A stretch of DNA of 64,000 nucleotides from the NCBI GenBank assembly GCA_021157415.1, contig JAGGWN010000122.1, positions 1 to 64,000 of the forward strand. The letters run 5' to 3'. Made by a program: the position numbers and the translations under genes. The first letter of the stretch is position 1; each line of letters begins with the position of its first letter. Origin of the DNA: Bacteroidales bacterium. Its GTDB lineage: Bacteria > Bacteroidota > Bacteroidia > Bacteroidales > VadinHA17. Positions 1 through 64,000 of this stretch are shown here, piece by piece. Below the pieces are notes generated by a model. That model made no database searches. It was not told the DNA's origin and saw nothing but the letters and a program-made list of their open reading frames with translations.

Positions 1-167
1 AAACCGATCTTTTCTTCGGGGGTCATAGCTGCAATTACCTCTTTAATTTTATCTTTACCTAATTGAGGTGTTTCATGTACTGATCCTTCTTTCTCAGAAC
101 ATGACTGCATGATGAAAAAAGATACCATTCCTAAAAGCCAGGTATAAAAAATATTTTTCCTATTCAT
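1..167 (-). CDS. GH3 family glycoside hydrolase lipoprotein, N-terminal fragment
   Basis: The reverse strand reads from an ATG at 167 to the window edge, giving 55 residues. They start with a lipoprotein signal peptide (MNRKN, a hydrophobic stretch, then a Cys in MQSCSEKE). After a short linker comes VIAAMTPEEKIG, which matches the first conserved helix of GH3 beta-glucosidase/beta-xylosidase proteins. Members remove terminal beta-linked sugars and in Bacteroidota usually work at the cell surface or in the periplasm. The catalytic region lies outside the window, so family assignment rests on this one motif and substrate cannot be judged. It is transcribed away from the rest of the locus. Confidence 0.65.
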   Translation of the reverse strand, partial: MNRKNIFYTWLLGMVSFFIMQSCSEKEGSVHETPQLGKDKIKEVIAAMTPEEKIG

Positions 168-737
168 TTGGATATGTTTTTATGGGGTTCATTCATTTAT
201 TCACTTTTGTTGCATGCTCCGGGCTGTGTTCCCAACCCTATATTTATACACTTTTACATGATCCGTGCCTCCTTGTCGCTGGCAGATTCTTACTATATTC
301 CGGCGTACACTCAGGAAGAATCCTTTCGTATATTTCCCTTCTTTATCACATAACTTTTGCATTCTGTTTTAGAAACCCTCCTCATGCTCAGATATATAAT
401 CTTCCAGCCGCTTCAAGGAAGCAGCTACGGTTTTTCCAAAATTTTTGTTATTTTTATGTCGTGTTACACATTGCGAAGAACGATAAAGTTGTTTTTCGAT
501 TATGCCTTGAAGATATTACTTTTCAAGGCATTTTCGTAATTTTTTTTACTACTTTTTTTAATCCGCCAAAAGGCGGACATTCCGTCAGGGGACGGATAGA
601 TACATCGGCGGACGGGCAATCGGCCGGTAGGCGAGCAAGGGAGGGTTTCGTTTTCCCGCAGCTTGCGGCCAAAATATTATTAACAACTTCAGGGTGGTAT
701 CCCGTGTGCTTGCAGCGGGGAGAGTCACTTTGTCAAA
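168..737. other. Non-coding stretch between divergent genes
   Basis: I see no convincing gene between the GH3 start and the small frame at 738. The left half is AT-rich and should hold the promoter of the leftward GH3 gene. The right half (562-728) holds the hairpin-rich dispersed repeat annotated separately. A long open frame on the plus strand here has no family-like sequence and crosses the repeat, so I take it as chance. Confidence 0.6.
562..728 (+). repeat. Dispersed hairpin-rich intergenic repeat, copy A
   Basis: Tandem small hairpins open the element: TCCGCC-AAAA-GGCGGA at 562-577 and TCCGTC-AGGG-GACGGA at 581-596. They are followed by a G-rich stretch, CCCGC.GC..GCGG, AT.ATTAACAACT, and a terminal block CCCGTGTGCTTGCAGCGGGGAGA at about 701-723. 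The same order of blocks occurs inverted at 47361-47485, and the terminal block also at 30464-30540. All three copies are intergenic. It carries no coding sequence; it may be a non-autonomous element or a conserved structured repeat. Confidence 0.75.
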
Positions 738-908
738 ATGGCATTATACATGTTTAATGAAAATAATCCTACCATGAAAATGCGGATTTATGTCTGTGAA
801 GGTCCGAAAGAAGAAGGCCATCGTCTGGCCAATACCCTGAATACCTGGCCGGTGTTCAGGGTGTGGCAGGAAAATAACACAGTGCAACTGAAAAAGATAT
901 TCCCGTAA
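738..908 (+). CDS. Possible small protein of unknown function
   Basis: This is a 56-residue frame (alternative starts at 750 and 774), rich in charged residues, containing KMRIYVCEGPKEEG and ending VQLKKIFP. It stops 12 bases before the PHP-domain gene and would be co-transcribed with it. The composition looks protein-like and lacks the low-complexity look of chance frames, but I do not recognise it. It begins just after the dispersed repeat, so it could also be the surviving tail of an older gene interrupted by that repeat. Confidence 0.3.
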   Translation: MALYMFNENNPTMKMRIYVCEGPKEEGHRLANTLNTWPVFRVWQENNTVQLKKIFP

Positions 909-920
909 ACGTCTGTAATA

Positions 921-2372
921 ATGGAAAGAAAATCAAGAAAAATTGTACTGATCATAGCTCTCTTTCTGGGAGCCGTTATCCTTATTGCTGTTCTGGGACA
1001 TTATCCTGTCGTAATCATGGATGCGCTTACCCTGCAAGCAGCTTCCGGTTTTACGGTTCATGTCCCGGCCGGACGGATTCTTTTTGAACCGGTCCTGGGA
1101 TTACTGTTGTTCTTCAACCGGTCGCTGTATGCCCTGACCGAAGTGCCGTATGCCCTGGCGTGGTTATTCGTTTTTTATCTGATCCGGATGGTATGGAAAG
1201 GGGCGGGAATAAGGGAAAAGAAGGTGCGTAAGGCATGGTTTGGAGGCAGGGTGGTGGATATCCCCGTTGTCGCAGGAGGGTTGCTTACTCTGTTTGTGGT
1301 GATGATCTTTATACGACTGCCGGGAAATACGATTGTAAATAAGACCCCGGATGCGGTGCTGGTGACCACCCACTGTCATACCGAATACAGTCACGACGGA
1401 CTGATCTCGCAGAAGAGTCTCTGGCGATGGATGAAACGCAATGGTTTCGACGCTTTCTTCATCACCGACCATAACAATCATAATAAAACCCTGCAGTTTG
1501 TGCAGTTGCAGCGGCAGGGTGCTTTTCCTGCAGCCCCTCTGGTAATGTGCGGGGAAGAGTTTTCCGGATCAAACCACCTGAGCTTACTGGGTTTACAGGT
1601 GCCTTTTACTTCCAAAGGGTTTCCCGATTCACTGGCAGTGGATACCACGCATGCCCGGGGGGGTGCCGTGATCGTCAACCATTGGTTTGACGGGGAGCAT
1701 ATGACGCTGGAGTATTACCGGGACCTGGGTGCAGATGGTTTCGAAATTGAAAATACGGCTACAGACCGGTATTATCCACGAAACATATATCATAAAATCA
1801 GAAATTTTTGTGAACAGAACCATCTGATCATGAACGGTGGACTTGACTTTCACGGTTACGGAAATGTTTGTTCTTTGTGGAATGCTTTTGATATTCCCGG
1901 TTGGCATAAGATGGATCCTGTGGCTAAAGAAGAAACCATCCTGGAGGTATTGAGGAAACGTGACCAAAGCCACCTGAAAGTGTTGCTGTATCACGACAGA
2001 CCTTATTATGATAAAAAAAATCTTATATTCCGGCCTTTTATTACCTTGTATAACTATTTCAGGACACTTGGCCTCTTCCAGGTACTTTCCTGGGTAGGGT
2101 GGATGCTGGTACTGACCTGGTTCCTGATGCGACATGCTATAAGAAGAGAAGATGAAAAGAATATTTTTACAGGCAGGCTGATTTCTGTGTCCGGGATAAT
2201 AAGTGCGTTGTTCTTGCTGGCATTGGCGTTGAATTATTTTCTCAGATACCGGAAGGTTACTGATTATAACACGATCTATCCCGAATATGCACGGATGTTC
2301 TGTTTTATAGGTTTGGGTTTGTTTATCTATTCGTTGGTGGTTTTCTGGATAAGAGCAAAAAAGAAATTATAG
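921..2372 (+). CDS. Membrane-anchored PHP-domain phosphoesterase-like protein
   Basis: The protein has 483 residues. The N-terminus has two or three hydrophobic segments (about 8-30, 55-90 and 112-132). A PHP metal-hydrolase core follows: TTHCHTEYSHDG puts metal-ligand type residues at H151, H153 and D159, then FFITDHNNH, a GEEF segment, VNHW and GLDFHGYG. Two or three more membrane segments lie at about 365-480. PHP proteins hydrolyse phosphoester or related bonds with a tri-metal centre. Membrane forms like this are common next to polysaccharide loci, but their substrate is not established. It lies upstream of the two GH92 genes on the same strand; a 255-base gap follows. Confidence 0.7.
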   Translation: MERKSRKIVLIIALFLGAVILIAVLGHYPVVIMDALTLQAASGFTVHVPAGRILFEPVLGLLLFFNRSLYALTEVPYALAWLFVFYLIRMVWKGAGIREKKVRKAWFGGRVVDIPVVAGGLLTLFVVMIFIRLPGNTIVNKTPDAVLVTTHCHTEYSHDGLISQKSLWRWMKRNGFDAFFITDHNNHNKTLQFVQLQRQGAFPAAPLVMCGEEFSGSNHLSLLGLQVPFTSKGFPDSLAVDTTHARGGAVIVNHWFDGEHMTLEYYRDLGADGFEIENTATDRYYPRNIYHKIRNFCEQNHLIMNGGLDFHGYGNVCSLWNAFDIPGWHKMDPVAKEETILEVLRKRDQSHLKVLLYHDRPYYDKKNLIFRPFITLYNYFRTLGLFQVLSWVGWMLVLTWFLMRHAIRREDEKNIFTGRLISVSGIISALFLLALALNYFLRYRKVTDYNTIYPEYARMFCFIGLGLFIYSLVVFWIRAKKKL

Positions 2373-2627
2373 GATCCCTTCATAGTTTATTGACTGAATT
2401 CTCATGCAATAAAAGCGTATGATAGCATTGTCAGGTAAGCATATTTTTCTCATTCTCTTATTTTCCGGGATAATTCGGCTATTAGGCATTGATTCTTCCC
2501 GTGCAAAAAAAGGAAAATGATTAGGCAGAGATTTGAAACGCTACCCCTGCAGAGCCAGGGACAAAATTTCATGGGTGTCCAAAGCAAAAACAGGGCATTT
2601 AGGTTTGTGAAAACAAAAAAAAATAAA

Positions 2628-4904
2628 ATGATGAAAAAAAAAGCATTCTTTACACCGCTTTTACTCCTTGCAATCCCGGGTATGATTTTGTTGTCCGGAT
2701 GTTCCTCAAATGCTACGGAGGAAAAGATTAATTCGGATTATGTCGATCCTGATATCGGGGGAGTGGGGTGGTTACTGCAACCCACACGGCCTACGGTATC
2801 GGTACCCAACAGCATGATCCGGATGTATCCTGTGCGACCTGACTGGCTCTCTGACCAGATCAGCTATTTTCCCCTGACCATAAAGTCGCACCGCCAGGGC
2901 GAGTTATTTGGTATTATGCCTTACAAAGGCATCATCGCCGATAGCAGCTGGACAAAAAAGGAGATGTATGACCATGATCTGGAGATCAAACAACCCTGGT
3001 ATTATTCTACCTATTTTATTGATAATTATATAGAAACGGAATATACGGCCGGAAGACATAGTGGTATTTTCCGTTTTAATTATGAAGGAGAACAGCCGAA
3101 GGTGGTTCGCCTGCAGATTAACAATGCCGGAAAATGGATTAAAGCGACCGCTTCCACAGTAGAAGGGGAGGAGGATTTCGAGGGGATGAAAGCCTGGGTA
3201 TATGGGGAGTTCAATGTTGAGGGAGAAAGTTCAAAGACCACGCTGGAGGTGATGAATGCACGCAGGGACACCCGGTATGAAATGCCGTCGGTGCTCTTTC
3301 AGTTTTCGAAAGACACTCCTGCAACCGTTATTTTTAAGTACGGGATTTCTTTTATCAGCCCGGAGCAGGCCCGGAAAAATTTATATGAGGAGATCCCCGG
3401 CTGGGATTTTGTAAAACTATCTGACAGGTCAAAAGAGATTTGGATGTCCCGGCTGAACAAGATCAAAGTGAGAGGAGGCACGGAAAGCCAGCGCAAAGTT
3501 TTTTATACGGCTTTGTACCGTTGTTATGAACGGATGGTTAACATTACCGAAGACGGCCGGTATTATAGTGCCTATGATCACAAAGTACACAAAGCAAATC
3601 ACGATTTCTATGTGGATGATTGGATATGGGATACTTACCTGGCGTTACATCCTTTGAGGATGATCCTGAATCCGGGCATGGAAACGGATATGTTGCGTTC
3701 TTATGTGGACATGTATGAACAGTCGGGCTGGATGCCGCAGTTTCCCTTGCTTTATAAAGATAACCCGGCGATGAACGGGTTTCATTCCACCATTTATTTT
3801 CTGGATGCCTGGCGGAAAGGACTGCGTGAATTTAATGTGCGGAAAGCCTATGAGGGTATGAAGAAGAATGCTTTGCAGGCCACCATGTTGCCCTGGCGTA
3901 ATGGCCCGGCTACCGTCCTGGATACTTTCTACCGGGAACATGGTTATTTTCCGGCCCTTCATCCCGGCGAGAAAGAAACCGTGAAGGAGGTGCATCCTTT
4001 TGAACGGCGGCAGGCGGTGGCTGTCACCCTGGGGGCTGGCTACGACGATTGGGCTCTGGCAGAAATGGCAAAGGATCTGGGCGAAAAAGAAGATTTTGAT
4101 TATTTTATCAAACAATCGCTGAACTATCGCAATCTTTACATGCCGGAGATGAAACTTTTTATGCCAAAGGATGCCGACGGGAACTGGATCAATATTGATC
4201 CGGGGTTTGACGGAGGACCCGGAGGGCGTGACTATTATGATGAAAATAACGGTTATACCTATGCCTGGCAGCCGCAATACGATGTCTACGGGTTGATAAA
4301 ACTTAAAGGTGGCCGGACAGCGTTTACTGCTGAACTGGATCAGCTGTTCCGGGAAGATCTGGGCAGAGCCAGGTACCAGTTCTGGGCGAAATTTCCCGAT
4401 GCCACAGGTTTGGTAGGACAGTTTTGCATGGGTAACGAACCCGGCTTTCATATTCCTTACCTGTATGATTTCTCCGGAGCCCCCTGGAAAACACAAAAGC
4501 ATATCCGTTTTCTGCTGGACGCCTGGTTCCCGGACTATATCTTTGGGATCCCCGGCGATGAAGATGGCGGTGGTATGTCTGCCTTTGTGGTCTTCTCCAT
4601 GATGGGTTTTTATCCGTTCACTCCGGGGCTGCCTGTTTATGCCATTGGGAGTCCGGTGTTTAAAGAAGTGAAAATAAAAATGGATAACGGAAAGACGTTT
4701 GCTGTAATTGCGGATAACTATGCACCGGAGAATAAGTATATACAATCGGCAACGTTCAATGGCAAACCTTGGAATAAGCCGTGGTTTACCCATGACCAAC
4801 TGATGAAGGGAGGGACATTGCAACTCGAGATGGGGGCTTATCCCAATAAAGAGTGGGGAAGTGATAAGGAGGCAGGACCTCCGTCATCGGAAGACCTGAA
4901 GTGA
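2628..4904 (+). CDS. Divergent GH92 family alpha-mannosidase-like lipoprotein
   Basis: I place the start at 2628 (ATG ATG AAA), because the signal peptide KKKAFFTPLLLLAIPGMILLSGC begins there; an upstream ATG at 2517 would add 37 hydrophilic residues. The 758-residue product has the C-terminal GH92 catalytic domain: a Glu in a DENNGYTYAW segment (E539, aligned with the GH92 general acid), GNEP (E604), YLYDF.G.PWKTQ, and GDEDGGGMSAF (D644, D646, the base pair of the family), then GSPVF and a final ENKYIQSATFNG. The N-terminal half lacks the usual FIGT...PG..PFGM block and reads DIGGVGWLLQPTRPTVSVPN instead. GH92 enzymes are calcium-dependent inverting exo-alpha-mannosidases. Specificity is uncertain because of the divergent N-terminus. 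Confidence 0.85.
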   Translation: MMKKKAFFTPLLLLAIPGMILLSGCSSNATEEKINSDYVDPDIGGVGWLLQPTRPTVSVPNSMIRMYPVRPDWLSDQISYFPLTIKSHRQGELFGIMPYKGIIADSSWTKKEMYDHDLEIKQPWYYSTYFIDNYIETEYTAGRHSGIFRFNYEGEQPKVVRLQINNAGKWIKATASTVEGEEDFEGMKAWVYGEFNVEGESSKTTLEVMNARRDTRYEMPSVLFQFSKDTPATVIFKYGISFISPEQARKNLYEEIPGWDFVKLSDRSKEIWMSRLNKIKVRGGTESQRKVFYTALYRCYERMVNITEDGRYYSAYDHKVHKANHDFYVDDWIWDTYLALHPLRMILNPGMETDMLRSYVDMYEQSGWMPQFPLLYKDNPAMNGFHSTIYFLDAWRKGLREFNVRKAYEGMKKNALQATMLPWRNGPATVLDTFYREHGYFPALHPGEKETVKEVHPFERRQAVAVTLGAGYDDWALAEMAKDLGEKEDFDYFIKQSLNYRNLYMPEMKLFMPKDADGNWINIDPGFDGGPGGRDYYDENNGYTYAWQPQYDVYGLIKLKGGRTAFTAELDQLFREDLGRARYQFWAKFPDATGLVGQFCMGNEPGFHIPYLYDFSGAPWKTQKHIRFLLDAWFPDYIFGIPGDEDGGGMSAFVVFSMMGFYPFTPGLPVYAIGSPVFKEVKIKMDNGKTFAVIADNYAPENKYIQSATFNGKPWNKPWFTHDQLMKGGTLQLEMGAYPNKEWGSDKEAGPPSSEDLK

Positions 4905-4959
4905 TTGAGGAAAATGGAGGTTCCTGAAATCTCTTCCTTTCATCGCCTTCCTGATCCTG

Positions 4960-4967
4960 TAATTTTG
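4960..4967 (+). promoter_or_regulatory. Candidate -7 promoter box before the second GH92 gene
   Basis: TAATTTTG matches the Bacteroidota -7 consensus TAnnTTTG and lies 33 bases before the ATG at 5000. No clear TTTG -33 box is visible. It would allow the second GH92 gene to be transcribed separately from the first. Confidence 0.3.
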
Positions 4968-4999
4968 TATTTTTATACCCTGAGAATGACAATCAGAAC

Positions 5000-7387
5000 A
5001 TGACAAATATGAATATGAAGAAGTATTTTTTCCTCTCTTTCTTTCTGGTCTTTTTCTTTTCCTGCCGGCCTCAGAAAGATACAAAATCTCCGGTGGATTA
5101 TGTGAATCCTTTTATCGGAACGGATTTCTTTGCCCATATGTTTCCGGGTCCCACGCTGCCGTTCGGCATGGTGCAGTTAAGCCCGGATACGGACATACGG
5201 GGCTGGACCTATTGTGCCGGGTATCAGTATGCCGATAACTCAATCATGGGTTTCAGCCACACCCATTACAGCGGGGTGGGGATGGCGGCGGCGGGGGATA
5301 TTCTGATCATGCCCACTGTCAGTCAAAAACTGCAGGTGACCCCCGGACCCAAGGAATATCCCGGGAAAGGCTACCGTTCAGGATTCGACCACAGGGATGA
5401 AGAGGCATCCCCGGGATACTATTCTGTGCTGCTCAAGGATTATGAGGTGAAAGCAGAGCTGACGGCCTCCCGCAGGGTGGGGATGCATAAATATACTTTC
5501 CCCAACACCAACGATGCCCACATTCTGATTGACCTGGGACATAACATCGGGAAAAGACCGGAGGGAAAATCCCATCTTGAATTTGCGGATAATCATACCA
5601 TACAGGGATATAAAGTGTCTCAGGAAGCGATTGTCTATTTTGTGGCTGAGTTCAGCCGGCCTTTTGACGCTTACGGTACCTGGGATGCCGGTTATGTAAC
5701 CCCGGAATCAGGAGCCTCCGTTTTTCCATGGAAATCGGCCGAATCGGGCAGAAATATAGGTGCTTTTGTTAACTATCGTACCCGCGAAGGAGAGGTGATC
5801 CTGGTGAAAGTCGGCTTATCATATGTGAGTGTGGACGGAGCACGGAAGAATCTGGAGACGGAAATACCTGACTGGAATTTCATGGCAGTGAGAAGAAAAG
5901 CTTACGACACGTGGAATAATGAACTGAAAAAAGTGTCGGTAAAAACCAACGACGTGGGGGAAAAGCAGGTATTTTATACGGCACTTTACCATGCCATCCT
6001 GGCCCAGCGTATTTTCAACGATGTGGACGGGAAATACATGGGCATGGATGGAAAAGTGCATGTGGCTGAAGATTACGATTTCTTTCCGTCCTTTTTTTGC
6101 TGGGATACTTATCGTACCGAACATCCCCTGATGACCCTGGTAGAACCTGAACATGTGAATGATATGATCCGTTCGATAGTGGATAAAACCAGTCATTATG
6201 GATGGTTGCCGGCGCAGCATCATCGCAACAGGTACGGCCAGGGCATGGCCGGGGATCATTTATTTCCGATCATCGTTGATGCTTATATGAAAGGATTCCG
6301 GGACTGGGATGTGAAGTTTCTTTATGATGCCATGTGGAAAAAGGCCACGCAGATGCCTCCCGCACCCTTACCGCCGGAGAACGGCCGATCGGGTCTGAAA
6401 GAGTATGAGACACTGGGTTATGTCCCGGTGGATAAACGACAGGAGTCGGTGTCGAATACGCTTGAACTTGCCTACGATGACTGGTGCCTGGCACAGATGG
6501 CCCGGGCACTTGGAAAAAAGAATGATTACCGGGAGATGATAAAACGAGCCCACAATTATAAAAACCTGTTCGACCCCCGGGTGTGCTTTATGCGGCCACG
6601 GCTGACGGACGGGTCATGGCTACCTGCCTGCAAAGGTCAACCTGCAGGAATAGTCCGGAAAGGGGGTCATTCCTGGTATGATTGTTTTGATCCTCTGCTG
6701 GTGGGCCGCCGTCCGAACAGGTATTTTACCGAATCAAATGCCTGGCAATATGTCTGGTCGGTACAACAGGATATTCCGGGATTGATTGAATTGTTTGGGT
6801 CCAAAGAAAAATTTATCGCCAAACTGGATACTTTTTTTACGATGAGCCCGGAGGTCTCAGGTCCTAAATATGTCGGCGTGGTGGGGACAATCGGCCAGTA
6901 TGTCCAGGGAAACCAGCCTTCACACCATGTGGCGTATTTGTATGATTACGCCGGTCAGCCCTGGAAAACCCAGAAATGGATAAGAGAAGTGATGAAACTG
7001 TACAGGAATAATCCGGGGGGTATATGCGGCAATGAGGATATGGGCTCTCTCTCTTCATGGTTTGTATTCAGTGCCATGGGCTTCTATCCTGTGACCCCGG
7101 GATCAAATGTGTATCTGATCGGTTCTCCGTTACTTGAGGAGGTGACCCTGAAAAAAAATCCTCCGTACAGAAATAAGGATTTTACGATCATTGCACACAA
7201 TGTATCGGACCGGAACAAATACATCAGGTCTGCTACCCTTAACGGACAACCTTTGAACAGAATATGGCTGACTCAGGAAGACATAGTGAAAGGAGGGATC
7301 CTGGTATTTGAGATGGCTGCACTACCGGATACTTCCCGTGGCGGTGATCTTCCCGAGATACCCCGGGAAGTAATCGTTAATAAATAA
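5000..7387 (+). CDS. GH92 family alpha-mannosidase lipoprotein
   Basis: This 795-residue GH92 protein has a lipoprotein signal (KKYFFLSFFLVFFFSC). The ATGs at 5009 and 5015 are equally possible starts; 5015 gives the tidiest signal peptide. The N-terminal domain has VNPFIGTDFF, FPGPTLPFGM, CAGYQY and GFSHTHYSG, all classic GH92. The C-terminal domain has FTESNAWQYVW (E578, general-acid position), GNQP (Q639), YLYDYAG.PWKTQ and GNEDMGSLSSW (N678, D680). Most relatives have GNEP; here the Glu is Gln, a position described as lining the +1 subsite, so linkage preference may differ from alpha-1,2. It should release mannose from alpha-mannosides outside the cytoplasm and pairs with the divergent GH92 upstream. 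Confidence 0.92.
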   Translation: MTNMNMKKYFFLSFFLVFFFSCRPQKDTKSPVDYVNPFIGTDFFAHMFPGPTLPFGMVQLSPDTDIRGWTYCAGYQYADNSIMGFSHTHYSGVGMAAAGDILIMPTVSQKLQVTPGPKEYPGKGYRSGFDHRDEEASPGYYSVLLKDYEVKAELTASRRVGMHKYTFPNTNDAHILIDLGHNIGKRPEGKSHLEFADNHTIQGYKVSQEAIVYFVAEFSRPFDAYGTWDAGYVTPESGASVFPWKSAESGRNIGAFVNYRTREGEVILVKVGLSYVSVDGARKNLETEIPDWNFMAVRRKAYDTWNNELKKVSVKTNDVGEKQVFYTALYHAILAQRIFNDVDGKYMGMDGKVHVAEDYDFFPSFFCWDTYRTEHPLMTLVEPEHVNDMIRSIVDKTSHYGWLPAQHHRNRYGQGMAGDHLFPIIVDAYMKGFRDWDVKFLYDAMWKKATQMPPAPLPPENGRSGLKEYETLGYVPVDKRQESVSNTLELAYDDWCLAQMARALGKKNDYREMIKRAHNYKNLFDPRVCFMRPRLTDGSWLPACKGQPAGIVRKGGHSWYDCFDPLLVGRRPNRYFTESNAWQYVWSVQQDIPGLIELFGSKEKFIAKLDTFFTMSPEVSGPKYVGVVGTIGQYVQGNQPSHHVAYLYDYAGQPWKTQKWIREVMKLYRNNPGGICGNEDMGSLSSWFVFSAMGFYPVTPGSNVYLIGSPLLEEVTLKKNPPYRNKDFTIIAHNVSDRNKYIRSATLNGQPLNRIWLTQEDIVKGGILVFEMAALPDTSRGGDLPEIPREVIVNK

Positions 7388-7509
7388 TGTATAATGAATA
7401 AAAAAGCAGAAGATTAAAGTTTTCATTTTTTATTATTTTGTGTGATAATGTTTATGAATGGTAATGAATCTGAAATGGTAATTATTAACAGTTAAAAAAT
7501 ACTTTTGGT

Positions 7510-9012
7510 ATGCTTGCAGGAATAGATTTGTTTATTATCATAGCCTACTTTGCCGGGATGATGATCCTGGGGTATTATTTCAAAAGATTTGTAGGGAATT
7601 CGGAGGATTATTTTTTAGGGGGACGAACCTTGCCATTCTGGGCCATCGGTATGTCGGTGGTGGTGTCCGACATAGGGGCCATGGACTTTGTCGGGGTTTC
7701 GGGGCAGGCATACCGTTTTGGCGTATCGGTCGGAAATTTTGACTGGATCGGCTCGGTGCCCGCTATGTTGCTGGCAGCGTTTATTTTTATTCCCTACTTC
7801 TGGCGGGGAGGGATGTACACCATTCCGGAGTATCTTGGAAAAAGATACAACCGTTCCGTGCGAACAATTGCCTCTTTGACCTGGATCACGTTTTTTGCTG
7901 TGGATCTGGGCGTTTTGTTCTGGGCTACGGCGGTACTACTGAATGTGTTAATGGGCTGGCCGGTGTGGCTGTCCATTCTGCTTACAGCCGGAGTGGTGGG
8001 GTTTTATACTTATTTCGGCGGTATTACGGCAGTGGTGATGACTGACGTGGTACAACTGATCATCATGTTTGTGGGTGGGTTTACCTTGGTGTTTCTGGGT
8101 TTTCATGCCGTGGGTGGCTGGGATGCCATGGTGACTAAAATCCACAGCATGGGACCGGAATACCAGCAGCATTTTCATTTAATACAACCCTCGGATACCA
8201 AATCTCCTTTTCCCTGGACCGGAATATTATTCGGCCTTACCTTTGTTATGGCCAATGCTTACATGATCGGGAACCAGACCATCGTACAGCGCTGCCTTAC
8301 GGCCAAAAACGAATGGCATGCCAAAGCCAGCATGATCTTCGGGGCCAGCCTGAAAATGCTGATCCCTGTGTTGGTGATGTTTCCGGGACTGATGGCAATT
8401 ATCCTGCATCCCGGACTGACTGATGGCGATAAGGCTCTTCCACTGATGATTAAGAATATCCTGCCTCCCGGCCTCGTGGGTCTGATGTTTTCAGCCTTTT
8501 TTGCCGGGATGATGTCCAGTGTGGACTCCCTGCTCAACTCTACGGCTACCCTTTTTACCAAAGATATCTATGAACCTTATATTAAAAAAGGTGCGACAGA
8601 TAAACATTACCTGCACGTTGGAAAAATCACTACACTTATTCTGCTGATTCTGGGGGTTATCACTTCACCTATCAGTAGTAAATACCCGGGAATCTATGTG
8701 GCTGTTCAGACGTTCCTGTCCTATTTCCAGGGACCGTTGTTTTCTATCTTGCTGCTGGGTATATTCTGGAAAAAAACTACCCAGTGGGGCGGACTCAGCG
8801 GCCTCATCATCGGCATTGGGGTGGCCGTCATACTGAATACCTTTAAAGGACGCTTCTTTACCATTCAGGATCCTTTCCTGTATGTTTCATGGTGGTCTTT
8901 TGTGACAGGATTTATCGTGACTTTTATCGTAAGCCTCTTTACATCTCCTTATCCTGATAAGAAACTTGTGGGACTGGTTTACAACCTGACTGTGAAAAAG
9001 AGCAATCCATAA
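7510..9012 (+). CDS. SSS-family sodium/solute symporter
   Basis: The protein has 500 residues with about thirteen hydrophobic segments. YFLGGRTLPFWAIGMSVVVSDIGAMDF near the N-terminus is the SSS (SLC5) signature region, and FFAGMMSSVDSLLNS matches the second conserved region that contributes to sodium binding. These carriers import sugars, polyols, sugar acids or amino acids with Na+. It starts a tight run: 21 bases to the first small membrane protein, then 20, 30 and 11 bases to the next genes. The cytoplasmic GH2 and sugar-modifying enzymes downstream suggest it imports an oligosaccharide or amino/keto-sugar, but the substrate cannot be read from sequence. Confidence 0.9.
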   Translation: MLAGIDLFIIIAYFAGMMILGYYFKRFVGNSEDYFLGGRTLPFWAIGMSVVVSDIGAMDFVGVSGQAYRFGVSVGNFDWIGSVPAMLLAAFIFIPYFWRGGMYTIPEYLGKRYNRSVRTIASLTWITFFAVDLGVLFWATAVLLNVLMGWPVWLSILLTAGVVGFYTYFGGITAVVMTDVVQLIIMFVGGFTLVFLGFHAVGGWDAMVTKIHSMGPEYQQHFHLIQPSDTKSPFPWTGILFGLTFVMANAYMIGNQTIVQRCLTAKNEWHAKASMIFGASLKMLIPVLVMFPGLMAIILHPGLTDGDKALPLMIKNILPPGLVGLMFSAFFAGMMSSVDSLLNSTATLFTKDIYEPYIKKGATDKHYLHVGKITTLILLILGVITSPISSKYPGIYVAVQTFLSYFQGPLFSILLLGIFWKKTTQWGGLSGLIIGIGVAVILNTFKGRFFTIQDPFLYVSWWSFVTGFIVTFIVSLFTSPYPDKKLVGLVYNLTVKKSNP

Positions 9013-9033
9013 TCATTTAATCCGGAAAAGAAT

Positions 9034-9249
9034 ATGTTAAATTTTGACTGGCTTTCGGGAATATCGCAGAACATGGCTAAATGGATCTTCTTAGGCCTGT
9101 TTATCCTGATCGGAATACTCGTTCTTTTTATCCCCAATGATTATATCTTTCAGGGAGTGAAGAAACAAGACAGACACTGGTACATGAACCTGAAATTGTG
9201 GGCCATTATTGTACTTGGGATGTTGTTTTATACCTATTATATTTTTTAA
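9034..9249 (+). CDS. Small two-helix membrane protein in symporter operon
   Basis: The protein has 71 residues with two hydrophobic segments (about 15-34 and 52-70) joined by a charged loop (KKQDRHWYMNLK). It has no signal peptide cleavage site and no family I can name. It sits 21 bases after the symporter and 20 bases before another small membrane protein. This position, and the lack of any domain, suggest an accessory subunit or assembly factor for the transporter. That role is inference. Confidence 0.75.
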   Translation: MLNFDWLSGISQNMAKWIFLGLFILIGILVLFIPNDYIFQGVKKQDRHWYMNLKLWAIIVLGMLFYTYYIF

Positions 9250-9269
9250 CTGCACCAAATAACAACATT

Positions 9270-9527
9270 ATGGAACCTACTGATATTGAAAAACAGAAAC
9301 GACAAAAAGCTATGCAGATTAACAATGCATTGGGCCTTTTTATATTATTTTTCGGGATTGTGGTGATCATTGCCGTACCTTTTTCCGATAATTATTATGA
9401 TAAGATGACCAATCTGGTAGCAGGTGTGATCCTGAGTGGTATCGGAGGAGGAACCATCTGGTATGCAAAAAGAGTGATTAAATCGCTGAACATAAAAAAT
9501 ACCGATCCTAAAGATCATGAAAGTTAA
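9270..9527 (+). CDS. Small membrane protein (DUF6249-like topology), symporter operon
   Basis: The frame runs open from 9198, but the ATG at 9270 fits better: it gives a hydrophilic MEPTDIEKQKRQKAMQ start and leaves the previous gene intact. The 85-residue product has a short basic N-terminus, two membrane segments (about 21-39 and 48-66) with a glycine-rich GVILSGIGGGTIW in the second, and a charged tail. Several small Bacteroidota membrane proteins have this layout; I do not assign a function. It is the second of two tiny membrane proteins between the symporter and the GH2 gene. Confidence 0.7.
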   Translation: MEPTDIEKQKRQKAMQINNALGLFILFFGIVVIIAVPFSDNYYDKMTNLVAGVILSGIGGGTIWYAKRVIKSLNIKNTDPKDHES

Positions 9528-9557
9528 TTCGACTTTATTTATCTGGCATGCATAGAT

Positions 9558-12164
9558 ATGATTGTCCTGCATAAAAAGCTTTCGGAAAAGTGGATGATAC
9601 GTTCATCCGGAGAGATAACACAGGGTGGAGCTGAGATTGCAACGCCCGGTTATCGCCCCGTAGGATGGTATCCTGCGGAAGTCCCTTCCACGGTATTGGC
9701 TACCTTGGTGAAAAACGGGGTCTATAAGGATCTTTATGTTGGAATGAATATGGCAAAAGTTCCGACAGAGCAGTTCAGAGTTCCCTGGTGGTATCGAAAT
9801 GAATTTGAGCTCACTGCAGAGGAGGCGGAACAAACGGTACTGGTGAGTTTTGACGGGATCAATTATAAGGCGGATATATGGCTGAACGGCGAGAGAGTGG
9901 AAACCATGGATGCCGTAACAGGAGCTTTCAGACGATTCAAATTCGACATCTCAACATTTGTAAAACCCGGTAAAAATGTCTTGGCTCTTAAGGTAGTGCC
10001 TCCGGGACCGGGAGATTATTCCATAGGTTATGTGGATTGGAATATTGATCCTCCAGATAATAACATGGGGATTTTCAGGGAGGTGGCGCTGCATGTCAAC
10101 AGGGGGATTTCCATGGAGTATCCTTTCATAGATGCTCAGTTTAACCCGGCTAATCCGGAATATGCTTCCCTGACACTTTCTACCGGCGTGCTGAACCATA
10201 CGGATAAAAAAGTGACCGGAATACTGAGAGCGGCCATTGACAGCCTGGAGGTGAGTAAAACGGTGATCCTGGCACCCGGCGAACGGAAAGAGGTTGTTTT
10301 TTCTCCGCACGACTTTCTGGAGCTGAATATCAGAAATCCCAAACTTTGGTGGCCAAACAATTTGGGAGACCCCAGCCTCTATAAATGCAATATTTCTTGT
10401 GAATTAAAAGGGGAAATATCCGACCGGCAGGAAGTGTCTTTTGGGATCCGTAAGGTTGAGGATTTTTTTGAAAACGGTCACCGGGGTTTTAAAATCAACG
10501 GTCATAAAGTAATGATCAAAGGAGCCGGCTGGACGGATGATCTGCTCCTGCAGGATACTCCGGAATCCTTAGAAGCCCAGATCAATTATGTAAAACACCT
10601 GAATCTGAATTGTATCCGGATGGAGGGATTCTGGGGAAAAGACCAGACCTTGTATGACCTGTGTGACCGGAACGGTATCCTGATAATGGCCGGATGGAGT
10701 TGTCACTGGGAACATGAGGAATTCCTCGGCAAGCCGGTAGATCCAAAATACGGAGGAATCGTTGAACCCGAGGAGATTGACCTGATGTCCGGGGCCTGGA
10801 CAGATCAGATCCTGTGGCTGCGTCACCATCCTTCTATCTTCGTCTGGAATGTGGGGAGTGATAAGCTGCCACATCCCGAGGCGGAAAAAAAGTATGCAGA
10901 ATCACTCAGGAAATATGATCCTACCCGGCCTTACCTGAACTCCACAGGCGGCGTGGGGAGTGACCAGGGGGTAATTACCGAAGTAGAGCTGATCAGTGAA
11001 ATCAGCGGATCATCCGGAATGAAAATGCTGGGACCTTATGCTTATACCCCTCCTATATACTGGTATACGGACAAGAATTTCGGAGGAGCCTATGGTTTTA
11101 ATACAGAGACATGTCCGGGAGCCAATGTGCCACCGCTGGAAAGCATCAAAAAGATGATCCCTCCCGAACATCTTTGGCCGGTGGATGAGGTGTGGGAATA
11201 TCATTGCGGAAAAAATACTTTCCGTACGCTTGACAGGTTTATAACAGCCATAGAAAAAAGATATGGAAAACCGGAAGGAGTAGAAGACTTTGCTTTTAAA
11301 GCACAGGTGCTGAATTATGAACTGATGCGTCCGATGTTTGAAGCTTTTCAGGTCAACAAAGCCAAAGCCATGGGTGTGGTACAGTGGATGCTCAACTCAG
11401 CCTGGCCCAATATGTATTGGCAACTGTACGATGCGTTTCTGATGCCTAACGGCGCTTTTTACGCTACACGCAGGGCTTGTACTCCGTTGCACCTGGCTTA
11501 CCATTACGGCGATAGATCCGTGTACTTAATCAATGATTGTTTTTATGACGTGACGGAGCATAAAGCCCGCATCCGTATTTTGGATGTCAATTCCCGGTTG
11601 ATCCTGGATGAAACCGTGGATGCGTATTGCGGCGCAGAGAAAACATCTTTTATTTTTACACTTCCGGAACTGAAAGATATTACGGATTCCTGGTTTCTGG
11701 ACTTAAGATTATTGGATCTGGATGACCGGCAAATAGATCGGAATTTTTACTGGCTTTCCCAAAAACAGGATGTGCTGGATTATGAATATGAATTTGAGGA
11801 TTGGCCGTTTTATACCCCAAGTAAAGAATATGCGGATTATACCGCGTTGCATAAACTTAATAAAGTAAAACTGGATGTGAAATACCGTCACGAGAAAAAA
11901 AATAACGATAACGGCATACACCTGCTGGTTGAACTTACAAACACGGATAAGGTACTGGCATTCTTTACTGAACTGAGTGTATTAAACGGAAAAGAGGGAT
12001 TGACTTATTTGCCGGTGTTCTGGGATGATAATTATGTGACTGTGTTGCCCGGTGAGTCTGTACAACTGAAAGGGGCTATACCTAAAAATATTACGGAAGA
12101 TAATAAACCTGTTTTAAAAGTGACAGGGTGGAATGTGGTGGAGAAAAATTATAATTTATATTAA
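9558..12164 (+). CDS. Cytoplasmic GH2 enzyme, exo-beta-glucosaminidase / endo-beta-mannosidase type
   Basis: The 868 residues show the GH2 order: sugar-binding domain (VPSTVLATLVKNGVYKDLYVG, GINYKADIWLNG), an Ig-like domain, TIM barrel, and C-terminal beta domains. Two features place it in the subgroup of exo-beta-D-glucosaminidases and plant-type mannosylglycoprotein endo-beta-mannosidases: the barrel motif FVWNVGSD with an Asp acid/base candidate (D435), and YGFNTETCPG with the nucleophile Glu (E517). No signal peptide is visible, so it should act on imported oligosaccharides in the cytoplasm. It follows the symporter and two small membrane proteins and lies 11 bases before the aminotransferase gene. 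Whether it cleaves a beta-mannoside or a beta-glucosaminide is open. Confidence 0.85.
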   Translation: MIVLHKKLSEKWMIRSSGEITQGGAEIATPGYRPVGWYPAEVPSTVLATLVKNGVYKDLYVGMNMAKVPTEQFRVPWWYRNEFELTAEEAEQTVLVSFDGINYKADIWLNGERVETMDAVTGAFRRFKFDISTFVKPGKNVLALKVVPPGPGDYSIGYVDWNIDPPDNNMGIFREVALHVNRGISMEYPFIDAQFNPANPEYASLTLSTGVLNHTDKKVTGILRAAIDSLEVSKTVILAPGERKEVVFSPHDFLELNIRNPKLWWPNNLGDPSLYKCNISCELKGEISDRQEVSFGIRKVEDFFENGHRGFKINGHKVMIKGAGWTDDLLLQDTPESLEAQINYVKHLNLNCIRMEGFWGKDQTLYDLCDRNGILIMAGWSCHWEHEEFLGKPVDPKYGGIVEPEEIDLMSGAWTDQILWLRHHPSIFVWNVGSDKLPHPEAEKKYAESLRKYDPTRPYLNSTGGVGSDQGVITEVELISEISGSSGMKMLGPYAYTPPIYWYTDKNFGGAYGFNTETCPGANVPPLESIKKMIPPEHLWPVDEVWEYHCGKNTFRTLDRFITAIEKRYGKPEGVEDFAFKAQVLNYELMRPMFEAFQVNKAKAMGVVQWMLNSAWPNMYWQLYDAFLMPNGAFYATRRACTPLHLAYHYGDRSVYLINDCFYDVTEHKARIRILDVNSRLILDETVDAYCGAEKTSFIFTLPELKDITDSWFLDLRLLDLDDRQIDRNFYWLSQKQDVLDYEYEFEDWPFYTPSKEYADYTALHKLNKVKLDVKYRHEKKNNDNGIHLLVELTNTDKVLAFFTELSVLNGKEGLTYLPVFWDDNYVTVLPGESVQLKGAIPKNITEDNKPVLKVTGWNVVEKNYNLY

Positions 12165-12175
12165 AAAATTAAGTC

Positions 12176-13456
12176 ATGGGAAAAATGGCGGTTAACGGAG
12201 GACTCCCGCTGAGGGATGTGAAAAAAAATCCCTGGCCCGCATGGCCTGTGTGGGACCAGAATGAAGAGAAGGCTTTGCTGGAAGTGTTGCACAGCGGTGT
12301 ATGGTCGTACAATGGACCCAAAGAGATGGAATTTGATCACATGTTTGCCGAATTTTCCGGCGTGAAGTATGCAGTGTCGGCGGCCAACGGCACCGTGACC
12401 CTTCAGTTGGCACTGGAAGCTCTGGGCATCGGCTACGGGGATGAGGTTATTATTCCCGGACTTACCTGGCAGGCTACGGCCGCTTCCGTGGTCGATGTGA
12501 ATGCCGTCCCCATTCTGGTGGATGTACTGGAAGATACCTGGTGCATTGATCCGGAAGAAGTTGAAAAGGCCATAACACCCCGGACCAAAGCTATTATACC
12601 TGTTCATCTTTACGGTAGTTTTGCCGACATGGATGCAATCATGGCCATTGCCCGAAAATACAATCTCTATGTCATTGAGGATTGTGCCCATAAACATGGC
12701 GGAGAATGGAAAGGGGAAAAAGCCGGCTCGATAGGAAATATCGGAAGCTTTAGCTTTCAATTGTCAAAGCATCTGACCGCGGGGGAAGGAGGAATATTGA
12801 CCACTAATAATAAAGAGTTGGCTGATAAACTGGATGCCTTAAGAAACTGCGGAAGAAGGCCGGAAGAAGAGGTCGCTGAAGAGGTGGATAAAGGGGCCGG
12901 ACATTACAACGACGAGGGGAATTTTATCCAGTCGGGAAACTACAGGATCACGGAATTTCAGGCCGCGGTGTTGATAGAAGGACTGAAACGCTTGCCTGAA
13001 CAAAACAAAAAAAGGGATAAAAATGCTATGTACCTGAATGCCCTTCTGAAAAACATACCAGGAGTTGATCCGATAAAAAGAGATAAACGGGAATCCCGGG
13101 AAGCCTATTTTAACTTTAATTTCCGGTATAAAAAAGAGGAGTTCAAAAATCTGCCTGTGGAGAAATTCAGGAAAGCGCTGGCTGCCGAACTCGGAATTGA
13201 TGTGGAAGCCAGTTATGAGCCGCTTAATAATTGTTCCCTGTATGTCCCTTTGACCAAACCTTTCCGCTACCGGATCAATGAAAAACACTGGAAAGCCATA
13301 AATCCTTCGCGATTTGAATTACCGGTGTGCGAAAGGATCTTCCGGGAAGAATCGGTATGTACCCATCATAAGATTCTGCTGGGTGGTAAAGAAGATATGG
13401 AACAGATCGTGTCGGCCATACAAAAAATTTATGACAACGCCGAAGAACTGATGTGA
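12176..13456 (+). CDS. DegT/DnrJ/EryC1 PLP aminotransferase, scyllo-inosose aminotransferase-like
   Basis: This is a 426-residue fold-type I sugar aminotransferase. The PLP Lys is K198 in FSFQLSKHLTAGEGG, and VIEDCAH holds the ring-nitrogen Asp (D169). The N-terminal GGLPLRDVKKNPWPAWPVWD and the TAGEGG after the lysine resemble the subgroup acting on scyllo-inosose or 2-deoxy-scyllo-inosose in aminocyclitol pathways rather than UDP-sugar enzymes, but this is from memory of the family. It would exchange a keto group on a sugar or cyclitol for an amine, or run in reverse to deaminate one. It lies 11 bases after the GH2 gene and 134 bases before a Gfo/Idh dehydrogenase that could supply or reduce the keto group. 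Confidence 0.88.
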   Translation: MGKMAVNGGLPLRDVKKNPWPAWPVWDQNEEKALLEVLHSGVWSYNGPKEMEFDHMFAEFSGVKYAVSAANGTVTLQLALEALGIGYGDEVIIPGLTWQATAASVVDVNAVPILVDVLEDTWCIDPEEVEKAITPRTKAIIPVHLYGSFADMDAIMAIARKYNLYVIEDCAHKHGGEWKGEKAGSIGNIGSFSFQLSKHLTAGEGGILTTNNKELADKLDALRNCGRRPEEEVAEEVDKGAGHYNDEGNFIQSGNYRITEFQAAVLIEGLKRLPEQNKKRDKNAMYLNALLKNIPGVDPIKRDKRESREAYFNFNFRYKKEEFKNLPVEKFRKALAAELGIDVEASYEPLNNCSLYVPLTKPFRYRINEKHWKAINPSRFELPVCERIFREESVCTHHKILLGGKEDMEQIVSAIQKIYDNAEELM

Positions 13457-13489
13457 CGAAAAAAGAATATGATATTCGTTGCTTCATGA

Positions 13490-13497
13490 TATTTTTG
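13490..13497 (+). promoter_or_regulatory. Candidate -7 promoter box before the Gfo/Idh gene
   Basis: TATTTTTG fits TAnnTTTG and lies 94 bases before the ATG at 13591, inside the only sizeable gap of this operon. No good -33 TTTG is visible. Confidence 0.3.
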
Positions 13498-13590
13498 GCA
13501 GTTGATAAATGACATCTGGAGGTTTCCTGTATGTCCGGTTGACCGTTGCAGGCTGGAAATCGGTGAAACGGAAAACAATAAAACAAGGTT

Positions 13591-14592
13591 ATGAAAAAGA
13601 TAAATATTGCACTCATCGGTACCGGATATATAGCTGATTATCATGCACGAGGATTATTGGATCAGGCTGGTGTGAACTTGACAGGGGTGGCCGCGGCTAC
13701 CGGAACCTCTGTGGAAAAGTTTGCTGCCCGCTATCACATAGAAGGAGTCTTAACCACCGATGTTTCCTCCTTGGCAGACCGCGATGATGTGGATGCTGTG
13801 GTCATCGGTACGCCCAATAAGTTTCATGCCCCTTATGCCCTGGAATTTCTCAGGAAGGGAAAGGATGTCTTTCTGGAAAAACCCATGGCCATGAATGCCG
13901 CAGAAGGGGAGGAGATCATGAAAACGGCAAAAGAAACGGGCCGGCTGGTGATGGTGGGTCATATGTGGCGCTTTGACGAAGAAGTGAATTATATGAAAAA
14001 GGTGGTGCTTTCCGGAGCATTGGGAAAGATTGTCAAGTCCAAAGGTTATGGCATTCATGTAAACTGGGGGCCTGAAGGTTGGTTCACCAAAAAGGAACTG
14101 TCCGGCGGAGGTGCTCTGATTGACATGGGGGTCCATGCCATTGATACGGTCAGATATATTCTGGGGGATCCCGACCCCGTGAGTGTCTATGCCCGGATAG
14201 AAACCTGCTACGGAGAGTACGATGTGGATGATACCGGGGTGTTGGTGATCACCTGGAACAACGGGACGATATCTATAATCGAAAGTGGCTGGTGGCAACC
14301 ACACATGGACGGCCCCGAAGCAGCTACCCGCCTGTTCGGTACGAAAGGCTATGGAAGCGTTTTCCCTACCTTTATTAAAAAGAATGATACCCGCGAAGAT
14401 TACAGACTGTCAGGCCCTGCAAAAACCGAGCACTGTGACCAGCGTATCTATACGCGTCAGATGGAACATTTTATTGCATGCATAAGAAACCGGCAACAAC
14501 CTTCTCCGGGAATAACAGAAGGACAGACCATTATGAAGATTGTGGATGCGGCTTACTTGTCTGCACAATACCATAAGGTGATCCGGTTATAA
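13591..14592 (+). CDS. Gfo/Idh/MocA family NAD(P)-dependent sugar dehydrogenase
   Basis: The protein has 333 residues. The N-terminal Rossmann fold has ALIGTGYIADYHARG, and FLEKPMAMN provides the family's EKP motif with its catalytic Lys. The C-terminal half carries GGGALIDMGVHAIDTVRY, with the Asp and His usual at the active site. There is no signal peptide, so it is cytoplasmic. Members oxidise or reduce hydroxyl/keto groups of sugars and cyclitols. Its position behind the DegT aminotransferase suggests a two-step keto/amino interconversion of the imported product. It is the last gene before a 294-base gap and SusC. Confidence 0.9.
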   Translation: MKKINIALIGTGYIADYHARGLLDQAGVNLTGVAAATGTSVEKFAARYHIEGVLTTDVSSLADRDDVDAVVIGTPNKFHAPYALEFLRKGKDVFLEKPMAMNAAEGEEIMKTAKETGRLVMVGHMWRFDEEVNYMKKVVLSGALGKIVKSKGYGIHVNWGPEGWFTKKELSGGGALIDMGVHAIDTVRYILGDPDPVSVYARIETCYGEYDVDDTGVLVITWNNGTISIIESGWWQPHMDGPEAATRLFGTKGYGSVFPTFIKKNDTREDYRLSGPAKTEHCDQRIYTRQMEHFIACIRNRQQPSPGITEGQTIMKIVDAAYLSAQYHKVIRL

Positions 14593-14863
14593 ACCGGTAT
14601 GATTTTATTGTACTAAAGTTATCTATATCATATCTTAACCCAAACATATAGAATATTAACAATCTTTAATATTTGTTAGTTTAAGGGGATGGAATTGTGT
14701 TAAAATACTTTATGCAATAATTAAGATTTATTAAACAAAACTGGATTTTTCTGTTTTAATTTGTTATGTTATAAAATAGTATTTGATAGAAATATACATA
14801 AAACAGAAATAATCCCAAACAGGAGTTTATCCTTTCAAAAGTATTTCCTTTTCAATTTTTCTA

Positions 14864-14886
14864 ATTATTAACTAAACCTAAAGCTT
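14864..14886 (+). promoter_or_regulatory. Conserved leader block before susC-like gene 1
   Basis: ATTATTAACTAAACCTAAA ends four bases before the ATG. A very similar block (TTATTAACCGAACCTTAAA) lies just before the second susC-like gene at 38482-38505. It is probably a shared 5' UTR or ribosome-recruiting sequence of SusC mRNAs. Confidence 0.4.
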
Positions 14887-17800
14887 ATGAAAAGAAAAAT
14901 TTTCCAAGTGTTGTTTTTGTTAGTCGTGTTCTCAACGAGTACATTGGCACAAAAAACAGTTAGTGGTGTTGTCACGGATGATACCGGGAATCCTTTGCCC
15001 GGGGCCAATGTTACAATCGTTGGCACGATGCAGGGAACCATTACCGACCAGAATGGTTACTACAGTATACAAGTCCCTTCGAATGAAACGGTTCTGCAGT
15101 TTTCTTTTGTAGGTATGGAAACCCGGAAAATAAAAGTGGGTGACAAAACATCCGTTAATGTTACACTCAAAACATCTTCAGTTGGATTGAATCAGGTTGT
15201 GGTAACTGCTTTGGGCATTTCCCGACAAAAAAAATCCCTGGGTTATGCTGTGGGAGAGGTTGAAGGGAAAGACCTTACGGATGTGCCCCATGAAAATGTG
15301 GTGAGTTCACTTGCAGGAAGAGTGTCCGGGGTTGCCATTAGTTCAACGTCCGGACCCGGCTCCTCTGTCAGTATGGTGATTCGCGGGGCATCTTCTTTGA
15401 CCAGCGATAATCAACCATTGTTTGTGGTGGATGGTATTCCAATGAATAATACACTAAACAATGTGACAGAGATGGCCCGGGATACGAAAGTAGACTACGG
15501 AAATGCTATTTCGGATATCAATCCGGAAGATATTGAAAGCATTTCCATACTTAAAGGACCAAGTGCTGCTGCCCTATATGGATCAAGGGCCGGTAATGGT
15601 GTGGTACTTATTACAACAAAATCCGGAAAAAACAGTAAAGGAGTAGGCGTAACGGTATCTTCCAGTACGGTTCTTGATAATCCTTACAAGTACCTGCCTA
15701 TGCAGACACTTTTTGCCAACGGGAAAAGGCCTTACACTCAGGATAACCGCCCGAATAACGGGTTGCCTTATTATTCGGTACCAGCAGGATCGTCAGGATG
15801 GGTTGGCCCTCAGTTAGATCAGGGTATGATGGCTTACCAGTGGCCCTATTTCAATGAAAATGGGGAGCTTACTGCACGACCATTGGTATCACATCCTGAC
15901 AATTATAAGAATTTTTTCCAAACGGGATTTACGACAGAAAATGCAGTGGCTGTTACCAATGCCACGGATCGAATGAATTATCGATTATCATATAGTAATA
16001 TGCAGAACAAAGGGGTCATTCCTAATAGTGACATGCACAGAAATTCGCTGAATTTAAATTCTTCAGTTAAAATAGTGAAAAACCTTACGGTTACTACAAA
16101 CCTTAATTATGTGAATACCGGTGCAAAAAATCGTCCGGCAGGCAACCGTGGAGCAAATCCGGTGCAAGCACTTTATGATGTAAACCCCCATATAGACATT
16201 CTTCAAATGAAGAATTATTGGGAAGAGGGGAAAGAAGGCATCCAACAGAATGGACCTTATAACCTGGTAGTTAATAGTGATGGCTCCTACGGAAAAGACG
16301 ATATGGGGAATAATCCTTATTTTCTTGCAAATGAAGTAAATAATCCTTTTTCCAGATCACGGATTTTCGGAAATGCAAGGATTGATTGGGAGATACTCCC
16401 CGGTCTGTCTTTTATGGCCCGTTATAATCATGATCAATATAACGAACAAAGGGAAACAAAGATAGCTCCCAGCTACACCAAAGAACCAAATGGTTTTTAC
16501 GGATTGCAAAATCTTTTCAGAATTGAACAAAATACGGATTTCTTGGTTTCCTATAAAAAAGACGTAAGTAATTTTAGTATTTCTGCTTCTGCCGGAGGTA
16601 ATTACAGGTATCAGTATGCTACCAACCATACAACACAGGCAAAGAAAAGAGGTACAGGTTTGATTGTTCCCAATGTTTTTACGCTTTCCAATATTGCTCC
16701 GGATAATTTAACGTATTATTCCAGTTATTCCAAAAAGGGTGTTTATAGTTTATATGGTCTGGTGAGTATGGGATATAAGTCTGTGATTTACCTGGACTTA
16801 ACGGGTCGGAATGACTGGTCCAGTACGCTGCCCAAAGAAAGTCGTTCTTACTTCTATCCTTCGGCCTCCCTGAGTATGCTTTTGAATAAAATGATCGATC
16901 TGGGTAGTAAAGTATCTCTCATAAAACTGAGAGGTGGCTGGGCCATGGTCGGGAATGACACCGATCCATATCGATTGATGCCTACCATGGGAAATGCCGG
17001 GTCATGGGGAAACCAGACGCGCCTGACCACTTCAGGTACATTATTGCTTCCCGATCTGAAACCGGAAATACAAAGCTCTTGGGAAATAGGAACGGATCTG
17101 ACATTTTTTAACAATCGGTTATCGACTTCGGCTACTTATTACAAAGCAGACAATGAAAACCAGATTTTAGGCATCGGTCTTCCTCCTTCATCCGGCTATA
17201 CCTCCAAGCAGATCAATGCAGGTTTGATCGAAAGTAAAGGGATTGAACTTTCTTTGGGAGGAACTCCCATTCAGACCAACGATTTTTCCTGGGATATAAA
17301 TTTCGTATTCTCTAAAAATAAAACCATTATTAAAGAACTGGCGGAAGGCTTTGATTATATTAGACTATGGAGCGATGCCAAGGGAGGTGCATATTCTTGG
17401 GTTGGTGATGAAATTGGCCAGATTATTGACCGGGCTATGGTGCGGGTTAACGATCCCTCTTCTCCTTACTACGGATGGCCTATCCTGGATGATGAAGGAT
17501 GGGAAGATAGTGATCGCACCCTTCAGGATGAAAACGGAAACAGGGTTGCCCCTGTAATCGGAAACTTTAATCCAAAAGCATTGATAGGGATGCAATCTTT
17601 GGTTTCCTATAAACGTTTTACACTTTCTTTTAATCTGGATTGGAGAATTGGCGGACAATTTGTTTCCCAGACTTTCCGTTATGCAGAATCTGATCTTCAC
17701 ACCCAGAGGTGGCTGGATAAAGTGCATAACTTTAATAATATCAGTGACCTTCCAACCTACCTGAAGGAACATGCTGACCAGTATTTGCTTCCGGGAGGAG

Positions 17801-18291
17801 AGTTTTATGTGCTCGTTGGTGGTCCTACCAAGGAACTGGGAGGTCTTGAGCACACTGAAGGAGGTATAACCCTCTATGACGGTGTTTTCATGCCTGGTGT
17901 TGTGGGAGACTATGATGATAATGGTAAATTCATTCCTGTTCGTGAAAACCTGGGAGGCCCGGGCACTCCAACCATCCGGTATCAGGATTATTACGGATGG
18001 AGTTATACTCGTAATGCAACGTTTGATGCGGATTACATTAAACTTAGAGAAATCTCGCTGACCTATCAGCTTCCTGCTGTTTTGAAAGGTGTTAGAAATC
18101 TGTCTGTATCATTGTACAGTCGTAACATTATCCTTTGGACCAAAGCCAAAATAAATGTGGATCCCGAGTTGGCATTCCAGCCGGAAAGCGATGTGCAAGG
18201 AAATGGTATTCAGTTTAAGCAGGGAATTGAAAGATATAATGTTGCCCCCTGGACAATCCCCGTTGGTTTTAAATTAAATATAAGTTTCTAA
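14887..18291 (+). CDS. SusC/RagA family TonB-dependent outer-membrane transporter (pair 1)
   Basis: The protein has 1134 residues. A signal peptide ends near TLAQ, a carboxypeptidase-regulatory-like domain follows (about 23-105, VSGVVTDDTGNPLPGANV), then a plug (SSLAGRVSGV, SMVIRGASSL, PLFVVDGIPM, ISILKGPSAAALYGSRA) and a large beta barrel ending in an aromatic C-terminus (KLNISF). It imports glycans through the outer membrane with the SusD lipoprotein encoded 26 bases downstream. No anti-sigma-binding STN domain is present at the N-terminus, so sigma/anti-sigma control through this receptor is unlikely. It shares long barrel blocks with the second SusC in the window, for example NDWSSTLPKESRSYFYPSAS. 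Confidence 0.96.
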   Translation: MKRKIFQVLFLLVVFSTSTLAQKTVSGVVTDDTGNPLPGANVTIVGTMQGTITDQNGYYSIQVPSNETVLQFSFVGMETRKIKVGDKTSVNVTLKTSSVGLNQVVVTALGISRQKKSLGYAVGEVEGKDLTDVPHENVVSSLAGRVSGVAISSTSGPGSSVSMVIRGASSLTSDNQPLFVVDGIPMNNTLNNVTEMARDTKVDYGNAISDINPEDIESISILKGPSAAALYGSRAGNGVVLITTKSGKNSKGVGVTVSSSTVLDNPYKYLPMQTLFANGKRPYTQDNRPNNGLPYYSVPAGSSGWVGPQLDQGMMAYQWPYFNENGELTARPLVSHPDNYKNFFQTGFTTENAVAVTNATDRMNYRLSYSNMQNKGVIPNSDMHRNSLNLNSSVKIVKNLTVTTNLNYVNTGAKNRPAGNRGANPVQALYDVNPHIDILQMKNYWEEGKEGIQQNGPYNLVVNSDGSYGKDDMGNNPYFLANEVNNPFSRSRIFGNARIDWEILPGLSFMARYNHDQYNEQRETKIAPSYTKEPNGFYGLQNLFRIEQNTDFLVSYKKDVSNFSISASAGGNYRYQYATNHTTQAKKRGTGLIVPNVFTLSNIAPDNLTYYSSYSKKGVYSLYGLVSMGYKSVIYLDLTGRNDWSSTLPKESRSYFYPSASLSMLLNKMIDLGSKVSLIKLRGGWAMVGNDTDPYRLMPTMGNAGSWGNQTRLTTSGTLLLPDLKPEIQSSWEIGTDLTFFNNRLSTSATYYKADNENQILGIGLPPSSGYTSKQINAGLIESKGIELSLGGTPIQTNDFSWDINFVFSKNKTIIKELAEGFDYIRLWSDAKGGAYSWVGDEIGQIIDRAMVRVNDPSSPYYGWPILDDEGWEDSDRTLQDENGNRVAPVIGNFNPKALIGMQSLVSYKRFTLSFNLDWRIGGQFVSQTFRYAESDLHTQRWLDKVHNFNNISDLPTYLKEHADQYLLPGGEFYVLVGGPTKELGGLEHTEGGITLYDGVFMPGVVGDYDDNGKFIPVRENLGGPGTPTIRYQDYYGWSYTRNATFDADYIKLREISLTYQLPAVLKGVRNLSVSLYSRNIILWTKAKINVDPELAFQPESDVQGNGIQFKQGIERYNVAPWTIPVGFKLNISF

Positions 18292-18317
18292 TTGTTGAAA
18301 ATATAAACCAAGTAGTT

Positions 18318-20024
18318 ATGAAAAATATGAAAGTAATATATAATCTGTTTCTGGTTCTGTTTGCGATAATGTTTGTGTCTTGTGACAAACAACTTACCCA
18401 GCTGAACGTGAACCCGAATGGGGTAGACCCCGAAACGGTGAATCCCAATCTTATACTGGCAACAGTAATCTCAAACACCGCAAAGCCTTATCTTGAAATG
18501 GGCTTTGACGGTGATGTCGCCGGCGTTATGCAATATGTGCAAAAAAGTGGATGGAGTTCTGGTTTGAACAAATTCGACTGGGTCGGTGAACGTTCCTGGG
18601 GAGGTCCCTATGCCAATCTGAGAAATGCAAAACATCTGTATGAAAGGGCTCTGGAAGAGAATATGGAGTTCCAGCAAGGCGTCGCTATTGTCTTAAGAGC
18701 CTTCAATTTTGGCTATATCGCCGACTCGTGGGGAGATGCTCCTTATACCTATGCACTTAATGCCCCTGCAGGTGGACAGGAAGATATGTTTCCTGAATTC
18801 GATTCTCAGGAAGATATCTATCGTGGAATTATTGATGAACTTAAGAATGCCAATACATTATTGTCAAAACAAATTGGCGATTATAAAGGGATAGATCCGG
18901 ATGCTGATCTGATTTATCACGGCGATCCGGCAAAATGGAGAAAGTTTGCCAACTCACTTATGTTAAGATATTATTTGCGCGTATCTTCCAAGTTGCCTGA
19001 TTATGCTAAACAAGGCATTGAACAGATCGTGAATGATCCGGGTACGTATCCTTTCTTTGAATCCAATGACGATGATGCTACAATGGGATTTGTAGGATCC
19101 TATGAGGGTGATGCCTGGCCGAATGCCATTGCTTTTGATGCTTCCGAAAGTAACTTTAACAGGGTGCAACTTTGCGAAGGATTCAGGGATGAACTCGTTG
19201 CGCTGAATGACCCAAGAATTGGTGTTTGGTTCAATAAAGTCAGAGTGCCGATAAAAGTATCTACGGCCCACTCACCTGCAGCTGATATTGTTGTAGACGG
19301 AGTACGATATATTCACCCGGATTCTATGGCTGTTAGAAATTGGGTTGTATATAATAAAGATACCTGGGTTGATGATATTAATGCAGGCAAGGTTCTCGTT
19401 GATACGATGGACTATGTCGGTATTCCCGTGGGCTCCAGCGTCGGTGACGGATCAAGCTGGAACCTGAATCCCAACGTTATTCAGGGCGGCTTTAACGTGC
19501 ATTGTTCTGCTTTGGCTGATATGTACAAGGAAGCCAAAGGCGATTTGCTTAAAGCCAGACTGGTATCCTACGCTGAGGTATGTTTTATCCTTGCAGAAGC
19601 TGCACAAAAAGGATGGAATGTGGGAACTCAACAAGATTGGTATGAAAAAGGGGTTACAGCATCTTTTGATACCTGGGGGGTTAGTGACGATCTTTCTGCC
19701 TATCTCTCCGAAGAAGGTGTTGCCTACGACGGATCCCTGCAACAAATAATGGAACAGAAATGGATTGCTAACTGGACCGTGGCACATGAAGCTTGGTGTG
19801 ATTGGAGAAGAACGGGTCTGCCTTATTTTACCTTCGGCCCGACGGTAAGACGTGATGCCATGCCTATTCGTTTCCGTTATGGTGGTGATGAGAAAAACAG
19901 AAACAATGCCAACTATTTGAAAACTGTTAATAATCTCGAGGAAACTTCCTTTACTGCTCAGGATGGAAAAGATAGCTCCTGGTCCAGATTCTGGCTTTTG
20001 CAGGGAACGGGCAAACCCTACTAG
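18318..20024 (+). CDS. SusD/RagB family glycan-binding lipoprotein (pair 1)
   Basis: This 568-residue lipoprotein (LFAIMFVSC; start could also be the ATG at 18327) has LTQLNVNPNGVDPETVNPN near the N-terminus, typical of the SusD-like group of the starch-binding, outer-membrane-associated family. TPR-like helices follow, and conserved segments YIADSWGDAPYTYAL and ANWTVAHEAWCDWRRTGLPY. It captures the glycan at the cell surface and caps the SusC barrel. It ends LLQGTGKPY, as does the second SusD at 43627. A strong hairpin follows directly. Confidence 0.95.
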   Translation: MKNMKVIYNLFLVLFAIMFVSCDKQLTQLNVNPNGVDPETVNPNLILATVISNTAKPYLEMGFDGDVAGVMQYVQKSGWSSGLNKFDWVGERSWGGPYANLRNAKHLYERALEENMEFQQGVAIVLRAFNFGYIADSWGDAPYTYALNAPAGGQEDMFPEFDSQEDIYRGIIDELKNANTLLSKQIGDYKGIDPDADLIYHGDPAKWRKFANSLMLRYYLRVSSKLPDYAKQGIEQIVNDPGTYPFFESNDDDATMGFVGSYEGDAWPNAIAFDASESNFNRVQLCEGFRDELVALNDPRIGVWFNKVRVPIKVSTAHSPAADIVVDGVRYIHPDSMAVRNWVVYNKDTWVDDINAGKVLVDTMDYVGIPVGSSVGDGSSWNLNPNVIQGGFNVHCSALADMYKEAKGDLLKARLVSYAEVCFILAEAAQKGWNVGTQQDWYEKGVTASFDTWGVSDDLSAYLSEEGVAYDGSLQQIMEQKWIANWTVAHEAWCDWRRTGLPYFTFGPTVRRDAMPIRFRYGGDEKNRNNANYLKTVNNLEETSFTAQDGKDSSWSRFWLLQGTGKPY

Positions 20025-20050
20025 AAAATTGTCGTGGATGTTTTAAAAAG

Positions 20051-20090
20051 AAAAAAGTAAATAAGCCGAAGCTTATTTACTTTTTTTTGT
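20051..20090 (+). terminator. Strong hairpin terminator after SusD 1
   Basis: A perfect 16-base stem AAAAAAGTAAATAAGC / GCTTATTTACTTTTTT with a CGAA loop, followed by more T. It starts 26 bases after the SusD stop and ends 34 bases before the next gene, so it may end most transcripts while some reading continues into the downstream operon. Confidence 0.85.
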
Positions 20091-20123
20091 TATTATTGAT
20101 AAATGAATAAAACATAACGAGCC

Positions 20124-21515
20124 ATGATGAAAGAATATCATAAAAAGTGGGAACGGATAATAAGTATATTCTCTGTAGGGGTCATTTTTGTGTTCTTACT
20201 CACTGCCTGCCATAAGACAAGTCAGAAGCAGCAGCCGGTAACCCCGCAAACAGCTTTAAATGCTTACCTGAACAATCAGGATACAACTTTTTCCTGGCAA
20301 CTGAAAAACACAACATCAGAGTCTTCTTTGAAGATATACAGTATGCTCTTGACTTCCCAGCGGTGGCACGGGATCGTCTGGAGGCATACATTGACGATGA
20401 TCGTTCCGGATGAAAATAAGTATGACGGAGCCATGCTTTTTATTACAGGCGGGAAAAACGCAAACGGTATGCCGGTAAAGCGCTCCCATGATGATGAGTT
20501 TATTGCGACCATGGAGCAACTGGCACTTAAGCATAAGGCTACGGTAGCGATTATCTGGCAGGTGCCTAATCAACCTTTGTTTAATGATCTGACGGAAGAT
20601 CAACTGATATCCTATACTTTGCATCAGTTTGAGAATGATACGGATTACACCTGGCCTTTGCTTTTCCCAATGGTGAAATCGGCCGTTCGTGCCATGGATG
20701 CCGTGCAGCAATTTTCTGAAAATACACTCAATCATCCTGTTCACCGGTTTGTTGTTACCGGGGCCTCCAAACGCGGATGGACCACCTGGCTGACAGGCGC
20801 CATGGACAAACGAACCGAAGCCATTGCCCCGATGGTGATAGATGTGTTGAATATGCCGGTGAACCTGGATTATCAGGTGAAAGCCTGGGGTGATTACAGT
20901 ATCCAGATTGAAGACTATGTGAAACTGGGAATTCCGCAGGAAGTGCATTCAGGTAAAGGAAGCGCCATTGCAGCTATGGTCGATCCTTATTCGTACAGAA
21001 AAAAATTAACCATGCCCAAACTGATCATCAACGGTACCAATGACGAATACTGGCCGGTGGATGCCATCAAAAACTATCTTGATGAGATTCCCGGTGAAAA
21101 CTACCTGCTTTATGTCCAGAATGCTGGTCATGGCCTCGGAGATAAAAAGAAAGCCCTGACTTCTCTTGGTGCTTTTTTCGGACGCACACTTGCCCGGAAA
21201 CCTTATCCCCAATGTAAATGGAATGTGGTCCGGGAGGACACCAGGGTGGTTATGTCCGTCGAAACAAGTCATGATGAGTTGTTGGGAGTACATCTGTGGT
21301 CTGCTGTTTCGCAAGATCGCGATTTCCGCAAAGCTGTTTGGAACGGACAAGAAATAACGGCCATAAGCAATGACCCTGTTCAGGTGTCTGTGGATCTGCC
21401 CGCCTCGGGCTACAAAGCGTTCTTTGTGGATCTGGAATACAGGGATCCTAACGGTGGCTCCTGTAATAAAAGTACAAGAACGTTCGTGTTGAATCCAAAC
21501 GGTCTTGATGACTAA
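20124..21515 (+). CDS. PhoPQ-activated pathogenicity-related (PqaA-type) hydrolase lipoprotein
   Basis: This 463-residue lipoprotein (VFLLTACHK) belongs to the PhoPQ_related family: QRWHGIVWRHTL, FITGGKN, VTGASKRGWTTWLTGAMD with a Ser where an alpha/beta-hydrolase nucleophile sits, IAPMVIDVLNMP, INGTNDEYWPVDA (Asp position) and NAGHGL (His position). The fold is an alpha/beta hydrolase with a C-terminal Ig-like domain. In enterobacteria the family is linked to resistance to antimicrobial peptides, but the reaction is not known. Here it sits between a SusD and a sugar-phosphate cassette, so an esterase acting on decorated glycans or cell-surface material is one reading. Export and Ser-Asp-His layout are seen; the substrate is not. 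Confidence 0.85.
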   Translation: MMKEYHKKWERIISIFSVGVIFVFLLTACHKTSQKQQPVTPQTALNAYLNNQDTTFSWQLKNTTSESSLKIYSMLLTSQRWHGIVWRHTLTMIVPDENKYDGAMLFITGGKNANGMPVKRSHDDEFIATMEQLALKHKATVAIIWQVPNQPLFNDLTEDQLISYTLHQFENDTDYTWPLLFPMVKSAVRAMDAVQQFSENTLNHPVHRFVVTGASKRGWTTWLTGAMDKRTEAIAPMVIDVLNMPVNLDYQVKAWGDYSIQIEDYVKLGIPQEVHSGKGSAIAAMVDPYSYRKKLTMPKLIINGTNDEYWPVDAIKNYLDEIPGENYLLYVQNAGHGLGDKKKALTSLGAFFGRTLARKPYPQCKWNVVREDTRVVMSVETSHDELLGVHLWSAVSQDRDFRKAVWNGQEITAISNDPVQVSVDLPASGYKAFFVDLEYRDPNGGSCNKSTRTFVLNPNGLDD

Positions 21516-21576
21516 AAAAGAACCTCCCATGCAATAATATTTGATATTTTTATGGTAAGTCAGTTATATTATAACT

Positions 21577-22611
21577 ATGGAGTATAAAGGAAAATATGAG
21601 GTCTTTGATGCTTCACAAATAAAAACGTATCCTGTCGCGGAAAGAGACAATAAGGTAAAACTCAGTGACCTGCTTGATCCTGCTCAGGTGACTGAGATGC
21701 GTTTTGATGTGTCGGACTATGTAAATGGACAAATATCAGAACTGGCTGGTGAGATTGTTTCTTCCCGCAAGAATGGCAAACCGGTGGTTTTTTTTACCGG
21801 TGCACACCTGATCAAAAACGGACTGGGAAAATTGGTGGCAGATTTGGTACATCGCAAGGTGTTTACCCTGGTGGCAGGAAATGCCGCCACTTCCATTCAT
21901 GATTTTGAATTGTGCCTCTTCGGCGAAACAAGTGAATATGTGCCGCAGGCCTTGGAAAAAGGCCAGTTCGGGATGGCCTTTGAGTTTAATTATCTAAACG
22001 GGGCGCTCATCGCAGGAAATAGACTGAACCTTGGTTATGGTGAGTCGGTAGGCAGGATGATGCATGACCCGTCGTTCCGGGAACAAGTGGAGGAAATTCT
22101 TGGACTGGAGAGGGGCACAATCAGATTTGAATATCCGGAAGTCAGTGTGCAATATGCATGTTTCCAGGAGAACATCCCCATGACCATCCATGCCGGTATA
22201 GGCACGGATGTGATTGATCAGCATGTCTGGTTTGACGGGGAGGCAAAGGGAGGATGCTCCGGCAGGGATTTCCTGATCTATGCACGGGAGATCACCGGGT
22301 TCACAAAAGGAGGGGTGATCCTGAATGTAGGCAGCGCTGTGACAGGTCCCGAAGTGTTTCTGAAAGCCGCTTCCATGGCCGGCAATATCGGCAAGGTGCC
22401 GGAAGGGATTATTACGGCTGATTTTGATATACGGCCTTATGATCCCCATAGTTTTACCAACGAAAAATCAGTGGGCTATTATTTCCGTGATCAGAAAAGT
22501 ATCGTAACCCGCGTGCCACAAGCCTACAACGGTAAAGGAATGTATATAGGCGGAAACCAGAAACAGACATTCCCGCTTTTCTATAAAAAAATGGTTGAAT
22601 TATTAGGGTAA
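21577..22611 (+). CDS. Deoxyhypusine synthase-like protein of unknown function
   Basis: This 344-residue cytoplasmic protein has GAHLIKNGLGKLVADLVHR, then AGNAATSIHDFELCLFGETSE. This order mirrors deoxyhypusine synthase, where a GLRKIIADL-like helix is followed by TGANLEHDL in an NAD-binding fold. Later come IPMTIHAGIGTDVIDQH and GGVILNVGSAVTGPEVFLKA, again like the DHS pattern of an NAD-site glycine turn. Bacteria have no eIF5A to modify, so the reaction must be something else, perhaps NAD-dependent transfer or a sugar/polyamine reaction. It opens the cassette with the kinase-phosphatase fusion, ROK kinase and GmhA-like isomerase; gaps are 62, 49 and 64 bases. The assignment to the DHS fold is moderate. 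Confidence 0.65.
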   Translation: MEYKGKYEVFDASQIKTYPVAERDNKVKLSDLLDPAQVTEMRFDVSDYVNGQISELAGEIVSSRKNGKPVVFFTGAHLIKNGLGKLVADLVHRKVFTLVAGNAATSIHDFELCLFGETSEYVPQALEKGQFGMAFEFNYLNGALIAGNRLNLGYGESVGRMMHDPSFREQVEEILGLERGTIRFEYPEVSVQYACFQENIPMTIHAGIGTDVIDQHVWFDGEAKGGCSGRDFLIYAREITGFTKGGVILNVGSAVTGPEVFLKAASMAGNIGKVPEGIITADFDIRPYDPHSFTNEKSVGYYFRDQKSIVTRVPQAYNGKGMYIGGNQKQTFPLFYKKMVELLG

Positions 22612-22626
22612 TATAAGAGGAAGAGA

Positions 22627-22648
22627 GAGACGCCCTTTCATGCGTCTC
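22627..22648. repeat. Short inverted repeat in cassette gap
   Basis: GAGACGC - 8-base loop - GCGTCTC between the DHS-like and kinase genes. There is no U-tract, so it is not a convincing terminator. It may be an mRNA stabiliser or a copy of a common Bacteroidota intergenic palindrome. Confidence 0.5.
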
Positions 22649-22673
22649 AAACTGACAAACAGAAACAGTAAAT

Positions 22674-24572
22674 ATGCAACAAGATCGTATCAAAGAAATC
22701 CTGAAAAAAATCAGCACCGTTCGTATTGCCGTCTATGGCGACTTTTGTCTGGATGCCTATTGGCTCATGGATCCGGAGGGATCGGAAGTATCGGTCGAAA
22801 CCGGCCTGAAAGCGGAAGCTGTAGCAAAGCATTCTTACTCCCCCGGAGGAGCCGGGAATATCGTGGCCAATCTGGCTGCTCTGAATCCTGCGGCTATTAG
22901 ACTTATCGGGGTCGTAGGGGATGATATTCACGGTCGTGAGCTGACTTCGCAGCTACAGGGTTTGGGTGCAGATACTTCGTCGCTGCTCATACAAAAAAAT
23001 AATTTTGACACATATACATATACGAAAAGGATTTTTGGTGATAAGGAGGGCTCCCGGATTGATTTTGGTCTGAAAAACAGACGTTCGGAAGATACAGATA
23101 AAAAACTCCTGCAAAATATAGAGATTGCACTGCGGGAGTATGATGCGCTTATCTTTAATCAGCAGGTGATGAACAGCATCCCAAACCCGGAATTTATCGA
23201 ACAGGCCAATGCTTTGTTTGATCAATACAATGACAAAATCGTAGTGCTTGATTCGCGTCATTATAATACTCTTTTTCGCAATGTGATGCGCAAGGCCAAT
23301 GACGTGGAAGTAGCTATCCTCAACGGATTGGATGTGACACCGCAAGATGATATTTCTTTGTCGGATGTGCGGAAACATGCCAGGAGTATTTTTGAACGGT
23401 ATCAAAAACCTGTTTTTGCTACCTGTGGACCCAAAGGTATCGTTGTGGCCGATGGCGAAGGGCTTCATGAGGTGCCCGGCATCCTGCTGACAAAGAAACT
23501 GGATACTGTGGGTGCCGGCGACACAACCATTAGTGCCCTTACCTCTGCCCTGGCAGCAGGGATCCCCCCTGTTGAAGCAGCGCGGTTTGCCAATCTGGCG
23601 GCAGCCGTGACGGTGCAGAAACTTTTTACCACCGGCACTGCATCAGGAGAGGAAATACTGGCCCTGAACCGTGAAGCCGTTTATAACTACCGTCCTGAAC
23701 TGGCTGAAGATATACGGTTGGCAAAATACCTACCGGAGACAGAATTTGAGGTGTGTGATCCCCGGGTGATTGATCGTTTCGGGAGCGTGAAGCATATTTT
23801 ATTTGACAATGATGGTACCATCAGTACATTACGTCAGGGATGGGAGACCGTTATGGAGCCGATGATGATCAAAGCGATTTTGGGTGATCAGTATAAAACA
23901 GCCGATACTTCTTTATACCACAGAGTATATCAACAGGTACAGGATTACATTGATGCTTCTACCGGTATTCAGACAATCCTGCAAATGGAAGCCCTGGTGG
24001 AAATGGTAAAACAATTCGGTATTGTTCCGAAAGAAGAAATACTGGATAAATTTGGTTATAAGAAAATTTACAATGATGCTTTGATGGAAGTGGTGAATAA
24101 ACGCCTGGAGAAATTGGAAAAAGAAGAATTGTCACGGGAGGACTTTACAATGAAAGGGTCGGTTTCATTTCTAGAACTACTCCGTGATCATGGTATGGTA
24201 CTTTATCTGGCCAGCGGAACAGACAGGGAAGATGTCCTGAACGAAGCAGAGAAATTGGGCTATGCTCAGCTTTTCAACGGCGGAATTTATGGGTCTGAAA
24301 ATGATATTGCCAAATATTCCAAGAAGATGGTTGTAGATAAAATAATTCGTGAGCATGACCTGCATGGGGATGAATTGATCGTATTCGGCGACGGACCGGT
24401 AGAAATACGTGAAGTGGCCGTGGCGGGAGGCATAGCCATCGGTGTGGCCAGCAACGAAGTGAGACGATACGGCTTGAACAGGAATAAAAGATCCCGCCTG
24501 ATACATGCAGGCGCCCATATGATTATTCCTGATTTCTCACAAAAGGAAAAATTGATGAATTTATTGTTTTAA
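22674..24572 (+). CDS. HldE-like PfkB sugar kinase fused to HAD phosphatase
   Basis: The protein has 632 residues in two enzymes. Residues about 1-340 are a PfkB/ribokinase-type kinase resembling the first domain of HldE/RfaE (IAVYGDFCLDAYW, SPGGAGNIVANLAAL, and LDTVGAGDTTISAL with the catalytic Asp). Residues about 372-632 are a HAD phosphatase: ILFDNDGTIS supplies the DxD nucleophile pair (D378, D380), then LYLASGTDRED, and a late VFGDGPVEIREV. The HldE nucleotidyltransferase domain is absent. In ADP-heptose synthesis the kinase makes heptose 1,7-bisphosphate and a separate HAD (GmhB) removes the 7-phosphate; here both classes are on one chain. The GmhA-like gene two positions downstream supports a heptose or similar sugar-phosphate route. 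Confidence 0.85.
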   Translation: MQQDRIKEILKKISTVRIAVYGDFCLDAYWLMDPEGSEVSVETGLKAEAVAKHSYSPGGAGNIVANLAALNPAAIRLIGVVGDDIHGRELTSQLQGLGADTSSLLIQKNNFDTYTYTKRIFGDKEGSRIDFGLKNRRSEDTDKKLLQNIEIALREYDALIFNQQVMNSIPNPEFIEQANALFDQYNDKIVVLDSRHYNTLFRNVMRKANDVEVAILNGLDVTPQDDISLSDVRKHARSIFERYQKPVFATCGPKGIVVADGEGLHEVPGILLTKKLDTVGAGDTTISALTSALAAGIPPVEAARFANLAAAVTVQKLFTTGTASGEEILALNREAVYNYRPELAEDIRLAKYLPETEFEVCDPRVIDRFGSVKHILFDNDGTISTLRQGWETVMEPMMIKAILGDQYKTADTSLYHRVYQQVQDYIDASTGIQTILQMEALVEMVKQFGIVPKEEILDKFGYKKIYNDALMEVVNKRLEKLEKEELSREDFTMKGSVSFLELLRDHGMVLYLASGTDREDVLNEAEKLGYAQLFNGGIYGSENDIAKYSKKMVVDKIIREHDLHGDELIVFGDGPVEIREVAVAGGIAIGVASNEVRRYGLNRNKRSRLIHAGAHMIIPDFSQKEKLMNLLF

Positions 24573-24621
24573 TTCCCTGATGAACCGGCTCGTGTGAACT
24601 ATAAACTCAAAACCAATCACC

Positions 24622-25623
24622 ATGATAAAACCTGACCATTATTACATTGGCTTTGATATCGGAGGAACGAAGTGTGCTGTGGTATTGGGGGACAATGATT
24701 TCAATATTTACGAAAAAATAACTTTCCCGACCCGTACTTCGGAACGGGGATGGTCGGAGGTGCTGGATGAGTTTAAGAAGCATGCCACATCTTTTATCAA
24801 TAAATATGACAGGAATAAGCTGGTAAAGATAGGTATCAGTTGTGGAGGTCCGCTGGATTCGAAGAAAGGAATCATTTATTCCCCACCCAACCTGCCCGGA
24901 TGGGATGCTGTGCCTGTAACCGGATTTTTTGAAAAAGCCCTCGGCGTACCTGCCATACTTCAAAACGATGCCAATGCCAGCGCTCTGGCCGAGTGGATGC
25001 TGGGTGCCGGAAAAGGTACACAGAATATGATCTTCCTGACCTTTGGTACGGGCATGGGGTCAGGATTGATCCTGGACGGTCACCTGTATGCCGGTACCAA
25101 TGACCTGGGAGGGGAAGTGGGCCATGTTCGAATGGCTGAAAAGGGTCCCGTAGGATTTAATAAAGCCGGATCCTTTGAGGGTTTCTGCAGCGGCGGAGGA
25201 ATCGCCCAACTGGCAAAGAAAATGGTTTCGGAGAAACTGGAGAACGGAGAACCCGTAGCTTTCTGTCCTGATACCACACACCTCCCTGAGATCACGGCTA
25301 AAACAGTCTTTGAAGCAGCACAAAAAGAAGACATTCTGGCCCTGGAGATCGTGAGGATCTCGGCCGAATATCTTGGTAAAGGACTGGCAATACTGATCGA
25401 TATCCTTAATCCCGAATGTATTGTAATCGGGAGTATCTATGCCAGAAATGAAGCATTGTTCAAACCGCATATGATGAAAATACTGAAAAAAGAAGCCATC
25501 CCTGCAGCATTGGAGGTGTGCAGGATCGTTCCTGCCGGGCTGGGCGACACCATCGGCGATTATGCTGCGCTTAGCGTGGCGCTGAATGATGAACCAGGCA
25601 ATGTGCAGGGTACACTGAAATAA
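24622..25623 (+). CDS. ROK family sugar kinase
   Basis: This 333-residue cytoplasmic kinase has YIGFDIGGTKCAVVLGD (phosphate-binding), GISCGGPLDS, LQNDANASALAEW (catalytic Asp region), TFGTGMGSGLILDG and NDLGGEVGHVRM (the ExGH-type substrate motif). The usual zinc-binding CxCGxxGC is replaced by GSFEGFCSGGGI, so zinc binding is not expected. ROK kinases phosphorylate hexoses such as glucose, ManNAc, GlcNAc or fructose. It lies between the kinase-phosphatase fusion and the SIS isomerase and may phosphorylate a sugar freed by the glycosidases. The substrate is not determined. Confidence 0.88.
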   Translation: MIKPDHYYIGFDIGGTKCAVVLGDNDFNIYEKITFPTRTSERGWSEVLDEFKKHATSFINKYDRNKLVKIGISCGGPLDSKKGIIYSPPNLPGWDAVPVTGFFEKALGVPAILQNDANASALAEWMLGAGKGTQNMIFLTFGTGMGSGLILDGHLYAGTNDLGGEVGHVRMAEKGPVGFNKAGSFEGFCSGGGIAQLAKKMVSEKLENGEPVAFCPDTTHLPEITAKTVFEAAQKEDILALEIVRISAEYLGKGLAILIDILNPECIVIGSIYARNEALFKPHMMKILKKEAIPAALEVCRIVPAGLGDTIGDYAALSVALNDEPGNVQGTLK

Positions 25624-25637
25624 AAAAGACAACGTAA

Positions 25638-25656
25638 AGACAAAGCAGCTTTGTCT
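25638..25656. repeat. Short palindrome in cassette gap
   Basis: AGACAAAGC-A-GCTTTGTCT lies between the ROK and SIS genes. It has no following T-run. It is the second palindrome in the gaps of this cassette and could mark a processing or stability site. Confidence 0.5.
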
Positions 25657-25687
25657 CCCGAAATGCCGAAAACAAACAGTCAAACGA

Positions 25688-26356
25688 ATGAAAGAAGAAG
25701 TTATCCACCAGTTATTGGTCCGTTATCCCGGCCTCAATACTTGCAAAGAGGATATTGAAGCAGCCTGCCGGGCAATTATCAGCAGTTATGAGCGGGGGGG
25801 AAAGGTGTTGGCTTGCGGCAATGGGGGCAGCGCGGCCGATGCCGGTCATATCGTCGGAGAACTGATGAAAAGTTTTGAAAAAAAACGTGTTTTGAAAGCA
25901 GAAGTGAGGGATGCCCTGGTGTCTTTGGATCCGGAACGTGGTTCCTATCTGGCGGAAAAACTGCAGGAAGGTCTGCCTGCTATCTCCTTGAACGCCCATG
26001 ACGCATTGATCTCAGCCGTTGCCAATGATATAAATGCTTCCCTGGTGTTTGCCCAGCAGGTGGCTGGATATGGAAAAAATGGGGATGCACTGATCGCCAT
26101 TTCCACCTCAGGGGATTCTCAAAACGTGATGGACGCCGCGCTCACAGCCAAAGCATTGGGAATGACTGTGATAGGTCTTACCGGAAAAACCGGAGGAAAA
26201 TTGAAACAATACTGCGACATCACGATTTGCGTGCCTGCTACACGCACGGCCGAAGTACAGGAGTATCATCTGCCTGTATATCATACAATATGCAGGGTGA
26301 CAGAGGAAAGGTTTTTTAGTGAAAATTCCAGTAAACAAATCTCCAATTCCAAATAA
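25688..26356 (+). CDS. GmhA-like SIS-domain phosphosugar isomerase
   Basis: The 222-residue SIS protein has CGNGGSAADAGHIVGELM, the GmhA signature with its Ser and Asp near the sugar phosphate. SISTSGDSQNVMDA binds the phosphate, and RTAEVQEYHLPVYHTIC contains the GmhA active-site Glu and His. GmhA converts sedoheptulose 7-phosphate to D-glycero-D-manno-heptose 7-phosphate. At 222 residues it is longer than the common ~190; the extra part is an insertion at about 60-100 (KRVLKAEVRDALVSLDPERG) that may change specificity, plus a Ser/Asn-rich tail. It closes the cassette; the next gene begins 136 bases later. Confidence 0.85.
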   Translation: MKEEVIHQLLVRYPGLNTCKEDIEAACRAIISSYERGGKVLACGNGGSAADAGHIVGELMKSFEKKRVLKAEVRDALVSLDPERGSYLAEKLQEGLPAISLNAHDALISAVANDINASLVFAQQVAGYGKNGDALIAISTSGDSQNVMDAALTAKALGMTVIGLTGKTGGKLKQYCDITICVPATRTAEVQEYHLPVYHTICRVTEERFFSENSSKQISNSK

Positions 26357-26428
26357 TAATAAATTGTATGAACCCTTATAAAATGGAAGGGTAGGGATCC
26401 CGCTTGGAAAACACTTTGATGATTGGTT

Positions 26429-26474
26429 ATTGTAATCTGGAAATGAATTGTAATTTGAAAATTGTAATATGGAA
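26429..26474 (+). repeat. Three imperfect 14-base direct repeats
   Basis: ATTGTAATCTGGAA, ATTGTAATTTGAAA and ATTGTAATATGGAA start at 26429, 26447 and 26461, ending 18 bases before the ATG at 26493. They may be a binding site, or just slippage-derived AT-rich sequence. Confidence 0.4.
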
Positions 26475-26492
26475 TTTTTAAAAGCTCAGATT

Positions 26493-29015
26493 ATGAAAAA
26501 GTTTACCTTTTGTTTTATACTTTTCCTTTTTATATTTATCACTTCCTGCCGGCAAGGGAATAAGCAGATTCCCCGGACCAGTCTAAAAGTGGGTCCTCAA
26601 TCCGACGGAAGCATCCTTCTGCCTACCAATCAGTTGTTGAGACCGGCGGGACTTCAGCTTACGTTTACCGGAAGGCCGGTGGATATGGCATTGAGTCCCG
26701 ACGGAAAATGGATTGCTGTGCTGAACATGAGTGCTCTTAATCTGATCCGTGTGCTTGACCGGACCATCATGCAGACCTTGCCTTTCCGGGGAGGGGGGTC
26801 CTTTCAGGGAATCTCTTTCTCGAAAGACGGGACCCGGCTCTTTGTCAGCCAGGCACGTGACAGAATTCTGGTCGCTGTGATGGATAAAGATCATGTTTTA
26901 CACTGGAGCGATCCGGTGGTGTTTTCCCCTGCAGGCATGGGAGGGAATCCAGTACCCGGGGGGTTTGCATTCAATGATGACGAAACCCGGATGTATGTGC
27001 CACTGAACAGGGACAATACCCTGGCGGTGGTGGATATGGAAGAAAGAAAGATGGTAGGTAAAATATCGGTTGGGGTGGCACCGTATGAGGTGATACTGTT
27101 ATCGTCGCAAAAAGCATATGTGAGCAACTGGGGAGGACGACATCCCGAAGCCGGAGAATCTGTTTACCCCAGCTCGGGAACCAAAATGCTGGTTGACCCG
27201 AAAACCGGTATTGCCAATAACGGGAGCCTGTCGGTTATTGACCTGGTAAAAGGAAAAGCAATAAAAAGTATTGAGACCGGACTGCACCCCGGAGCTATGG
27301 TGCTGAGCCCGGATAAGAAGCGTTTGTTCGTAGCTTGCGCCAACAGTGACCTGATAATGGTCATTGATACCAGATCAGATATAGTTACGGACAGTATATC
27401 CGTGCATCTGGACAAAGACCTGCCTTTTGGCAGTGCCCCCAATGCTTTGGCCGTTTCTCCGGATGGCAAACGCTTGTATGTAGCCAACGGCACCGACAAT
27501 GCTGTTTGTGTTATCCAACTTGACAATCAGAACCGGATCGCCGGCTTTATCCCTGTGGCATGGTACCCCGGTGCTTTGCTGCTGGACAAAAATTTCCTGG
27601 TCGTGGCCAACATCAAAGGATTCGGTGAAAGAAATCTGCGGGCCGACAGACCCGGTTACAACACCCATAACCCCCTGGGAAGTCTTTCCTTTATTCCTAT
27701 ACCCGGTCAGAAGACGTTAAAACAGATGACAAAAGTGGTTAGCAATAATAACCACTATGAGGCAGTACTCAAACAACTGACGGGAAAAAAGAAAATCCGG
27801 GGGAAAGTCCCGGTTCCTGTGTTTCCCGGACAAAAATCGGTTTTTGAACACGTGGTATATATCATCAAAGAAAACAGGACTTATGACCAGGTGTTGGGAG
27901 ACATGCCCGGGGGAAACGGGGATACGATGCTCGTACAGTTTGGCAGGGAAGTGTCGCCCAATCATCATGCACTGGCAGAAGAGTTTGGGCTGCTGGATAA
28001 TTTTTACTGCAGCGGCGTGTTAAGTGCTGACGGACATCAGTGGACCGATGAGGCTTATGTGACTGACTACCTGGAAAAATCGTTTGGAGACTTTCCCCGC
28101 AGTTATCCTTATGACGGGGATGACCCGCTGGCATATTCTCCGGCAGGATTTATCTGGGACAACGTCATGAATCATGGTCTGACATTCCGTAACTATGGGG
28201 AGTTTGTCAATGCGGACATAACACCGCGAAACGCTACTTTCAAAGAGATATATCAGGATTATATGGCCGGAACACACCACATCCGTATCCGGGCTAAAGT
28301 CAATCTTCCTCAGTTGCAGCCTTATACATGTCCTGTCTATATTGGTTTTCCCAATAAAGTTTTGGACCAGTACCGGGCGGATGTCTTTATTAAAGAATTG
28401 AAAAAATATGAGGAAAAGAATCGTTTTCCTAACCTGGTGATCTTGTTGCTGCCGAATGATCATACTTCCGGTACAAGGCCAGGCATGCCTGCCCCCGGCG
28501 CTGCCGTGGCTGACAACGACCTGGCGCTGGGACGCATTGTGGAGGCAATCTCCCATAGCAAATTCTGGAAAACAACCTGTGTCTTCGTCACCGAAGACGA
28601 TCCCCAGGCCGGCCTGGACCATGTGGATAGCCACCGTACCATAGGTTTTGTGATCAGCCCATATTCAAAACGCGGAAAAGTAATATCTGACTACTATACG
28701 CAGATAAGTATGTTCCGGACCATCGAGAATATTCTCGGAATACCTCCACTCAACCGGTTTGACAGAACTGCCGAACCGATGACCGGTTGCTTTACGGATA
28801 AACCGGATTTTTCTCCATACACCGCTATCCCTAACAATATTCCTCTTGATAAGATCAATCCTTCGCTGAAAGATCTCTCGGGAGATGCTTTGTTCTGGGC
28901 CCGGAAATCTATGGAGCAGGATCTGGACGATGTTGACAGGATCGATGAAGATACCTTTAACCGTATCCTCTGGCATGCCATGAAGGGATATGATGTTCCC
29001 TATCCTGAAATCTGA
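26493..29015 (+). CDS. YncE-like beta-propeller / alkaline-phosphatase-superfamily lipoprotein 1
   Basis: I choose the ATG at 26493 because the signal peptide MKKFTFCFILFLFIFITSC begins there; an upstream ATG at 26469 lies inside direct repeats. The product has 840 residues. About 40-420 is a seven-bladed YVTN/YncE propeller with repeated LSPDGK.....N blades (MALSPDGKWIAVLN, LAVSPDGKRLYVANG). About 450-830 is a phosphoesterase of the alkaline-phosphatase superfamily: IIKENRTYDQVLGD, SADGHQWTDEAY, LLPNDHTSG, MADND-type VADNDLALGRI and VFVTEDDPQAGLDHVDSHR carry the metal-ligand Asp and His residues. The closest known family members act on phosphodiesters such as phospholipids. A paralogue lies at 53526. 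Confidence 0.9.
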   Translation: MKKFTFCFILFLFIFITSCRQGNKQIPRTSLKVGPQSDGSILLPTNQLLRPAGLQLTFTGRPVDMALSPDGKWIAVLNMSALNLIRVLDRTIMQTLPFRGGGSFQGISFSKDGTRLFVSQARDRILVAVMDKDHVLHWSDPVVFSPAGMGGNPVPGGFAFNDDETRMYVPLNRDNTLAVVDMEERKMVGKISVGVAPYEVILLSSQKAYVSNWGGRHPEAGESVYPSSGTKMLVDPKTGIANNGSLSVIDLVKGKAIKSIETGLHPGAMVLSPDKKRLFVACANSDLIMVIDTRSDIVTDSISVHLDKDLPFGSAPNALAVSPDGKRLYVANGTDNAVCVIQLDNQNRIAGFIPVAWYPGALLLDKNFLVVANIKGFGERNLRADRPGYNTHNPLGSLSFIPIPGQKTLKQMTKVVSNNNHYEAVLKQLTGKKKIRGKVPVPVFPGQKSVFEHVVYIIKENRTYDQVLGDMPGGNGDTMLVQFGREVSPNHHALAEEFGLLDNFYCSGVLSADGHQWTDEAYVTDYLEKSFGDFPRSYPYDGDDPLAYSPAGFIWDNVMNHGLTFRNYGEFVNADITPRNATFKEIYQDYMAGTHHIRIRAKVNLPQLQPYTCPVYIGFPNKVLDQYRADVFIKELKKYEEKNRFPNLVILLLPNDHTSGTRPGMPAPGAAVADNDLALGRIVEAISHSKFWKTTCVFVTEDDPQAGLDHVDSHRTIGFVISPYSKRGKVISDYYTQISMFRTIENILGIPPLNRFDRTAEPMTGCFTDKPDFSPYTAIPNNIPLDKINPSLKDLSGDALFWARKSMEQDLDDVDRIDEDTFNRILWHAMKGYDVPYPEI

Positions 29016-29059
29016 AGCGGAAAGAAAAAGATACAAATGGGAAAAGAGAGGTGGGAAGA

Positions 29060-30388
29060 TTACTCCTTTTCTCTGATCCATGCTTCCGTAAACCGGGCAT
29101 ATTTGATTGTTTCGTTGGGCTGGCCTTGCAGATCATTGCGGCTGTAACTGTAAACCACATGCAGCATTCCGTCCTTTGCCTGAATGATGGAAGGGTAAGC
29201 TGCAGACAGAGCTCTGGTAGTATCTCTTTCCAGATGTCGTGTCCAGGGCCAGCTCTTTCCTTCATCGGTTGAGAGAGAAACAGCCAGACTGAAACGTCCG
29301 TCTTCTGTATCGTTATACGCCAATACCCAGTGGCCGTTTTGCAGAGTCACAATGTCAGCACCTGAGCCGGGGTTGGGGACTTGGGAGTCCCGGACAGGAC
29401 TCCATGTCAGTCCGCGGTCCCGGGATTCACTATACATCAGTCGCTGGGGAGGAGGTCCGTTATCACGCATATAAGCTGCCAGGGTTCCGTCCTTTTTTAT
29501 GGCAACAGAGGGTTGTATATTCCCCGGAGCAACCAGAGGAGTGGAAAATTTCCAGTGCAGACCGCCGTCATCGGTAAGGGCCATCAGTGAGAAATCAAAG
29601 CCGTCGGAATAGAGAGGAAGGATGATGCGACCGTCTTCCAGTACCACGGCCTTGTTCTTTGTTTGCCACCCCATACGCCGGAAATACGGATATCCAAGCA
29701 GGGTATCCACACGCTGTTTCCTTTCATTGATGTAGTATCCTTTCCGGATCATATTCTGCCCGCTGGCTTTATATAACAAATCCTTCCTCCATTGTTTCCA
29801 TAAGTTGTATAACTCACTGTTGTTCCCTGCCATCCCCAGGATCTTTCGACCGTACATGTCAACCTGTTGTTTTACCGAACGGACAAACCTGTCATCCGGA
29901 ACGATTCCGTGCTCCGTTTTGTCACCGGGCTTGACAAACAAAGGTTGTTGCCAGTTCCATTGCGGAGCTCCTTCTTTCTGCATATAATTTGTGCTGATGC
30001 GAAAGGTGGGCAGAGAAGTGGACCACTGGTTGGCGATAACGGTGTACCATACCAGCCACAATCTTTTTTCCTTATCCAAAAACAGAGCCGGGTTGATATC
30101 TGGAAAATCAGGCACGTCCGCCATTAAGAACGGCCGGGACCAGACGGTATCGTTTTTATGCATCCGGGCTCCCATAATCCGTACATCGTCGGCCCAACGC
30201 TCGCCGTGGCCCTGAAACCAGGCTGCCAGCAGATCACCATTGGGTAGTTCCACGATTGTGGAACCGTGGGCGTGCTCATTACTGTACGGGAAGATTTTTT
30301 TTTGAAGAAATGCATGAGTTTCGCGGTCCTGGCTGCAGGCCGAAAGAATTATTAAAATTGCCAGTATGGGAAAGAGGATCTTTTGCAT
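29060..30388 (-). CDS. Sialidase-like BNR-repeat lipoprotein
   Basis: The start at 30388 gives the signal peptide MQKILFPILAILIILSAC; an in-frame ATG at 30457 would add 23 residues with no signal. The 442-residue protein has Asp-box motifs of the sialidase fold: LTDDGGLHWKF, SRDRGLTWSPV and STDEGKSWPW, and an N-terminal HGSTIVELPNGDLLAAWFQG blade. This is the BNR_2 exo-alpha-sialidase-like group. Many such proteins in Bacteroidota are not true sialidases; the arginine triad could not be assigned. It converges with the propeller/phosphatase gene, only 44 bases apart. Confidence 0.8.
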   Translation of the reverse strand: MQKILFPILAILIILSACSQDRETHAFLQKKIFPYSNEHAHGSTIVELPNGDLLAAWFQGHGERWADDVRIMGARMHKNDTVWSRPFLMADVPDFPDINPALFLDKEKRLWLVWYTVIANQWSTSLPTFRISTNYMQKEGAPQWNWQQPLFVKPGDKTEHGIVPDDRFVRSVKQQVDMYGRKILGMAGNNSELYNLWKQWRKDLLYKASGQNMIRKGYYINERKQRVDTLLGYPYFRRMGWQTKNKAVVLEDGRIILPLYSDGFDFSLMALTDDGGLHWKFSTPLVAPGNIQPSVAIKKDGTLAAYMRDNGPPPQRLMYSESRDRGLTWSPVRDSQVPNPGSGADIVTLQNGHWVLAYNDTEDGRFSLAVSLSTDEGKSWPWTRHLERDTTRALSAAYPSIIQAKDGMLHVVYSYSRNDLQGQPNETIKYARFTEAWIREKE

Positions 30389-30463
30389 GATACGACGATT
30401 TGTGAGTAACAAATATAGATGATAAATGCAGGGGTTCAAAATCTTGCTCCCTGACATTTGATG

Positions 30464-30540
30464 AATCTCCCCGCTGCAAGCAGACGGGACATCCAGGAGT
30501 TATGCCTCCGTCGTAGTGGAACGCGAAGGCGGATTAACAA
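30464..30540 (-). repeat. Dispersed hairpin-rich intergenic repeat, copy B (partial)
   Basis: On the minus strand the end block reads AACTCC.GGATG.CCCGT.TGCTTGCAGCGGGGAGATT.AT, matching copies A and C. The other end (ATCCGCCTTCGCGTTCC) has diverged. It lies between the sialidase-like gene and the PKD gene. Confidence 0.65.
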
Positions 30541-30562
30541 CATAAATACCGTATATTTCTGT

Positions 30563-30597
30563 AAAAAAAGGTCACGTTGAGACGTGACCTTTTTATC
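30563..30597 (-). terminator. Hairpin terminator of the PKD lipoprotein gene
   Basis: AAAAAGGTCACGT / ACGTGACCTTTTT stem with a short loop. Read on the minus strand it is followed by a T-run, 26 bases past the stop of the PKD gene. Confidence 0.8.
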
Positions 30598-30622
30598 AAT
30601 GGTCTTATTCCCCTGTTTCCCC

Positions 30623-31561
30623 TTATTGTTTGGGGGTAAAAGTCATTTTCAGGAAATGAGACGGGAAATTGGCTTTTTGTCCTGTAGTGAAGGAGGACAG
30701 CATGCCAACCTGCATGTGGTCTGCTCCAATGTCAAAAACCATATACTTGCGTGTGAAGTCCAGGATGCCAAAGACATCACCTCCTTCGATTTCAAAAATA
30801 TCCACCCCGCTCCAGGTGACATTCCAGGTGCTGTCCGGGTAGTCATCGCTGGTTACGTCCAACGAAAGGTCCGTATCTTCGGTAAATGTGAAAGTGGCAT
30901 TCTGAACAGGTGTCCATTTGCTTAATCCCACACCCTCTTCCCCTGGGGAAGGAACAAAATCAATACTGTTAAGCATAGCATAAACCGCATTGGTGATCAC
31001 ACTGTCATTGACTGTCGTATGGGAATAGGATCCGTCGTTTTTGAAAATAAATTCATCCTGATATTCGCTGGCAGGAAGACCGATAAGTCCAAGCATGCCG
31101 CTGGGGATAGGTTGGTCAACAGCATTCGGGTCGGAGAGGTCTTCAACGGCATAGAGTACGGCATCGCCGTCACCGGCTGTTGAGCTGAACTGCCATGATT
31201 TACCATTGGTGGCAGAAGGTCCGCCTGTCAGCATCTCCATTTTGGAAGCAGCAATTTCAACGTCTTTGGACGCATTCGCTGTGCCACCTTTTCCCGTAAC
31301 CGTCAGCGTAACAGAATATGTGCCCGACTGTGCATACGTGTGTACAGGATTCTGTTCTGTACTGGACTCACCATCACCGAAATCCCAGGCGTACGTATCA
31401 GTGTTTGTTGCAAGCGCTGTAAAAGCAACCTGATATCCGTCAACACTGAATGAAAAATCCACCGTAGGTGCAGGGGTCGCCTCTTCTTTCTTGCATGAAA
31501 AAACAACAAGCGCCATGAGACTGATAAAGGCAAGACTTGCGAGTAATCCTTTTCTTTTCAT
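30623..31561 (-). CDS. PKD-domain surface lipoprotein, possible glycan-binding protein
   Basis: This 312-residue lipoprotein ([13 protein letters not shown]) has one PKD domain at about 33-110 ([26 protein letters not shown]), then a ~200-residue beta-rich domain starting with [15 protein letters not shown] and ending LKMTFTPKQ. This architecture is common among non-enzymatic surface glycan-binding proteins of polysaccharide loci, and no catalytic motif is visible. It has its own terminator and lies apart from the SusCD pairs. Ligand unknown. Confidence 0.75.
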
Positions 31562-31858
31562 AATTCAAAAATTTAGGTTAATAATAACACTCTTCTTCAA
31601 TTAGGTCATATGAAGAAATAACTTATTTACTGTAAAATTATTAAATATTTTCATAAAACAGCGCTATTATTTTAACTAATTTTACAAGTATTTTAACATA
31701 GGAATATTTTAATGTTCCGGCGGGTGTATATAAGTGTTTGGAAAACAATGGTAGAGGAGTGTTTGGAAGAGTTGTTGTGAAAATAAGTATGTTATTATTT
31801 AATAGATTGTAGATATTTCATGAAAAAACGGGATGTATGGAAATAATCTGTTTACGTT
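31562..31858. other. AT-rich intergenic stretch
   Basis: No gene is visible. It should hold the promoter of the leftward PKD gene. Two direct copies of AGTGTTTGGAA lie near 31733 and 31758. The stretch ends at the palindromic repeat at 31859. Confidence 0.6.
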
Positions 31859-31882
31859 TCCTACGTAGGCACCTACGTAGAT
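31859..31882. repeat. CCTACGTAGG double-palindrome repeat, copy 1
   Basis: TTCCTACGTAGGCACCTACGTAG contains two CTACGTAG palindromes separated by GCAC. An inverted copy with one change lies at 60793-60818. The stop codon and last residues of the ChbG-like gene lie inside this copy. Confidence 0.75.
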
Positions 31883-32910
31883 TTACTCATATTCCCATGG
31901 GTTCCGGAATGGTTGTTAGCTTGTGCCTTATCCCGTTTCATAACCTCAACCCAGTTGGTGAAGAGAATCCCTTCTTCCCGGAAGAATTTGATCAGGTCGG
32001 GGTCGGAAAACATTTTATATTCCCATACACGTTGTTGCCAGGAGTTTGTGATGGTTTTCAGGTTATCCGTTTCAACCGAAGGGTGAAAAATGATCTCCGT
32101 AAGGCCCGGTTTCAGGGAATGAACCAGTTTTTTGAAATTCTCAACTTTTTCTTCATAAGTTTTACCATGGGGAGCACTGGTGAAAAAATCCAGTTTGGGT
32201 AGCGTATAATAATCCAGTAAACGGATCATCTGTTCATTGATGGGATAACCGGCTTTTCTGAATGTTGCCGCCACAGCAGTGTCGGACAGATCTATGGCAT
32301 TGGCGGGGATAGTGTAATCCATGGCAACTTTCATAAATCGTTGTGCAAAAGCGGGTGTGGCATAGAGGGTTCCCATATGGGTGTCTATGTGTGTGGGACG
32401 ATGTCCCAGCTCAATTGATTTTTCGATCTGGGCTCTGATCTCTTTTTCTACCTCGTCAGGTGTGGCATGTTGCACAACCCCCGGAACTTCATGCCACAGT
32501 TTTCCTTCCGGGTCGATAAGCCCGGGGACACTCTCCGGATCGGATACCGGCCCCCAACGCCAGGTATTCCACTCGCTCGTGAGTGTGAGATGCATCCCCA
32601 CATCTTCTTGCGGATGTGATACGGCCCATTTGATCATATCCTCGGCATAAGGACAAGGCGCCATGACGGATGTCGATTGTATATAGTTATTCTCTAACAA
32701 ATATTCAATGGCCTCGTTGGCTTCTTTACACATGCCCGCATCGTCAGCATGAAGAATGATTACCTTTTTCCCAGCAGGAAAACCCAATCGCTCAGACTGC
32801 GTGCGGGGAGCTTTTTCCTGTGTCACTTCTTTTTTGTTACCCTGGTGACAACCCGAAAACAGAAAGGCCATCAGCATGAGCAGAATGAAATATCCTTTTA
32901 TTTTTTTCAT
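31873..32910 (-). CDS. ChbG/YdjC-family carbohydrate deacetylase lipoprotein
   Basis: The protein has 345 residues with a lipobox (LMAFLFSGC). Residues KVIILHADDAGMCKEANEAI carry the metal/catalytic Asp pair of the YdjC/ChbG fold; VGMHLTLTSEW and PTHIDTHMG supply the His ligands. ChbG enzymes remove N-acetyl groups from chito-oligosaccharides or related sugars; HpnK-type relatives act on lipids. Export as a lipoprotein is unusual compared with cytoplasmic ChbG and suggests action on polymers or glycolipids outside the cell. The C-terminal SKST and stop are provided by an intergenic-type palindromic repeat. Confidence 0.85.
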   Translation of the reverse strand: MKKIKGYFILLMLMAFLFSGCHQGNKKEVTQEKAPRTQSERLGFPAGKKVIILHADDAGMCKEANEAIEYLLENNYIQSTSVMAPCPYAEDMIKWAVSHPQEDVGMHLTLTSEWNTWRWGPVSDPESVPGLIDPEGKLWHEVPGVVQHATPDEVEKEIRAQIEKSIELGHRPTHIDTHMGTLYATPAFAQRFMKVAMDYTIPANAIDLSDTAVAATFRKAGYPINEQMIRLLDYYTLPKLDFFTSAPHGKTYEEKVENFKKLVHSLKPGLTEIIFHPSVETDNLKTITNSWQQRVWEYKMFSDPDLIKFFREEGILFTNWVEVMKRDKAQANNHSGTHGNMSKST

Positions 32911-32976
32911 ATAATGAAAATTTTAATTGGTTAATATACTGTAAATTATATTTATTAATGCCTTTTCTGTAAGGGA

Positions 32977-34728
32977 TTACCTTTTTATTATATAATTTCC
33001 TTTAGGGTAGTCTCTCGTCTTTATGATCAGTTTTTGCCGCCGGGCATCGTACCGCCACGGTATGTCTTTCCCGTCAAGCATTACATCTGCCGGTTTATGA
33101 TCCAGGTGGACGGTTAGTATATGCGAAATATACTCACCTTCCAGGGATATCTTCAGATCATCCTCAGTGTTATCAACGGTGACGATGGTAACTTTATTAC
33201 CGCCTTCCCGGTACACGGGAAATGAATTTTTCAGCCCGGGATAGATAAGCAGCGTAAGGTACCCTGCCGACGTACTGTCTCCGATGCCGGAATAGGCACG
33301 CCGGATATTCATGGGAAGAATCGATCCTTCCTTTATGAACACCGGGAACTCATCCAGGGAATATTCCCTGGTGAAGGTAACGGGACCCTTGATCACTTCT
33401 TTATCATTAAAAAAATACCTCCAGTTTCCTTTGGGAAGCTTGACTTTCCTCGACAGGTGATCTTCATAAATCGGGGCCACAAGAAGATAGTCGCCGAAGA
33501 GATACTGGTATTTTCCTGATACGGGTTTCATCAGTACCCGCCCGCCGTGGTGTGCATTGATGACATATGTGTACATATAGGGGACCAGTTCCGTATGTAG
33601 CCAGGAAAATTTGCGGATGATTTGCAGTTCCTGATCACTTCTTTTCCACAGAGCTCTTTCGCCGTGACCTCCGTTCAAAAACAAGCCGCAGAATGTGGAA
33701 AACTGTGCCCAACGGATATACAGACGGGGCGGTATTTTTCTTCCGGAAAAACCGGCTATGTCCGAACCGACAATGTTATATCCCTTTCCGGCACTTCTGC
33801 GGATGTTTTTTATGGCCGATTCAAAACCCTGGATTCCTTTCAGGGCAATGTCTTTTTTATCCCCGCCATGGTCCGTCTGTTCATCCGATTGCCAGTAATG
33901 TTCCTGATCGCCTACCCAGTTGACGGGAGATGCGTCGATGGGGGCGAAACCCTCGGGGTGATATCTACGATCCATAGCACGTGACAGGGTGATGAATCCG
34001 GGGTTTTGTTTATGTCCGTATGAATATTCATTCCTGTAATAAAGGTCCATGTAATGTCTTGTGCTTATCCTGCCGCTGTGGGCGCGTTGGTAAAAGACGG
34101 GGAGCGGTCCTGCTTTCCCCCTGAAATAGGTGGCTGTTCCGTCCAGCTTCCAGCCGTCGACGCCCAGCCGTAAAACCTGCTTCTGAAGACTATGCCACCA
34201 TTTCATAGCTTCCGGGTTGGTGTAGTCAATAAAACCGCCTTTACCTTTCCACCAGTTATACTGAAATCCGTTACCGGCCAGATAACCTTTTTCTTTGGCC
34301 ATATTATACCATTTTTCCGAATTGCGGATGCGTGTATCTTTGTTATAGCTATTCACCATGGACGTGGTCCACAGTACGACTCTGTAGCCCCGTTCCTGCA
34401 GGTTCGCGAACCATTCTTCCGGATAGGGATACCTGATGGTGTCCACTTCGTAGTCGTTGTACCGCATACTCCACGGGCTGTCAATAAGAATGGTCCGTAC
34501 GGGAATGTCATGTTCTGCATAACCGGTGAGCAGTTCATCCACCCTGGCAGCCGTATTTACATCATCTTCCCACAGCCAGCATTCCAGCGCCCACAGAGGC
34601 GTTAGCGGAGGATGGCCGTGACGTTGGTGGTTGAAAGGGATGCCCCAGACAGGAAGGATAATATAGAAATAAGAAAGAACTGTTAATACCGCCAGAAAAA
34701 TCAGGAAGATTTTGAGAATTTTGGACAT
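32977..34728 (-). CDS. GH31 family glycoside hydrolase, membrane anchored
   Basis: The protein has 583 residues with an N-terminal hydrophobic segment (about 5-25). The TIM barrel has DGWKLDGT with the nucleophile Asp (D196) and WVGDQEHYW with a candidate acid/base (D274), then NIVGSDIAGFSG. A C-terminal beta domain (LLVAPIYEDHLSRKVKLPKGNW) follows. GH31 enzymes act on alpha-glucosides, alpha-xylosides, alpha-galactosides and sulfoquinovosides. It is short for the family: the N-terminal beta-sandwich found in most members is missing and the barrel begins by residue 45. It lies between the ChbG-like deacetylase and the esterase on the same strand. Confidence 0.9.
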   Translation of the reverse strand: MSKILKIFLIFLAVLTVLSYFYIILPVWGIPFNHQRHGHPPLTPLWALECWLWEDDVNTAARVDELLTGYAEHDIPVRTILIDSPWSMRYNDYEVDTIRYPYPEEWFANLQERGYRVVLWTTSMVNSYNKDTRIRNSEKWYNMAKEKGYLAGNGFQYNWWKGKGGFIDYTNPEAMKWWHSLQKQVLRLGVDGWKLDGTATYFRGKAGPLPVFYQRAHSGRISTRHYMDLYYRNEYSYGHKQNPGFITLSRAMDRRYHPEGFAPIDASPVNWVGDQEHYWQSDEQTDHGGDKKDIALKGIQGFESAIKNIRRSAGKGYNIVGSDIAGFSGRKIPPRLYIRWAQFSTFCGLFLNGGHGERALWKRSDQELQIIRKFSWLHTELVPYMYTYVINAHHGGRVLMKPVSGKYQYLFGDYLLVAPIYEDHLSRKVKLPKGNWRYFFNDKEVIKGPVTFTREYSLDEFPVFIKEGSILPMNIRRAYSGIGDSTSAGYLTLLIYPGLKNSFPVYREGGNKVTIVTVDNTEDDLKISLEGEYISHILTVHLDHKPADVMLDGKDIPWRYDARRQKLIIKTRDYPKGNYIIKR

Positions 34729-34906
34729 GGGCCTTATTATTTAATCAAATAACAATTTTTCATTTCTCCACCCGAACAAATTACCCCGTTCAGCCGTTTG
34801 GACAAAGCCATTGGAAATGGGAATTTATTTGTTATTTGTGATTTGCGTATTGGAAATAACCAGGGTTTAGTATTCATGTATAATAATAGTTACCTGTTTT
34901 GATGGA

Positions 34907-35812
34907 TCATTGTCCTTTTAAGTATTTATTATACCATCTTATCCCGTCGGGATAAGCCTTATCAATGGGCAGGGTATGATGTTTTGCAGGATACCAGATG
35001 ATCTTTTTAGGCTTTTTGGCCCTTTTATACAAAATTTTGCTGGTAATGGGCGGCACCACATCATCGTTGGAAGCGTTGATCATCAGCAAAGGTCTGGGTG
35101 ATATCATGGCTACGTAATTGATAGGGTCGATAAAGCTCAGAAAATCACGGGTATCTTGTGATAAGGCCTTTTTTCCGAACATCAGGTTCAGTTGTCCGCC
35201 GGCCAGGACAATGACCGGAGCTTTGATCCTCTTATCCACCCCACAGAAAATGGTTCCGGTAATTCCCCCCAGACTGATCCCGAAAAACCCGATGTGATCA
35301 GGATCCAGCTCTTTCCTTGTCTCTATAAAGTCTATGGCTCTTCGGAGATCAAATACCGTCTGGGCAACCATATCCCTTGACCAGTAGCGGTATCCTCCGA
35401 TAAGGTCAAAATCGTAATCGTAGGTATGCCGGTCGCCATGATTACAGATATCTATCCGCATCACAGCATACCCGGCTTTCAGCAGAGCCTGATTCCCGTA
35501 TGCTATATAATCGACGGTTTTATTATCTCCCAAACCATGCAGGAGGATCACTACCGGGATGGGTTGGTCAATGTCTTTGGGAACAGAGAGCAAACCGGTG
35601 ACCCGTTGGTCGTGAACACTGCGGTAGGTGATATAATATAAGGAATAACTCGTGGTATCCCTGATCTGACGAACCGAGTCGAGCAACGGCAGATCATGAT
35701 CGTATTTATAATATTTGGAAACAGGTAATTCCGCTTTCCTGCATCCGGAAACAATCAATAGTAAAAATGCCAGAGCAGAGACCGTTTTCAGAGAGGGGAA
35801 AAACGCTTTCAT
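34907..35812 (-). CDS. Alpha/beta-hydrolase lipoprotein, acetylesterase/dienelactone-hydrolase type
   Basis: I start at 35812, 11 bases after the C45 gene stop; this gives a lipoprotein signal (FLLLIVSGCRK). The 301-residue protein has VVILLHGLGDN (oxyanion loop), HIGFFGISLGGITG with the nucleophile Ser (S180), NASNDDVVPP (Asp) and KHHTLP (His). Such esterases deacylate sugars or other small esters outside the cytoplasm. The C45 acylase and ceramidase-like genes directly upstream suggest the three act on the same acylated substrate. Confidence 0.82.
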   Translation of the reverse strand: MKAFFPSLKTVSALAFLLLIVSGCRKAELPVSKYYKYDHDLPLLDSVRQIRDTTSYSLYYITYRSVHDQRVTGLLSVPKDIDQPIPVVILLHGLGDNKTVDYIAYGNQALLKAGYAVMRIDICNHGDRHTYDYDFDLIGGYRYWSRDMVAQTVFDLRRAIDFIETRKELDPDHIGFFGISLGGITGTIFCGVDKRIKAPVIVLAGGQLNLMFGKKALSQDTRDFLSFIDPINYVAMISPRPLLMINASNDDVVPPITSKILYKRAKKPKKIIWYPAKHHTLPIDKAYPDGIRWYNKYLKGQ

Positions 35813-35823
35813 GCCACTCTTCT

Positions 35824-37014
35824 TTATTTCAGACCGGCTTGTTCGAGAATCTGATCCACGGAAACATGGACATAATCCTGTTTGGAGGCTTCTTCCGTGC
35901 CGTTGGCGTATGCTACCCACATCTCCAGGGTGGTGGCATCGTAAACAACATCCATCAGGTTTCCGCCCTCATCGGCTACAGCCCTGGACAGATCGATCAT
36001 TTTTTGCTCATTGAATTTACCATAGCCCTCTTTCAGCATTTTGAACGCCAGTGGGTTATTCATGGTATAATAAATGATATCGGGCAAGATGTTGGGGGCT
36101 ACAATATCCGAAGAGTCATTGTCTTTCCATATGTGGTACCTGATGGAATCGGGTGCGGATACCAGAACTTTGGCACCTCCCTGAGTCTCTTTATTCCCGT
36201 CACTGAAGAACAGGAAATACCTTTTTATCAGCGTGGTGTTCCTGATCGTATTCAGAACATCCTCCAGGGTCTTGTCGTCATACATCATTTTTCTAAAGAG
36301 AAAGCTGAAATGGGCCCCGTTGGTTTCATAAGGAAACTCCGAGTTAGGGGCTTCTCCCTTTTCTCCGAATACCAGGTGGTTGCTGTTCATCCCCGTATGG
36401 GAAGCGATGTATCCGGCAAAAGTGACATTTACATGGATTGCTCCGCTATCCGGAACATAGATAACGATCAGCGGGTAATCCTGCAGGTGTGCATCCATAG
36501 TGAAGTCCAGGTTTCTGAGGTGATACGTGTGTCCTGTTTCTGTGGCCTGGCCCCAAACAGCGACTCCGCTGCAGGCATATGGTGATACAACAGGTACCAT
36601 GTGTGCACGCTGGATAAGTTTCAGGTCAATCCCCGAAGCATCTGCCATGCCTTTCATCTCATCCAGTACCCGCTGGTCAATATGTGCCGAATTGATCTTC
36701 CATACCAGATCCAGCTGATCGTTGCCGAAACCTTCCGGGGCTTCTTGCAGGGCTGTCTCAAGAAAACCATTCAGACATTGGCCGATCTCCCCTTTCATAA
36801 GGGTGCCTAGTTGCTGGCCCATTTCGTATGGAGTCCCTTTGACCACAACAACCCTGATGGCATTATCCCCGGATCCTACCGTGGTTAGATAACCTTGAAA
36901 ATTATCTGTTTTATGGCAGGAAGTGAACAGCAAAAGAATGGCAACAAGCAGGGATAATCCTCTGACTCTGAAAAAAATAAAATGCTTTTTTTGATTGTTT
37001 TTCATCCGCTTCAT
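35824..37014 (-). CDS. C45-family autoproteolytic acyltransferase/amide hydrolase lipoprotein
   Basis: The protein has 396 residues with a lipoprotein signal (LLVAILLLFTSC). YACSGVAVWGQATETGHTY matches the N-terminal-nucleophile site of the C45 / acyl-CoA:6-aminopenicillanate acyltransferase family: self-cleavage before C148 would expose the catalytic Cys. HLRNLDFTMD follows, with the expected Arg/Asn/Asp. Members hydrolyse or transfer amide-linked acyl groups; relatives include acid ceramidase and bile salt hydrolase folds. It is 33 bases after the ceramidase-like gene and 11 before the esterase. Confidence 0.82.
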   Translation of the reverse strand: MKRMKNNQKKHFIFFRVRGLSLLVAILLLFTSCHKTDNFQGYLTTVGSGDNAIRVVVVKGTPYEMGQQLGTLMKGEIGQCLNGFLETALQEAPEGFGNDQLDLVWKINSAHIDQRVLDEMKGMADASGIDLKLIQRAHMVPVVSPYACSGVAVWGQATETGHTYHLRNLDFTMDAHLQDYPLIVIYVPDSGAIHVNVTFAGYIASHTGMNSNHLVFGEKGEAPNSEFPYETNGAHFSFLFRKMMYDDKTLEDVLNTIRNTTLIKRYFLFFSDGNKETQGGAKVLVSAPDSIRYHIWKDNDSSDIVAPNILPDIIYYTMNNPLAFKMLKEGYGKFNEQKMIDLSRAVADEGGNLMDVVYDATTLEMWVAYANGTEEASKQDYVHVSVDQILEQAGLK

Positions 37015-37046
37015 AAGTAAATATTAAAAAATTATGTATTTAAGAA

Positions 37047-38363
37047 CTATTTTCCGGGTGGATCGGGATAAGGACTATGCCGGATCAGATAGAGAGCTTC
37101 CCGGATAAGGATTTCTCCCGTTTTTTCTCCCAGGCTGGTACGGCTGATGTAGTCATATCTGTGGAAACTGTTGAAGTCTTCTTTGGTTAATATATACCCG
37201 AAGGCATCATTGGTTAAACCAAACAGGAAAGGATAGGGAGTGTGCATTTTCCGTTTCAGGTAATATCCTATATTGGGAAGGGCTTCACCGGGGATCGTCA
37301 GAATCTGTGCTGTCCCCACGTTCAAAAGGTTCATTCTGGTGTTGACGCTGTCCGAACGGGTGGATTTCAGTCCAAGCGGGGAATGAGAAAGGATAAAACG
37401 CATAATATCGGAATCTACCGGGAACTTAATGACCCTGGAGGTGCAGTATAAACCGGGCTCGCTCTGTACAGGTGCCTTATTAATGATACGTAAAGCTTCA
37501 TCGGCCAGAAGGCTGCCTATTCTTTTACATTCAGCCCAGTCGTTGGCTTCTTTTCCGCCGGGAAGTCTGTTATCTGCCGTAACCATACCTCCCTGTGCAC
37601 TGTTCATGAAAATTCCAATGCCCCCTCCTCTCTGCGCAATCCGGTCATACAACGGACCGATAAGATCAGGACTGAGAATGCCTTGATGGGGGCCGATAAT
37701 TTCGGGATGAATGGCATAGTTTACCAGGGTGAACAACGTTTTTCCCTGGTTTTTCCCCACCCTGGAAATACCCTGTATTACCCCACAACGAGGATCATAT
37801 AGTTTGGGAGCATAATAGTTGTAAGCGATCTTTCCCTGTGCTTCTTCCACATTTATTTTCAAATCTACCGGCTGGAGGGTTGCCAGCGCTTCATGGACAG
37901 CATCTGCGATCTGATGCACACACCAGTCCAGATATTTCAGATCGGCACCGCTATTCCCGTTTTCATCCGGGAAACCATAAGCATCCGGAGCACTGTGAGT
38001 GTGGGTGGCTCCAATCAGTATGTTTTCAGGAGGAATTTCTTTGATCAGAGCACGGGACTTGTCTCCCAGTGCGGCCGGCCATCCAAGATTGTCTATGCTG
38101 ACAATGGCAATTCTTGTATTTCCTTTCTCAAAAACCAACGCACGGGTATATAAATCCCCCATTTTTTTGGTGACAGGTTCAGGTTTACCTATCCCACCCG
38201 ATACCGGCAATAACGGATCAGGGGTTATGATCCGGACGGCAATGCCTGCCTTGAAAACCTGGGCATGAGTACTGGTTATCCCCCAAAAAGAAAAAGCAAA
38301 CAGAAAAAAATATACGATTCCAACTTGTAGAATATTAATAATTTTTTCAAGAATTTTAACCAT
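37047..38363 (-). CDS. Neutral/alkaline ceramidase-like protein, N-terminal domain only
   Basis: This 438-residue exported protein (signal to about THAQ) has FKAGIAVRIITP, IAIVSIDNLGW, LIGATHTHSAPDAYG (H121, H123, S124) and LVNYAIHPEIIG (H218), the zinc-site pattern of the neutral/alkaline non-lysosomal ceramidase domain. Full ceramidases are usually longer than 600 residues with a C-terminal Ig-like domain, which is missing here. Many bacterial proteins with this domain alone are of unknown activity. It is the first gene of a three-gene unit with a C45 acylase and an esterase, and is divergent from the second SusC. Confidence 0.85.
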   Translation of the reverse strand: MVKILEKIINILQVGIVYFFLFAFSFWGITSTHAQVFKAGIAVRIITPDPLLPVSGGIGKPEPVTKKMGDLYTRALVFEKGNTRIAIVSIDNLGWPAALGDKSRALIKEIPPENILIGATHTHSAPDAYGFPDENGNSGADLKYLDWCVHQIADAVHEALATLQPVDLKINVEEAQGKIAYNYYAPKLYDPRCGVIQGISRVGKNQGKTLFTLVNYAIHPEIIGPHQGILSPDLIGPLYDRIAQRGGGIGIFMNSAQGGMVTADNRLPGGKEANDWAECKRIGSLLADEALRIINKAPVQSEPGLYCTSRVIKFPVDSDIMRFILSHSPLGLKSTRSDSVNTRMNLLNVGTAQILTIPGEALPNIGYYLKRKMHTPYPFLFGLTNDAFGYILTKEDFNSFHRYDYISRTSLGEKTGEILIREALYLIRHSPYPDPPGK

Positions 38364-38454
38364 TACTAAGTGTTGTTATAATTATTGATTCATAGTTTGT
38401 TAAAAATTAATGTAAAGTTATCAAAATTTCTGAAAAAATAATTTATTTTTATAG

Positions 38455-38462
38455 TATATTTG
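38455..38462 (+). promoter_or_regulatory. -7 promoter box of SusC/SusD pair 2
   Basis: TATATTTG is an exact TAnnTTTG box, 54 bases before the ATG at 38517 in the divergent gap between the ceramidase-like and SusC genes. The -33 region is AT-rich with no TTTG, which fits an activator-dependent promoter. Confidence 0.5.
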
Positions 38463-38481
38463 AGAAAGATATTTATTGTAC

Positions 38482-38505
38482 TTTATTAACCGAACCTTAA
38501 ACTTA
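38482..38505 (+). promoter_or_regulatory. Conserved leader block before susC-like gene 2
   Basis: TTATTAACCGAACCTTAAA matches the block before the first susC-like gene (14864-14886) in 16 or so positions. It falls in the 5' UTR expected from the box at 38455. Confidence 0.4.
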
Positions 38506-38516
38506 ACTTATTTATC

Positions 38517-41500
38517 ATGAAACATGAATGTTTTTACAGAAGGTTTTCAGGGTATTTGATCCGGATCTTTTTGTTTGCGGTTTTTTTCATGGCGATGGGG
38601 TCATGGGACCATGCTTTTGCCGCAAATGAAGAAGGTTTTGTTCGTACCCATGATGTTTTACAGCAAAGCTTTCAGGTTACCGGAACGGTTACTTCGGAGG
38701 TGGATGGAAAAAGTCTGCCCGGTGTCACCATTCTGATCAAAGGAACCCAGCAGGGAACGGTGACCGATGCAAACGGGAGATATACTCTTACCGTTCCCGG
38801 CGAAAATACCACCCTGATTTTTTCATTTGTCGGTTATGAGACCACGGAGATTGAGGTCGGAAACAAAAGGGTGATTGATGTGGTGCTCAGGGAAAGTGTA
38901 AAAAGCATAGAGGAGGTTGTGGTAACGGCACTGGGCATAACCCGTCAGGAAAAATCCCTGGGTTTTTCCGTGGGAAAGGTGGAAGGGAATGAACTGACCA
39001 AGGTGGTGCAGGAGAATGTTGTTAATTCGCTGGCCGGTAAAGTGGCAGGGGTTACCATTAACTCTACCGGAGGAACAGGCTCGTCGGTGAGTATGGTGAT
39101 CCGGGGGGCCACCTCGTTAAGCAGCGACAACCAACCTCTGTTTGTAGTGAATGGGGTGCCCATTATCAATGGATTGAATAACACTTCGCAAATAGGGGAC
39201 AGGAATATCGTTGATTACGGGAATGCTATCTCCGACCTTAGTCCCGACGATATTGAAAGCATATCCATTCTGAAAGGCCCCAGCGCTGCAGCACTGTACG
39301 GTTCCAGAGCCGGAAACGGCGTGGTGTTGATTACCACAAAAAGAGGGAAAAAGAGCAAAGGCGTGACTGTGTCCATCAGCTCCAATACCGTTTTTGATCA
39401 GCCTTACCGGTATTTTGAGACACAGAAACATTTTGCTTCGGGATATTTCTCTTTTACCCCGGATGATCTCCCTCCCGGAACGATTATGTCTATTGACCCG
39501 GCACAGGCTGCCGGTGCCGGTCCCGAATGCGACAAAGGTTATTTTGCCATTCAATGGCATAGCCCGCTGGATGCCAACGGAAATAAAATTCCTATTCCGC
39601 TGGTTTCCTATCCTGATAACGTCGCCAATTTTGTACAGACAGGGATCACCTCGACCAACGGGATCTCTGTGTCCAATAATACGGATGTGATCAATTACCG
39701 TCTGGGGGTTTCCAATATGAGTAACCGAGGGGTGGTGCCCGGTTCGGATTTGTACAGAAACAATTTATCCATTGGTTCGGACGTCAGGGCCAGTAAAGAC
39801 CTCACCATAACGACAAATATTAATATTACCAACTCGTGGTCTAACAATCGTCCGGCCAGCAATCGCGGGACCAATCCGTTGGAATGGGCTTACAAGATCC
39901 CTATCAATATCCCCATTAGTGAATTGAAGCAATACTGGGAACCCGGCAAGGAAGGCATTCAACAACGAACACCCGCCAACGGTCTTTATAACAATCCGTA
40001 CTTTCTGGCCTATGAGGTGGATAATAGTTTTAACCGGAATCGTATGTTCGGTAACCTGAAGTTTGAGTGGCAGGTGTTGCCGGTACTCTCTTTACGTGCC
40101 CGCTATTCTTTGGATACCTACACTGAAAAACGGGAAACGAAAATTGCACCCAGCTATACCAAAGAACCCAATAACGGAGCATACGGGATAGTAAACATAC
40201 AAAATTATGAAAGAAACGCCGATTTTCTGGCTACTTTCAACAAACAGTTCAATAAGTTTGGTGTTTCGGTATCGGCCGGTGGCAATACCCTGTATCAGAA
40301 AGGAGTCTCAGTACGCAATGCTTCAAAACCTTCGGCAGGGTTGGTGGTACCGAATGTGTACAATCTCAGAAATATCAAGTCGGGTGCTCTGGATTATTCC
40401 AGCGGTTTGAGCCAGAAAGCCATATACAGTGTGTATGGTACGGCCAATCTGTCGTTTAACGATATGATATATATGGATCTGACCGCCCGGAACGACTGGT
40501 CGAGTACACTGCCGAAAGAGAGCAGATCGTATTTCTATCCTTCGGCTTCCTTAAGCCTGCTTTTGAATCAGATGTTACATATGGGAGATATGATTGATCT
40601 GTTCAAGCTCAGGGGGGGCTGGGCTATGGTCGGGAACGATGCCGGCCCTTATCAACTGTATCCGACTTATTACGATGCGGGACAATGGGGCGACGCTACC
40701 CGTCTGGCCAAACCCGGAACCCTCCTTACCCCCCACCTCAAACCGGAACAGGCTACTTCCTGGGAGTTAGGTACGGAGGTGCGGTTGTTTGGCGACAAAT
40801 TGCGACTGGACGGAACCTATTACGAAGTGGACAATAAAAACCAGATCATTAGGAACATTCCTATCGCTACTTCAACGGGTTTTAGTAGCGTGAATATTAA
40901 TGCAGGCTTGGTGGAAAGCAAAGGCTGGGAACTGTTGATAGGAGGGACGCCTGTCAGAAATAAAGACTTCGTCTGGGACATCAATGCTAACTTCTCAAGA
41001 AACCGTACCCGGCTTACCAAAATAGCTCCGGGTATCGACCTGATCAAATTCTGGAGCGATGCCAAAGGAGGTGCCTGGGCGTATGAGGGCGATCTTATCG
41101 GCGATCTGTATGATGCACAGGTGGTTACCGTAACAGATGAAAATTCCCCCTACTACGGCTATCCCATCGTCGGAGGAGGAGATATGGAGTGGCAGGAAAT
41201 CAAGGTGGAAAAGGTGAGAAATAAAATCGGTAATTATAACCCTGATGTTCTGATCGGTTTGCAAACATCGGTTACTTATAAAGGGATTTCCCTGAGTATG
41301 ACGTTCGACTGGAGAATGGGCGGTCAGTTTGTTTCGCAGACATACCGTTATATGGCCGAAGACGCCAATGCCGAAGACTGGATACAAAAGGCGATCAATC
41401 CGGGAGGTCGTACAGGGAAGGAGCTGAGGGACTGGCTGGTGGCAAATCAGGATAAGTATATTAGAAACGGTTTCCATGTAGTGGGTGGTCCCGCCGAAGA

Positions 41501-41933
41501 TATGGGCGGATTCCCTGAAAACTGGAGCGGCCTCACCGTCCATGACGGTTATTTTATTCCGGGGGTGAGACAAAATGATGACGGTACCTATTCGGAGAAC
41601 CTGGGGGAAGAAGGGACGATCCTCATGCCTTTTGTTGTAAGTTATCCCTGGGGCTTTATGAGCCCTTCCACGTTTGATGCCGATTTTATCAAACTAAGAG
41701 AAATATCATTGGGATATCATCTGCCGAAAAGATTTGTGAATAAACTGAATATGCGTGATCTGTTCGTCTCTGTTTACAGCAGAAACATCATGCTATGGAC
41801 CAAATCAAAAATCGGAATTGATCCTGAAAGAGCCTTTCAGGCAGAATCCGGAAGCTTTAAACAGGGCATTGAAAGATACAATGTGGAACCCTGGGTGTTG
41901 CCTGTCGGATTTAAAGTAAACCTTACCTTTTAA
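38517..41933 (+). CDS. SusC/RagA family TonB-dependent outer-membrane transporter (pair 2)
   Basis: The protein has 1138 residues. A signal peptide (about 1-35, ending DHAFA) is followed by a ~17-residue linker and a carboxypeptidase-regulatory-like domain (VTGTVTSEVDGKSLPGVTI), plug (SLAGKVAGVTIN, SMVIRGATSLSSDNQ, ISILKGPSAAALYGSRA) and a beta barrel ending KVNLTF. It resembles SusC 1 closely through the barrel (TKIAPSYTKEPN, RGGWAMVGND, FDADFIKLREISL), so the two pairs likely arose by duplication and import related glycans. The SusD partner begins 26 bases downstream. Confidence 0.96.
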   Translation: MKHECFYRRFSGYLIRIFLFAVFFMAMGSWDHAFAANEEGFVRTHDVLQQSFQVTGTVTSEVDGKSLPGVTILIKGTQQGTVTDANGRYTLTVPGENTTLIFSFVGYETTEIEVGNKRVIDVVLRESVKSIEEVVVTALGITRQEKSLGFSVGKVEGNELTKVVQENVVNSLAGKVAGVTINSTGGTGSSVSMVIRGATSLSSDNQPLFVVNGVPIINGLNNTSQIGDRNIVDYGNAISDLSPDDIESISILKGPSAAALYGSRAGNGVVLITTKRGKKSKGVTVSISSNTVFDQPYRYFETQKHFASGYFSFTPDDLPPGTIMSIDPAQAAGAGPECDKGYFAIQWHSPLDANGNKIPIPLVSYPDNVANFVQTGITSTNGISVSNNTDVINYRLGVSNMSNRGVVPGSDLYRNNLSIGSDVRASKDLTITTNINITNSWSNNRPASNRGTNPLEWAYKIPINIPISELKQYWEPGKEGIQQRTPANGLYNNPYFLAYEVDNSFNRNRMFGNLKFEWQVLPVLSLRARYSLDTYTEKRETKIAPSYTKEPNNGAYGIVNIQNYERNADFLATFNKQFNKFGVSVSAGGNTLYQKGVSVRNASKPSAGLVVPNVYNLRNIKSGALDYSSGLSQKAIYSVYGTANLSFNDMIYMDLTARNDWSSTLPKESRSYFYPSASLSLLLNQMLHMGDMIDLFKLRGGWAMVGNDAGPYQLYPTYYDAGQWGDATRLAKPGTLLTPHLKPEQATSWELGTEVRLFGDKLRLDGTYYEVDNKNQIIRNIPIATSTGFSSVNINAGLVESKGWELLIGGTPVRNKDFVWDINANFSRNRTRLTKIAPGIDLIKFWSDAKGGAWAYEGDLIGDLYDAQVVTVTDENSPYYGYPIVGGGDMEWQEIKVEKVRNKIGNYNPDVLIGLQTSVTYKGISLSMTFDWRMGGQFVSQTYRYMAEDANAEDWIQKAINPGGRTGKELRDWLVANQDKYIRNGFHVVGGPAEDMGGFPENWSGLTVHDGYFIPGVRQNDDGTYSENLGEEGTILMPFVVSYPWGFMSPSTFDADFIKLREISLGYHLPKRFVNKLNMRDLFVSVYSRNIMLWTKSKIGIDPERAFQAESGSFKQGIERYNVEPWVLPVGFKVNLTF

Positions 41934-41959
41934 ATAAAAAAATTAAAATCTATACTGTC

Positions 41960-43627
41960 ATGTATTCAAACAGAAACAAACTGGTTATCCTTGTGATATT
42001 GATCTCAGGTCTTCTTTTTTCCTGTCAGGATCTGGATGAACTGAATATCAACCCAAACGGGGTAGATCCTACTATCGCTCATCCAAACCTGTTGATGAGC
42101 ACAGTTATTTCCAGCATGGGGCAAACGGTGGTGAATCTTGGATTCGGAGACATTGCCGGGGTCATGCAACATACCCAGAAAGACGGATGGTCGGGCTCCC
42201 ACAATGATTATGACTGGACACCCAATCAGGACTGGGAATCTTTTTACGGAATACTCCGGAACGAAGAAGCCATGTATCATAAAGCCAAGGAAATGGGTCT
42301 GGTATTTCACCAGGGCGTGGCGCTGATTATGAAAGCCTATGCTTACGGTATGATCACGGATCTGTGGGGCGATGCTCCCTATACCTATGCCTTGAAAGGT
42401 GAAGAAGGAGGCGAGGATAATATATGTCCTCCCTATGATGCTCAAGCTGATATCTATGGCGCAATCCTGACTGACCTGGACACGGCCAACAGCCTGCTTT
42501 CCAAAAAAACAAGCGAATATGACGGGATTGATCCTGTGCAGGATGTCCTTTACAAGGGGAAGGTGGAAAACTGGCGTAGATTTGCCAATTCACTGGCTTT
42601 ACGTTATTACATGCGCCTGTCCGAAAAAGATCCTGCTACGGCACAGGCAGGTATCGAGAAGATCGTAGGCAATCCGGATACCTATCCGTTGATACTGGAT
42701 GCGAATGACGACGCCAATATGGATTATCCCGGTACCAATGCATCGGATTCCTGGCCCTCCAATGCCGTATTCAGCCAGTTGAAACAAGGTTCTTACATGC
42801 GTCTTAAGATGTGTTCTACCCTGGTTGACACCCTGGAGGCGCTGGGTGATCCGAGGCTGCCACTGTGGGCCAACAAAATAGATATTCCTATCGTAGTGGA
42901 TTCCGCCAACGCAGATACAACGAGAGATGAAATTGTGGACGGTATCCGGTATGTGGGAAGATACATTGCTTTTAAGTATGACAGCACCTACGGGTATTCC
43001 GTGGATCAGGATCCCAATTATGTGGGGATGCCTCCTTCCTGGTCCGTCATGCCTCAGGCATATAACCTGAACCCGAATCTGGAACAGGCCCCGCATAACC
43101 CTCATGTTTCCCATTTGAATGACCGGTATAAAAATGCTTCCGGACCCCTGTTGAAATCACGGATGATGACTGCTGCCGAAGTGCATTTTATCATCGCCGA
43201 GGCTGCACTCAGGGGATGGACAACAGAGGATGCCAGAGAGCATTATGAAGCCGGTGTCAGGGCCTCGCTGAAAGCCTGGGGTGTTGTAGGGGATTATGGT
43301 GATTATATTACCCATCCGGGGGTGGTTTTTGACGGCACCATCCAACAGGTTCTGGAACAGAAATGGATCGCCAGCTGGACAGCTGCAACAGAAGCCTGGT
43401 TTGACTATCGCCGTACCGGATATCCTGCCCTCAAGGCTGGTCCTCATGCCAAGAGACAAGCACTGCCCTTGCGTTTCTATTATTCGGTGAAGGAACTGGA
43501 TTTTAACTCGGACAACTGCCGTGCTGCCATTGATAAACTGGTGGAAACACCTTATACGGCACCGGATGACCTGAACAGTGCCTGGTCGAAGATGTGGGTG
43601 CTCCAGGGAACCGGCAAACCCTATTAA
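41960..43627 (+). CDS. SusD/RagB family glycan-binding lipoprotein (pair 2)
   Basis: The protein has 555 residues with a lipoprotein signal (LVILISGLLFSC). LDELNINPNGVDPTIAHPN, GMITDLWGDAPYTYAL and ASWTAATEAWFDYRRTGYP align with SusD 1, and both end WVLQGTGKPY or WLLQGTGKPY. The central part (about 300-370, with IVVDSANADTTRDEI) is the least similar and probably forms part of the glycan-binding face. Confidence 0.95.
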   Translation: MYSNRNKLVILVILISGLLFSCQDLDELNINPNGVDPTIAHPNLLMSTVISSMGQTVVNLGFGDIAGVMQHTQKDGWSGSHNDYDWTPNQDWESFYGILRNEEAMYHKAKEMGLVFHQGVALIMKAYAYGMITDLWGDAPYTYALKGEEGGEDNICPPYDAQADIYGAILTDLDTANSLLSKKTSEYDGIDPVQDVLYKGKVENWRRFANSLALRYYMRLSEKDPATAQAGIEKIVGNPDTYPLILDANDDANMDYPGTNASDSWPSNAVFSQLKQGSYMRLKMCSTLVDTLEALGDPRLPLWANKIDIPIVVDSANADTTRDEIVDGIRYVGRYIAFKYDSTYGYSVDQDPNYVGMPPSWSVMPQAYNLNPNLEQAPHNPHVSHLNDRYKNASGPLLKSRMMTAAEVHFIIAEAALRGWTTEDAREHYEAGVRASLKAWGVVGDYGDYITHPGVVFDGTIQQVLEQKWIASWTAATEAWFDYRRTGYPALKAGPHAKRQALPLRFYYSVKELDFNSDNCRAAIDKLVETPYTAPDDLNSAWSKMWVLQGTGKPY

Positions 43628-43658
43628 AAAAAAGGTGTGGAAACACACCTTTTTTTGT
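43626..43658 (+). terminator. Hairpin terminator after SusD 2
   Basis: AAAAAAAAGGTGTG-GAAA-CACACCTTTTTTT immediately follows (and overlaps) the stop codon. It is the counterpart of the terminator after SusD 1. Confidence 0.85.
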
Positions 43659-43952
43659 AAAAAGAAATAAGAATCCCCCCTCGCTGACTCGCTGAAGCTA
43701 CGGTGGACACAGTCACTTCTTTGTCTTATAAACGAGGAGGACAAAAAAAATAAACCCAGATTATGCAATAGAAAATTCCATTGCTTCATTGACGAAGGAA
43801 ATCATAGCATTCCATCAAAATGGAATGTAAGATTTTCTTGTCAGGGTTAACCCAATACAGCCTTCGGCTTATGCGCAATAGAACCATTTACAATAACTCT
43901 ATTGCGCAATTTGTAATAAAATTACCCGGTGTGAGAGAACTTGGTGTATCCC
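43659..43952. repeat. Convergent gap rich in inverted repeats
   Basis: No gene is visible between the two converging genes. It has a hairpin CATTCCAT-CAAA-ATGGAATG (43808-43827) and an 11-base inverted repeat TGCGCAATAGA / TCTATTGCGCA (43872-43882 and 43898-43908). A related ATTATGCAATAGAA lies at about 43761. The first part (CGCTGACTCGCTGAAGCTACGGTGGACA) looks like a decayed intergenic repeat. A degenerate non-autonomous element is possible. Confidence 0.55.
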
Positions 43953-44996
43953 TTATTCTCCTGTATAGGCTTTAAAAATATTGTTTAGTTCTTCGGAAGT
44001 CACCGGGCCGGATTTTATCAGGACTCTATATTTGAAGGTTACCGATTTTCCGGGGGGCAGGGTCAGGTTCATCTCTTCTTTCCCTTTACTGAATACTTTC
44101 TGTCCCAGAGGATTAACGGCAAAAAGACCATAGCCGCGGGCGTGCCAGTAGGCAGGATAGCCCGGATTGCCCGGATGATCGAAGATGGTGATGCTGACAT
44201 CTTCACCGTTGATCTTTCCCGACAGGGATACCCACCTGGCACGCTTGCCCCAGGCGTCCTTCCCTGTAATCCCTTCACTGGTCAGATAATTTCCGGTAAC
44301 ACCTGTGTTATCCAGTTTTTTTACCTTGGTTTTATTGCCGTGGGCATCGGTCAGGGTCACCGGTTGGTCGCTGGGCAGCTCTAGAGCACGGTTTACACGG
44401 ATGCCCATCATCCCCTCCTTGGTATCGTAAAAGACTACGGTATCTTCCTGTGCCGTCAGGGTGGTGACACGGTCAATGGTACGGCTGTCTTTGCCTGCTT
44501 CGAACACAAGCACCGTGTGCTCTTTCAGGACAGGAACATCCTGTGCATTCAGCCAGTCAGCAGAATATTCAAGTTCGCCGCGACCCTTCCCGCTCTGTGT
44601 TTTGAGTATTTTTACATTACGGATCCATCCCAGTTTATCATGAAGCTCCGGAGGCATGGCTGACGAGTTGCCCCAGAAATCGATATGGTTGACATCCCCA
44701 TAAGTAAACCACATACCGATATGGTGAGGATGATCGGAACGTTCTCCGGGCCGCGGTTCCAGAGGGAAGCCCCGCGTAATTACCGATCCCCCGGATGAAA
44801 TAACCGGATACAATACCGGTTTGGTCAGGTCGGGGATCGTGTCTGTGTAGAGAAAAGAGGTCAAGGGTTTCCCGTCAACCGTTATGTCCACCCGCTGACT
44901 GTCTTTGACGGGAACAACCTGTACTTCGTTTTTTGAACAGCCTCCCAGAAGCAGGCTGAAAGGCAATAAAACAAGAAAAAAATATTTTTGCTTCAT
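43953..44996 (-). CDS. PmoA-like DUF6807 family lipoprotein
   Basis: This 347-residue lipoprotein (LLLGGCSKN) has FLYTDTIPDLTKPVLYPV near the N-terminus and RSDHPHHIGMWFTYGDVNHIDFWG, the hallmark His-rich block of the PmoA-like/DUF6807 family, then EHTVLVFEAGKDSRTIDR and a FDHPGNPGYPAYWHARGYG block. The family is a beta-sandwich of unknown reaction that often sits beside Gfo/Idh oxidoreductases and DUF1080 proteins, as here. A role in sugar oxidation or epimer handling is inferred only from that association. Confidence 0.85.
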   Translation of the reverse strand: MKQKYFFLVLLPFSLLLGGCSKNEVQVVPVKDSQRVDITVDGKPLTSFLYTDTIPDLTKPVLYPVISSGGSVITRGFPLEPRPGERSDHPHHIGMWFTYGDVNHIDFWGNSSAMPPELHDKLGWIRNVKILKTQSGKGRGELEYSADWLNAQDVPVLKEHTVLVFEAGKDSRTIDRVTTLTAQEDTVVFYDTKEGMMGIRVNRALELPSDQPVTLTDAHGNKTKVKKLDNTGVTGNYLTSEGITGKDAWGKRARWVSLSGKINGEDVSITIFDHPGNPGYPAYWHARGYGLFAVNPLGQKVFSKGKEEMNLTLPPGKSVTFKYRVLIKSGPVTSEELNNIFKAYTGE

Positions 44997-45047
44997 GGTG
45001 TTTTGATTTTAGTCTGTGATGAACTTATTGATCGGTGTGAAAGCATA

Positions 45048-46523
45048 CTATCCTATTTTAGGAACTTTATATTCTTTCCTGTACTCCCGGGAAAGCATCC
45101 TGTTGGCTTCTTCATCCTTTTGGAATGTTTCCGTAGCCGGATTAATGTGTAGTTCTCTCCTTAAGCGATAGGAGATGTTGGCCAGTAACGGTAGCACGGT
45201 TGATTTATATCCTGTTTTAATATCGCAGGTCAGCATTGAGCGGTCATTGTTTCTCACGGCGTTTATAAAATTACCAAAGTGTCCTCCTCCTCCGCCACCG
45301 GTGAGGTCCATAGGATTGTAGGATTCATCTTTTTCTCCCGAGGTAGGACCGGCTTCATTATTCCGGCCGAAGAAAGTCTGCCAGTTGCCTCCTGCGTCTA
45401 TCTGCATCCATCCTTCGGTACCGATGATAATGGTTCCGATTTTAACAGGTTCTGCTTTTGTTTTTTCGGATATTCTGCCGTCTGGGGTGAGGTTCAGGTC
45501 CGGCAAAAGGATTCCTTCCGGATTGGTGTACAGTCCGCGGGTGCCGAATTCCAGGACCTTGCCGTCGGCATACTGGAAGATGGTCGTCTGTACATTGGGT
45601 GTCTCCTGCATGGAGTTATATATGTACATACCTCCGACAGAGCTCACCCTGACAGGCATTTCTTCTTCTCCGAGGGCCCAGCGTGCAACGTCAAACTGAT
45701 GAGGACCCTGGTTGCCGGTATCCCCGTTACCATAATCCCAGAACCAGTGCCAGTTATAATGGAATCTGTTGCGGTTGAAGGGTCTTTTGGGTGCGGGGCC
45801 CAGCCACATATCATAATGCACTTTCTTAAGATATCCTTCCGTATAAGGGGGTTCGTAATGAGACGATTCGGCATTCAGTTTGAATTGCTCTCCCGGTTTC
45901 ATCGGTCCGTCAGGATACACACCTATATCTCCCCGGGGTTTGAAACAGAGTCCCCGGGCCATATAGATATCGCCCAGTTTGCCGTCACGGATAAAACGCA
46001 TGGCTCGGTTTGTGGTGTCAAAAGAGCGGTTCTGGAACCCTACCTGGATCAGTACATTATACCTGTCGGAGGCTTTGACCATTTGTTGGCCTTCCCATAT
46101 CTCATGGTGAGCGGGTTTTTCCACATATACATGCTTGCCCGCCTGTGCCGCCCATACCGTTGCCAGCGCATGCCAGTGATTGGGCGTGGCTATGGACACC
46201 GCATCCACATCCTTGTCGTCAAATACCCTGCGCATATCCCATGCTGTTTTGGGACGATAACCGGCGATCTCCTCAACCTGATCCAGTCGCCTCTTGAATT
46301 GGTTCTCATCAATGTCCACCAGGTACCTGATGCGGACATTCTTCATTTTGGCATAGTTGGAAATATGGCTGCCTCCGCGCCCCCGTATGCCGATCACGGC
46401 AACATGAAGGGTGTCATTGGCTCCGAGGATACGGGCATAAGAGCGTGGACTGAAGGAAAGAAGAGCTGATCCGCCAATCACTCCTACAGATCCTTTTTTG
46501 ATAAAATCTCTTCTGGTTGTCAT
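45048..46523 (-). CDS. Tat-exported Gfo/Idh/MocA oxidoreductase
   Basis: The protein has 491 residues. The N-terminus TTRRDFIKKGSVGVIGGSALL is a twin-arginine signal. The Rossmann fold has VAVIGIRGRGGSHISNY, and HVYVEKPAHHEIWEG gives the EKP motif. A C-terminal domain contains DYGNGDTGNQGPHQFDVARWAL, with the catalytic-type His, and a glycine-rich GGGGGGHFGNFI. It would export with bound NAD(P) and oxidise or reduce a glycoside hydroxyl in the periplasm. It lies between a DUF6807 gene (51 bases downstream) and a DUF1080 gene (25 bases upstream). Confidence 0.9.
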   Translation of the reverse strand: MTTRRDFIKKGSVGVIGGSALLSFSPRSYARILGANDTLHVAVIGIRGRGGSHISNYAKMKNVRIRYLVDIDENQFKRRLDQVEEIAGYRPKTAWDMRRVFDDKDVDAVSIATPNHWHALATVWAAQAGKHVYVEKPAHHEIWEGQQMVKASDRYNVLIQVGFQNRSFDTTNRAMRFIRDGKLGDIYMARGLCFKPRGDIGVYPDGPMKPGEQFKLNAESSHYEPPYTEGYLKKVHYDMWLGPAPKRPFNRNRFHYNWHWFWDYGNGDTGNQGPHQFDVARWALGEEEMPVRVSSVGGMYIYNSMQETPNVQTTIFQYADGKVLEFGTRGLYTNPEGILLPDLNLTPDGRISEKTKAEPVKIGTIIIGTEGWMQIDAGGNWQTFFGRNNEAGPTSGEKDESYNPMDLTGGGGGGHFGNFINAVRNNDRSMLTCDIKTGYKSTVLPLLANISYRLRRELHINPATETFQKDEEANRMLSREYRKEYKVPKIG

Positions 46524-46548
46524 AGTGGATATTTTAAAGTTATAATTA

Positions 46549-47331
46549 TTAGTTAAGTATTCTGATCTTTAAATTCCGGAACCATACATCATCGGCGTGA
46601 TCCTGCAAAACAATATGGCCGTATCTCTTGACGGGGAAATCAGGATGGATGTGATATTTCGATTTATGAAACAGCGAATCAAAATGAGGAGTCCCCAGCT
46701 CATATTCCGTAACTTTCTGCCCATTCAACCAATGTTCTCCATGATTTCCCTTAAAGACGATGCGCCCCGAATTCCATGCTCCGGCCGGCTTGGGAAGAGC
46801 CCCCCGGGCTGGCACCAGAGCATATAAACAGGCCGTGTGTTGCAAAGGTTCTAATTTCTGCGGATAATTGAGGTCATCAATGATCTGGTATTCAAACCCC
46901 AGGGCATGTGTGGAACCATGCTGTACCGACATCTCCTCGGAAACATTGTACTTGACCCCGCTGTTCCCTCCCGGGCTTATCTTCCAGTCGAAAACGAGCT
47001 CAAAATCCATAAAAGTATCTGCAGTCATCAGGTCACAGCTTGGTGGAAGCTTTCCGTCAGGCAGAGGTTTGACCTTCTTTCTGGCAATTTTATGAATAAC
47101 TCCGTTTTCAATATTCCAGTAGGCAGAAGGTATGCTGTCCATGCCCAGACTCCTCCAGCCTTTAAATGATTTTCCGTCAAACAGCAACTGCCAGCCGTCT
47201 TCTTTGTCCTGTTTGGTGAGTGAGTAGGCTGATGCTACCCGTGATCCGGCTTTCTTTTTTCCTGTATGGTTAAAGCATCCGTAAAACAGGAAAAAAGATA
47301 TGGCAGAGAAGATAAGTACAGTTTTTTTCAT
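46549..47331 (-). CDS. DUF1080 (3-keto-glycoside hydrolase-like) lipoprotein
   Basis: Start at 47331 gives MKKTVLIFSAISFFLFYGC; the in-frame ATG at 47412 would run back through the dispersed repeat. The 260-residue protein has DGWQLLFDGKSFKGWRS, FELVFDWKISPGGNSGVKYN and EYQIIDD, then AWNSGRIVFKGNHGEHWLNG: the DUF1080 concanavalin-like fold. Relatives cleave 3-keto-glycosides made by Gfo/Idh dehydrogenases. Position ahead of the Tat-exported Gfo/Idh gene fits such a two-step, oxidation-assisted cleavage. Confidence 0.87.
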   Translation of the reverse strand: MKKTVLIFSAISFFLFYGCFNHTGKKKAGSRVASAYSLTKQDKEDGWQLLFDGKSFKGWRSLGMDSIPSAYWNIENGVIHKIARKKVKPLPDGKLPPSCDLMTADTFMDFELVFDWKISPGGNSGVKYNVSEEMSVQHGSTHALGFEYQIIDDLNYPQKLEPLQHTACLYALVPARGALPKPAGAWNSGRIVFKGNHGEHWLNGQKVTEYELGTPHFDSLFHKSKYHIHPDFPVKRYGHIVLQDHADDVWFRNLKIRILN

Positions 47332-47360
47332 GCCGGCATAATGTATGAACTTCAGTACAA

Positions 47361-47485
47361 TAAATCTCCCCGCTGCAAGCACACGGGGTATCATCATGGA
47401 GTTGTTAATCATATTTCCACCGCCAGCCGCGGGAAATTCACTCCCCCCCTTGTCCGCCTACTGGCGGATTGTCCGCCTTTTGACG
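47361..47485 (-). repeat. Dispersed hairpin-rich intergenic repeat, copy C
   Basis: Read on the minus strand: CGTCAAAAGGCGGACAA, then TCCGCC-AGTA-GGCGGA hairpin, a G-run, TTTCCCGCGGCTGGCGG, ATTAACAACTCC.TGATGATA and CCCCGTGTGCTTGCAGCGGGGAGATT. It is homologous to copy A over about 120 bases. It sits 30 bases upstream of the DUF1080 start, in the divergent promoter gap. Confidence 0.75.
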
Positions 47486-47621
47486 AATTAAAGATACAGG
47501 AATTTTTGATTAATTATGAGGTAAATCTTGATAATCTTTTCGGATAAATTCACCTGAAGACCTGAAATCAACCCGGTAATTATAATACGACAGCGCATAT
47601 CACTGAAAAAACAACATTTTG

Positions 47622-47653
47622 TTTGCATTTTTTCTTTCGTTTTTTTATATTTA
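47622..47653 (+). promoter_or_regulatory. Candidate promoter of the membrane-protein gene
   Basis: TTTG (47622-47625), 20 bases, then TATATTTA (47646-47653), one mismatch from TAnnTTTG. It ends 18 bases before the ATG at 47672. Confidence 0.35.
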
Positions 47654-47671
47654 TGAAAAGGGTTTGCGATC

Positions 47672-48331
47672 ATGATACGTGCCCATGTGTCAGCGGAGAG
47701 AGTTATCGGTCTGAACAAGATACAAACACTGTTCAGGAAATTGTTGTGGACCGATTTGACAACATTGGTGTTGTGTATGTTGTTATATGCAGGACAGTTT
47801 CATTTTTGGCATGATGCCTTTAGTTTCCTGGGAACCTCTGTTACGCCGGATCATCGTCCCAATACTTTATCCATGTTATTATTTATGGCGGGTCTGGTAA
47901 TGAGCTCCGGCTTTGTATGGCAAATGAGTGCTGTTTTCAGGACACTGCCTTGTGTCCCGAATGCCCGGCTGAAATCACGCCTGTTGCAAATGACCGGTAT
48001 CGGATTTATTCTGATGATGTTCCCTTGCAATATAAATAACGGCATCCATTCCACCGGATCGGCTCTGGTTTTTGGCACGCTCTGGCTTATGACGGTACTG
48101 ATGTTGCAGGAAATGAAAAAGAGTTTACGTAACCGGTATTTGCTTTTTCAGTTTTTTCTTCAGGGTACCGTACTTCCTTATGCAATCACCTATATTACCG
48201 GTGCAGCTTCCAAACAAATCTTTCAGAAAATAGCCGTGGCAGGACTGACCATGGTCATGTCCAAAGCCTTACGGTTATCCCGCATGTTATTTATGCCGTC
48301 CGACAGTGCTGTGGCCTACTCTGCTTCATGA
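47672..48331 (+). CDS. Multi-pass membrane protein of unknown function (DUF998-like)
   Basis: The 219-residue product has about six hydrophobic segments (near 31-50, 68-86, 108-124, 130-146, 158-176 and 185-200). HDAFSFLG in the first loop and NINNGIHSTGSALVFGTLW in the middle resemble the layout of DUF998/Frag1-like proteins, in which a conserved His/Gly loop faces the membrane. No enzymatic motif is certain. It converges with the UbiB-like kinase gene and is not linked to the sugar genes. Confidence 0.7.
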   Translation: MIRAHVSAERVIGLNKIQTLFRKLLWTDLTTLVLCMLLYAGQFHFWHDAFSFLGTSVTPDHRPNTLSMLLFMAGLVMSSGFVWQMSAVFRTLPCVPNARLKSRLLQMTGIGFILMMFPCNINNGIHSTGSALVFGTLWLMTVLMLQEMKKSLRNRYLLFQFFLQGTVLPYAITYITGAASKQIFQKIAVAGLTMVMSKALRLSRMLFMPSDSAVAYSAS

Positions 48332-48382
48332 AGATAGTTTGGAAAAAGATACTGCTTAAACTCCCGGAAGGTATGGTAATGC

Positions 48383-50074
48383 TTACATCCTGCCGTGCCG
48401 GATAATGGAAATCAGTAACCAGAAACCCATCAGTCCCGAGACGATAAATCCTGCCATGCCGATAACCGGAATGCCTTTGTACAAAGGGGGTATTTCTGTA
48501 TAGGTAATCAGGGAGGAGCCGATGATCATGGCGGCCAGGACAATGGCAAAAGAGATCCTGTTGCTGATTTGCTGGTTGGAGGTGATCAGGTTTTCCAACC
48601 CCTGGTGCCGCAGATCCAAATGCACTTTTTCTTTTTTAATATTATCTATCAGATCCCTGATCTCAAAAGGGATGTCTTTAAGAAGCAGAGACGTTTCTTC
48701 CAGCGAGGCATACATCTCTCTGGACAATCTGCTGATTTTTACCCGTTCGCGGAGCATCTTCTTAAGATAAGGTCTGATCTTTTCGGTGACATTGAAACCG
48801 GGATCCAGTTTTTCACCCGCACTCTGCAACAGCAACAAAGCCCTCCCCAGAAGATATAAGTCCGCCGGCAATACCAGGTTGTTGTCCGGGAAAAACGAGA
48901 TAAGATCGTTCACCAGGGATTTAATATCTATCTGGTTTAGTGACAGGTAGAAATACCGGTTAATAATCTCTGTGATCTGTCGTTCCATTTCCGCCTTGTT
49001 GACTACTCCTTTGCTTTCACACATGCGCAAGATACTCCGGATGACCCGGTCCACATTATTTTGTAAGGCTCCCGTCATAATGGAAAGGATCAAATCCCGG
49101 GTCGAACGGGTCAGGTAACCCATCATGCCGTAGTCCAGAAAACAGATCACATTCTCCGGCAAGACCATGATGTTTCCCGGATGGGGGTCGGCATGAAAAA
49201 AACCAAAATCGAAGATCTGTTTAAGCACCAGATCACTGCCTCTGTCGGCAATGATCTTTGGATCGAGTTCCCGGATATGAAGCGAATCGATATCGGAAAT
49301 TTTAATACCGGGGATATATTCCATTGTCAACACTTTGTGGGTGCTGTATTCCCGGTAGTACTGCGGAACGTATATTGTTTTTTCATGCTGGAAAATGGAA
49401 GCGAAATGTTCAATATTGGAACCTTCAATCCTGAAATTCAGTTCTTTTCGTATTGCCCGCTCAAACTCTTCGACAATTTTTACGACATTGAAATAGCGAC
49501 TTTCGGCCACATGTTTTTCAAGCATGGCAGCCAGATGGAACATGATGTCCAGATCCGTCTCAATAACCCGGTGTATGTCGGGCCGCTGAATCTTGACGAT
49601 TATCTCGGTACCGTCAAGGAGAGTGGCCCGGTGCACCTGCGCAATGGATGCCGCTGCGATGGGCCTCTCTTCAAAATGAAGAAAGACATCCCCCACAGGC
49701 TCGTCCAGCTCTTTTTCAACGACCCCGATGGCTTTATCGGAAGGAAAAGGTTTGACGGAGTCCTGCAGCTTTTCCAATTCCGTGATGAGTTCTCCAGGGA
49801 TAAGATCGGGCCGCGTACTCATGACCTGTCCCAATTTGATAAAGGTAGGTCCCAGCTCTTCAAGCACCATACGGATACGTTCCCACCGTGAGTGTTCCAG
49901 GACAGTCTTCTCAAGGCTCTTATACACCAGCTTACGCCCGAAATCAATGACTGTTTCCAGTTTTGAACGGGCAATAATATCCGCAAAGCCGTATTTGATC
50001 AATACGGTGATGATCTCCCTGTAGCGATTGATATACCGGTAGGTTCGACCAATAATCCCTCCGTTTCGGATCAT
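48383..50074 (-). CDS. ABC1/UbiB family atypical kinase
   Basis: The 563-residue protein has the ABC1-family motifs in order: GPTFIKLGQVMSTRPDL (KxGQ), AAASIAQVHRA (A-rich loop in place of the P-loop), VKIQRP with the ATP-site Lys, FGFFHADPHPGN (catalytic loop) and VICFLDYGMMGYL (metal-binding DYG). Two C-terminal membrane segments (about 505-525 and 535-555) anchor it. UbiB-type proteins support quinone synthesis and lipid handling; the exact substrate is unsettled. Its ATG overlaps the stop of the upstream coiled-coil gene by four bases (ATGA), so the two are translationally coupled. Confidence 0.93.
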   Translation of the reverse strand: MIRNGGIIGRTYRYINRYREIITVLIKYGFADIIARSKLETVIDFGRKLVYKSLEKTVLEHSRWERIRMVLEELGPTFIKLGQVMSTRPDLIPGELITELEKLQDSVKPFPSDKAIGVVEKELDEPVGDVFLHFEERPIAAASIAQVHRATLLDGTEIIVKIQRPDIHRVIETDLDIMFHLAAMLEKHVAESRYFNVVKIVEEFERAIRKELNFRIEGSNIEHFASIFQHEKTIYVPQYYREYSTHKVLTMEYIPGIKISDIDSLHIRELDPKIIADRGSDLVLKQIFDFGFFHADPHPGNIMVLPENVICFLDYGMMGYLTRSTRDLILSIMTGALQNNVDRVIRSILRMCESKGVVNKAEMERQITEIINRYFYLSLNQIDIKSLVNDLISFFPDNNLVLPADLYLLGRALLLLQSAGEKLDPGFNVTEKIRPYLKKMLRERVKISRLSREMYASLEETSLLLKDIPFEIRDLIDNIKKEKVHLDLRHQGLENLITSNQQISNRISFAIVLAAMIIGSSLITYTEIPPLYKGIPVIGMAGFIVSGLMGFWLLISIIRHGRM

Positions 50075-50394
50075 TTGGTTTTACGGGTTTGGGTTTTTTT
50101 TGCGGCGAGCAATTTCTCCAGTTTCTCCACCCGTTGTTCCAATCTGGAATAGTCCTCCCTGGACACTGCACCTGATTTTTCTATGGCAGCATTGATCCCG
50201 TCCCTGATCTTTTTGTCCATCTCTTTTTTGGCTTCTTCCGACTGTTTGAGCAAGTCCTTAAGAAACTTTTCTCCTTCTTCTTTGGAGAGTTTGGCTTCTT
50301 CTGCTGCCTTTTTGGCATACTCTTCGATTTTTTCTTTGGTCATCAATCCCAGCCCTACACCGGCCATGATACCTTTTTTCAATGATTCAAGCAT
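50071..50394 (-). CDS. Small coiled-coil phasin-like protein upstream of UbiB
   Basis: I start at 50394 because a strong Shine-Dalgarno (AAAGGAGGT) lies four bases before it; an in-frame ATG at 50442 would sit upstream of that site. The 107-residue product (MLESLKKGIMAGVGLGLMTKEKI) is mostly charged alpha-helix, with heptad-like EYAKKAAEEAKLSKEEGEKF and EQRVEKLEKLLAAKK, and resembles phasin/poly-hydroxyalkanoate-granule-type helices. It overlaps the UbiB-like gene by four bases, a pairing seen in other phyla, so it probably regulates or scaffolds that kinase. Function is inference. Confidence 0.8.
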   Translation of the reverse strand: MLESLKKGIMAGVGLGLMTKEKIEEYAKKAAEEAKLSKEEGEKFLKDLLKQSEEAKKEMDKKIRDGINAAIEKSGAVSREDYSRLEQRVEKLEKLLAAKKTQTRKTK

Positions 50395-50398
50395 AATT

Positions 50399-50407
50399 AC
50401 CTCCTTT
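50399..50407 (-). promoter_or_regulatory. Strong Shine-Dalgarno sequence
   Basis: On the minus strand AAAGGAGGT precedes the ATG at 50394 by four bases. Such a perfect SD is rare among the genes of this window, which mostly start after A-rich sequence, and it settles the start of the phasin-like gene. Confidence 0.8.
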
Positions 50408-50604
50408 TTATGGTTTATGAAACAGCGTATGAGTACAAACAAGTATTATGCCATAGTCTGTGTATGTCATACACAAATGATCCGAATATTTTATCCCGGT
50501 TTAGGCTTTTTACATTTTGGGTGAAATACTATAAACGATGAAATCCTTAACCGGTACGCAAGGAACAATATTATTGTCTTTCTATTTCGAATGTCGGAAT
50601 ATTC

Positions 50605-52554
50605 TTATTCTATCGCTGTAACTTTTATCTCGGTTCGCCGGTTGGCAGCCCGGCCCGTATCGGTTTGATTGGATTGTACTGGTTGAATTTCGCCGTATCC
50701 TTTATATGTCAACTTGTTTTTGTCGATTCCGTGATCAACAAGATATTGATAAACCACCCGGGCGCGTTGTGTGGAAAGGTTTTGGTTGTATTGCTCGGTC
50801 CCTTTGCTGTCGGTATGGCCTCCGATCTCAACCTTGAGATTAGGATTTTTTAACAGGAAGGAGCGGAGCTGCTCCAGTTCGGCAATACTTTCCGGTTTGA
50901 GCTGGTAGGAATCGAATTCGAAAAATATATTCCTCAGCACGGTTTGCTGGCCTACGCGGATGGGGTTCAGCGGTACATCTTTGATATACGGATGGTCTAT
51001 CTCATGCACTCCTTTGAGTGGAAAATGATCGGAGTAGAAAAGATAGCCGTCTTTGGAAACATTCAAGGCATAATTCCGGTTGGTGGGAATGCAGACCAGA
51101 AATCTCCCGTTTCGTCCCGAGGCAATATCCATGACTGTTTGATTATCTTCCAGATTGATCAGGATTATGCGTGCCTTCAGCGGGCGTTTGGTAATCTTAT
51201 CATAGACCCGGCCTTTCATGTATGTGACAAAATGAGGTCTCGCAGCAGGGTATAGTTCAAAGGAATATATATCTTTTCCTTTGCCTTTTTCACGATCTGA
51301 TGAAAAATAAGCAGTATTACCCTGGGCATTGACAATCAGCCCGATTTCATCTCCGCAAAAATTAATGGGATACCCCAGGTTTTTAGGTTTTGACCATGAG
51401 CTGTCGGATTGTCGCCTGGTGATAAAGAGGTCGAATCCTCCGTAACCCGGATGGCCGTCAGAGGAAAAATAAAGGGTTTGGTTGTCATTATGGATGAAAG
51501 GAGACATCTCATTTCCTTCGGTATTGATCTTATCACCCAGATTGACCGGGGGTTGCCAGCGGCCTTTCAGAAAACGGCTGTACCAGATATCCATCTTGCC
51601 ATAGCCCCCGGGGCGGTTACTCACAAAGTACAGTACTTTTCCGTCAGCAGACAGAGAGGGCTGGGCTTCCCAGTATTTGCTGTCCAGGAAGGGCCCCAGA
51701 TCCTCCGGGGTCGTCCATCCTGCTGATCCGTTATAGGAACGGTAAATATCGCATCTGCCCATGCCGTCCGGACGGTTGCAGGCCGTAAAATACATTATGC
51801 TCCCGTCGGCAGAAAGGGTCTGTGCTCCTTCATTCAGGCTGGAGTTGATGGGGGCCCCCAGCGCTTTCCGGGGAAGCCATCCGCTGTCGGAAAGATGTGA
51901 GATATAGAAGTCTTCCTGGTATTTTACCTGTTCATAGTCTCCCATCCGGTATCTGCCGCCGGGTACAAGAACGGTGAACACAAGCGTCTGTCCGTCGGCA
52001 GTCAGCGAAGGCCAGTACTCGTCATAAGAAGAGTTGACGGATGTACCGAGGTTGACCGGATGAAAATCCACAGGATGCTTCATCCCTTCAATAGCAAACC
52101 TGCAGTTAATGATGTCTTTTTTTGCTTTTTTGATAACCCGCGTGTCGTTATGGGCATAAGTAAGAAAAGAGGTAAGGTGTTTGAGCGCTTTTTCATATTC
52201 TCCCGTGAGAAACTCCAGCCGTCCCAGGTTGTACATGGCATTCGGAAAAAAAGACGAGTCGGCGCCCAGCACAGCCCGATAGGCTTCGATGGCTTTGTCT
52301 CTGTTCTTCATGTCCGAGTTAAGCTCCGCTTTCAGCAACTGGGCTTCAAGAAACATCGAATCGGTTTTTACCGCTTTTTCAATGGCGTCAGCAGCACTCT
52401 TATAATTCATCATGAAATAGAAGTTCCTGGCTTCATTGTAATACTTCTTGGCCTTTGCCGAATTGGTGTGCAGGGTGGCTTGTCCCACGACACAGGGTAA
52501 GGGAATAAATGCCAGGGAAACTATGATCAGATATTTAAGTAATAACCTTTTCAA
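50605..52554 (-). CDS. PorE-like OmpA-family protein with TPR and beta-propeller
   Basis: The 649 residues hold, in order, a signal peptide (to about CVVG), TPR helices (about 30-145, NFYFMMNYKSAADAIEKAV), a PD40/WD40-like propeller (about 160-430, repeated LSADG..MYFT), a carboxypeptidase-regulatory-like domain (about 440-520, KGRVYDKITKRPLKARI) and a C-terminal OmpA peptidoglycan-binding domain (about 535-649, EIGGHTDSKGTEQYN with the Asp that binds diaminopimelate). This is the architecture of PorE of the type IX secretion system, and of related envelope proteins. It suggests the organism can use T9SS, though a paralogue cannot be excluded. Confidence 0.88.
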   Translation of the reverse strand: MKRLLLKYLIIVSLAFIPLPCVVGQATLHTNSAKAKKYYNEARNFYFMMNYKSAADAIEKAVKTDSMFLEAQLLKAELNSDMKNRDKAIEAYRAVLGADSSFFPNAMYNLGRLEFLTGEYEKALKHLTSFLTYAHNDTRVIKKAKKDIINCRFAIEGMKHPVDFHPVNLGTSVNSSYDEYWPSLTADGQTLVFTVLVPGGRYRMGDYEQVKYQEDFYISHLSDSGWLPRKALGAPINSSLNEGAQTLSADGSIMYFTACNRPDGMGRCDIYRSYNGSAGWTTPEDLGPFLDSKYWEAQPSLSADGKVLYFVSNRPGGYGKMDIWYSRFLKGRWQPPVNLGDKINTEGNEMSPFIHNDNQTLYFSSDGHPGYGGFDLFITRRQSDSSWSKPKNLGYPINFCGDEIGLIVNAQGNTAYFSSDREKGKGKDIYSFELYPAARPHFVTYMKGRVYDKITKRPLKARIILINLEDNQTVMDIASGRNGRFLVCIPTNRNYALNVSKDGYLFYSDHFPLKGVHEIDHPYIKDVPLNPIRVGQQTVLRNIFFEFDSYQLKPESIAELEQLRSFLLKNPNLKVEIGGHTDSKGTEQYNQNLSTQRARVVYQYLVDHGIDKNKLTYKGYGEIQPVQSNQTDTGRAANRRTEIKVTAIE

Positions 52555-52696
52555 TTTGTTTTTTTATTAGATAACGGTTAAAGTTACATAAAAATATGGT
52601 GCAATGGTGGGAAAATGGAGTAATGGAATGACATGGGAGACTCTGCGAGAAATGCAAATACTCCAAAACTCAACTCCTCAACTCTTCAACCCTTGC

Positions 52697-52782
52697 CGTG
52701 AATCTGCAAATCTTTGATTTGCCCAGATTCACGAGCATCCTCGAAAAACTACGCAGATCGCAGATCTGCTGTTTTTCGGGAT
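52697..52782. repeat. Two adjacent long imperfect hairpins
   Basis: Hairpin 1 (52697-52733): CGTGAATCTGCAAATC-TTT-GATTTG-CC-CAGATTCACG, a 16-base stem with a two-base bulge. Hairpin 2 (52737-52782): ATCCTCGAAAAAC outer arm, inner GCAGATC-GCA-GATCTGC, outer arm GTTTTTCGGGAT. They sit in the 257-base gap between OmpA and QueE genes. Confidence 0.7.
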
Positions 52783-52811
52783 CAACCCTTCAACTCTACT
52801 TCTTCCTTTTC

Positions 52812-53459
52812 CTACGGTATCCTCATAAACTTATGTACCTGCAGGGATATTCTCCACTTCGGGTCTTTTTTTACATAGGTGACGATTTCCGGGATAATCT
52901 GTTTGTAACGGCTCCATTCCGGTTGCAGGAAAAGATGACATGCGGGAGGTACTTTCCGGGCATTGTCTTCGGCCCAGACAAAGTCTTTGGTTTCCTGTAC
53001 AATGACCTTCAGTTCGTCGGCACGTCGCAGCGCTTCCTGTAAGGGGGGCTTGTTACTCTTGGGAGAGAGGCATATCCAATCAAAAACACCCTGTAGGGGA
53101 TGAGCCCCGGATGTCTCAAGGTAGATGGTAAACCCTTTTTCTTTTAAACGTGTGGTAAGATAGTTGAGGTTATACATCAGGGGTTCACCGCCTGTGATCA
53201 CCATTGACTTTGATCCCGACACCGTCGCGTTATGAACCATCTCTTCGGCCGGCACCAGGGGATGTAAATCCGGGTTCCAGGAAAGCTTGGTGTCACACCA
53301 GTTGCACCCTATATCACAGCCTCCGAGGCGAATGAAATAAGCCGCTTTGCCGGTGTGATACCCTTCCCCCTGGATGCTGTAAAACTGTTCCATGAGAGGG
53401 AGTTTCTTTCCTTCGTCCATCGCTTGCTGATCCGCCCGGCTTAGTGCTGTCATTTTCAT
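52812..53459 (-). CDS. queE: 7-carboxy-7-deazaguanine synthase (QueE), radical SAM
   Basis: The 215-residue protein has the QueE cluster motif GGCDIGCNWCDTK (C48, C52, C55; the CxxxCxxC three-cysteine set), MVITGGEPLMY, and a Gly-rich SAM-binding region. It opens with MEQFYSIQGEGYHTGKAAYFIRL, the usual QueE N-terminus. It makes the 7-carboxy-7-deazaguanine precursor of queuosine in tRNA. I start at 53459 (ATG AAA ATG); the frame is open much further upstream only as shadow of the opposite strand. It is divergent from the second propeller/phosphatase gene, 66 bases away. Confidence 0.95.
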   Translation of the reverse strand: MKMTALSRADQQAMDEGKKLPLMEQFYSIQGEGYHTGKAAYFIRLGGCDIGCNWCDTKLSWNPDLHPLVPAEEMVHNATVSGSKSMVITGGEPLMYNLNYLTTRLKEKGFTIYLETSGAHPLQGVFDWICLSPKSNKPPLQEALRRADELKVIVQETKDFVWAEDNARKVPPACHLFLQPEWSRYKQIIPEIVTYVKKDPKWRISLQVHKFMRIP

Positions 53460-53473
53460 TAGAATATTCCGCG

Positions 53474-53481
53474 CAAAAGTA
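53474..53481 (-). promoter_or_regulatory. -7 promoter box of queE
   Basis: Minus-strand TACTTTTG (followed by CG) fits TAnnTTTG and lies 15 bases before the ATG, as expected for a short leader. No TTTG -33 is seen. Confidence 0.5.
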
Positions 53482-53525
53482 GTAAATTTACGATCGAATA
53501 TCCTGCGTTGTAAAAATTTGAAGCA

Positions 53526-56333
53526 ATGAATATCAAAAAACTTTTCCTGTCCCTTATTGTTACAACCTTCCTGGTTACTTTTTTCTCCTGTTCTTCTCCC
53601 CGGAAAGGCAAATGGGTGGCTGAAGCTCCTGCCGATACACTCTACACCCATATTGACACGGCCGGTGTTACGGTAATTCCCAACGGCCGTTTGATCACGC
53701 CACCGGGAAAATCCTTCCGCGTAGCGCCTCATCCGTTTGGCCTGGTGCTCAGCCGCGATGGAAAGATTGCCGTTACAGCCAATTCGGGTGTGCGGCCCTT
53801 GTCCGTGACCATCCTGAAAAATATTGACACGGATCATCCTCAGATTATTCAGATACCCCCCGGTGCCAAAAACGACGAAGGGGTGCTGGCCTCTGTGTTT
53901 ATGGGCCTGGCGATCTCGCCGGATGACAGCACGCTTTATGTGGCCGGCGGACAGGAAAACAAAATCTATCTGTTTGATATAACCTCCGGAAAAAGCAAAG
54001 GGTTGATCGATTGTGCTTACCGTGATGACAAGATAGATTATTCCGACGGCTATATAGGCGATATGATCATGAACCGGAAGGGAGACCGTTTGTATGCAGT
54101 AGATCAGGTGAATTTCAGGATGGTCATCGTGGATGCACTCCACAGGAAACTCTTGCAGTCTGTGCCTGTAGGACGATATCCTTTCGGAATAGCTCTCTCG
54201 CCGGATGAAAAAGCCGTATATGTGGCCAATGTCGGAATGTTTGAATATAAACCATATCGGGGAGTGGACCCTGAAAATCTGAAGGAGACGGCTCCTTCTT
54301 TTCCGCCGGTGGCTTTTGGCACCAAAGAGGCGGAGGAAGGAATCCATACCGATACCTTGGATATCCCGGGTCTGGGTAACCCCAACGTGCCTGAATCTTT
54401 TTCCGTATGGAAGATCGATCTGACCTTGCCAGGGCATCCTGCAGTTACGGCCAAAATAAAAACAGGGACCCTCGTAGGACAGATGGTGGAGGACTTTCCG
54501 GCGGTGGGAGGGAGTTCTCCAAATTCTCTGGCAGCCACCAAAGATTATGTTTTCGTGAGTAACGGGAATAACGACAATATCTCGGTCATAGGCATAAAGA
54601 AGGATACGGTGGTGCATACCATACACCTGAAGCTGGATCCCCGCATCGATCATCTGCGTGGCAAGATCCCCTTCGGGCTGGCTCTGTCTCCTGACCGGAA
54701 AAGATTATATGTTGCCGAGGCCGGGATCAATGCCATCGGCGTTATTGATGTTCCTTCCTTTGATGTGCTGGGGCATATCCCTGCCGGATGGTTCCCCTCC
54801 AAACTTAAGGTAACCCCCGACGGGAGAAAACTGATTGTGGCCAATGCCAAAGGTTACGGAAGTGGCCCCAACGGAGGAGCCGGCTATTGGCCCGGTCCGG
54901 AAGGTACCTACATCGGTTATTTGATGAAAGGTACCGTAGAGGTGATACCTATCCCTTCCGGACGGGAACTTAAAAAAACAACACAGCAGGTGATTAAAAA
55001 CAACTTCCGGTTCCGGAAAATTGACGATGCGGCCTTTGACTGGCGGAAAAACAACCCGGTTCCCCTGTACCCGGGAGAGAAAGTGTCACCTGTTAAGTAT
55101 CTGGTTTTTATCACCAAGGAAAACCGGACGTTTGATGAGATCTTTGGCGCCATGAAAAAGGCGGATGGTGATTCTACCCTGGCCCGTTACGGATCAGTGG
55201 TTACCTTCTGGAATAAAGATCATTCCCGGGAGGTACGGGATGCTCTGGTGATGCCGAACCATCTGGCGCTGGCCCGGCGTTTTGCCATGGGGGATAATTT
55301 CTATGTCGATTCGGATGTGTCGGCCGACGGACACCGTTGGCTGGCCAATACCTATCCCAACGAGTGGGTGGAAACCTGCACCCCGGCCAGCTATGGCGGT
55401 AACCGTAAGTTTAAATATTCAAAATCTCCCGGTTTCCTGGCATTCAACGGCGCTGCAGGAGCGATATATCCCGAAGATTACAATGAGGCAGGCTCACTGT
55501 GGGACCAGCTTGACAGGTACAATATCCCTTTTTATAATTTCGGTGAAGGAGTGATGTTCGAACCTGCTTCTTACGACAATTCCTATAAATATACGGGGAT
55601 GCGTTATCTTTATAACTATCCTATGCCGAAACCTCTGTTTGACAACTCTTCACGCAGCTACCCGACCTTTAATATGGGAATCCCCGACCAGTTCAGGGTG
55701 GACCAATTTATAAAGGAGTTTAATGTGAAATGGGGAAATAACGGCATGGATCTTCCGTCGGTGATCACCCTGATTCTGCCCAACGATCATGGTGCCGGCG
55801 AACGGGCTGCCGACGGATACCCGTTCCGCGAAAGCTATATGGCTGACAATGACCTGGCTCTGGGCCGGATTATAGAGTTCCTGTCCCATACCCCTTACTG
55901 GAAAAATATGGCAGTGGTTATTACCGAAGACGATGCTCAGAACGGTCTGGATCATATAGATGCCCATCGCAGTGTGCTGCTGGTGGTCTCTCCCTATGTG
56001 AAAAAAGGCTATGTGGGTCATGTGCATTATAGCTTTGGCAGTATTTTCAAAACCTTCTGGAATATCCTGGGGGTGCCTTACCTGAATGAATATGATGCCA
56101 CAGCCACAGATCTGGCCGACATGTTTACCGGTAAGCCCGATTTTACCCCTTACAATGCACAGCCTGTCGATAAACGCGTCTTCGATCCCCGGAAAGCCAT
56201 GACCCCGCTGGATGAAAATTTTAACTGGAAAGCCGTAAAAGAAAGTCCTGTGATAGATAATGTGAAAGATATGATCCGTGACAGCAAGGAACAGGAAGAA
56301 TACAGGACGCAGAATCAGGGTGTTAAGAAATGA
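53526..56333 (+). CDS. YncE-like beta-propeller / alkaline-phosphatase-superfamily lipoprotein 2
   Basis: The 935-residue lipoprotein (SLIVTTFLVTFFSC) has the same two parts as the protein at 26493: a YVTN propeller (about 60-480, LAISPDDSTLYVAGG, LALSPDRKRLYVAEA) and a phosphoesterase (about 530-900, FITKENRTFDEIFGA, VSADGHRWLANTY, LPNDHGAGE, MADNDLALGRI, ITEDDAQNGLDHIDAHR). It is about 95 residues longer, mainly from loops in the propeller. It converges with the GH78 gene. Its substrate is unknown; phosphodiesters on surface glycans or phospholipids are possible. Confidence 0.9.
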   Translation: MNIKKLFLSLIVTTFLVTFFSCSSPRKGKWVAEAPADTLYTHIDTAGVTVIPNGRLITPPGKSFRVAPHPFGLVLSRDGKIAVTANSGVRPLSVTILKNIDTDHPQIIQIPPGAKNDEGVLASVFMGLAISPDDSTLYVAGGQENKIYLFDITSGKSKGLIDCAYRDDKIDYSDGYIGDMIMNRKGDRLYAVDQVNFRMVIVDALHRKLLQSVPVGRYPFGIALSPDEKAVYVANVGMFEYKPYRGVDPENLKETAPSFPPVAFGTKEAEEGIHTDTLDIPGLGNPNVPESFSVWKIDLTLPGHPAVTAKIKTGTLVGQMVEDFPAVGGSSPNSLAATKDYVFVSNGNNDNISVIGIKKDTVVHTIHLKLDPRIDHLRGKIPFGLALSPDRKRLYVAEAGINAIGVIDVPSFDVLGHIPAGWFPSKLKVTPDGRKLIVANAKGYGSGPNGGAGYWPGPEGTYIGYLMKGTVEVIPIPSGRELKKTTQQVIKNNFRFRKIDDAAFDWRKNNPVPLYPGEKVSPVKYLVFITKENRTFDEIFGAMKKADGDSTLARYGSVVTFWNKDHSREVRDALVMPNHLALARRFAMGDNFYVDSDVSADGHRWLANTYPNEWVETCTPASYGGNRKFKYSKSPGFLAFNGAAGAIYPEDYNEAGSLWDQLDRYNIPFYNFGEGVMFEPASYDNSYKYTGMRYLYNYPMPKPLFDNSSRSYPTFNMGIPDQFRVDQFIKEFNVKWGNNGMDLPSVITLILPNDHGAGERAADGYPFRESYMADNDLALGRIIEFLSHTPYWKNMAVVITEDDAQNGLDHIDAHRSVLLVVSPYVKKGYVGHVHYSFGSIFKTFWNILGVPYLNEYDATATDLADMFTGKPDFTPYNAQPVDKRVFDPRKAMTPLDENFNWKAVKESPVIDNVKDMIRDSKEQEEYRTQNQGVKK

Positions 56334-56411
56334 GCGGAAGCAGAGGCGATATATTTGACCCCGGCGTGCTGCTTATGCCTCTCCTGGTGATAAGGTGGTG
56401 TAAAAATGTCT

Positions 56412-59234
56412 TTATAGACCGGTTACCTTAAATTCATAACTTCCCGATCCTACAGAAAAGATAATATGGTTGTTTTCTTTTGTGGCATGGCCGATGCCCC
56501 GGATACCCGGAATGAAAGAGTGATTCTCCCACACCGTTGTGCCGCTCTCGCTGACCGTTATATTTTTACGGCCTGTCACAGGCAAGCTGACGGAAGCATT
56601 GCTGTTAGCGGGAATCTCCACATGAAAAACCACTTTGTGGGGAAAACGATGCCACTCCGAGAGGACAGTACCATGCACCGATTCGACCGAAGCTTTTACG
56701 AAGGATAAGCCCGCCGGGAGAAAAGGTTGAATATGAATGTGCTTATACCCGGTGGTGGTTCCTCCGTCCATGGGCGAGCAGATGCCTGCCAGGTATTTGT
56801 ACAGGAACTCCGAAACGGTGCCGAACATTTGATGGTTGTGAGAGTCCCTGCCATCCCATTCTTCCCACAACGTGGTGGCTCCCTTGGACAGCCAGTAACC
56901 ATATCCGGGGAATGTGGTCTGTGTGACAAGGGTCTGGGCCACATCGTTCCGGCCGGCATGGGCCAGAACGGACCATAAGTATTTGGTGCCGATAATTCCG
57001 GTATTCAGGTGTCCGTTGTGTGTGATCATGATATCGTCCGACAGGTCCTGTAGAACCTGTTCCCGATGTGCTTCAGGCACAAGGTTCAACGCCAGCGCAA
57101 GCACCTGATAGGTTTGATAAAGCGAGTCGGTTCCAAACAGATTGGTTTCCGGATTAAAAAACTTGTGAATGAATGCCTGTTTGACGGAATCGGCCAGGGT
57201 CAGGTACCTGGCGGCGTCTTTCTTATGGCCCAGCACGGAGGCTATTTTTGAAAATGTCCATGTGTCCAGAAAATAATACGCGGTGTTGACTACCGGATGG
57301 TTAGGCCCGTCCGACTGTCCCGGGGCGCACCACTCACCCAGCGAGTCCCAGTAACCACCAAAGGCATTGATAATGAAAGGTTCAGCCGGGTTCGCATCGC
57401 TCCGTGCCAGGTGGTAAAGATAAGCCAGATATTTTTTCATGGTTACATAATGAGACGCCAGGACTGTGGTATCTGCATAATAGCGGTACATCCACCAGGG
57501 GATCAGAACATAGGCGCTGCCCCAGGCGATTCCGCCACCGTTACCACCGATCAGGGTGGGGGAGGTGTTGGGGATCCGTCCGTTGTCATATTGTGAATCC
57601 TGCATGTCATTGAGCCATTTGGTATAGAATGAGGCCATCCGGAAATCATGCATGCTCGTTTCGGCAATGATCTCTCCGTCCCCGTTGTACCCTCCTTTTT
57701 CCCGGTGGGGACAGTCTGTGGGCACACCATGCTGATTGCTTTTCTGTGACCACAGGGCAGCGCGCCATATTCGGTTCAGGAGTGAATCGGAGGATTCAAA
57801 CATACCGGCAGGTTCCAGGGCTGAATGGACCACCCTGCCCTCAAGATACATAGAGTCTATTTTATCAGGCTGCTTGGTCCGTACTTCTGCATAGCGGAAT
57901 CCGGTGTAAAAAAAACGGGGCTCATACACTTCCATGCCTTGTCCTTTCAGGGTATAATCAGTCCACACCCGGGCATGATAGGCGAACTTCGTGCTTAGCC
58001 TGTCACCTTTTTTCAGGGGCTTGGGGAAAAGCGAGTCGTTGAGGGTCTCGGCGCCGCGTATGCGAACGCTTACACCCGGATCTCCTTGTATCCGGATGCG
58101 CCACCACCCGGCAAAATTCTGTCCCAGGTCGAACAACGTAACCCCGGGTTCAGGATGTGTAACGGCAACGGGTTTTAGCGTCTGAACAACTTTTATAGGG
58201 GGCATGAGTTGTGATTTCAGGATCACACCGGGATCTTCGGGAAGTAGGACACCGGACCATCCCGAATCATCAAAACCCGGCGATGCCCATCCGTTTTGTT
58301 CCAGCCTTGCATCATAGTCTTCTCCGCCATATACATGATTAAAGGTGATCGGACCGGAAGCAGATTTCCAGGATCCATCCGTAACGATAAGATCTTTGCT
58401 TCCGTCTGCATAGGTGATATTAAGCTGCAGCAGGGCCCGCGGGGTGAGGCTACGCGGTTTATGACCGCTCCATCCGTACCGGCCTTTGACGGCAACAACC
58501 CGGTAGGTTCCGTTTCCCAGTATGATTCCCAGCACATTCTCTCCCCGCTTCAGACGGTCTGTGACATCATAGGTTGCATAGAGCACCCGTTTTCTGAAAT
58601 TGGTCCTGGCAGGATCCAGCACATGATCCCCGGTTTTTTCCCCGTTCAGATATAGTTCGTATTGCCCAAGACCGGTTACATATACCCGGGCAAACCGTAT
58701 TTTCTTATCTACGTTAAACGCTTTTCTCAGCAAAGGTGCGGAAACGGTGGTGTCACCTGCGGTGATCCATTTTGCTTTCCAATCTGACCGGTTTAACAGT
58801 CCTGTCTGGAACCAGGCGTTCTTTGCCGGAGTGGCTTTGTTTCCTTTTTCATCCCATACTTCTACGGTCCAGAAATATTTTTTACCGCTTTCCAGAGGCA
58901 TTCCCTGATAAGCGATGTTGACGGAGCGATCGGAGAGCACTTTATCTGTGTCCCAGACTTTTTCTTTTTTGCCGGATGTGCCGGTTACGACAATCCGGTA
59001 GGCGGTCTGGGACAGGCCGCGGCGGGAACCTTTGATAATCCAGGAAAAACGGGGGTGAGCAACATCCACCCCCGGCGGATTGATGAGATACTCACAACGC
59101 ATATCTTCTATCCGTACCTTGTCTCCGTGAGTGAAGCACGACTCAGTGAAGATGAAAATAAGAAGAAAGGCAGCAACTGCGGTCAAATGGTGTATAAAAT
59201 ATTTTATCATTCTGACCATGTATATCTTTTTCAT
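56412..59234 (-). CDS. GH78 family alpha-L-rhamnosidase
   Basis: The protein has 940 residues with a lipoprotein-type signal (LIFIFTESC). N-terminal beta domains (RCEYLINPPGVDVAHPRFSW, WKAKWITAG) precede the (alpha/alpha)6 barrel. VPTDCPHREKGGYNGDGEI carries the GH78 acid region (most relatives have DCPQRDER.GW.GDA; here the spacing differs). GATTLWEEWDG and SHNHQMFGTVSEFLYKYLAGI hold the second catalytic Glu and the C-terminal barrel end. It removes terminal alpha-L-rhamnose. It is convergent with the phosphatase gene and 24 bases from the GH16 gene. Confidence 0.92.
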   Translation of the reverse strand: MKKIYMVRMIKYFIHHLTAVAAFLLIFIFTESCFTHGDKVRIEDMRCEYLINPPGVDVAHPRFSWIIKGSRRGLSQTAYRIVVTGTSGKKEKVWDTDKVLSDRSVNIAYQGMPLESGKKYFWTVEVWDEKGNKATPAKNAWFQTGLLNRSDWKAKWITAGDTTVSAPLLRKAFNVDKKIRFARVYVTGLGQYELYLNGEKTGDHVLDPARTNFRKRVLYATYDVTDRLKRGENVLGIILGNGTYRVVAVKGRYGWSGHKPRSLTPRALLQLNITYADGSKDLIVTDGSWKSASGPITFNHVYGGEDYDARLEQNGWASPGFDDSGWSGVLLPEDPGVILKSQLMPPIKVVQTLKPVAVTHPEPGVTLFDLGQNFAGWWRIRIQGDPGVSVRIRGAETLNDSLFPKPLKKGDRLSTKFAYHARVWTDYTLKGQGMEVYEPRFFYTGFRYAEVRTKQPDKIDSMYLEGRVVHSALEPAGMFESSDSLLNRIWRAALWSQKSNQHGVPTDCPHREKGGYNGDGEIIAETSMHDFRMASFYTKWLNDMQDSQYDNGRIPNTSPTLIGGNGGGIAWGSAYVLIPWWMYRYYADTTVLASHYVTMKKYLAYLYHLARSDANPAEPFIINAFGGYWDSLGEWCAPGQSDGPNHPVVNTAYYFLDTWTFSKIASVLGHKKDAARYLTLADSVKQAFIHKFFNPETNLFGTDSLYQTYQVLALALNLVPEAHREQVLQDLSDDIMITHNGHLNTGIIGTKYLWSVLAHAGRNDVAQTLVTQTTFPGYGYWLSKGATTLWEEWDGRDSHNHQMFGTVSEFLYKYLAGICSPMDGGTTTGYKHIHIQPFLPAGLSFVKASVESVHGTVLSEWHRFPHKVVFHVEIPANSNASVSLPVTGRKNITVSESGTTVWENHSFIPGIRGIGHATKENNHIIFSVGSGSYEFKVTGL

Positions 59235-59258
59235 ATATGTAAAGAATAAAATGACAAA

Positions 59259-60425
59259 TCAATGATAAACCCGGATGTAATCCACCGTCATGCTCTGGGG
59301 AAAGACAGTGGTCGCATCGGGATTGCCCGGCCAGGCCCCTCCGACGGCTACGTTAAAAATAAAATAAAAAGGAGCGTTAAAAGGGTAGTTGACAATGTTT
59401 GCCTTGTTGAAAGTCTTGAATTTTTCATTATCCACATACCATTCCATACGATCCTGATCCCATACCAGGGAAAAAACATGAAACCGTTCGGAAAAATCTT
59501 CCTGTGAGAGGCTATAGCTTCCGCCCGAGCTCTTATGACCGTTCTCATCATAATGCACGGTCCCGTGAACGACATTGGGTTCTTTGCCTATCATCTCCAT
59601 AATGTCGATCTCTCCGCATGCAGGCCATCCGACAGTGGAGATATTGGTACCCAGCATCCAGATGGCCGGCCACAGGCCCTGCCCCATGGGAAGTTTTGCA
59701 CGGATATCTATACGTCCAAATTGAACTTCCACTTTGCCTTCCGTTTTTATGCGGGCTGAGGTGTAACCGGAGGCCTCTTTCAAAGCGGTAATGATCAGCC
59801 TGCCCTTTTCCAGCCTGAGGTTCTCTTTCTGATCCGTGTAACTCTCCAGCTCCTGGTTGCCCCATCCGCAAATTCCCTTATCGCATCCATTTCCCAGCTC
59901 AGGGGACCAGTCATTCAGATTCAGGGTGGTATCCTCAAATTCGTCCTGCCAGACCAGCTCCATGGAAGGATGCGTCCGGGATGTGTAAAACCCGTCGGCA
60001 TCGGTTAAAACCGACTCCAGCGGATCATCATCGGTAATGGAAATGGTCCGCGTAATGGTTGTGTTATTATAGGTAATCCTGAGCTCAAAATTCTCTGTAA
60101 GTTCAGGGAATGTGTCGCCGATAATGATAAGGGAGATGGTTTGCCCGGACTGCCCCGGTTTGAAAGTGAGGGTGCCTGAAGCCTGTTTGATATCCTGGTT
60201 AAAACGGGCAGACCCTTCCGTGACCTCATAACCGGCATCAAATGCCGTGACAAAAATGCCTTCCGGAACGATTGTGATTTGAACGGGATGGTCACTGTTC
60301 CCCTCGGTGATGTCCGGAACACTGATCTTTAAACCCTGTATTGAATTTTGAGTGCTTTTGGCACAATTCCAACAAAAAAAAGGTAATATAGCCAGAAACA
60401 ATGCTGAACGGATGATTTTTTTCAT
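59259..60425 (-). CDS. GH16 family beta-glucanase lipoprotein with Calx-beta domain
   Basis: The protein has 388 residues with a lipoprotein signal ending near C21. A Calx-beta-like domain (about 33-133, ending ISITDDDP) is followed by GH16 (about 155-388). GEIDIMEMIG gives the catalytic EIDIME pattern (E272 nucleophile, D274, E277 acid/base) and GHEHYD-type residues follow as HGTVHYDENG. This motif spacing is that of laminarinases and related beta-1,3-glucanases. It would cleave beta-glucans at the surface. It is probably co-transcribed with GH78 (24 bases). Confidence 0.92.
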   Translation of the reverse strand: MKKIIRSALFLAILPFFCWNCAKSTQNSIQGLKISVPDITEGNSDHPVQITIVPEGIFVTAFDAGYEVTEGSARFNQDIKQASGTLTFKPGQSGQTISLIIIGDTFPELTENFELRITYNNTTITRTISITDDDPLESVLTDADGFYTSRTHPSMELVWQDEFEDTTLNLNDWSPELGNGCDKGICGWGNQELESYTDQKENLRLEKGRLIITALKEASGYTSARIKTEGKVEVQFGRIDIRAKLPMGQGLWPAIWMLGTNISTVGWPACGEIDIMEMIGKEPNVVHGTVHYDENGHKSSGGSYSLSQEDFSERFHVFSLVWDQDRMEWYVDNEKFKTFNKANIVNYPFNAPFYFIFNVAVGGAWPGNPDATTVFPQSMTVDYIRVYH

Positions 60426-60527
60426 GCTAAAAACCGGTTATGGAATTATATTCTAAAGATAAATACTTTATCCGTAAAGGGAAAGTTAAAGGAATAAATA
60501 TTGAAAAAAAACATGGCAATCGGGCTG

Positions 60528-60560
60528 AAAAAAAGAAGCGAACGATGCCGCTTCTTTTTA
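60528..60560 (-). terminator. Hairpin terminator of tRNA-Lys
   Basis: AAAAAGAAGCG / CGCTTCTTTTT stem with an 8-10 base loop, six bases past the tRNA. The symmetric A and T tracts allow function on both strands; on the minus strand it ends in a T-run. Confidence 0.75.
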
Positions 60561-60565
60561 CCCGG

Positions 60566-60638
60566 TCGGTCTGGAGGGACTCGAACCCTCAACCCCGAGA
60601 TTAAGAGTCACGTGCTCTGCCAGTTGAGCTACAGACCG
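60566..60638 (-). tRNA. tRNA-Lys (anticodon CTT)
   Basis: The 73-base cloverleaf has acceptor CGGTCTG/CAGACCG, D arm GCTC..GAGC, anticodon loop CTCTTAA (anticodon CTT, codon AAG), a five-base variable loop and T arm GAGGG-TTCGAGT-CCCTC. CCA is not encoded. The anticodon stem CGTGA/TCTCG has a U-U mismatch at its third pair, so it is weaker than normal. Confidence 0.92.
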
Positions 60639-60650
60639 TTCAATGTGGGA

Positions 60651-60658
60651 CAAAAATA
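60651..60658 (-). promoter_or_regulatory. -7 promoter box of tRNA-Lys
   Basis: TATTTTTG on the minus strand matches TAnnTTTG and is 12 bases before the mature tRNA start. Confidence 0.5.
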
Positions 60659-60792
60659 ATACTTTTTAATTGAAAAAAACCTGGATAGGGCAGGAAAAAT
60701 TGAAATTTCATTTTATTCCGGAATAATGTGCCGGTATGAGTTTCTTTTGTTCATGCAACGGAAGATTTCTGCTATAGTGAATTATATTTATC

Positions 60793-60818
60793 TCCTACGT
60801 AGATGCCTACGTAGGAAG
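60793..60818. repeat. CCTACGTAGG double-palindrome repeat, copy 2
   Basis: Reading the minus strand gives TTCCTACGTAGGCATCTACGTAG, identical to 31859-31881 except for one base. The two copies are in opposite orientation. Confidence 0.75.
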
Positions 60819-61000
60819 CCAAAAACGGGTGTGGGAATGACGGCATAAAAGCTTGTCAAACAGGAGGCCGGATCCATCGAAATTTACTACATAAATACAC
60901 TACTGACCGACAAGAAAGAAAGATCATTCTTACGGTTTCCCCTTTCGGTTGAACGGTGAATGCGTTTGCCTCCTCTAATCATCACTTCATCGCGTCATGG

Positions 61001-61160
61001 TTCAATTCTTCCCCTATGGGTGGTTTGGGTTACCATTCTTGCACAGGCAATGAAAGGCTACCCTGCAGTCTTTCAACCCCTATGGGGACGTTTTTGATTC
61101 CGTTACCATTATATAGTCCCGCATCGACTTGTTGGGAAGAGGCAGCCACTTCAGTGGCTG
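61001..61160. repeat. Degenerate CCCCTATGGG tandem unit and palindrome
   Basis: Units TTCAAttctTCCCCTATGGG...GTTACCATT (61001-61036) and TTTCAACCCCTATGGGG...GTTACCATT (61071-61110) are related; a CAGCCACT/AGTGGCTG palindrome (61143-61160) follows. They look like fragments of common Bacteroidota intergenic repeats. Confidence 0.45.
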
Positions 61161-61326
61161 TCTAATGTGGTGTGGTTTATCCGGGAAATTGGGACAGGTT
61201 GTTGGATTTTTTTTTATCATGTAATATGCTTATCTTTCGAAAACAATTAGATTAATTAAAAATAATATAAATATGTGTTTGCACGTTACCTTTATAATTA
61301 TTTAGTATTTCATTAAAAAGATCATT

Positions 61327-62154
61327 ATGAAAAAAAATATTATTTTAAATTTATTGTGGATTATTGTGTTTGTTTTTTCTATCTATTTGTCTGGTTGCAG
61401 AAATCGGAATTCATCACAGAAAAATGGTAATATTCAGGACGTTTTGGTAAAATCTAAAATTCAGGGACATGTTAAGGACTTTATTTATCCCTTGCCAACG
61501 CCACTCGAAGTCATTCAGATGCTTCAGGATATCGGGATTAGCTATATTATCGGGATTAGCAATTATCCGGAAAATGTAAATCAATATTTATCTGCAAAGA
61601 GCAAAGCGGTTGCTTTGGGTGTTTACGGAACCGATCTCAGTTATGCAAGTATCTATAATATGCAGCAAGATCTTTTTTTATATCTTGAAACTATTAAAAA
61701 ACTGGCACAGGAATTGGATTTACAATCGGTATATAATGAAGATATTTTGTCGCAGATCAAAAATAATATTGACAAAAAGGATACATTGGTCAATATTTTG
61801 TCTAATTCTTTATTTGAGAGTTATAATTCCCTGAACAAAAATGGGAAAGGAGATCTTGCATTACGGATGGTTGCTGGAGGGTGGATTGAGGCGTTATACC
61901 TTACAACCCATGTCTCAGAAAATTCTTATAATAATTATAAACTGGTTAAAATAATTTTTGAACAGAAATCTTCATTAAACAAACTTTTTGATGTCTTAAA
62001 TGAAAAAAAAGATAACCCATCCATACAGGAGTTGATAGACATATTCACGCCGCTGAAAAAAACATATGATTCAATACAGGGCAGCCTCACAGAAGATCAA
62101 TTAAAAAAGATTATCATGGAGGTGGAAAAAGCAAGAAATAAACTATTACAATAA
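61327..62154 (+). CDS. Lipoprotein of unknown function, upstream of ABC ATPase
   Basis: The 275-residue protein has a lipoprotein signal (VFVFSIYLSGC) and is otherwise mostly alpha-helical with no family I can name firmly. Segments such as PLPTPLEVIQMLQDIGISYI, AVALGVYGTDLSYASIYNMQQ and LALRMVAGGWIEALYL recur in helical Bacteroidota envelope lipoproteins. Its base composition is more AT-rich than the genes to its left. It is 92 bases before the ABC ATPase gene, and the two are likely one unit. Confidence 0.7.
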   Translation: MKKNIILNLLWIIVFVFSIYLSGCRNRNSSQKNGNIQDVLVKSKIQGHVKDFIYPLPTPLEVIQMLQDIGISYIIGISNYPENVNQYLSAKSKAVALGVYGTDLSYASIYNMQQDLFLYLETIKKLAQELDLQSVYNEDILSQIKNNIDKKDTLVNILSNSLFESYNSLNKNGKGDLALRMVAGGWIEALYLTTHVSENSYNNYKLVKIIFEQKSSLNKLFDVLNEKKDNPSIQELIDIFTPLKKTYDSIQGSLTEDQLKKIIMEVEKARNKLLQ

Positions 62155-62246
62155 GTCCCTTTGTATTGTAATGATTATTTCAAATCTATCCTTACTATAC
62201 TTTATTATCTGATCTGTCTGCCTGTCTGGGTTTTTAATTTATATAC

Positions 62247-64000
62247 ATGAGAGAATCTGTACTAAATGCACTGATTCATCTGTTTGCGTTGGTAGCTGCA
62301 GTAAACAAAGAGGGGTTGAGCGCCAAAGGACTCAATATTGTCCGTTCCATTCTGGGCCGGTATCTCATCAGTCAACAATTGGAAAAGTATTTGGACCTGT
62401 TTAAGGAATTGTTGACTTATTATAGAAATGAACTCACTATCGTTGATAAAGGGAGTGAAAACGAATTCCACTTTTTTTCTTTTCAGGCAAAGAATGTTGC
62501 CAGGCAAATTAGAGACGATCTTACTAAAAAAGAAAGGTTTGTTGTTTTTATACAACTTTTTGAATTTGTTAATGAGGACAATATTATCCTACCGGCAGAA
62601 GACATTCTTTTACGGTGTGTGGCAAATGCTTTTCACATTTCTGATATAGAAATAGAAGAGATCAGAAACTTTGTGCTTGAAAAAGAACCCGATCATTTCT
62701 CATCTGATCATATTCTTTTTTGTTGCAAAGGCCAGGGAGAAAAATTTCTGCTTGCCTCAAAGCGGAAAATGAATCAGGTTTCACGGGAAAATACACTTAT
62801 GCATCACCATAATTTTTCAGGTACCCTGGTTTTCTTCTCTGTAAAAACGGTCGATGTATGTTTTTTAAAATATTTTGGAAGTGATAAATTAACTCTGAAT
62901 AATAAATATTTACACCCAGGAGAGATTTATCCCTTTCGGGAAGGTTCTGTTATTAAAAATGAAAAAGGAGAAACAGAAAATATCTATTATACAGACGTTA
63001 TAAAGGCTTTTCAGAACAGACCGCAAAAGGAGAATGTGTTTTTTTATGGAGAGAAGGTGTCCTACAGATATAAAAAGAGTGGTTTGGGACTTGCCCCGTT
63101 TAGCTTTTCTGAAACCGGAGGGGCTTTAATCGGTATTATAGGAGGAAGTGGTTCAGGGAAATCCACTTTGTTAACCCTTCTAAACGGGAAGAGAAAACCA
63201 TCTTCAGGCTCTGTTAAACTGAACGGATATGACGTTCACGAGAATCTTTTTCGGTTGAGGGGCATTATAGGATATGTGCCACAGGATGATTTATTGATTG
63301 AAGAGTTGACGGTTTTTGAGAATCTTTTTTTCAATGCAAAATTAAGCCTTGCCAATTTAGACAAAGACGAAATTATACAGCGGGTAAATAAGCTGCTGGA
63401 TGATTTGAATTTACTTTATGTAAAAAATCATCAGGTGGGAAGTCCGTTGAATAATTTTATTAGCGGAGGTCAACGAAAGAGGCTGAATATTGCCTTGGAG
63501 CTTATACGTGAGCCGGCGATACTTTTAATAGATGAACCCACCACCGGACTTTCGTCCTCTGATTCCAAACATATTATTAGTCTTCTGAAAAACCAGACCC
63601 GGACAGGTAAACTTGTTATTGCAACCATTCATCAGCCTTCTTCTGATATTTTCAGGAGTCTTGATAAAATATGGGTGCTTGATAATAACGGGTATCCTGC
63701 ATACACGGGAAATCCTGTGGAAGGAATAGAATATCTGAAAAAAATCAGCACACAAGTCGATGTAGTTGAAACAGAATGTCCTGTATGCGGGAATTTCAGC
63801 CCTGACCAAATCCTGGAAATGATAGAATCCCGGCAGGTGAATGATGAAGGGGAGTTAAGTGCAGAACGAAAAATTACACCCCAACAGTGGTATGGTCATT
63901 ATCTTGAAAAAATTGAAAGTAAATTACAACTACCGGAAGGAAAAGCAAAATTACCTCCTAGCGTTTTAAAAATCCCGGGCGATTTTAAGCAATTTTTTAT
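62247..64000 (+). CDS. ABCG-type ATP-binding protein with TerB-like N-terminus (3' truncated)
   Basis: The frame opens at ATG 62247 and runs past the window edge (584 residues seen). About 1-60 (VLNALIHLFALVAAVNKEG) resembles a TerB-like helical domain. About 185-270 is a beta-rich region with LKYFGSDKLTLNN and YPFREGSVI, possibly FHA-like. The ATPase has Walker A GGSGSGKS (299-306), signature ISGGQRKRLNIALEL (S406-Q409), Walker B LLIDEPTTGLSSSD (D429, E430) and an H-loop TIHQPSSDIF, which is the ABCG pattern. Membrane segments should follow outside the window. The transported substrate is unknown. Confidence 0.88.
   Translation, partial: MRESVLNALIHLFALVAAVNKEGLSAKGLNIVRSILGRYLISQQLEKYLDLFKELLTYYRNELTIVDKGSENEFHFFSFQAKNVARQIRDDLTKKERFVVFIQLFEFVNEDNIILPAEDILLRCVANAFHISDIEIEEIRNFVLEKEPDHFSSDHILFCCKGQGEKFLLASKRKMNQVSRENTLMHHHNFSGTLVFFSVKTVDVCFLKYFGSDKLTLNNKYLHPGEIYPFREGSVIKNEKGETENIYYTDVIKAFQNRPQKENVFFYGEKVSYRYKKSGLGLAPFSFSETGGALIGIIGGSGSGKSTLLTLLNGKRKPSSGSVKLNGYDVHENLFRLRGIIGYVPQDDLLIEELTVFENLFFNAKLSLANLDKDEIIQRVNKLLDDLNLLYVKNHQVGSPLNNFISGGQRKRLNIALELIREPAILLIDEPTTGLSSSDSKHIISLLKNQTRTGKLVIATIHQPSSDIFRSLDKIWVLDNNGYPAYTGNPVEGIEYLKKISTQVDVVETECPVCGNFSPDQILEMIESRQVNDEGELSAERKITPQQWYGHYLEKIESKLQLPEGKAKLPPSVLKIPGDFKQFF

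Follow-up and report, generated by a model that had tools for sequence, protein, structure and literature searches.

The genes at positions 7510 to 14592 of the window, the whole 64,000-nucleotide stretch of Bacteroidales DNA analysed here, are best explained as a whole, with a probability that we put at roughly 60%, as encoding a split SGLT-type symporter and its accessory subunit inside an amino-sugar utilisation locus. All genes of the block lie on one strand, and the families of the larger ones were confirmed in Pfam and NCBIfam:

7510..9012, + strand: SSS, SGLT-type sodium:solute symporter, 500 aa (PF00474, 259 bits; vSGLT 2xq2, 242 bits)
9034..9249, + strand: small protein 1, 71 aa, two TM helices
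9270..9527, + strand: small protein 2, 85 aa, two probable TM helices
9558..12164, + strand: cytosolic GH2, predicted GH2_16-type exo-beta-glucosaminidase, 868 aa (D435, E517, E356)
12176..13456, + strand: DegT/DnrJ/EryC1/StrS PLP aminotransferase, 426 aa (PF01041, 330 bits; K198)
13591..14592, + strand: Gfo/Idh/MocA dehydrogenase, 333 aa (EKP at 96, GGGxLxDxGxH)
14583..14597, + strand: terminator-like stem at the Gfo/Idh end

The gaps from the symporter gene to the Gfo/Idh gene are 21, 20, 30, 11 and 134 bases; the first-pass annotation had given the first four as they are and had left the DegT–Gfo gap unnamed. Small protein 2 has 85 aa when read from the ATG at 9270, and 109 aa in the mechanical ORF list, which starts it from a GTG at 9198. 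The proposed block is conserved, with both small genes lying between the symporter and GH2 genes in all 10 relatives reaching that point; the Gfo gene is not beside the DegT gene in relative L009. The 294-base gap and terminator-like stem that follow Gfo count against one transcript for the whole locus, which therefore stays a supposition; such stems number 14 in the region against 10.2 expected (sd 3.3). The -33/-7 pattern, which we take to be the Bacteroidetes promoter, had 2 matches in the window and 0 in this block, with 1.5 expected.

The carrier is a member of the SSS family, its SSF domain scoring 258.8 bits against a Pfam gathering cut-off of 22.8, and it is collinear with vSGLT over residues 3–481. 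Residues N260, K294, Q428 and S364/S365 of vSGLT, presumably its sugar- and Na2-site residues, align with N249, K282, Q400 and S336/S337 of the carrier; sodium-coupled sugar transport is its putative function. Unlike vSGLT and the human SGLT1 and SGLT2 (SSS, SLC5), however, the window carrier has a chain that stops before the 14th helix. By hydropathy and alignment, the C-terminal helix that would complete the 14 TM helices found in one chain in vSGLT is missing from 12 of 12 window-type carriers. These are 497–513 aa long, compared with 541–608 aa in 13 sister carriers, and whereas the last helix runs to the C-end in every sister (0 residues remaining, 13/13), 20–35 residues follow it in all 12 window-type proteins. 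The window-type chain would end after TM13, and we take TM14 to be the helix named M13/TM13 in papers on human SGLT. A structure prediction for the carrier reached a pLDDT of 35 and is unusable as support for the carrier or a complex.

A tree built from 89 SSS carriers unites the 12 window-type rows and 13 sisters in a clade of 25 with an SH-aLRT support of 98, which rises to 100 once 8 long or odd rows are removed. A small membrane ORF lies directly downstream of the carrier gene in 25 of 25 rows inside the clade, a count that takes in L006, added after its sequence had been read, versus 2 of 64 outside it. The suggestion of the first-pass annotation that the small genes accompany SSS carriers is upheld by this association. 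All 12 rows of a single branch show both changes together, the last helix lost and small protein 1 gained. Sister carriers adjoin a galactokinase gene (L170 by Pfam; L167 and L168 by eye) or, in L171, an FGGY kinase and a class II aldolase, and these neighbours indicate that the clade carries sugars. A regular expression for a tail motif had been tried as the association test and was replaced by the tree, as a second sample brought exceptions. It gave 8/8 against 0/31 in a first sample, with the motif picked after seeing that sample and a twice-listed gene counted once, and 4/6 against 3/34 in the second (p 0.005); among the exceptions, L119 has the motif but no partner, L155 has its partner at a distance of 121 bases, L156 and L157 have a partner but no motif, and the ORF of L138 is a chance one.

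Purifying selection acts on both small genes, which are neither chance ORFs nor generic. Against all 10 relatives, dN is 0.07–0.23 versus a dS above 1.4 or saturated for small protein 1, and 0.02–0.36 versus a dS from 0.5 to saturated for small protein 2. No Pfam or NCBIfam family covers either protein. Helix 2 of small protein 1 aligns end to end with the last helix, lost from the window type, in 13 of 13 sister carriers, and does so in a single register throughout (offset -1 of 9 possible). The mean tail match was 15.1; 300 controls with permuted columns averaged -8.1 (sd 5.2), and not one of them scored that high. Median matches were 12.3 for the 13 sister tails, 9.8 for 47 other SSS tails and 2.6 for 30 C-flush tails of other membrane ORFs, from which both SSS groups differ (p 4.5e-4 for sisters, 2.3e-6 for other SSS). 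Only 5 of the 13 sisters have a tail window that outscores all other windows of its carrier. A motif in front of the helix, W(Y)xNx(K/R), occurs in 13/13 small-1 proteins, 5/64 outgroup tails and 0/940 other windows, and in none of the 13 sister tails. Small protein 1 most likely carries the carrier's detached last helix; it would supply TM14, plus one extra helix gained in front.

Short hydrophobic helices may resemble each other, a point to be kept in mind for any likeness between small protein 1 and carrier tails. A further match to small protein 1 in G308 (E 2e-4, one internal stop), adjoining a gene that is MarC-like by eye, was taken as chance.

Small protein 2, by contrast, is a relative of the small protein that accompanies the sister carriers, with an hhalign probability of 84 (E 7.5e-6) against 1.4–15 for other pairs, although the link amounts to 23% identity over 61 columns only. 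It looks like an accessory subunit common to the carrier clade; as a peripheral second subunit it may go back to the clade's common ancestor, and its role may resemble the one MAP17 has on human SGLT. The first-pass annotation had regarded both small proteins as accessory subunits of the carrier; that description suits the 85-aa protein and does not suit the 71-aa protein, which is likely the carrier's own helix. The three products may form a physical complex with the topology described here, and transport may need either small protein.

It is unlikely, though worth serious thought, that the symporter has both small proteins as ordinary subunits of an accessory or chaperone type, that a peripheral last helix was merely lost, and that the likeness of small protein 1 is convergence of short membrane helices. 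Carriers L092, L100 and L141 also have no clear last helix and yet have no small partner, which shows that the helix can disappear with nothing taking its place, and hhalign gave small protein 1 a probability of only 15 against carrier tails (P 0.0018). Small accessory proteins of SSS carriers are moreover a known kind, as in the pairs YhdT–PanF, YjcH–ActP and MAP17–SGLT2. Against this reading stand the one register in all sister tails, the permutation result, the scores above other C-flush tails, and the coincidence of helix loss and small-1 gain on one branch. YjcH and YhdT, presumably DUF485 and DUF997, together with DUF4212 and DUF3311, which we take to be likewise small proteins beside SSS carriers, resemble the window proteins as small two-helix genes adjoining an SSS gene, but small proteins 1 and 2 and three sister partners match none of the four families (Pfam to E 1, NCBIfam). 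It is very improbable that the small proteins have nothing to do with transport, as would be the case for toxin-like or stress peptides that hitch-hike in the operon: they match no known family, but are tied to one carrier clade across loci with different enzymes.

The split-carrier reading can be likened to a human system. SGLT2 needs MAP17 (PDZK1IP1), for a reason only partly understood. MAP17 is likewise a small membrane protein with a carrier; here, however, the proteins are bacterial and encoded in an operon, and one of them is seemingly the helix itself. According to PMC9616851 and PMC10203128, MAP17 binds SGLT2 at helix M13/TM13. We give about even odds to the broader proposal that the gene of a LeuT-fold sugar symporter underwent fission, and that the last helix, now made as a separate two-helix protein, and a third small protein are obligate parts of a three-subunit carrier, which would be the bacterial equivalent of SGLT–MAP17 and be retained across families and loci of differing enzymes. 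No description of a split SSS carrier was found in the open-access literature searched.

The enzymes of the block bear on the cargo. The GH2 protein matches CsxA (2vzs) with 482 bits over 12–860. The GH2_16 signature, given in PMC12243196 as SD for NE, Glu for His and the nucleophile Glu, is present as S434-D435, E356 and E517, and its motifs occur in 11 of 11 relatives; on our reading, the signature Glu of that source would be E394 of CsxA. The window GH2 thus shares the SD motif, the Glu replacing His and the nucleophile with an exo-beta-D-glucosaminidase, and is predicted to be of this type and to act on beta-GlcN. It differs from CsxA in having no signal peptide (by eye) and in belonging to a chain of cytosolic enzymes that follows a symporter, as the first-pass annotation had it. 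Because GH2 carries these residues, an amino sugar is a likely cargo, an idea already raised there. The DegT protein is an aminotransferase (PF01041, 329.7 bits, PLP lysine K198), and its nearest solved structures are, as foreseen, 2-deoxy-scyllo-inosose aminotransferases (2c7t, 5w71, 5w70; 312–313 bits end to end), whereas NtdA scores 119 bits. A cyclitol substrate is putative on the strength of these relatives; unlike them, the window DegT lies in a sugar-degradation locus, with no 2-deoxy-scyllo-inosose synthase among the genes examined. The Gfo protein is nearest to IolG, but at 160 bits falls below the cut-off of 355 for inositol 2-dehydrogenase IolG (TIGR04380).

Judged by gene content, the block belongs to a longer polysaccharide-utilisation locus that is conserved in Bacteroidales. 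The gene set first described holds, and the locus is larger, also including two GH92 genes, SusC/SusD and a kinase/isomerase set:

2517..4904, + strand: GH92 family protein (a) (PF07971, 503 bits; kept upstream of SSS in relatives)
5000..7387, + strand: GH92 family protein (b) (PF07971, 581 bits; lipoprotein-like signal by eye)
14887..18291, + strand: SusC-like outer-membrane transporter (from translation; adjoins SusD; conserved in L006, L008, L011, L066)
18318..20024, + strand: SusD-like lipoprotein (PF12771, 253 bits)
20124..21515, + strand: PhoPQ_related protein, lipoprotein-like signal (PF10142, 366 bits)
21577..22611, + strand: GSU2086 family protein (NF052581, 296 bits, cut-off 250)
22674..24572, + strand: PfkB kinase–HAD phosphatase fusion (Pfam, NCBIfam)
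24622..25623, + strand: ROK family sugar kinase (PF00480, 184 bits)
25688..26356, + strand: SIS isomerase (GmhA-like, under cut-off)
26469..29015, + strand: beta-propeller and phosphoesterase lipoprotein (PF04185, 53 bits; conserved in L062, L065), probable end of the cluster

GSU2086 was considered as a key to the pathway and dropped, as its genomic neighbours vary between loci: it matches in 15 of 395 genomes of the phylum and 9 of 295 of the order, adjoining a GT9-like gene (by eye) in most of 14 phylum loci and a ROK–SIS–PfkB module in Bacteroidales. Among solved structures it had no relative with an E of 1 or less, and its structure prediction (pLDDT 39) is unusable.

In the proposed pathway, the GH92 enzymes and SusC/SusD would work outside, and a short, probably amino-sugar-bearing saccharide would cross the inner membrane via the SGLT-type sodium symporter. 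Cytosolic GH2 would then remove beta-linked glucosamine, DegT and Gfo/Idh, in a direction we infer, would modify an amino/keto position either on what remains or on the product, and ROK, SIS and PfkB–HAD would feed the sugars into central metabolism. Within a Bacteroidales polysaccharide-utilisation locus, the block would represent the half that acts at the inner membrane and in the cytosol.

For the substrate itself, a chitosan-like or 3-amino-sugar material is possible but doubtful. DegT and Gfo would remove or install a 3-amino group, running in reverse the kanosamine and GlcN3N pathways (NtdABC, RifKLMN, GnnAB). The GH2_16 residues, the DegT and Gfo pair, the HAD domain and the ROK kinase agree with this, but DegT resembles cyclitol aminotransferases far more closely than it does NtdA, and the GH92 enzymes are left unexplained. 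Kanosamine catabolism, to which DegT, Gfo, HAD and ROK had pointed as a main reading, was demoted on that DegT evidence; nothing on point was found in the open-access literature searched.

A glucosaminyl cyclitol-like pseudodisaccharide, derived from GPI- or PIM-like mannosides that bear phosphate and are trimmed outside by GH92 and phosphatases, with DegT and the IolG-like Gfo acting on the cyclitol part, seems improbable. The nearest relatives of DegT and Gfo fit it, and the same split carrier follows GH92, phosphatases, GNAT and a GH89 alpha-N-acetylglucosaminidase in G019/G361. GPI glucosamine, however, is alpha-linked. GH2 enzymes cleave equatorial bonds, according to PMC12243196, and no other Iol enzyme occurs among the genes examined. 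On GPI utilisation, nothing about a split carrier was found in the open-access literature searched.

Slightly more improbable are LPS inner-core or heptose glycans, with SIS, PfkB–HAD and ROK handling manno-heptose and GH2 handling GlcN-beta-GlcN. The best matches of SIS and PfkB are heptose enzymes, and GmhA and HldA exceed their cut-offs nowhere in the genome. These matches are nevertheless far under the curated NCBIfam cut-offs (SIS 148 bits against 209 for D-sedoheptulose 7-phosphate isomerase; PfkB 128 against 345 for heptose kinase), and the same module adjoins GH38 and AGE-type epimerase genes elsewhere, so mannose fits at least as well. For heptose catabolism, nothing was found in the open-access literature searched.

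A clade with a partner for every carrier examined, together with a sub-branch whose last helix has seemingly turned into a separate gene, would provide a simple system for testing the roles of the last helix and of partner proteins. The unnamed small genes gain a functional setting, and an uncharacterised amino-sugar utilisation locus is flagged in Bacteroidales.

The block at 7510-14592 on the + strand comprises genes for an SSS carrier, two small membrane proteins of 71 and 85 residues (small 1 and small 2), a cytosolic GH2 enzyme, a DegT enzyme and a Gfo/Idh dehydrogenase. Order, strand and coordinates of all six agree with the first-pass annotation, as do the gaps of 21, 20, 30 and 11 bases; a fifth gap, between DegT and Gfo/Idh, is 134 bases. 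The family calls made there also hold in Pfam (SSF, 259 bits; DegT, 330 bits; GFO_IDH_MocA, 102 bits), and the GH2 contains an Ig_GlcNase domain (101 bits, Pfam). Neither small ORF matched a Pfam or NCBIfam family above cut-off. The block is preceded by two GH92 genes and followed on the same strand by genes for SusC, SusD, a PhoPQ_related protein and a GSU2086-family protein, and further 3′ by a PfkB-HAD fusion, a ROK kinase, a SIS isomerase and a phosphoesterase. The genome assembly spans 3.28 Mb in 128 contigs, and its nearest named relatives are Bacteroidales MAGs. Two other features of the window are as follows.

29060-46523, mostly - strand, second cluster: BNR, PKD, YdjC-like lipoprotein, GH31, esterase-like, DUF6807 and Gfo/Idh
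38517-43627, + strand, another SusC/SusD pair, within the second cluster

The ROK, SIS, PfkB-HAD and GSU2086 genes (21577-26356) make up a module also seen in other Bacteroidales, lying beside GH92 in G523 (G504: PfkB-HAD and GSU2086 only), by GH38 and an AGE-type epimerase in G416, by GH38 in G652, and by AGE and LacI in G567. A Chloroflexota plasmid carries HAD, GSU2086, PfkB and SIS as separate genes with an ABC sugar transporter, and in a further 14 genomes from the window's own phylum (loci L032-L045) GSU2086-family genes lie, by eye, mostly near a GT9 heptosyltransferase-like gene.

With the GH2 as query, genome contigs yielded 11 loci, of which 8 are close (60-75% identity); querying 295 genomes from the order with the GSU2086 protein added three more full loci, bringing the close loci to 11. 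The synteny expected from the first-pass annotation was found: both small genes lie between SSS and GH2 in all 10 close loci reaching that region, one of which (L006) was counted after reading its sequence. GH2 is followed by DegT in 11/11, and DegT by Gfo in nine of the 10 whose contig extends that far; at L009 an unrelated gene, an MFS carrier by eye, stands in the place of Gfo. Compared with the window in 10/10 pairs each, small 1 has dN of 0.07-0.23 with dS >1.4 or saturated, and small 2 has dN of 0.02-0.36 with dS from 0.5 to saturated. At L013 and L014, from two Bacteroidota MAGs, two distant GH2 genes (about 27% identical to the window GH2) stand in tandem as part of another gene cluster.

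A small-1 search of 395 phylum genomes returned four matches, the window among them. In G019 and G361 small 1 lies directly 3′ of an SSS gene, where neither GH2 nor DegT accompanies it; the G308 match looks like chance. A tree of 89 SSS carriers was built from the 30 top loci found in searching 296 genomes, the 10 carriers of the window's genome, 40 further carriers and close relatives. One clade of 25 has a small membrane ORF directly downstream (SH-aLRT 98), its support rising to 100 once 8 long-branch or odd rows were taken out. For the first tree, the program flagged long branches meeting at the join of this clade; it gave a different long-branch warning for the reduced tree, in which the join is unchanged. 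A downstream small ORF is present in 25/25 carriers inside the clade versus 2/64 outside, bearing out the proposal that the small genes track SSS carriers. That of L155, from the second sample, lies 121 bases downstream; in all other members the distance is <=50 bases.

The clade contains two carrier types. The 13 long carriers (sisters) have 541-608 residues, a terminal helix flush with the C-terminus and one small partner, whereas the 12 window-type carriers have 497-513 residues, stop 20-35 residues past their last helix, right after an LVGLVY motif common to both types, and have two. In hhalign, small 2 resembles the small partner of the sisters with a probability of 84 (E 7.5e-6; 61 aligned columns at 23% identity), against 1.4 to 15 for the other pairs. 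Small 1 has an additional helix ahead of its second helix, and this second helix (window: HWYMNLKLWAIIVLGMLFYTYYIF) aligns with the sister tails (L156: WYRHPKLWASVVLVVLITVNIIFW) in an identical register in 13/13; 0/300 permuted controls reached its mean score. Its match to the 13 sister tails, and to 47 other SSS tails, exceeds that to the C-flush tails of 30 membrane ORFs of other kinds (p 4.5e-4 and 2.3e-6, respectively). A pre-helix motif, W(Y)xNx(K/R), occurs in 13/13 small-1 proteins and 5/64 outgroup tails, and in 0/13 sister tails and 0/940 other windows. The alignments suggest a split carrier, whose last helix (TM14) would be made separately as part of small 1. We hold this reading at a probability of about 0.5-0.6, because small 1 scores weakly against the tails in direct hhalign (15), the tail outscores all other carrier windows for small 1 in only 5/13 sisters, and L092, L100 and L141, outside the clade, seemingly lack the terminal helix with no small partner gene.

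With helices numbered from zero, we take M13/TM13 to be the last helix of SGLT. SGLT has 14 helices (PMC10203128), MAP17 binds at M13/TM13 (PMC9616851, PMC10203128), and hSGLT2 requires MAP17 for uptake and is more highly expressed at the surface with it (PMC10203128). In the window type, small 1 would supply the last helix in trans and small 2 would take a MAP17-like place as a peripheral subunit. The small-1 loop has lysines and arginines in a charge pattern that, by eye, suits the orientation of TM14. The vSGLT residues that we take to form the sugar site are kept in the window carrier.

The GH2 aligns end to end with CsxA (482 bits). PMC12243196 gives the GH2_16 signature as SD instead of NE and Glu instead of His; the window GH2 bears S434-D435 and E356, and the motifs are present in 11/11 relatives. 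The DegT enzyme, described initially as scyllo-inosose-aminotransferase-like, indeed has 2-deoxy-scyllo-inosose aminotransferases as its nearest relatives of solved structure (313 bits, against 199 for the next), and the Gfo is nearest to inositol dehydrogenases, yet far under the family cut-off (160 of 355 bits). In G019 and G361, the split carrier is preceded by GH92, an alkaline phosphatase, a purple-acid-type phosphatase, GNAT and a GH89 alpha-N-acetylglucosaminidase (NAGLU) (L165, 380-12600, and L166; Pfam run on L165 only). Pairing of GNAT and NAGLU is reminiscent of lysosomal heparan breakdown. A hexosaminidase-type enzyme adjoins the carrier in both kinds of locus; therefore, among several substrate readings, the most economical is a glucosamine-bearing saccharide remaining after mannose trimming.

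Sister carriers adjoin galactokinase, or an FGGY kinase and a class II aldolase, and the clade therefore most likely transports sugars. Small SSS partners are already known as such; no description of a split SSS carrier was found in the open-access literature searched. On contig C95 of the window's own genome (L170, 5354-8585), galactokinase, a long SSS carrier and a single small protein of two helices are encoded consecutively, which offers a comparison for the split carrier within one genome.

Follow-up and report, generated by a model that had tools for sequence, protein, structure and literature searches.

Closest Described Systems

Several described systems resemble parts of the locus analyzed here. 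The ADP-heptose pathway (GmhA, HldE/HldA, GmhB, HldC, and HldD) employs the same SIS isomerase and PfkB kinase families, and the GH92 polysaccharide utilization loci of Bacteroidota have a comparable set of surface and hydrolytic genes. The GSU2086 family (NCBIfam NF052581) is uncharacterized and has no recorded function; GSU2086 itself is needed for the growth of Geobacter on electrodes, and the Tn-seq fitness values of hldE (-3.1), GSU2086 (-3.2), and gmhA (-3.7) describe one common defect (PMC5585712). In the open-licence literature, this Tn-seq table was the only item found on GSU2086 in connection with heptose and pincer, or on a catabolic cluster of gmhA, ROK, and DHS genes. Approximately 15% of surveyed genomes contain larB, larE, and larC in the absence of larA; thus, unknown proteins must use the nickel-pincer-nucleotide (NPN) cofactor (PMC11796402).

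Organization of the Locus

The window, i.e., the entire 64,000-nucleotide stretch of Bacteroidales DNA that was analyzed, contains the following features.

2517..4904, + strand: GH92 alpha-mannosidase-family hydrolase
5000..7387, + strand: GH92 alpha-mannosidase-family hydrolase
7510..9012, + strand: SSF sodium:solute symporter
9558..12164, + strand: GH2, exo-beta-glucosaminidase-like
12176..13456, + strand: DegT/DnrJ/EryC1 aminotransferase
13591..14592, + strand: Gfo/Idh/MocA oxidoreductase
14887..18291, + strand: SusC-like TonB-dependent transporter
18318..20024, + strand: SusD-like lipoprotein
20049..20088, no strand assigned: strong terminator-like hairpin of 18 pairs, between the SusD and hydrolase genes
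20124..21515, + strand: PhoPQ-related alpha/beta hydrolase, 61 bases 5' of the cassette, a neighbor kept in relatives
21577..22611, + strand: DHSL, 344 aa, DHS/ornithine-cyclodeaminase fold, GSU2086 family NF052581
22674..24572, + strand: PfkB-HAD fusion, 632 aa (PfkB 3e-31, HAD 8e-10)
24622..25623, + strand: ROK-family sugar kinase, 333 aa (ROK 7e-54)
25688..26356, + strand: GmhA-like SIS isomerase, 222 aa (SIS_2/gmhA)
26469..29015, + strand: YVTN beta-propeller with phosphoesterase (PF04185), the downstream neighbor, kept in relatives

The cassette consists of four + strand genes (21577-26356) in the order DHSL, PfkB-HAD fusion, ROK kinase, and GmhA-like isomerase, separated by spacers of 62, 49, and 64 bases. 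The original prediction had described four same-strand genes with gaps of 49-64 bases embedded in a glycan-utilization locus, and both the open reading frame coordinates and the SusC/SusD, GH92, and GH2 genes in the same-strand surroundings agree with it; its assignments of a PfkB-HAD fusion, a ROK kinase as the third gene, and a GmhA-like isomerase were likewise borne out by the domain matches. The cassette does not stand alone but is part of a + strand run that extends from SusC (14887) to 29015, although the hairpin lies after SusD. The SusC/SusD pair together with glycoside hydrolases makes this a polysaccharide utilization locus, similar to the GH92 loci of Bacteroidota in its SusC/SusD, two GH92 enzymes, GH2, and symporter, to which the window adds a conserved intracellular cassette of kinase, isomerase, phosphatase, and DHSL. 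Both the gene order, whose conservation the original prediction had proposed to examine, and the SusCD/GH surroundings are kept in relatives, and the order recurs in other phyla; chance assembly of the cassette is thereby excluded. In L117, a Clostridiales genome, the module is likewise bordered by DegT and Gfo/Idh genes.

The reading that we favor, at close to an even chance, is that the cassette is one instance of a sugar-phosphate module that is mobile, occurs in multiple phyla, and handles a heptose-like, manno-configured sugar; within the lineage of the window, its DHSL would most likely use NPN. Its support consists of homology, gene fusions, synteny, and co-occurrence.

DHSL and the Nickel-Pincer Nucleotide

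DHSL is a full-length member of NF052581 (296.5 bits over residues 10-337; curated cut-off of 250) and falls within a separate clade of the sugar-utilization type, whose identity to the family's LPS-operon clade is about 36-39%. The residues H77, H108, E111, E120, D231, E259, K263, D284, R304, and R312 are invariant among 91 homologues. Foldseek ranked deoxyhypusine synthase, ArgZ/AgrE, and archaeal LOR/SDH highest among its matches. The fold is shared with deoxyhypusine synthase and the AgrE-ArgZ C-terminal domain (probability of 1.0, E of about 1e-8), whereas sequence identity is only 11-18% and both the conserved residues and the gene context differ. No DHS family model of Pfam or NCBIfam matched the protein; the designation "DHS-like" in the original prediction therefore holds for the fold and not for the family. 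DHSL has the DHS-type fold and the HD-x-E motif in common with the TIGR00300 ornithine cyclodeaminase/ArgZ group, while a profile search found no Lar_N domain, which places it outside the LarA superfamily, with which it is not homologous. The gene neighbors also differ, since DHSL is accompanied by sugar-phosphate genes and the LarA and TIGR00300 enzymes by 2-hydroxyacid or ornithine functions. DHSL is the defining gene of the cassette, a point which the original prediction missed along with the nickel-pincer link.

This link is evident at the operon level. In Flavobacteriaceae, the genes run larE-larB-larC-DHSL-PfkB-HAD-ROK-GmhA at four loci, one of which is truncated after DHSL; larE/B/C adjoin the module in Paenibacillus, and a LarC2 gene lies in the cassette operon of a Chloroflexota genome (Ornatilinea). 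The Flavobacteriaceae neighbors of 270, 217, 475, and 387 aa had been size-matched to UxuB, KDPG aldolase, UxaC, and UxuA of a uronate pathway, a candidate rejected when a profile search identified three of them as LarE, LarB, and LarC. LarB is present in 12 of the 14 DHSL-containing Bacteroidota genomes and in 7 of the 283 without DHSL (Fisher 6e-15, without ancestry correction), and both DHSL-containing genomes that lack LarB have LarC. The co-occurrence of LarB or LarBCE with DHSL amounts to 12/14, 10/10, and 38/50, with 2 of the 38 being split or partial LarB matches and with exceptions in Clostridia and Brockarchaeota. The window genome has its own lar operon (LarB/LarC/LarE) on contig 53. 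Four LarB-containing genomes have neither LarA nor DHSL (G095, G148, G170, and G174); the TIGR00300 cyclodeaminase, considered as the reason for such genomes, was found in 0 of 297.

DHSL is possibly NPN-dependent and a candidate for a novel type of nickel enzyme, or an NAD-dependent sugar-phosphate enzyme. Its DHS-type fold occurs in a family labeled nickel-pincer dependent by NCBIfam; the crystal structures of DHS and AgrE, which have the same fold, hold NAD. An ordinary NAD-dependent DHSL in a heptose-phosphate module, with LarBCE present because anaerobic glycan degraders often possess LarA-type racemases or other pincer enzymes, is unlikely but a serious contender. Consistent with it, 12 of the 50 DHSL genomes, clustered in Clostridia and Brockarchaeota, lack LarB as well as LarC, their DHSL retains the conserved residues, and no residue signature dividing LarB-positive from LarB-negative DHSL was found. 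Additionally, LarA homologues are present in several genomes, including a weak one in the window genome that could be an alternative user of the cofactor. Against it, three phyla have lar genes in or next to the operon of the cassette, and this arrangement is seen in Flavobacteriaceae despite the rarity of LarB in their phylum; moreover, LarA was not found in three genomes with both DHSL and LarB (G157, G201, and G285).

Heptose or Hexose Phosphates

The novelty lies in how widespread the pattern is, since DHSL is found together with HldE-type kinases in numerous bacterial phyla and in archaea. DHSL, the PfkB kinase, and HAD form the constant core of the module, with the GmhA-type SIS isomerase and ROK as frequent partners, and fusions tie these genes into one module (DHSL-SIS at 6 loci, SIS-DHSL, HAD-DHSL, SIS-HAD, and PfkB-HAD). 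Synteny spans phyla including archaea, and one plasmid operon carries a sugar ABC transporter. Two settings are distinguished, i.e., true heptose/Kdo operons in one set of lineages and sugar-utilization loci in the other. In the former, clade-C DHSL operons encode HldA (397.7 bits) and GmhA (223.9 bits), both over their cut-offs, a GmhB-like protein, and kds-type genes, and relatives of GSU2086 lie inside the ADP-heptose operons of Geobacter, Omnitrophota, and Desulfuromonadia. HldD is present in 2 of 23 DHSL genomes of the heptose-operon type, compared with 6 of 9 relatives that have HldC and lack DHSL; DHSL and HldD occur together in L150, L153, and G024.

In the window, the fusion comprises an HldE-domain-I-like kinase (residues about 1-340) and a C1-cap HAD domain (about 353-632). 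For the PfkB half, rfaE_dom_I is the best family by far, with 128 bits against 65 for ribokinase, and the score lies below the equivalog cut-off of 345 bits. The isomerase similarly scores below two cut-offs, with 147.8 bits against gmhA (209.45) and 162.1 against PRK13936 (276). Aligned to 2XBL and homologues, it keeps the metal/catalytic His-Glu and Gln-His residues of GmhA and the phosphate loop, STSGxS. An insertion of approximately 30 residues follows the first H-x-x-x-E helix and is common to most module-type homologues. Inspection by eye showed that the ROK kinase of the window is without the usual CxCGxxGCxE zinc motif.

These features also bear on a possible recruitment of the GmhA-like and HldE-like enzymes to sugars of six carbons, such that the module would act on hexose phosphates, e.g., those derived from mannose or a rare hexose. 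We consider this rather unlikely: the sub-cut-off scores of isomerase and kinase, an insertion that adjoins the active site, and the nearby GH92/GH38 alpha-mannosidases would fit it, whereas the retained metal/catalytic residues, the presence of DHSL in true heptose/Kdo operons, and a mutant phenotype identical to those of hldE and gmhA (PMC5585712) point to heptose. The original prediction is partly supported in its interpretation: its heptose-phosphate affinity is backed by the kinase family, the isomerase residues, the gmhA/hldE/gmhB/kds operons that contain DHSL elsewhere, and the Geobacter Tn-seq data.

The HAD Domain and the ADP-Heptose Pathway

The HAD half does not belong to the GmhB class that the original prediction had brought in: no GmhB model matched it in a profile search, and its fold is of the beta-PGM/C1-cap phosphatase type. 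Searched alone against PDB sequences, the HAD domain gave no match, and profile and fold searches led to general C1-cap HADs only. Beta-phosphoglucomutases head its Foldseek list, and its fusion partner is a kinase that would produce a bisphosphate primer; a beta-phosphomutase reversibly interconverting sugar 1-phosphate and sugar 7-phosphate, with the catabolic direction allowed, is nevertheless improbable, as profile searches place the domain nearer phosphoserine/phosphoglycolate phosphatases, and mutase and phosphatase are not separable by fold alone.

In the window genome, searches revealed no canonical heptose-1-phosphate nucleotidyltransferase (HldE domain II/HldC), no HldD match at E<=1e-30, no second GmhA, and no ADP-heptose operon elsewhere. 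An HldC-like match on contig 110 was rejected as an NTase-GHMP fusion beside gmd/fcl (57.8 bits; cut-off of 181.5). The cassette differs from the ADP-heptose pathway by the absence of nucleotidyltransferase and HldD, a HAD of another class, a GmhA with an insertion, the addition of ROK and DHSL, and an occurrence in organisms without LPS. A decayed or relocated ADP-heptose operon for LPS core is therefore very improbable despite the presence of GmhA, HldE kinase, and phosphatase classes, given these genomic absences, the conservation of the module with SusCD/GH genes and in Bacillota and archaea, and two genes foreign to that pathway. The original prediction, which had noted the missing nucleotidyltransferase and argued against LPS core, is supported on this point, and the combination that would have spoken against it, a normal ADP-heptose operon elsewhere with no conserved synteny of the cassette, did not occur.

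Proposed Pathway

For the favored heptose-like module, we propose that secreted GH92/GH2 enzymes with SusCD probably free the sugar and that the SSF symporter probably brings it in. Judged by its family, the ROK kinase would phosphorylate the terminal hydroxyl, and the isomerase, from its residues, would interconvert heptose 7-phosphate and sedoheptulose 7-phosphate. The PfkB-HAD fusion may convert heptose 7-phosphate via the 1,7-bisphosphate to heptose 1-phosphate, or shuttle phosphate between both positions. For DHSL, we envisage isomerization or epimerization of one of these phosphates by hydride transfer, perhaps at C6, where it would substitute for HldD; within this lineage it most likely uses NPN from LarB/E/C encoded elsewhere in the genome. 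GH92 or GH38 lies beside the module in Bacteroidota, Bacillota, Armatimonadota, and Bathyarchaeota, in line with the use of a manno-type sugar; since the glycosidase neighbors also comprise GH2, GH42, GH78, and heparinase-type genes, the sugar is not fixed. A kinase and phosphatase driving 7-phosphate to 1-phosphate fit salvage or biosynthesis better than degradation, while the surroundings look catabolic.

Implications

The DHSL family provides a concrete candidate NPN user, linked to lar genes at the operon level in three phyla. It is conceivable, with the balance leaning somewhat against it, that GSU2086/DHSL constitutes a second large class of non-LarA NPN enzymes that perform hydride transfer on heptose-type sugar phosphates, replacing HldD in LPS lineages and acting, in glycan-utilizing bacteria and archaea, as the central enzymes of a novel sugar-phosphate pathway. 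If true, DHSL would explain some of the genomes in which the NPN cofactor is made without LarA, a role would be assigned to the uncharacterized GSU2086 in Geobacter electrode growth, and Gram-positive bacteria and archaea would have a heptose-type sugar-phosphate module that is independent of the synthesis of LPS.

Gene content and surroundings of the cassette

The four open reading frames that were originally placed on the same strand were confirmed, all on the + strand with gaps of 62, 49, and 64 bases, and domain searches assigned them as follows.

21577-22611, + strand, DHSL, matching NCBIfam NF052581 "GSU2086 family protein" above its cut-off (296.5 vs 250 bits)
Second gene, + strand, PfkB kinase fused to a HAD domain (top family rfaE_dom_I, 128 bits; ribokinase, 65)
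24622-25623, + strand, ROK kinase
Fourth gene, ending at 26356, + strand, SIS protein with GmhA as its nearest family

The CxCGxxGCxE zinc motif is absent from this ROK kinase and its close module homologues, and is retained in several ROK regulators near other cassettes. The surroundings are a polysaccharide utilisation locus, in the order PHP hydrolase, two GH92, SSF symporter, GH2, DegT aminotransferase, Gfo/Idh, SusC, SusD, PhoPQ-related hydrolase, cassette, and YVTN-phosphoesterase. A very strong terminator-like hairpin (20049-20088; 18 pairs and a T tail) directly follows SusD. Relatives at genus, family, and order level share this gene order, with protein identities of roughly 60-90%. 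In one compared genome, G013, only PfkB-HAD and DHSL are retained from the cassette, adjoining a GH92, and these two thus constitute the module core. An apparently decayed second copy of the cassette lies at locus L039 (5441-6831; G024 contig 11), where a GmhA gene is followed by PfkB-HAD and DHSL fragments.

The case that would have counted against the original prediction, a normal ADP-heptose operon elsewhere, did not arise, since the window genome yielded no GmhA-like protein besides the cassette gene, no canonical HldE domain II, and no HldD. Its remaining SIS matches resemble a MurQ-type etherase and a long protein of the GlmS type, and the sole HldE domain II match (57.8 bits) is the following fusion.

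Contig 110, 9993-11153 (L030:4994-6154), 386 aa, heptose-1-P-type nucleotidyltransferase domain with an apparent GHMP-kinase domain, adjoining gmd- and fcl-type genes

Weak matches of similar size to this fusion occur in several relatives.

Distribution and gene fusions

With the DHSL alignment as query, 79 DHSL loci were recovered from 85,000 species genomes. Read gene by gene, these place a PfkB kinase beside DHSL in Bacteroidota, Planctomycetota, Bacillota, Chloroflexota, Verrucomicrobiota, Omnitrophota, Elusimicrobiota, Thermodesulfobacteriota, Bathyarchaeota, Brockarchaeota, and others. DHSL, SIS, HAD, and PfkB are linked with one another by fused reading frames, namely DHSL-SIS (six loci, archaea and Chloroflexota), SIS-DHSL (a spirochaete), HAD-DHSL (Kiritimatiellae), SIS-HAD (Oscillospiraceae), and PfkB-HAD (about twenty loci). 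The module is compact on a Chloroflexota plasmid, where genes for a sugar ABC transporter, Gfo/Idh, HAD, DHSL, PfkB (rfaE_dom_I-like, 138.6 bits), and SIS lie together. In Paenibacillus (L120, L121), two DHSL units are joined in a DHSL-DHSL protein, and H77, K80, and H108 have been lost from the second unit, an arrangement resembling an active/inactive subunit pair. In one Sedimentisphaerales genome, a glycyl radical enzyme and its activase lie directly downstream of DHSL-PfkB-HAD (L096:13040-16346).

In a tree, 101 DHSL proteins fall into four groups. One of them, clade C, is the group to which GSU2086 itself belongs, and it is found in surface-glycan operons: with GT9 transferases, HldA above cut-off, and kds-type genes in Omnitrophota; in Desulfuromonadaceae, with an above-cut-off GmhA that is followed by DHSL and HldE parts; and, in Akkermansia-type genomes, with an HldA-like kinase and a GmhB-like phosphatase. 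GSU2085 (hldE), GSU2086, and GSU2087 (gmhA) are consecutive in Geobacter sulfurreducens, with Tn-seq values for electrode growth of -3.1, -3.2, and -3.7, respectively, in which polar effects are possible (PMC5585712); the need for GSU2086 there seems to equal that for GmhA and HldE. Genes for HldE-like proteins with swapped domains, the nucleotidyltransferase first and PfkB second, directly adjoin DHSL in surface-glycan loci of Solidesulfovibrio plasmid pDCAR1 (L227) and a Lachnospiraceae genome (L144).

Clade A, which includes the window protein, and clade B occupy sugar-utilisation loci. Alpha-mannosidases recur nearby, as GH92 in Bacteroidota and as GH38 in Paenibacillus, other Bacillota, Armatimonadota/Zipacnadia, and Bathyarchaeota, and an AGE-type 2-epimerase lies upstream of the module in Planctomycetota. 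Since GH42, GH78, and heparinase-type genes are also neighbours, caution is needed in naming a single sugar.

Genomic association with genes for the nickel-pincer nucleotide

Genes for LarE, LarB, and LarC, which make the nickel-pincer nucleotide cofactor, precede the cassette in four Flavobacteriaceae (at L092 only the DHSL gene is present, at the edge of the sequence), and the larC and DHSL reading frames overlap by four bases at L088. LarE/B/C lie a few kb upstream of the module on the opposite strand in Paenibacillus montanisoli, and a LarC2 gene (130 bits, cut-off 50) lies within a ROK-LarC-PfkB-DHSL-HAD run in Ornatilinea. In the window genome, larC-larE-larB lies on contig 53, and a weak homologue of the cofactor-using LarA is present as well.

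Genome-wide, LarB is present in 10/10 relatives with DHSL versus 9/20 without it, and in a phylum set of 297 genomes in 12/14 versus 7/283, the two LarB-less DHSL genomes carrying LarC (Fisher p = 6e-15, or ~3e-6 after rough collapse to families, both values ignoring ancestry). LarA was not found in three of the genomes with both DHSL and LarB. Four genomes of this set (G095, G148, G170, G174) have LarB with no LarA, DHSL, or TIGR00300 match, and are further unexplained nickel-pincer users.

Across 50 DHSL genomes from many phyla, LarB was above cut-off in 36 and split or partial in 2 more; speaking against the association, the other 12, mostly clade B Clostridia and Brockarchaeota, lacked both LarB and LarC. 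Their DHSL residues are the same as elsewhere, so either clade B members have switched to another cofactor or the link between DHSL and the pincer is indirect.

Fold and proposed function

The AlphaFold model of DHSL (pLDDT 95.8) is nearest in fold to deoxyhypusine synthase (DHS), ArgZ/AgrE, and a Methanococcus LOR/SDH protein, and an HD-x-E motif lies within its sequence match to the ArgZ/LOR-SDH group. The fold is compatible with either cofactor, since the LOR/SDH family TIGR00300 is named "ornithine cyclodeaminase, nickel-pincer nucleotide-dependent" in NCBIfam, while crystals of DHS and AgrE hold NAD. The fold of the HAD half resembles both beta-phosphoglucomutase and C1-cap phosphatases, so that either a mutase or a phosphatase is possible.

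In both contexts DHSL consistently accompanies a kinase of the heptose-7-phosphate type, and it is most simply read as an isomerase or epimerase that would work by hydride transfer on a heptose phosphate. HldD was found in 2/23 DHSL genomes of the heptose-operon type (not necessarily all HldE-positive) versus 6/9 HldC-positive relatives lacking DHSL; DHSL is perhaps a stand-in for HldD. In the window module, ROK and GmhA may link a manno-configured sugar, once imported, to sedoheptulose 7-phosphate, and PfkB-HAD would link it to a sugar 1-phosphate; we infer the module's substrate, cofactor, and direction.

The single gene families are already known, GSU2086 being a named family without function; no report of the module, its fusions, or the nickel-pincer association was found in the open-licence literature searched. 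If the cofactor assignment is true, DHSL would represent a new enzyme class.
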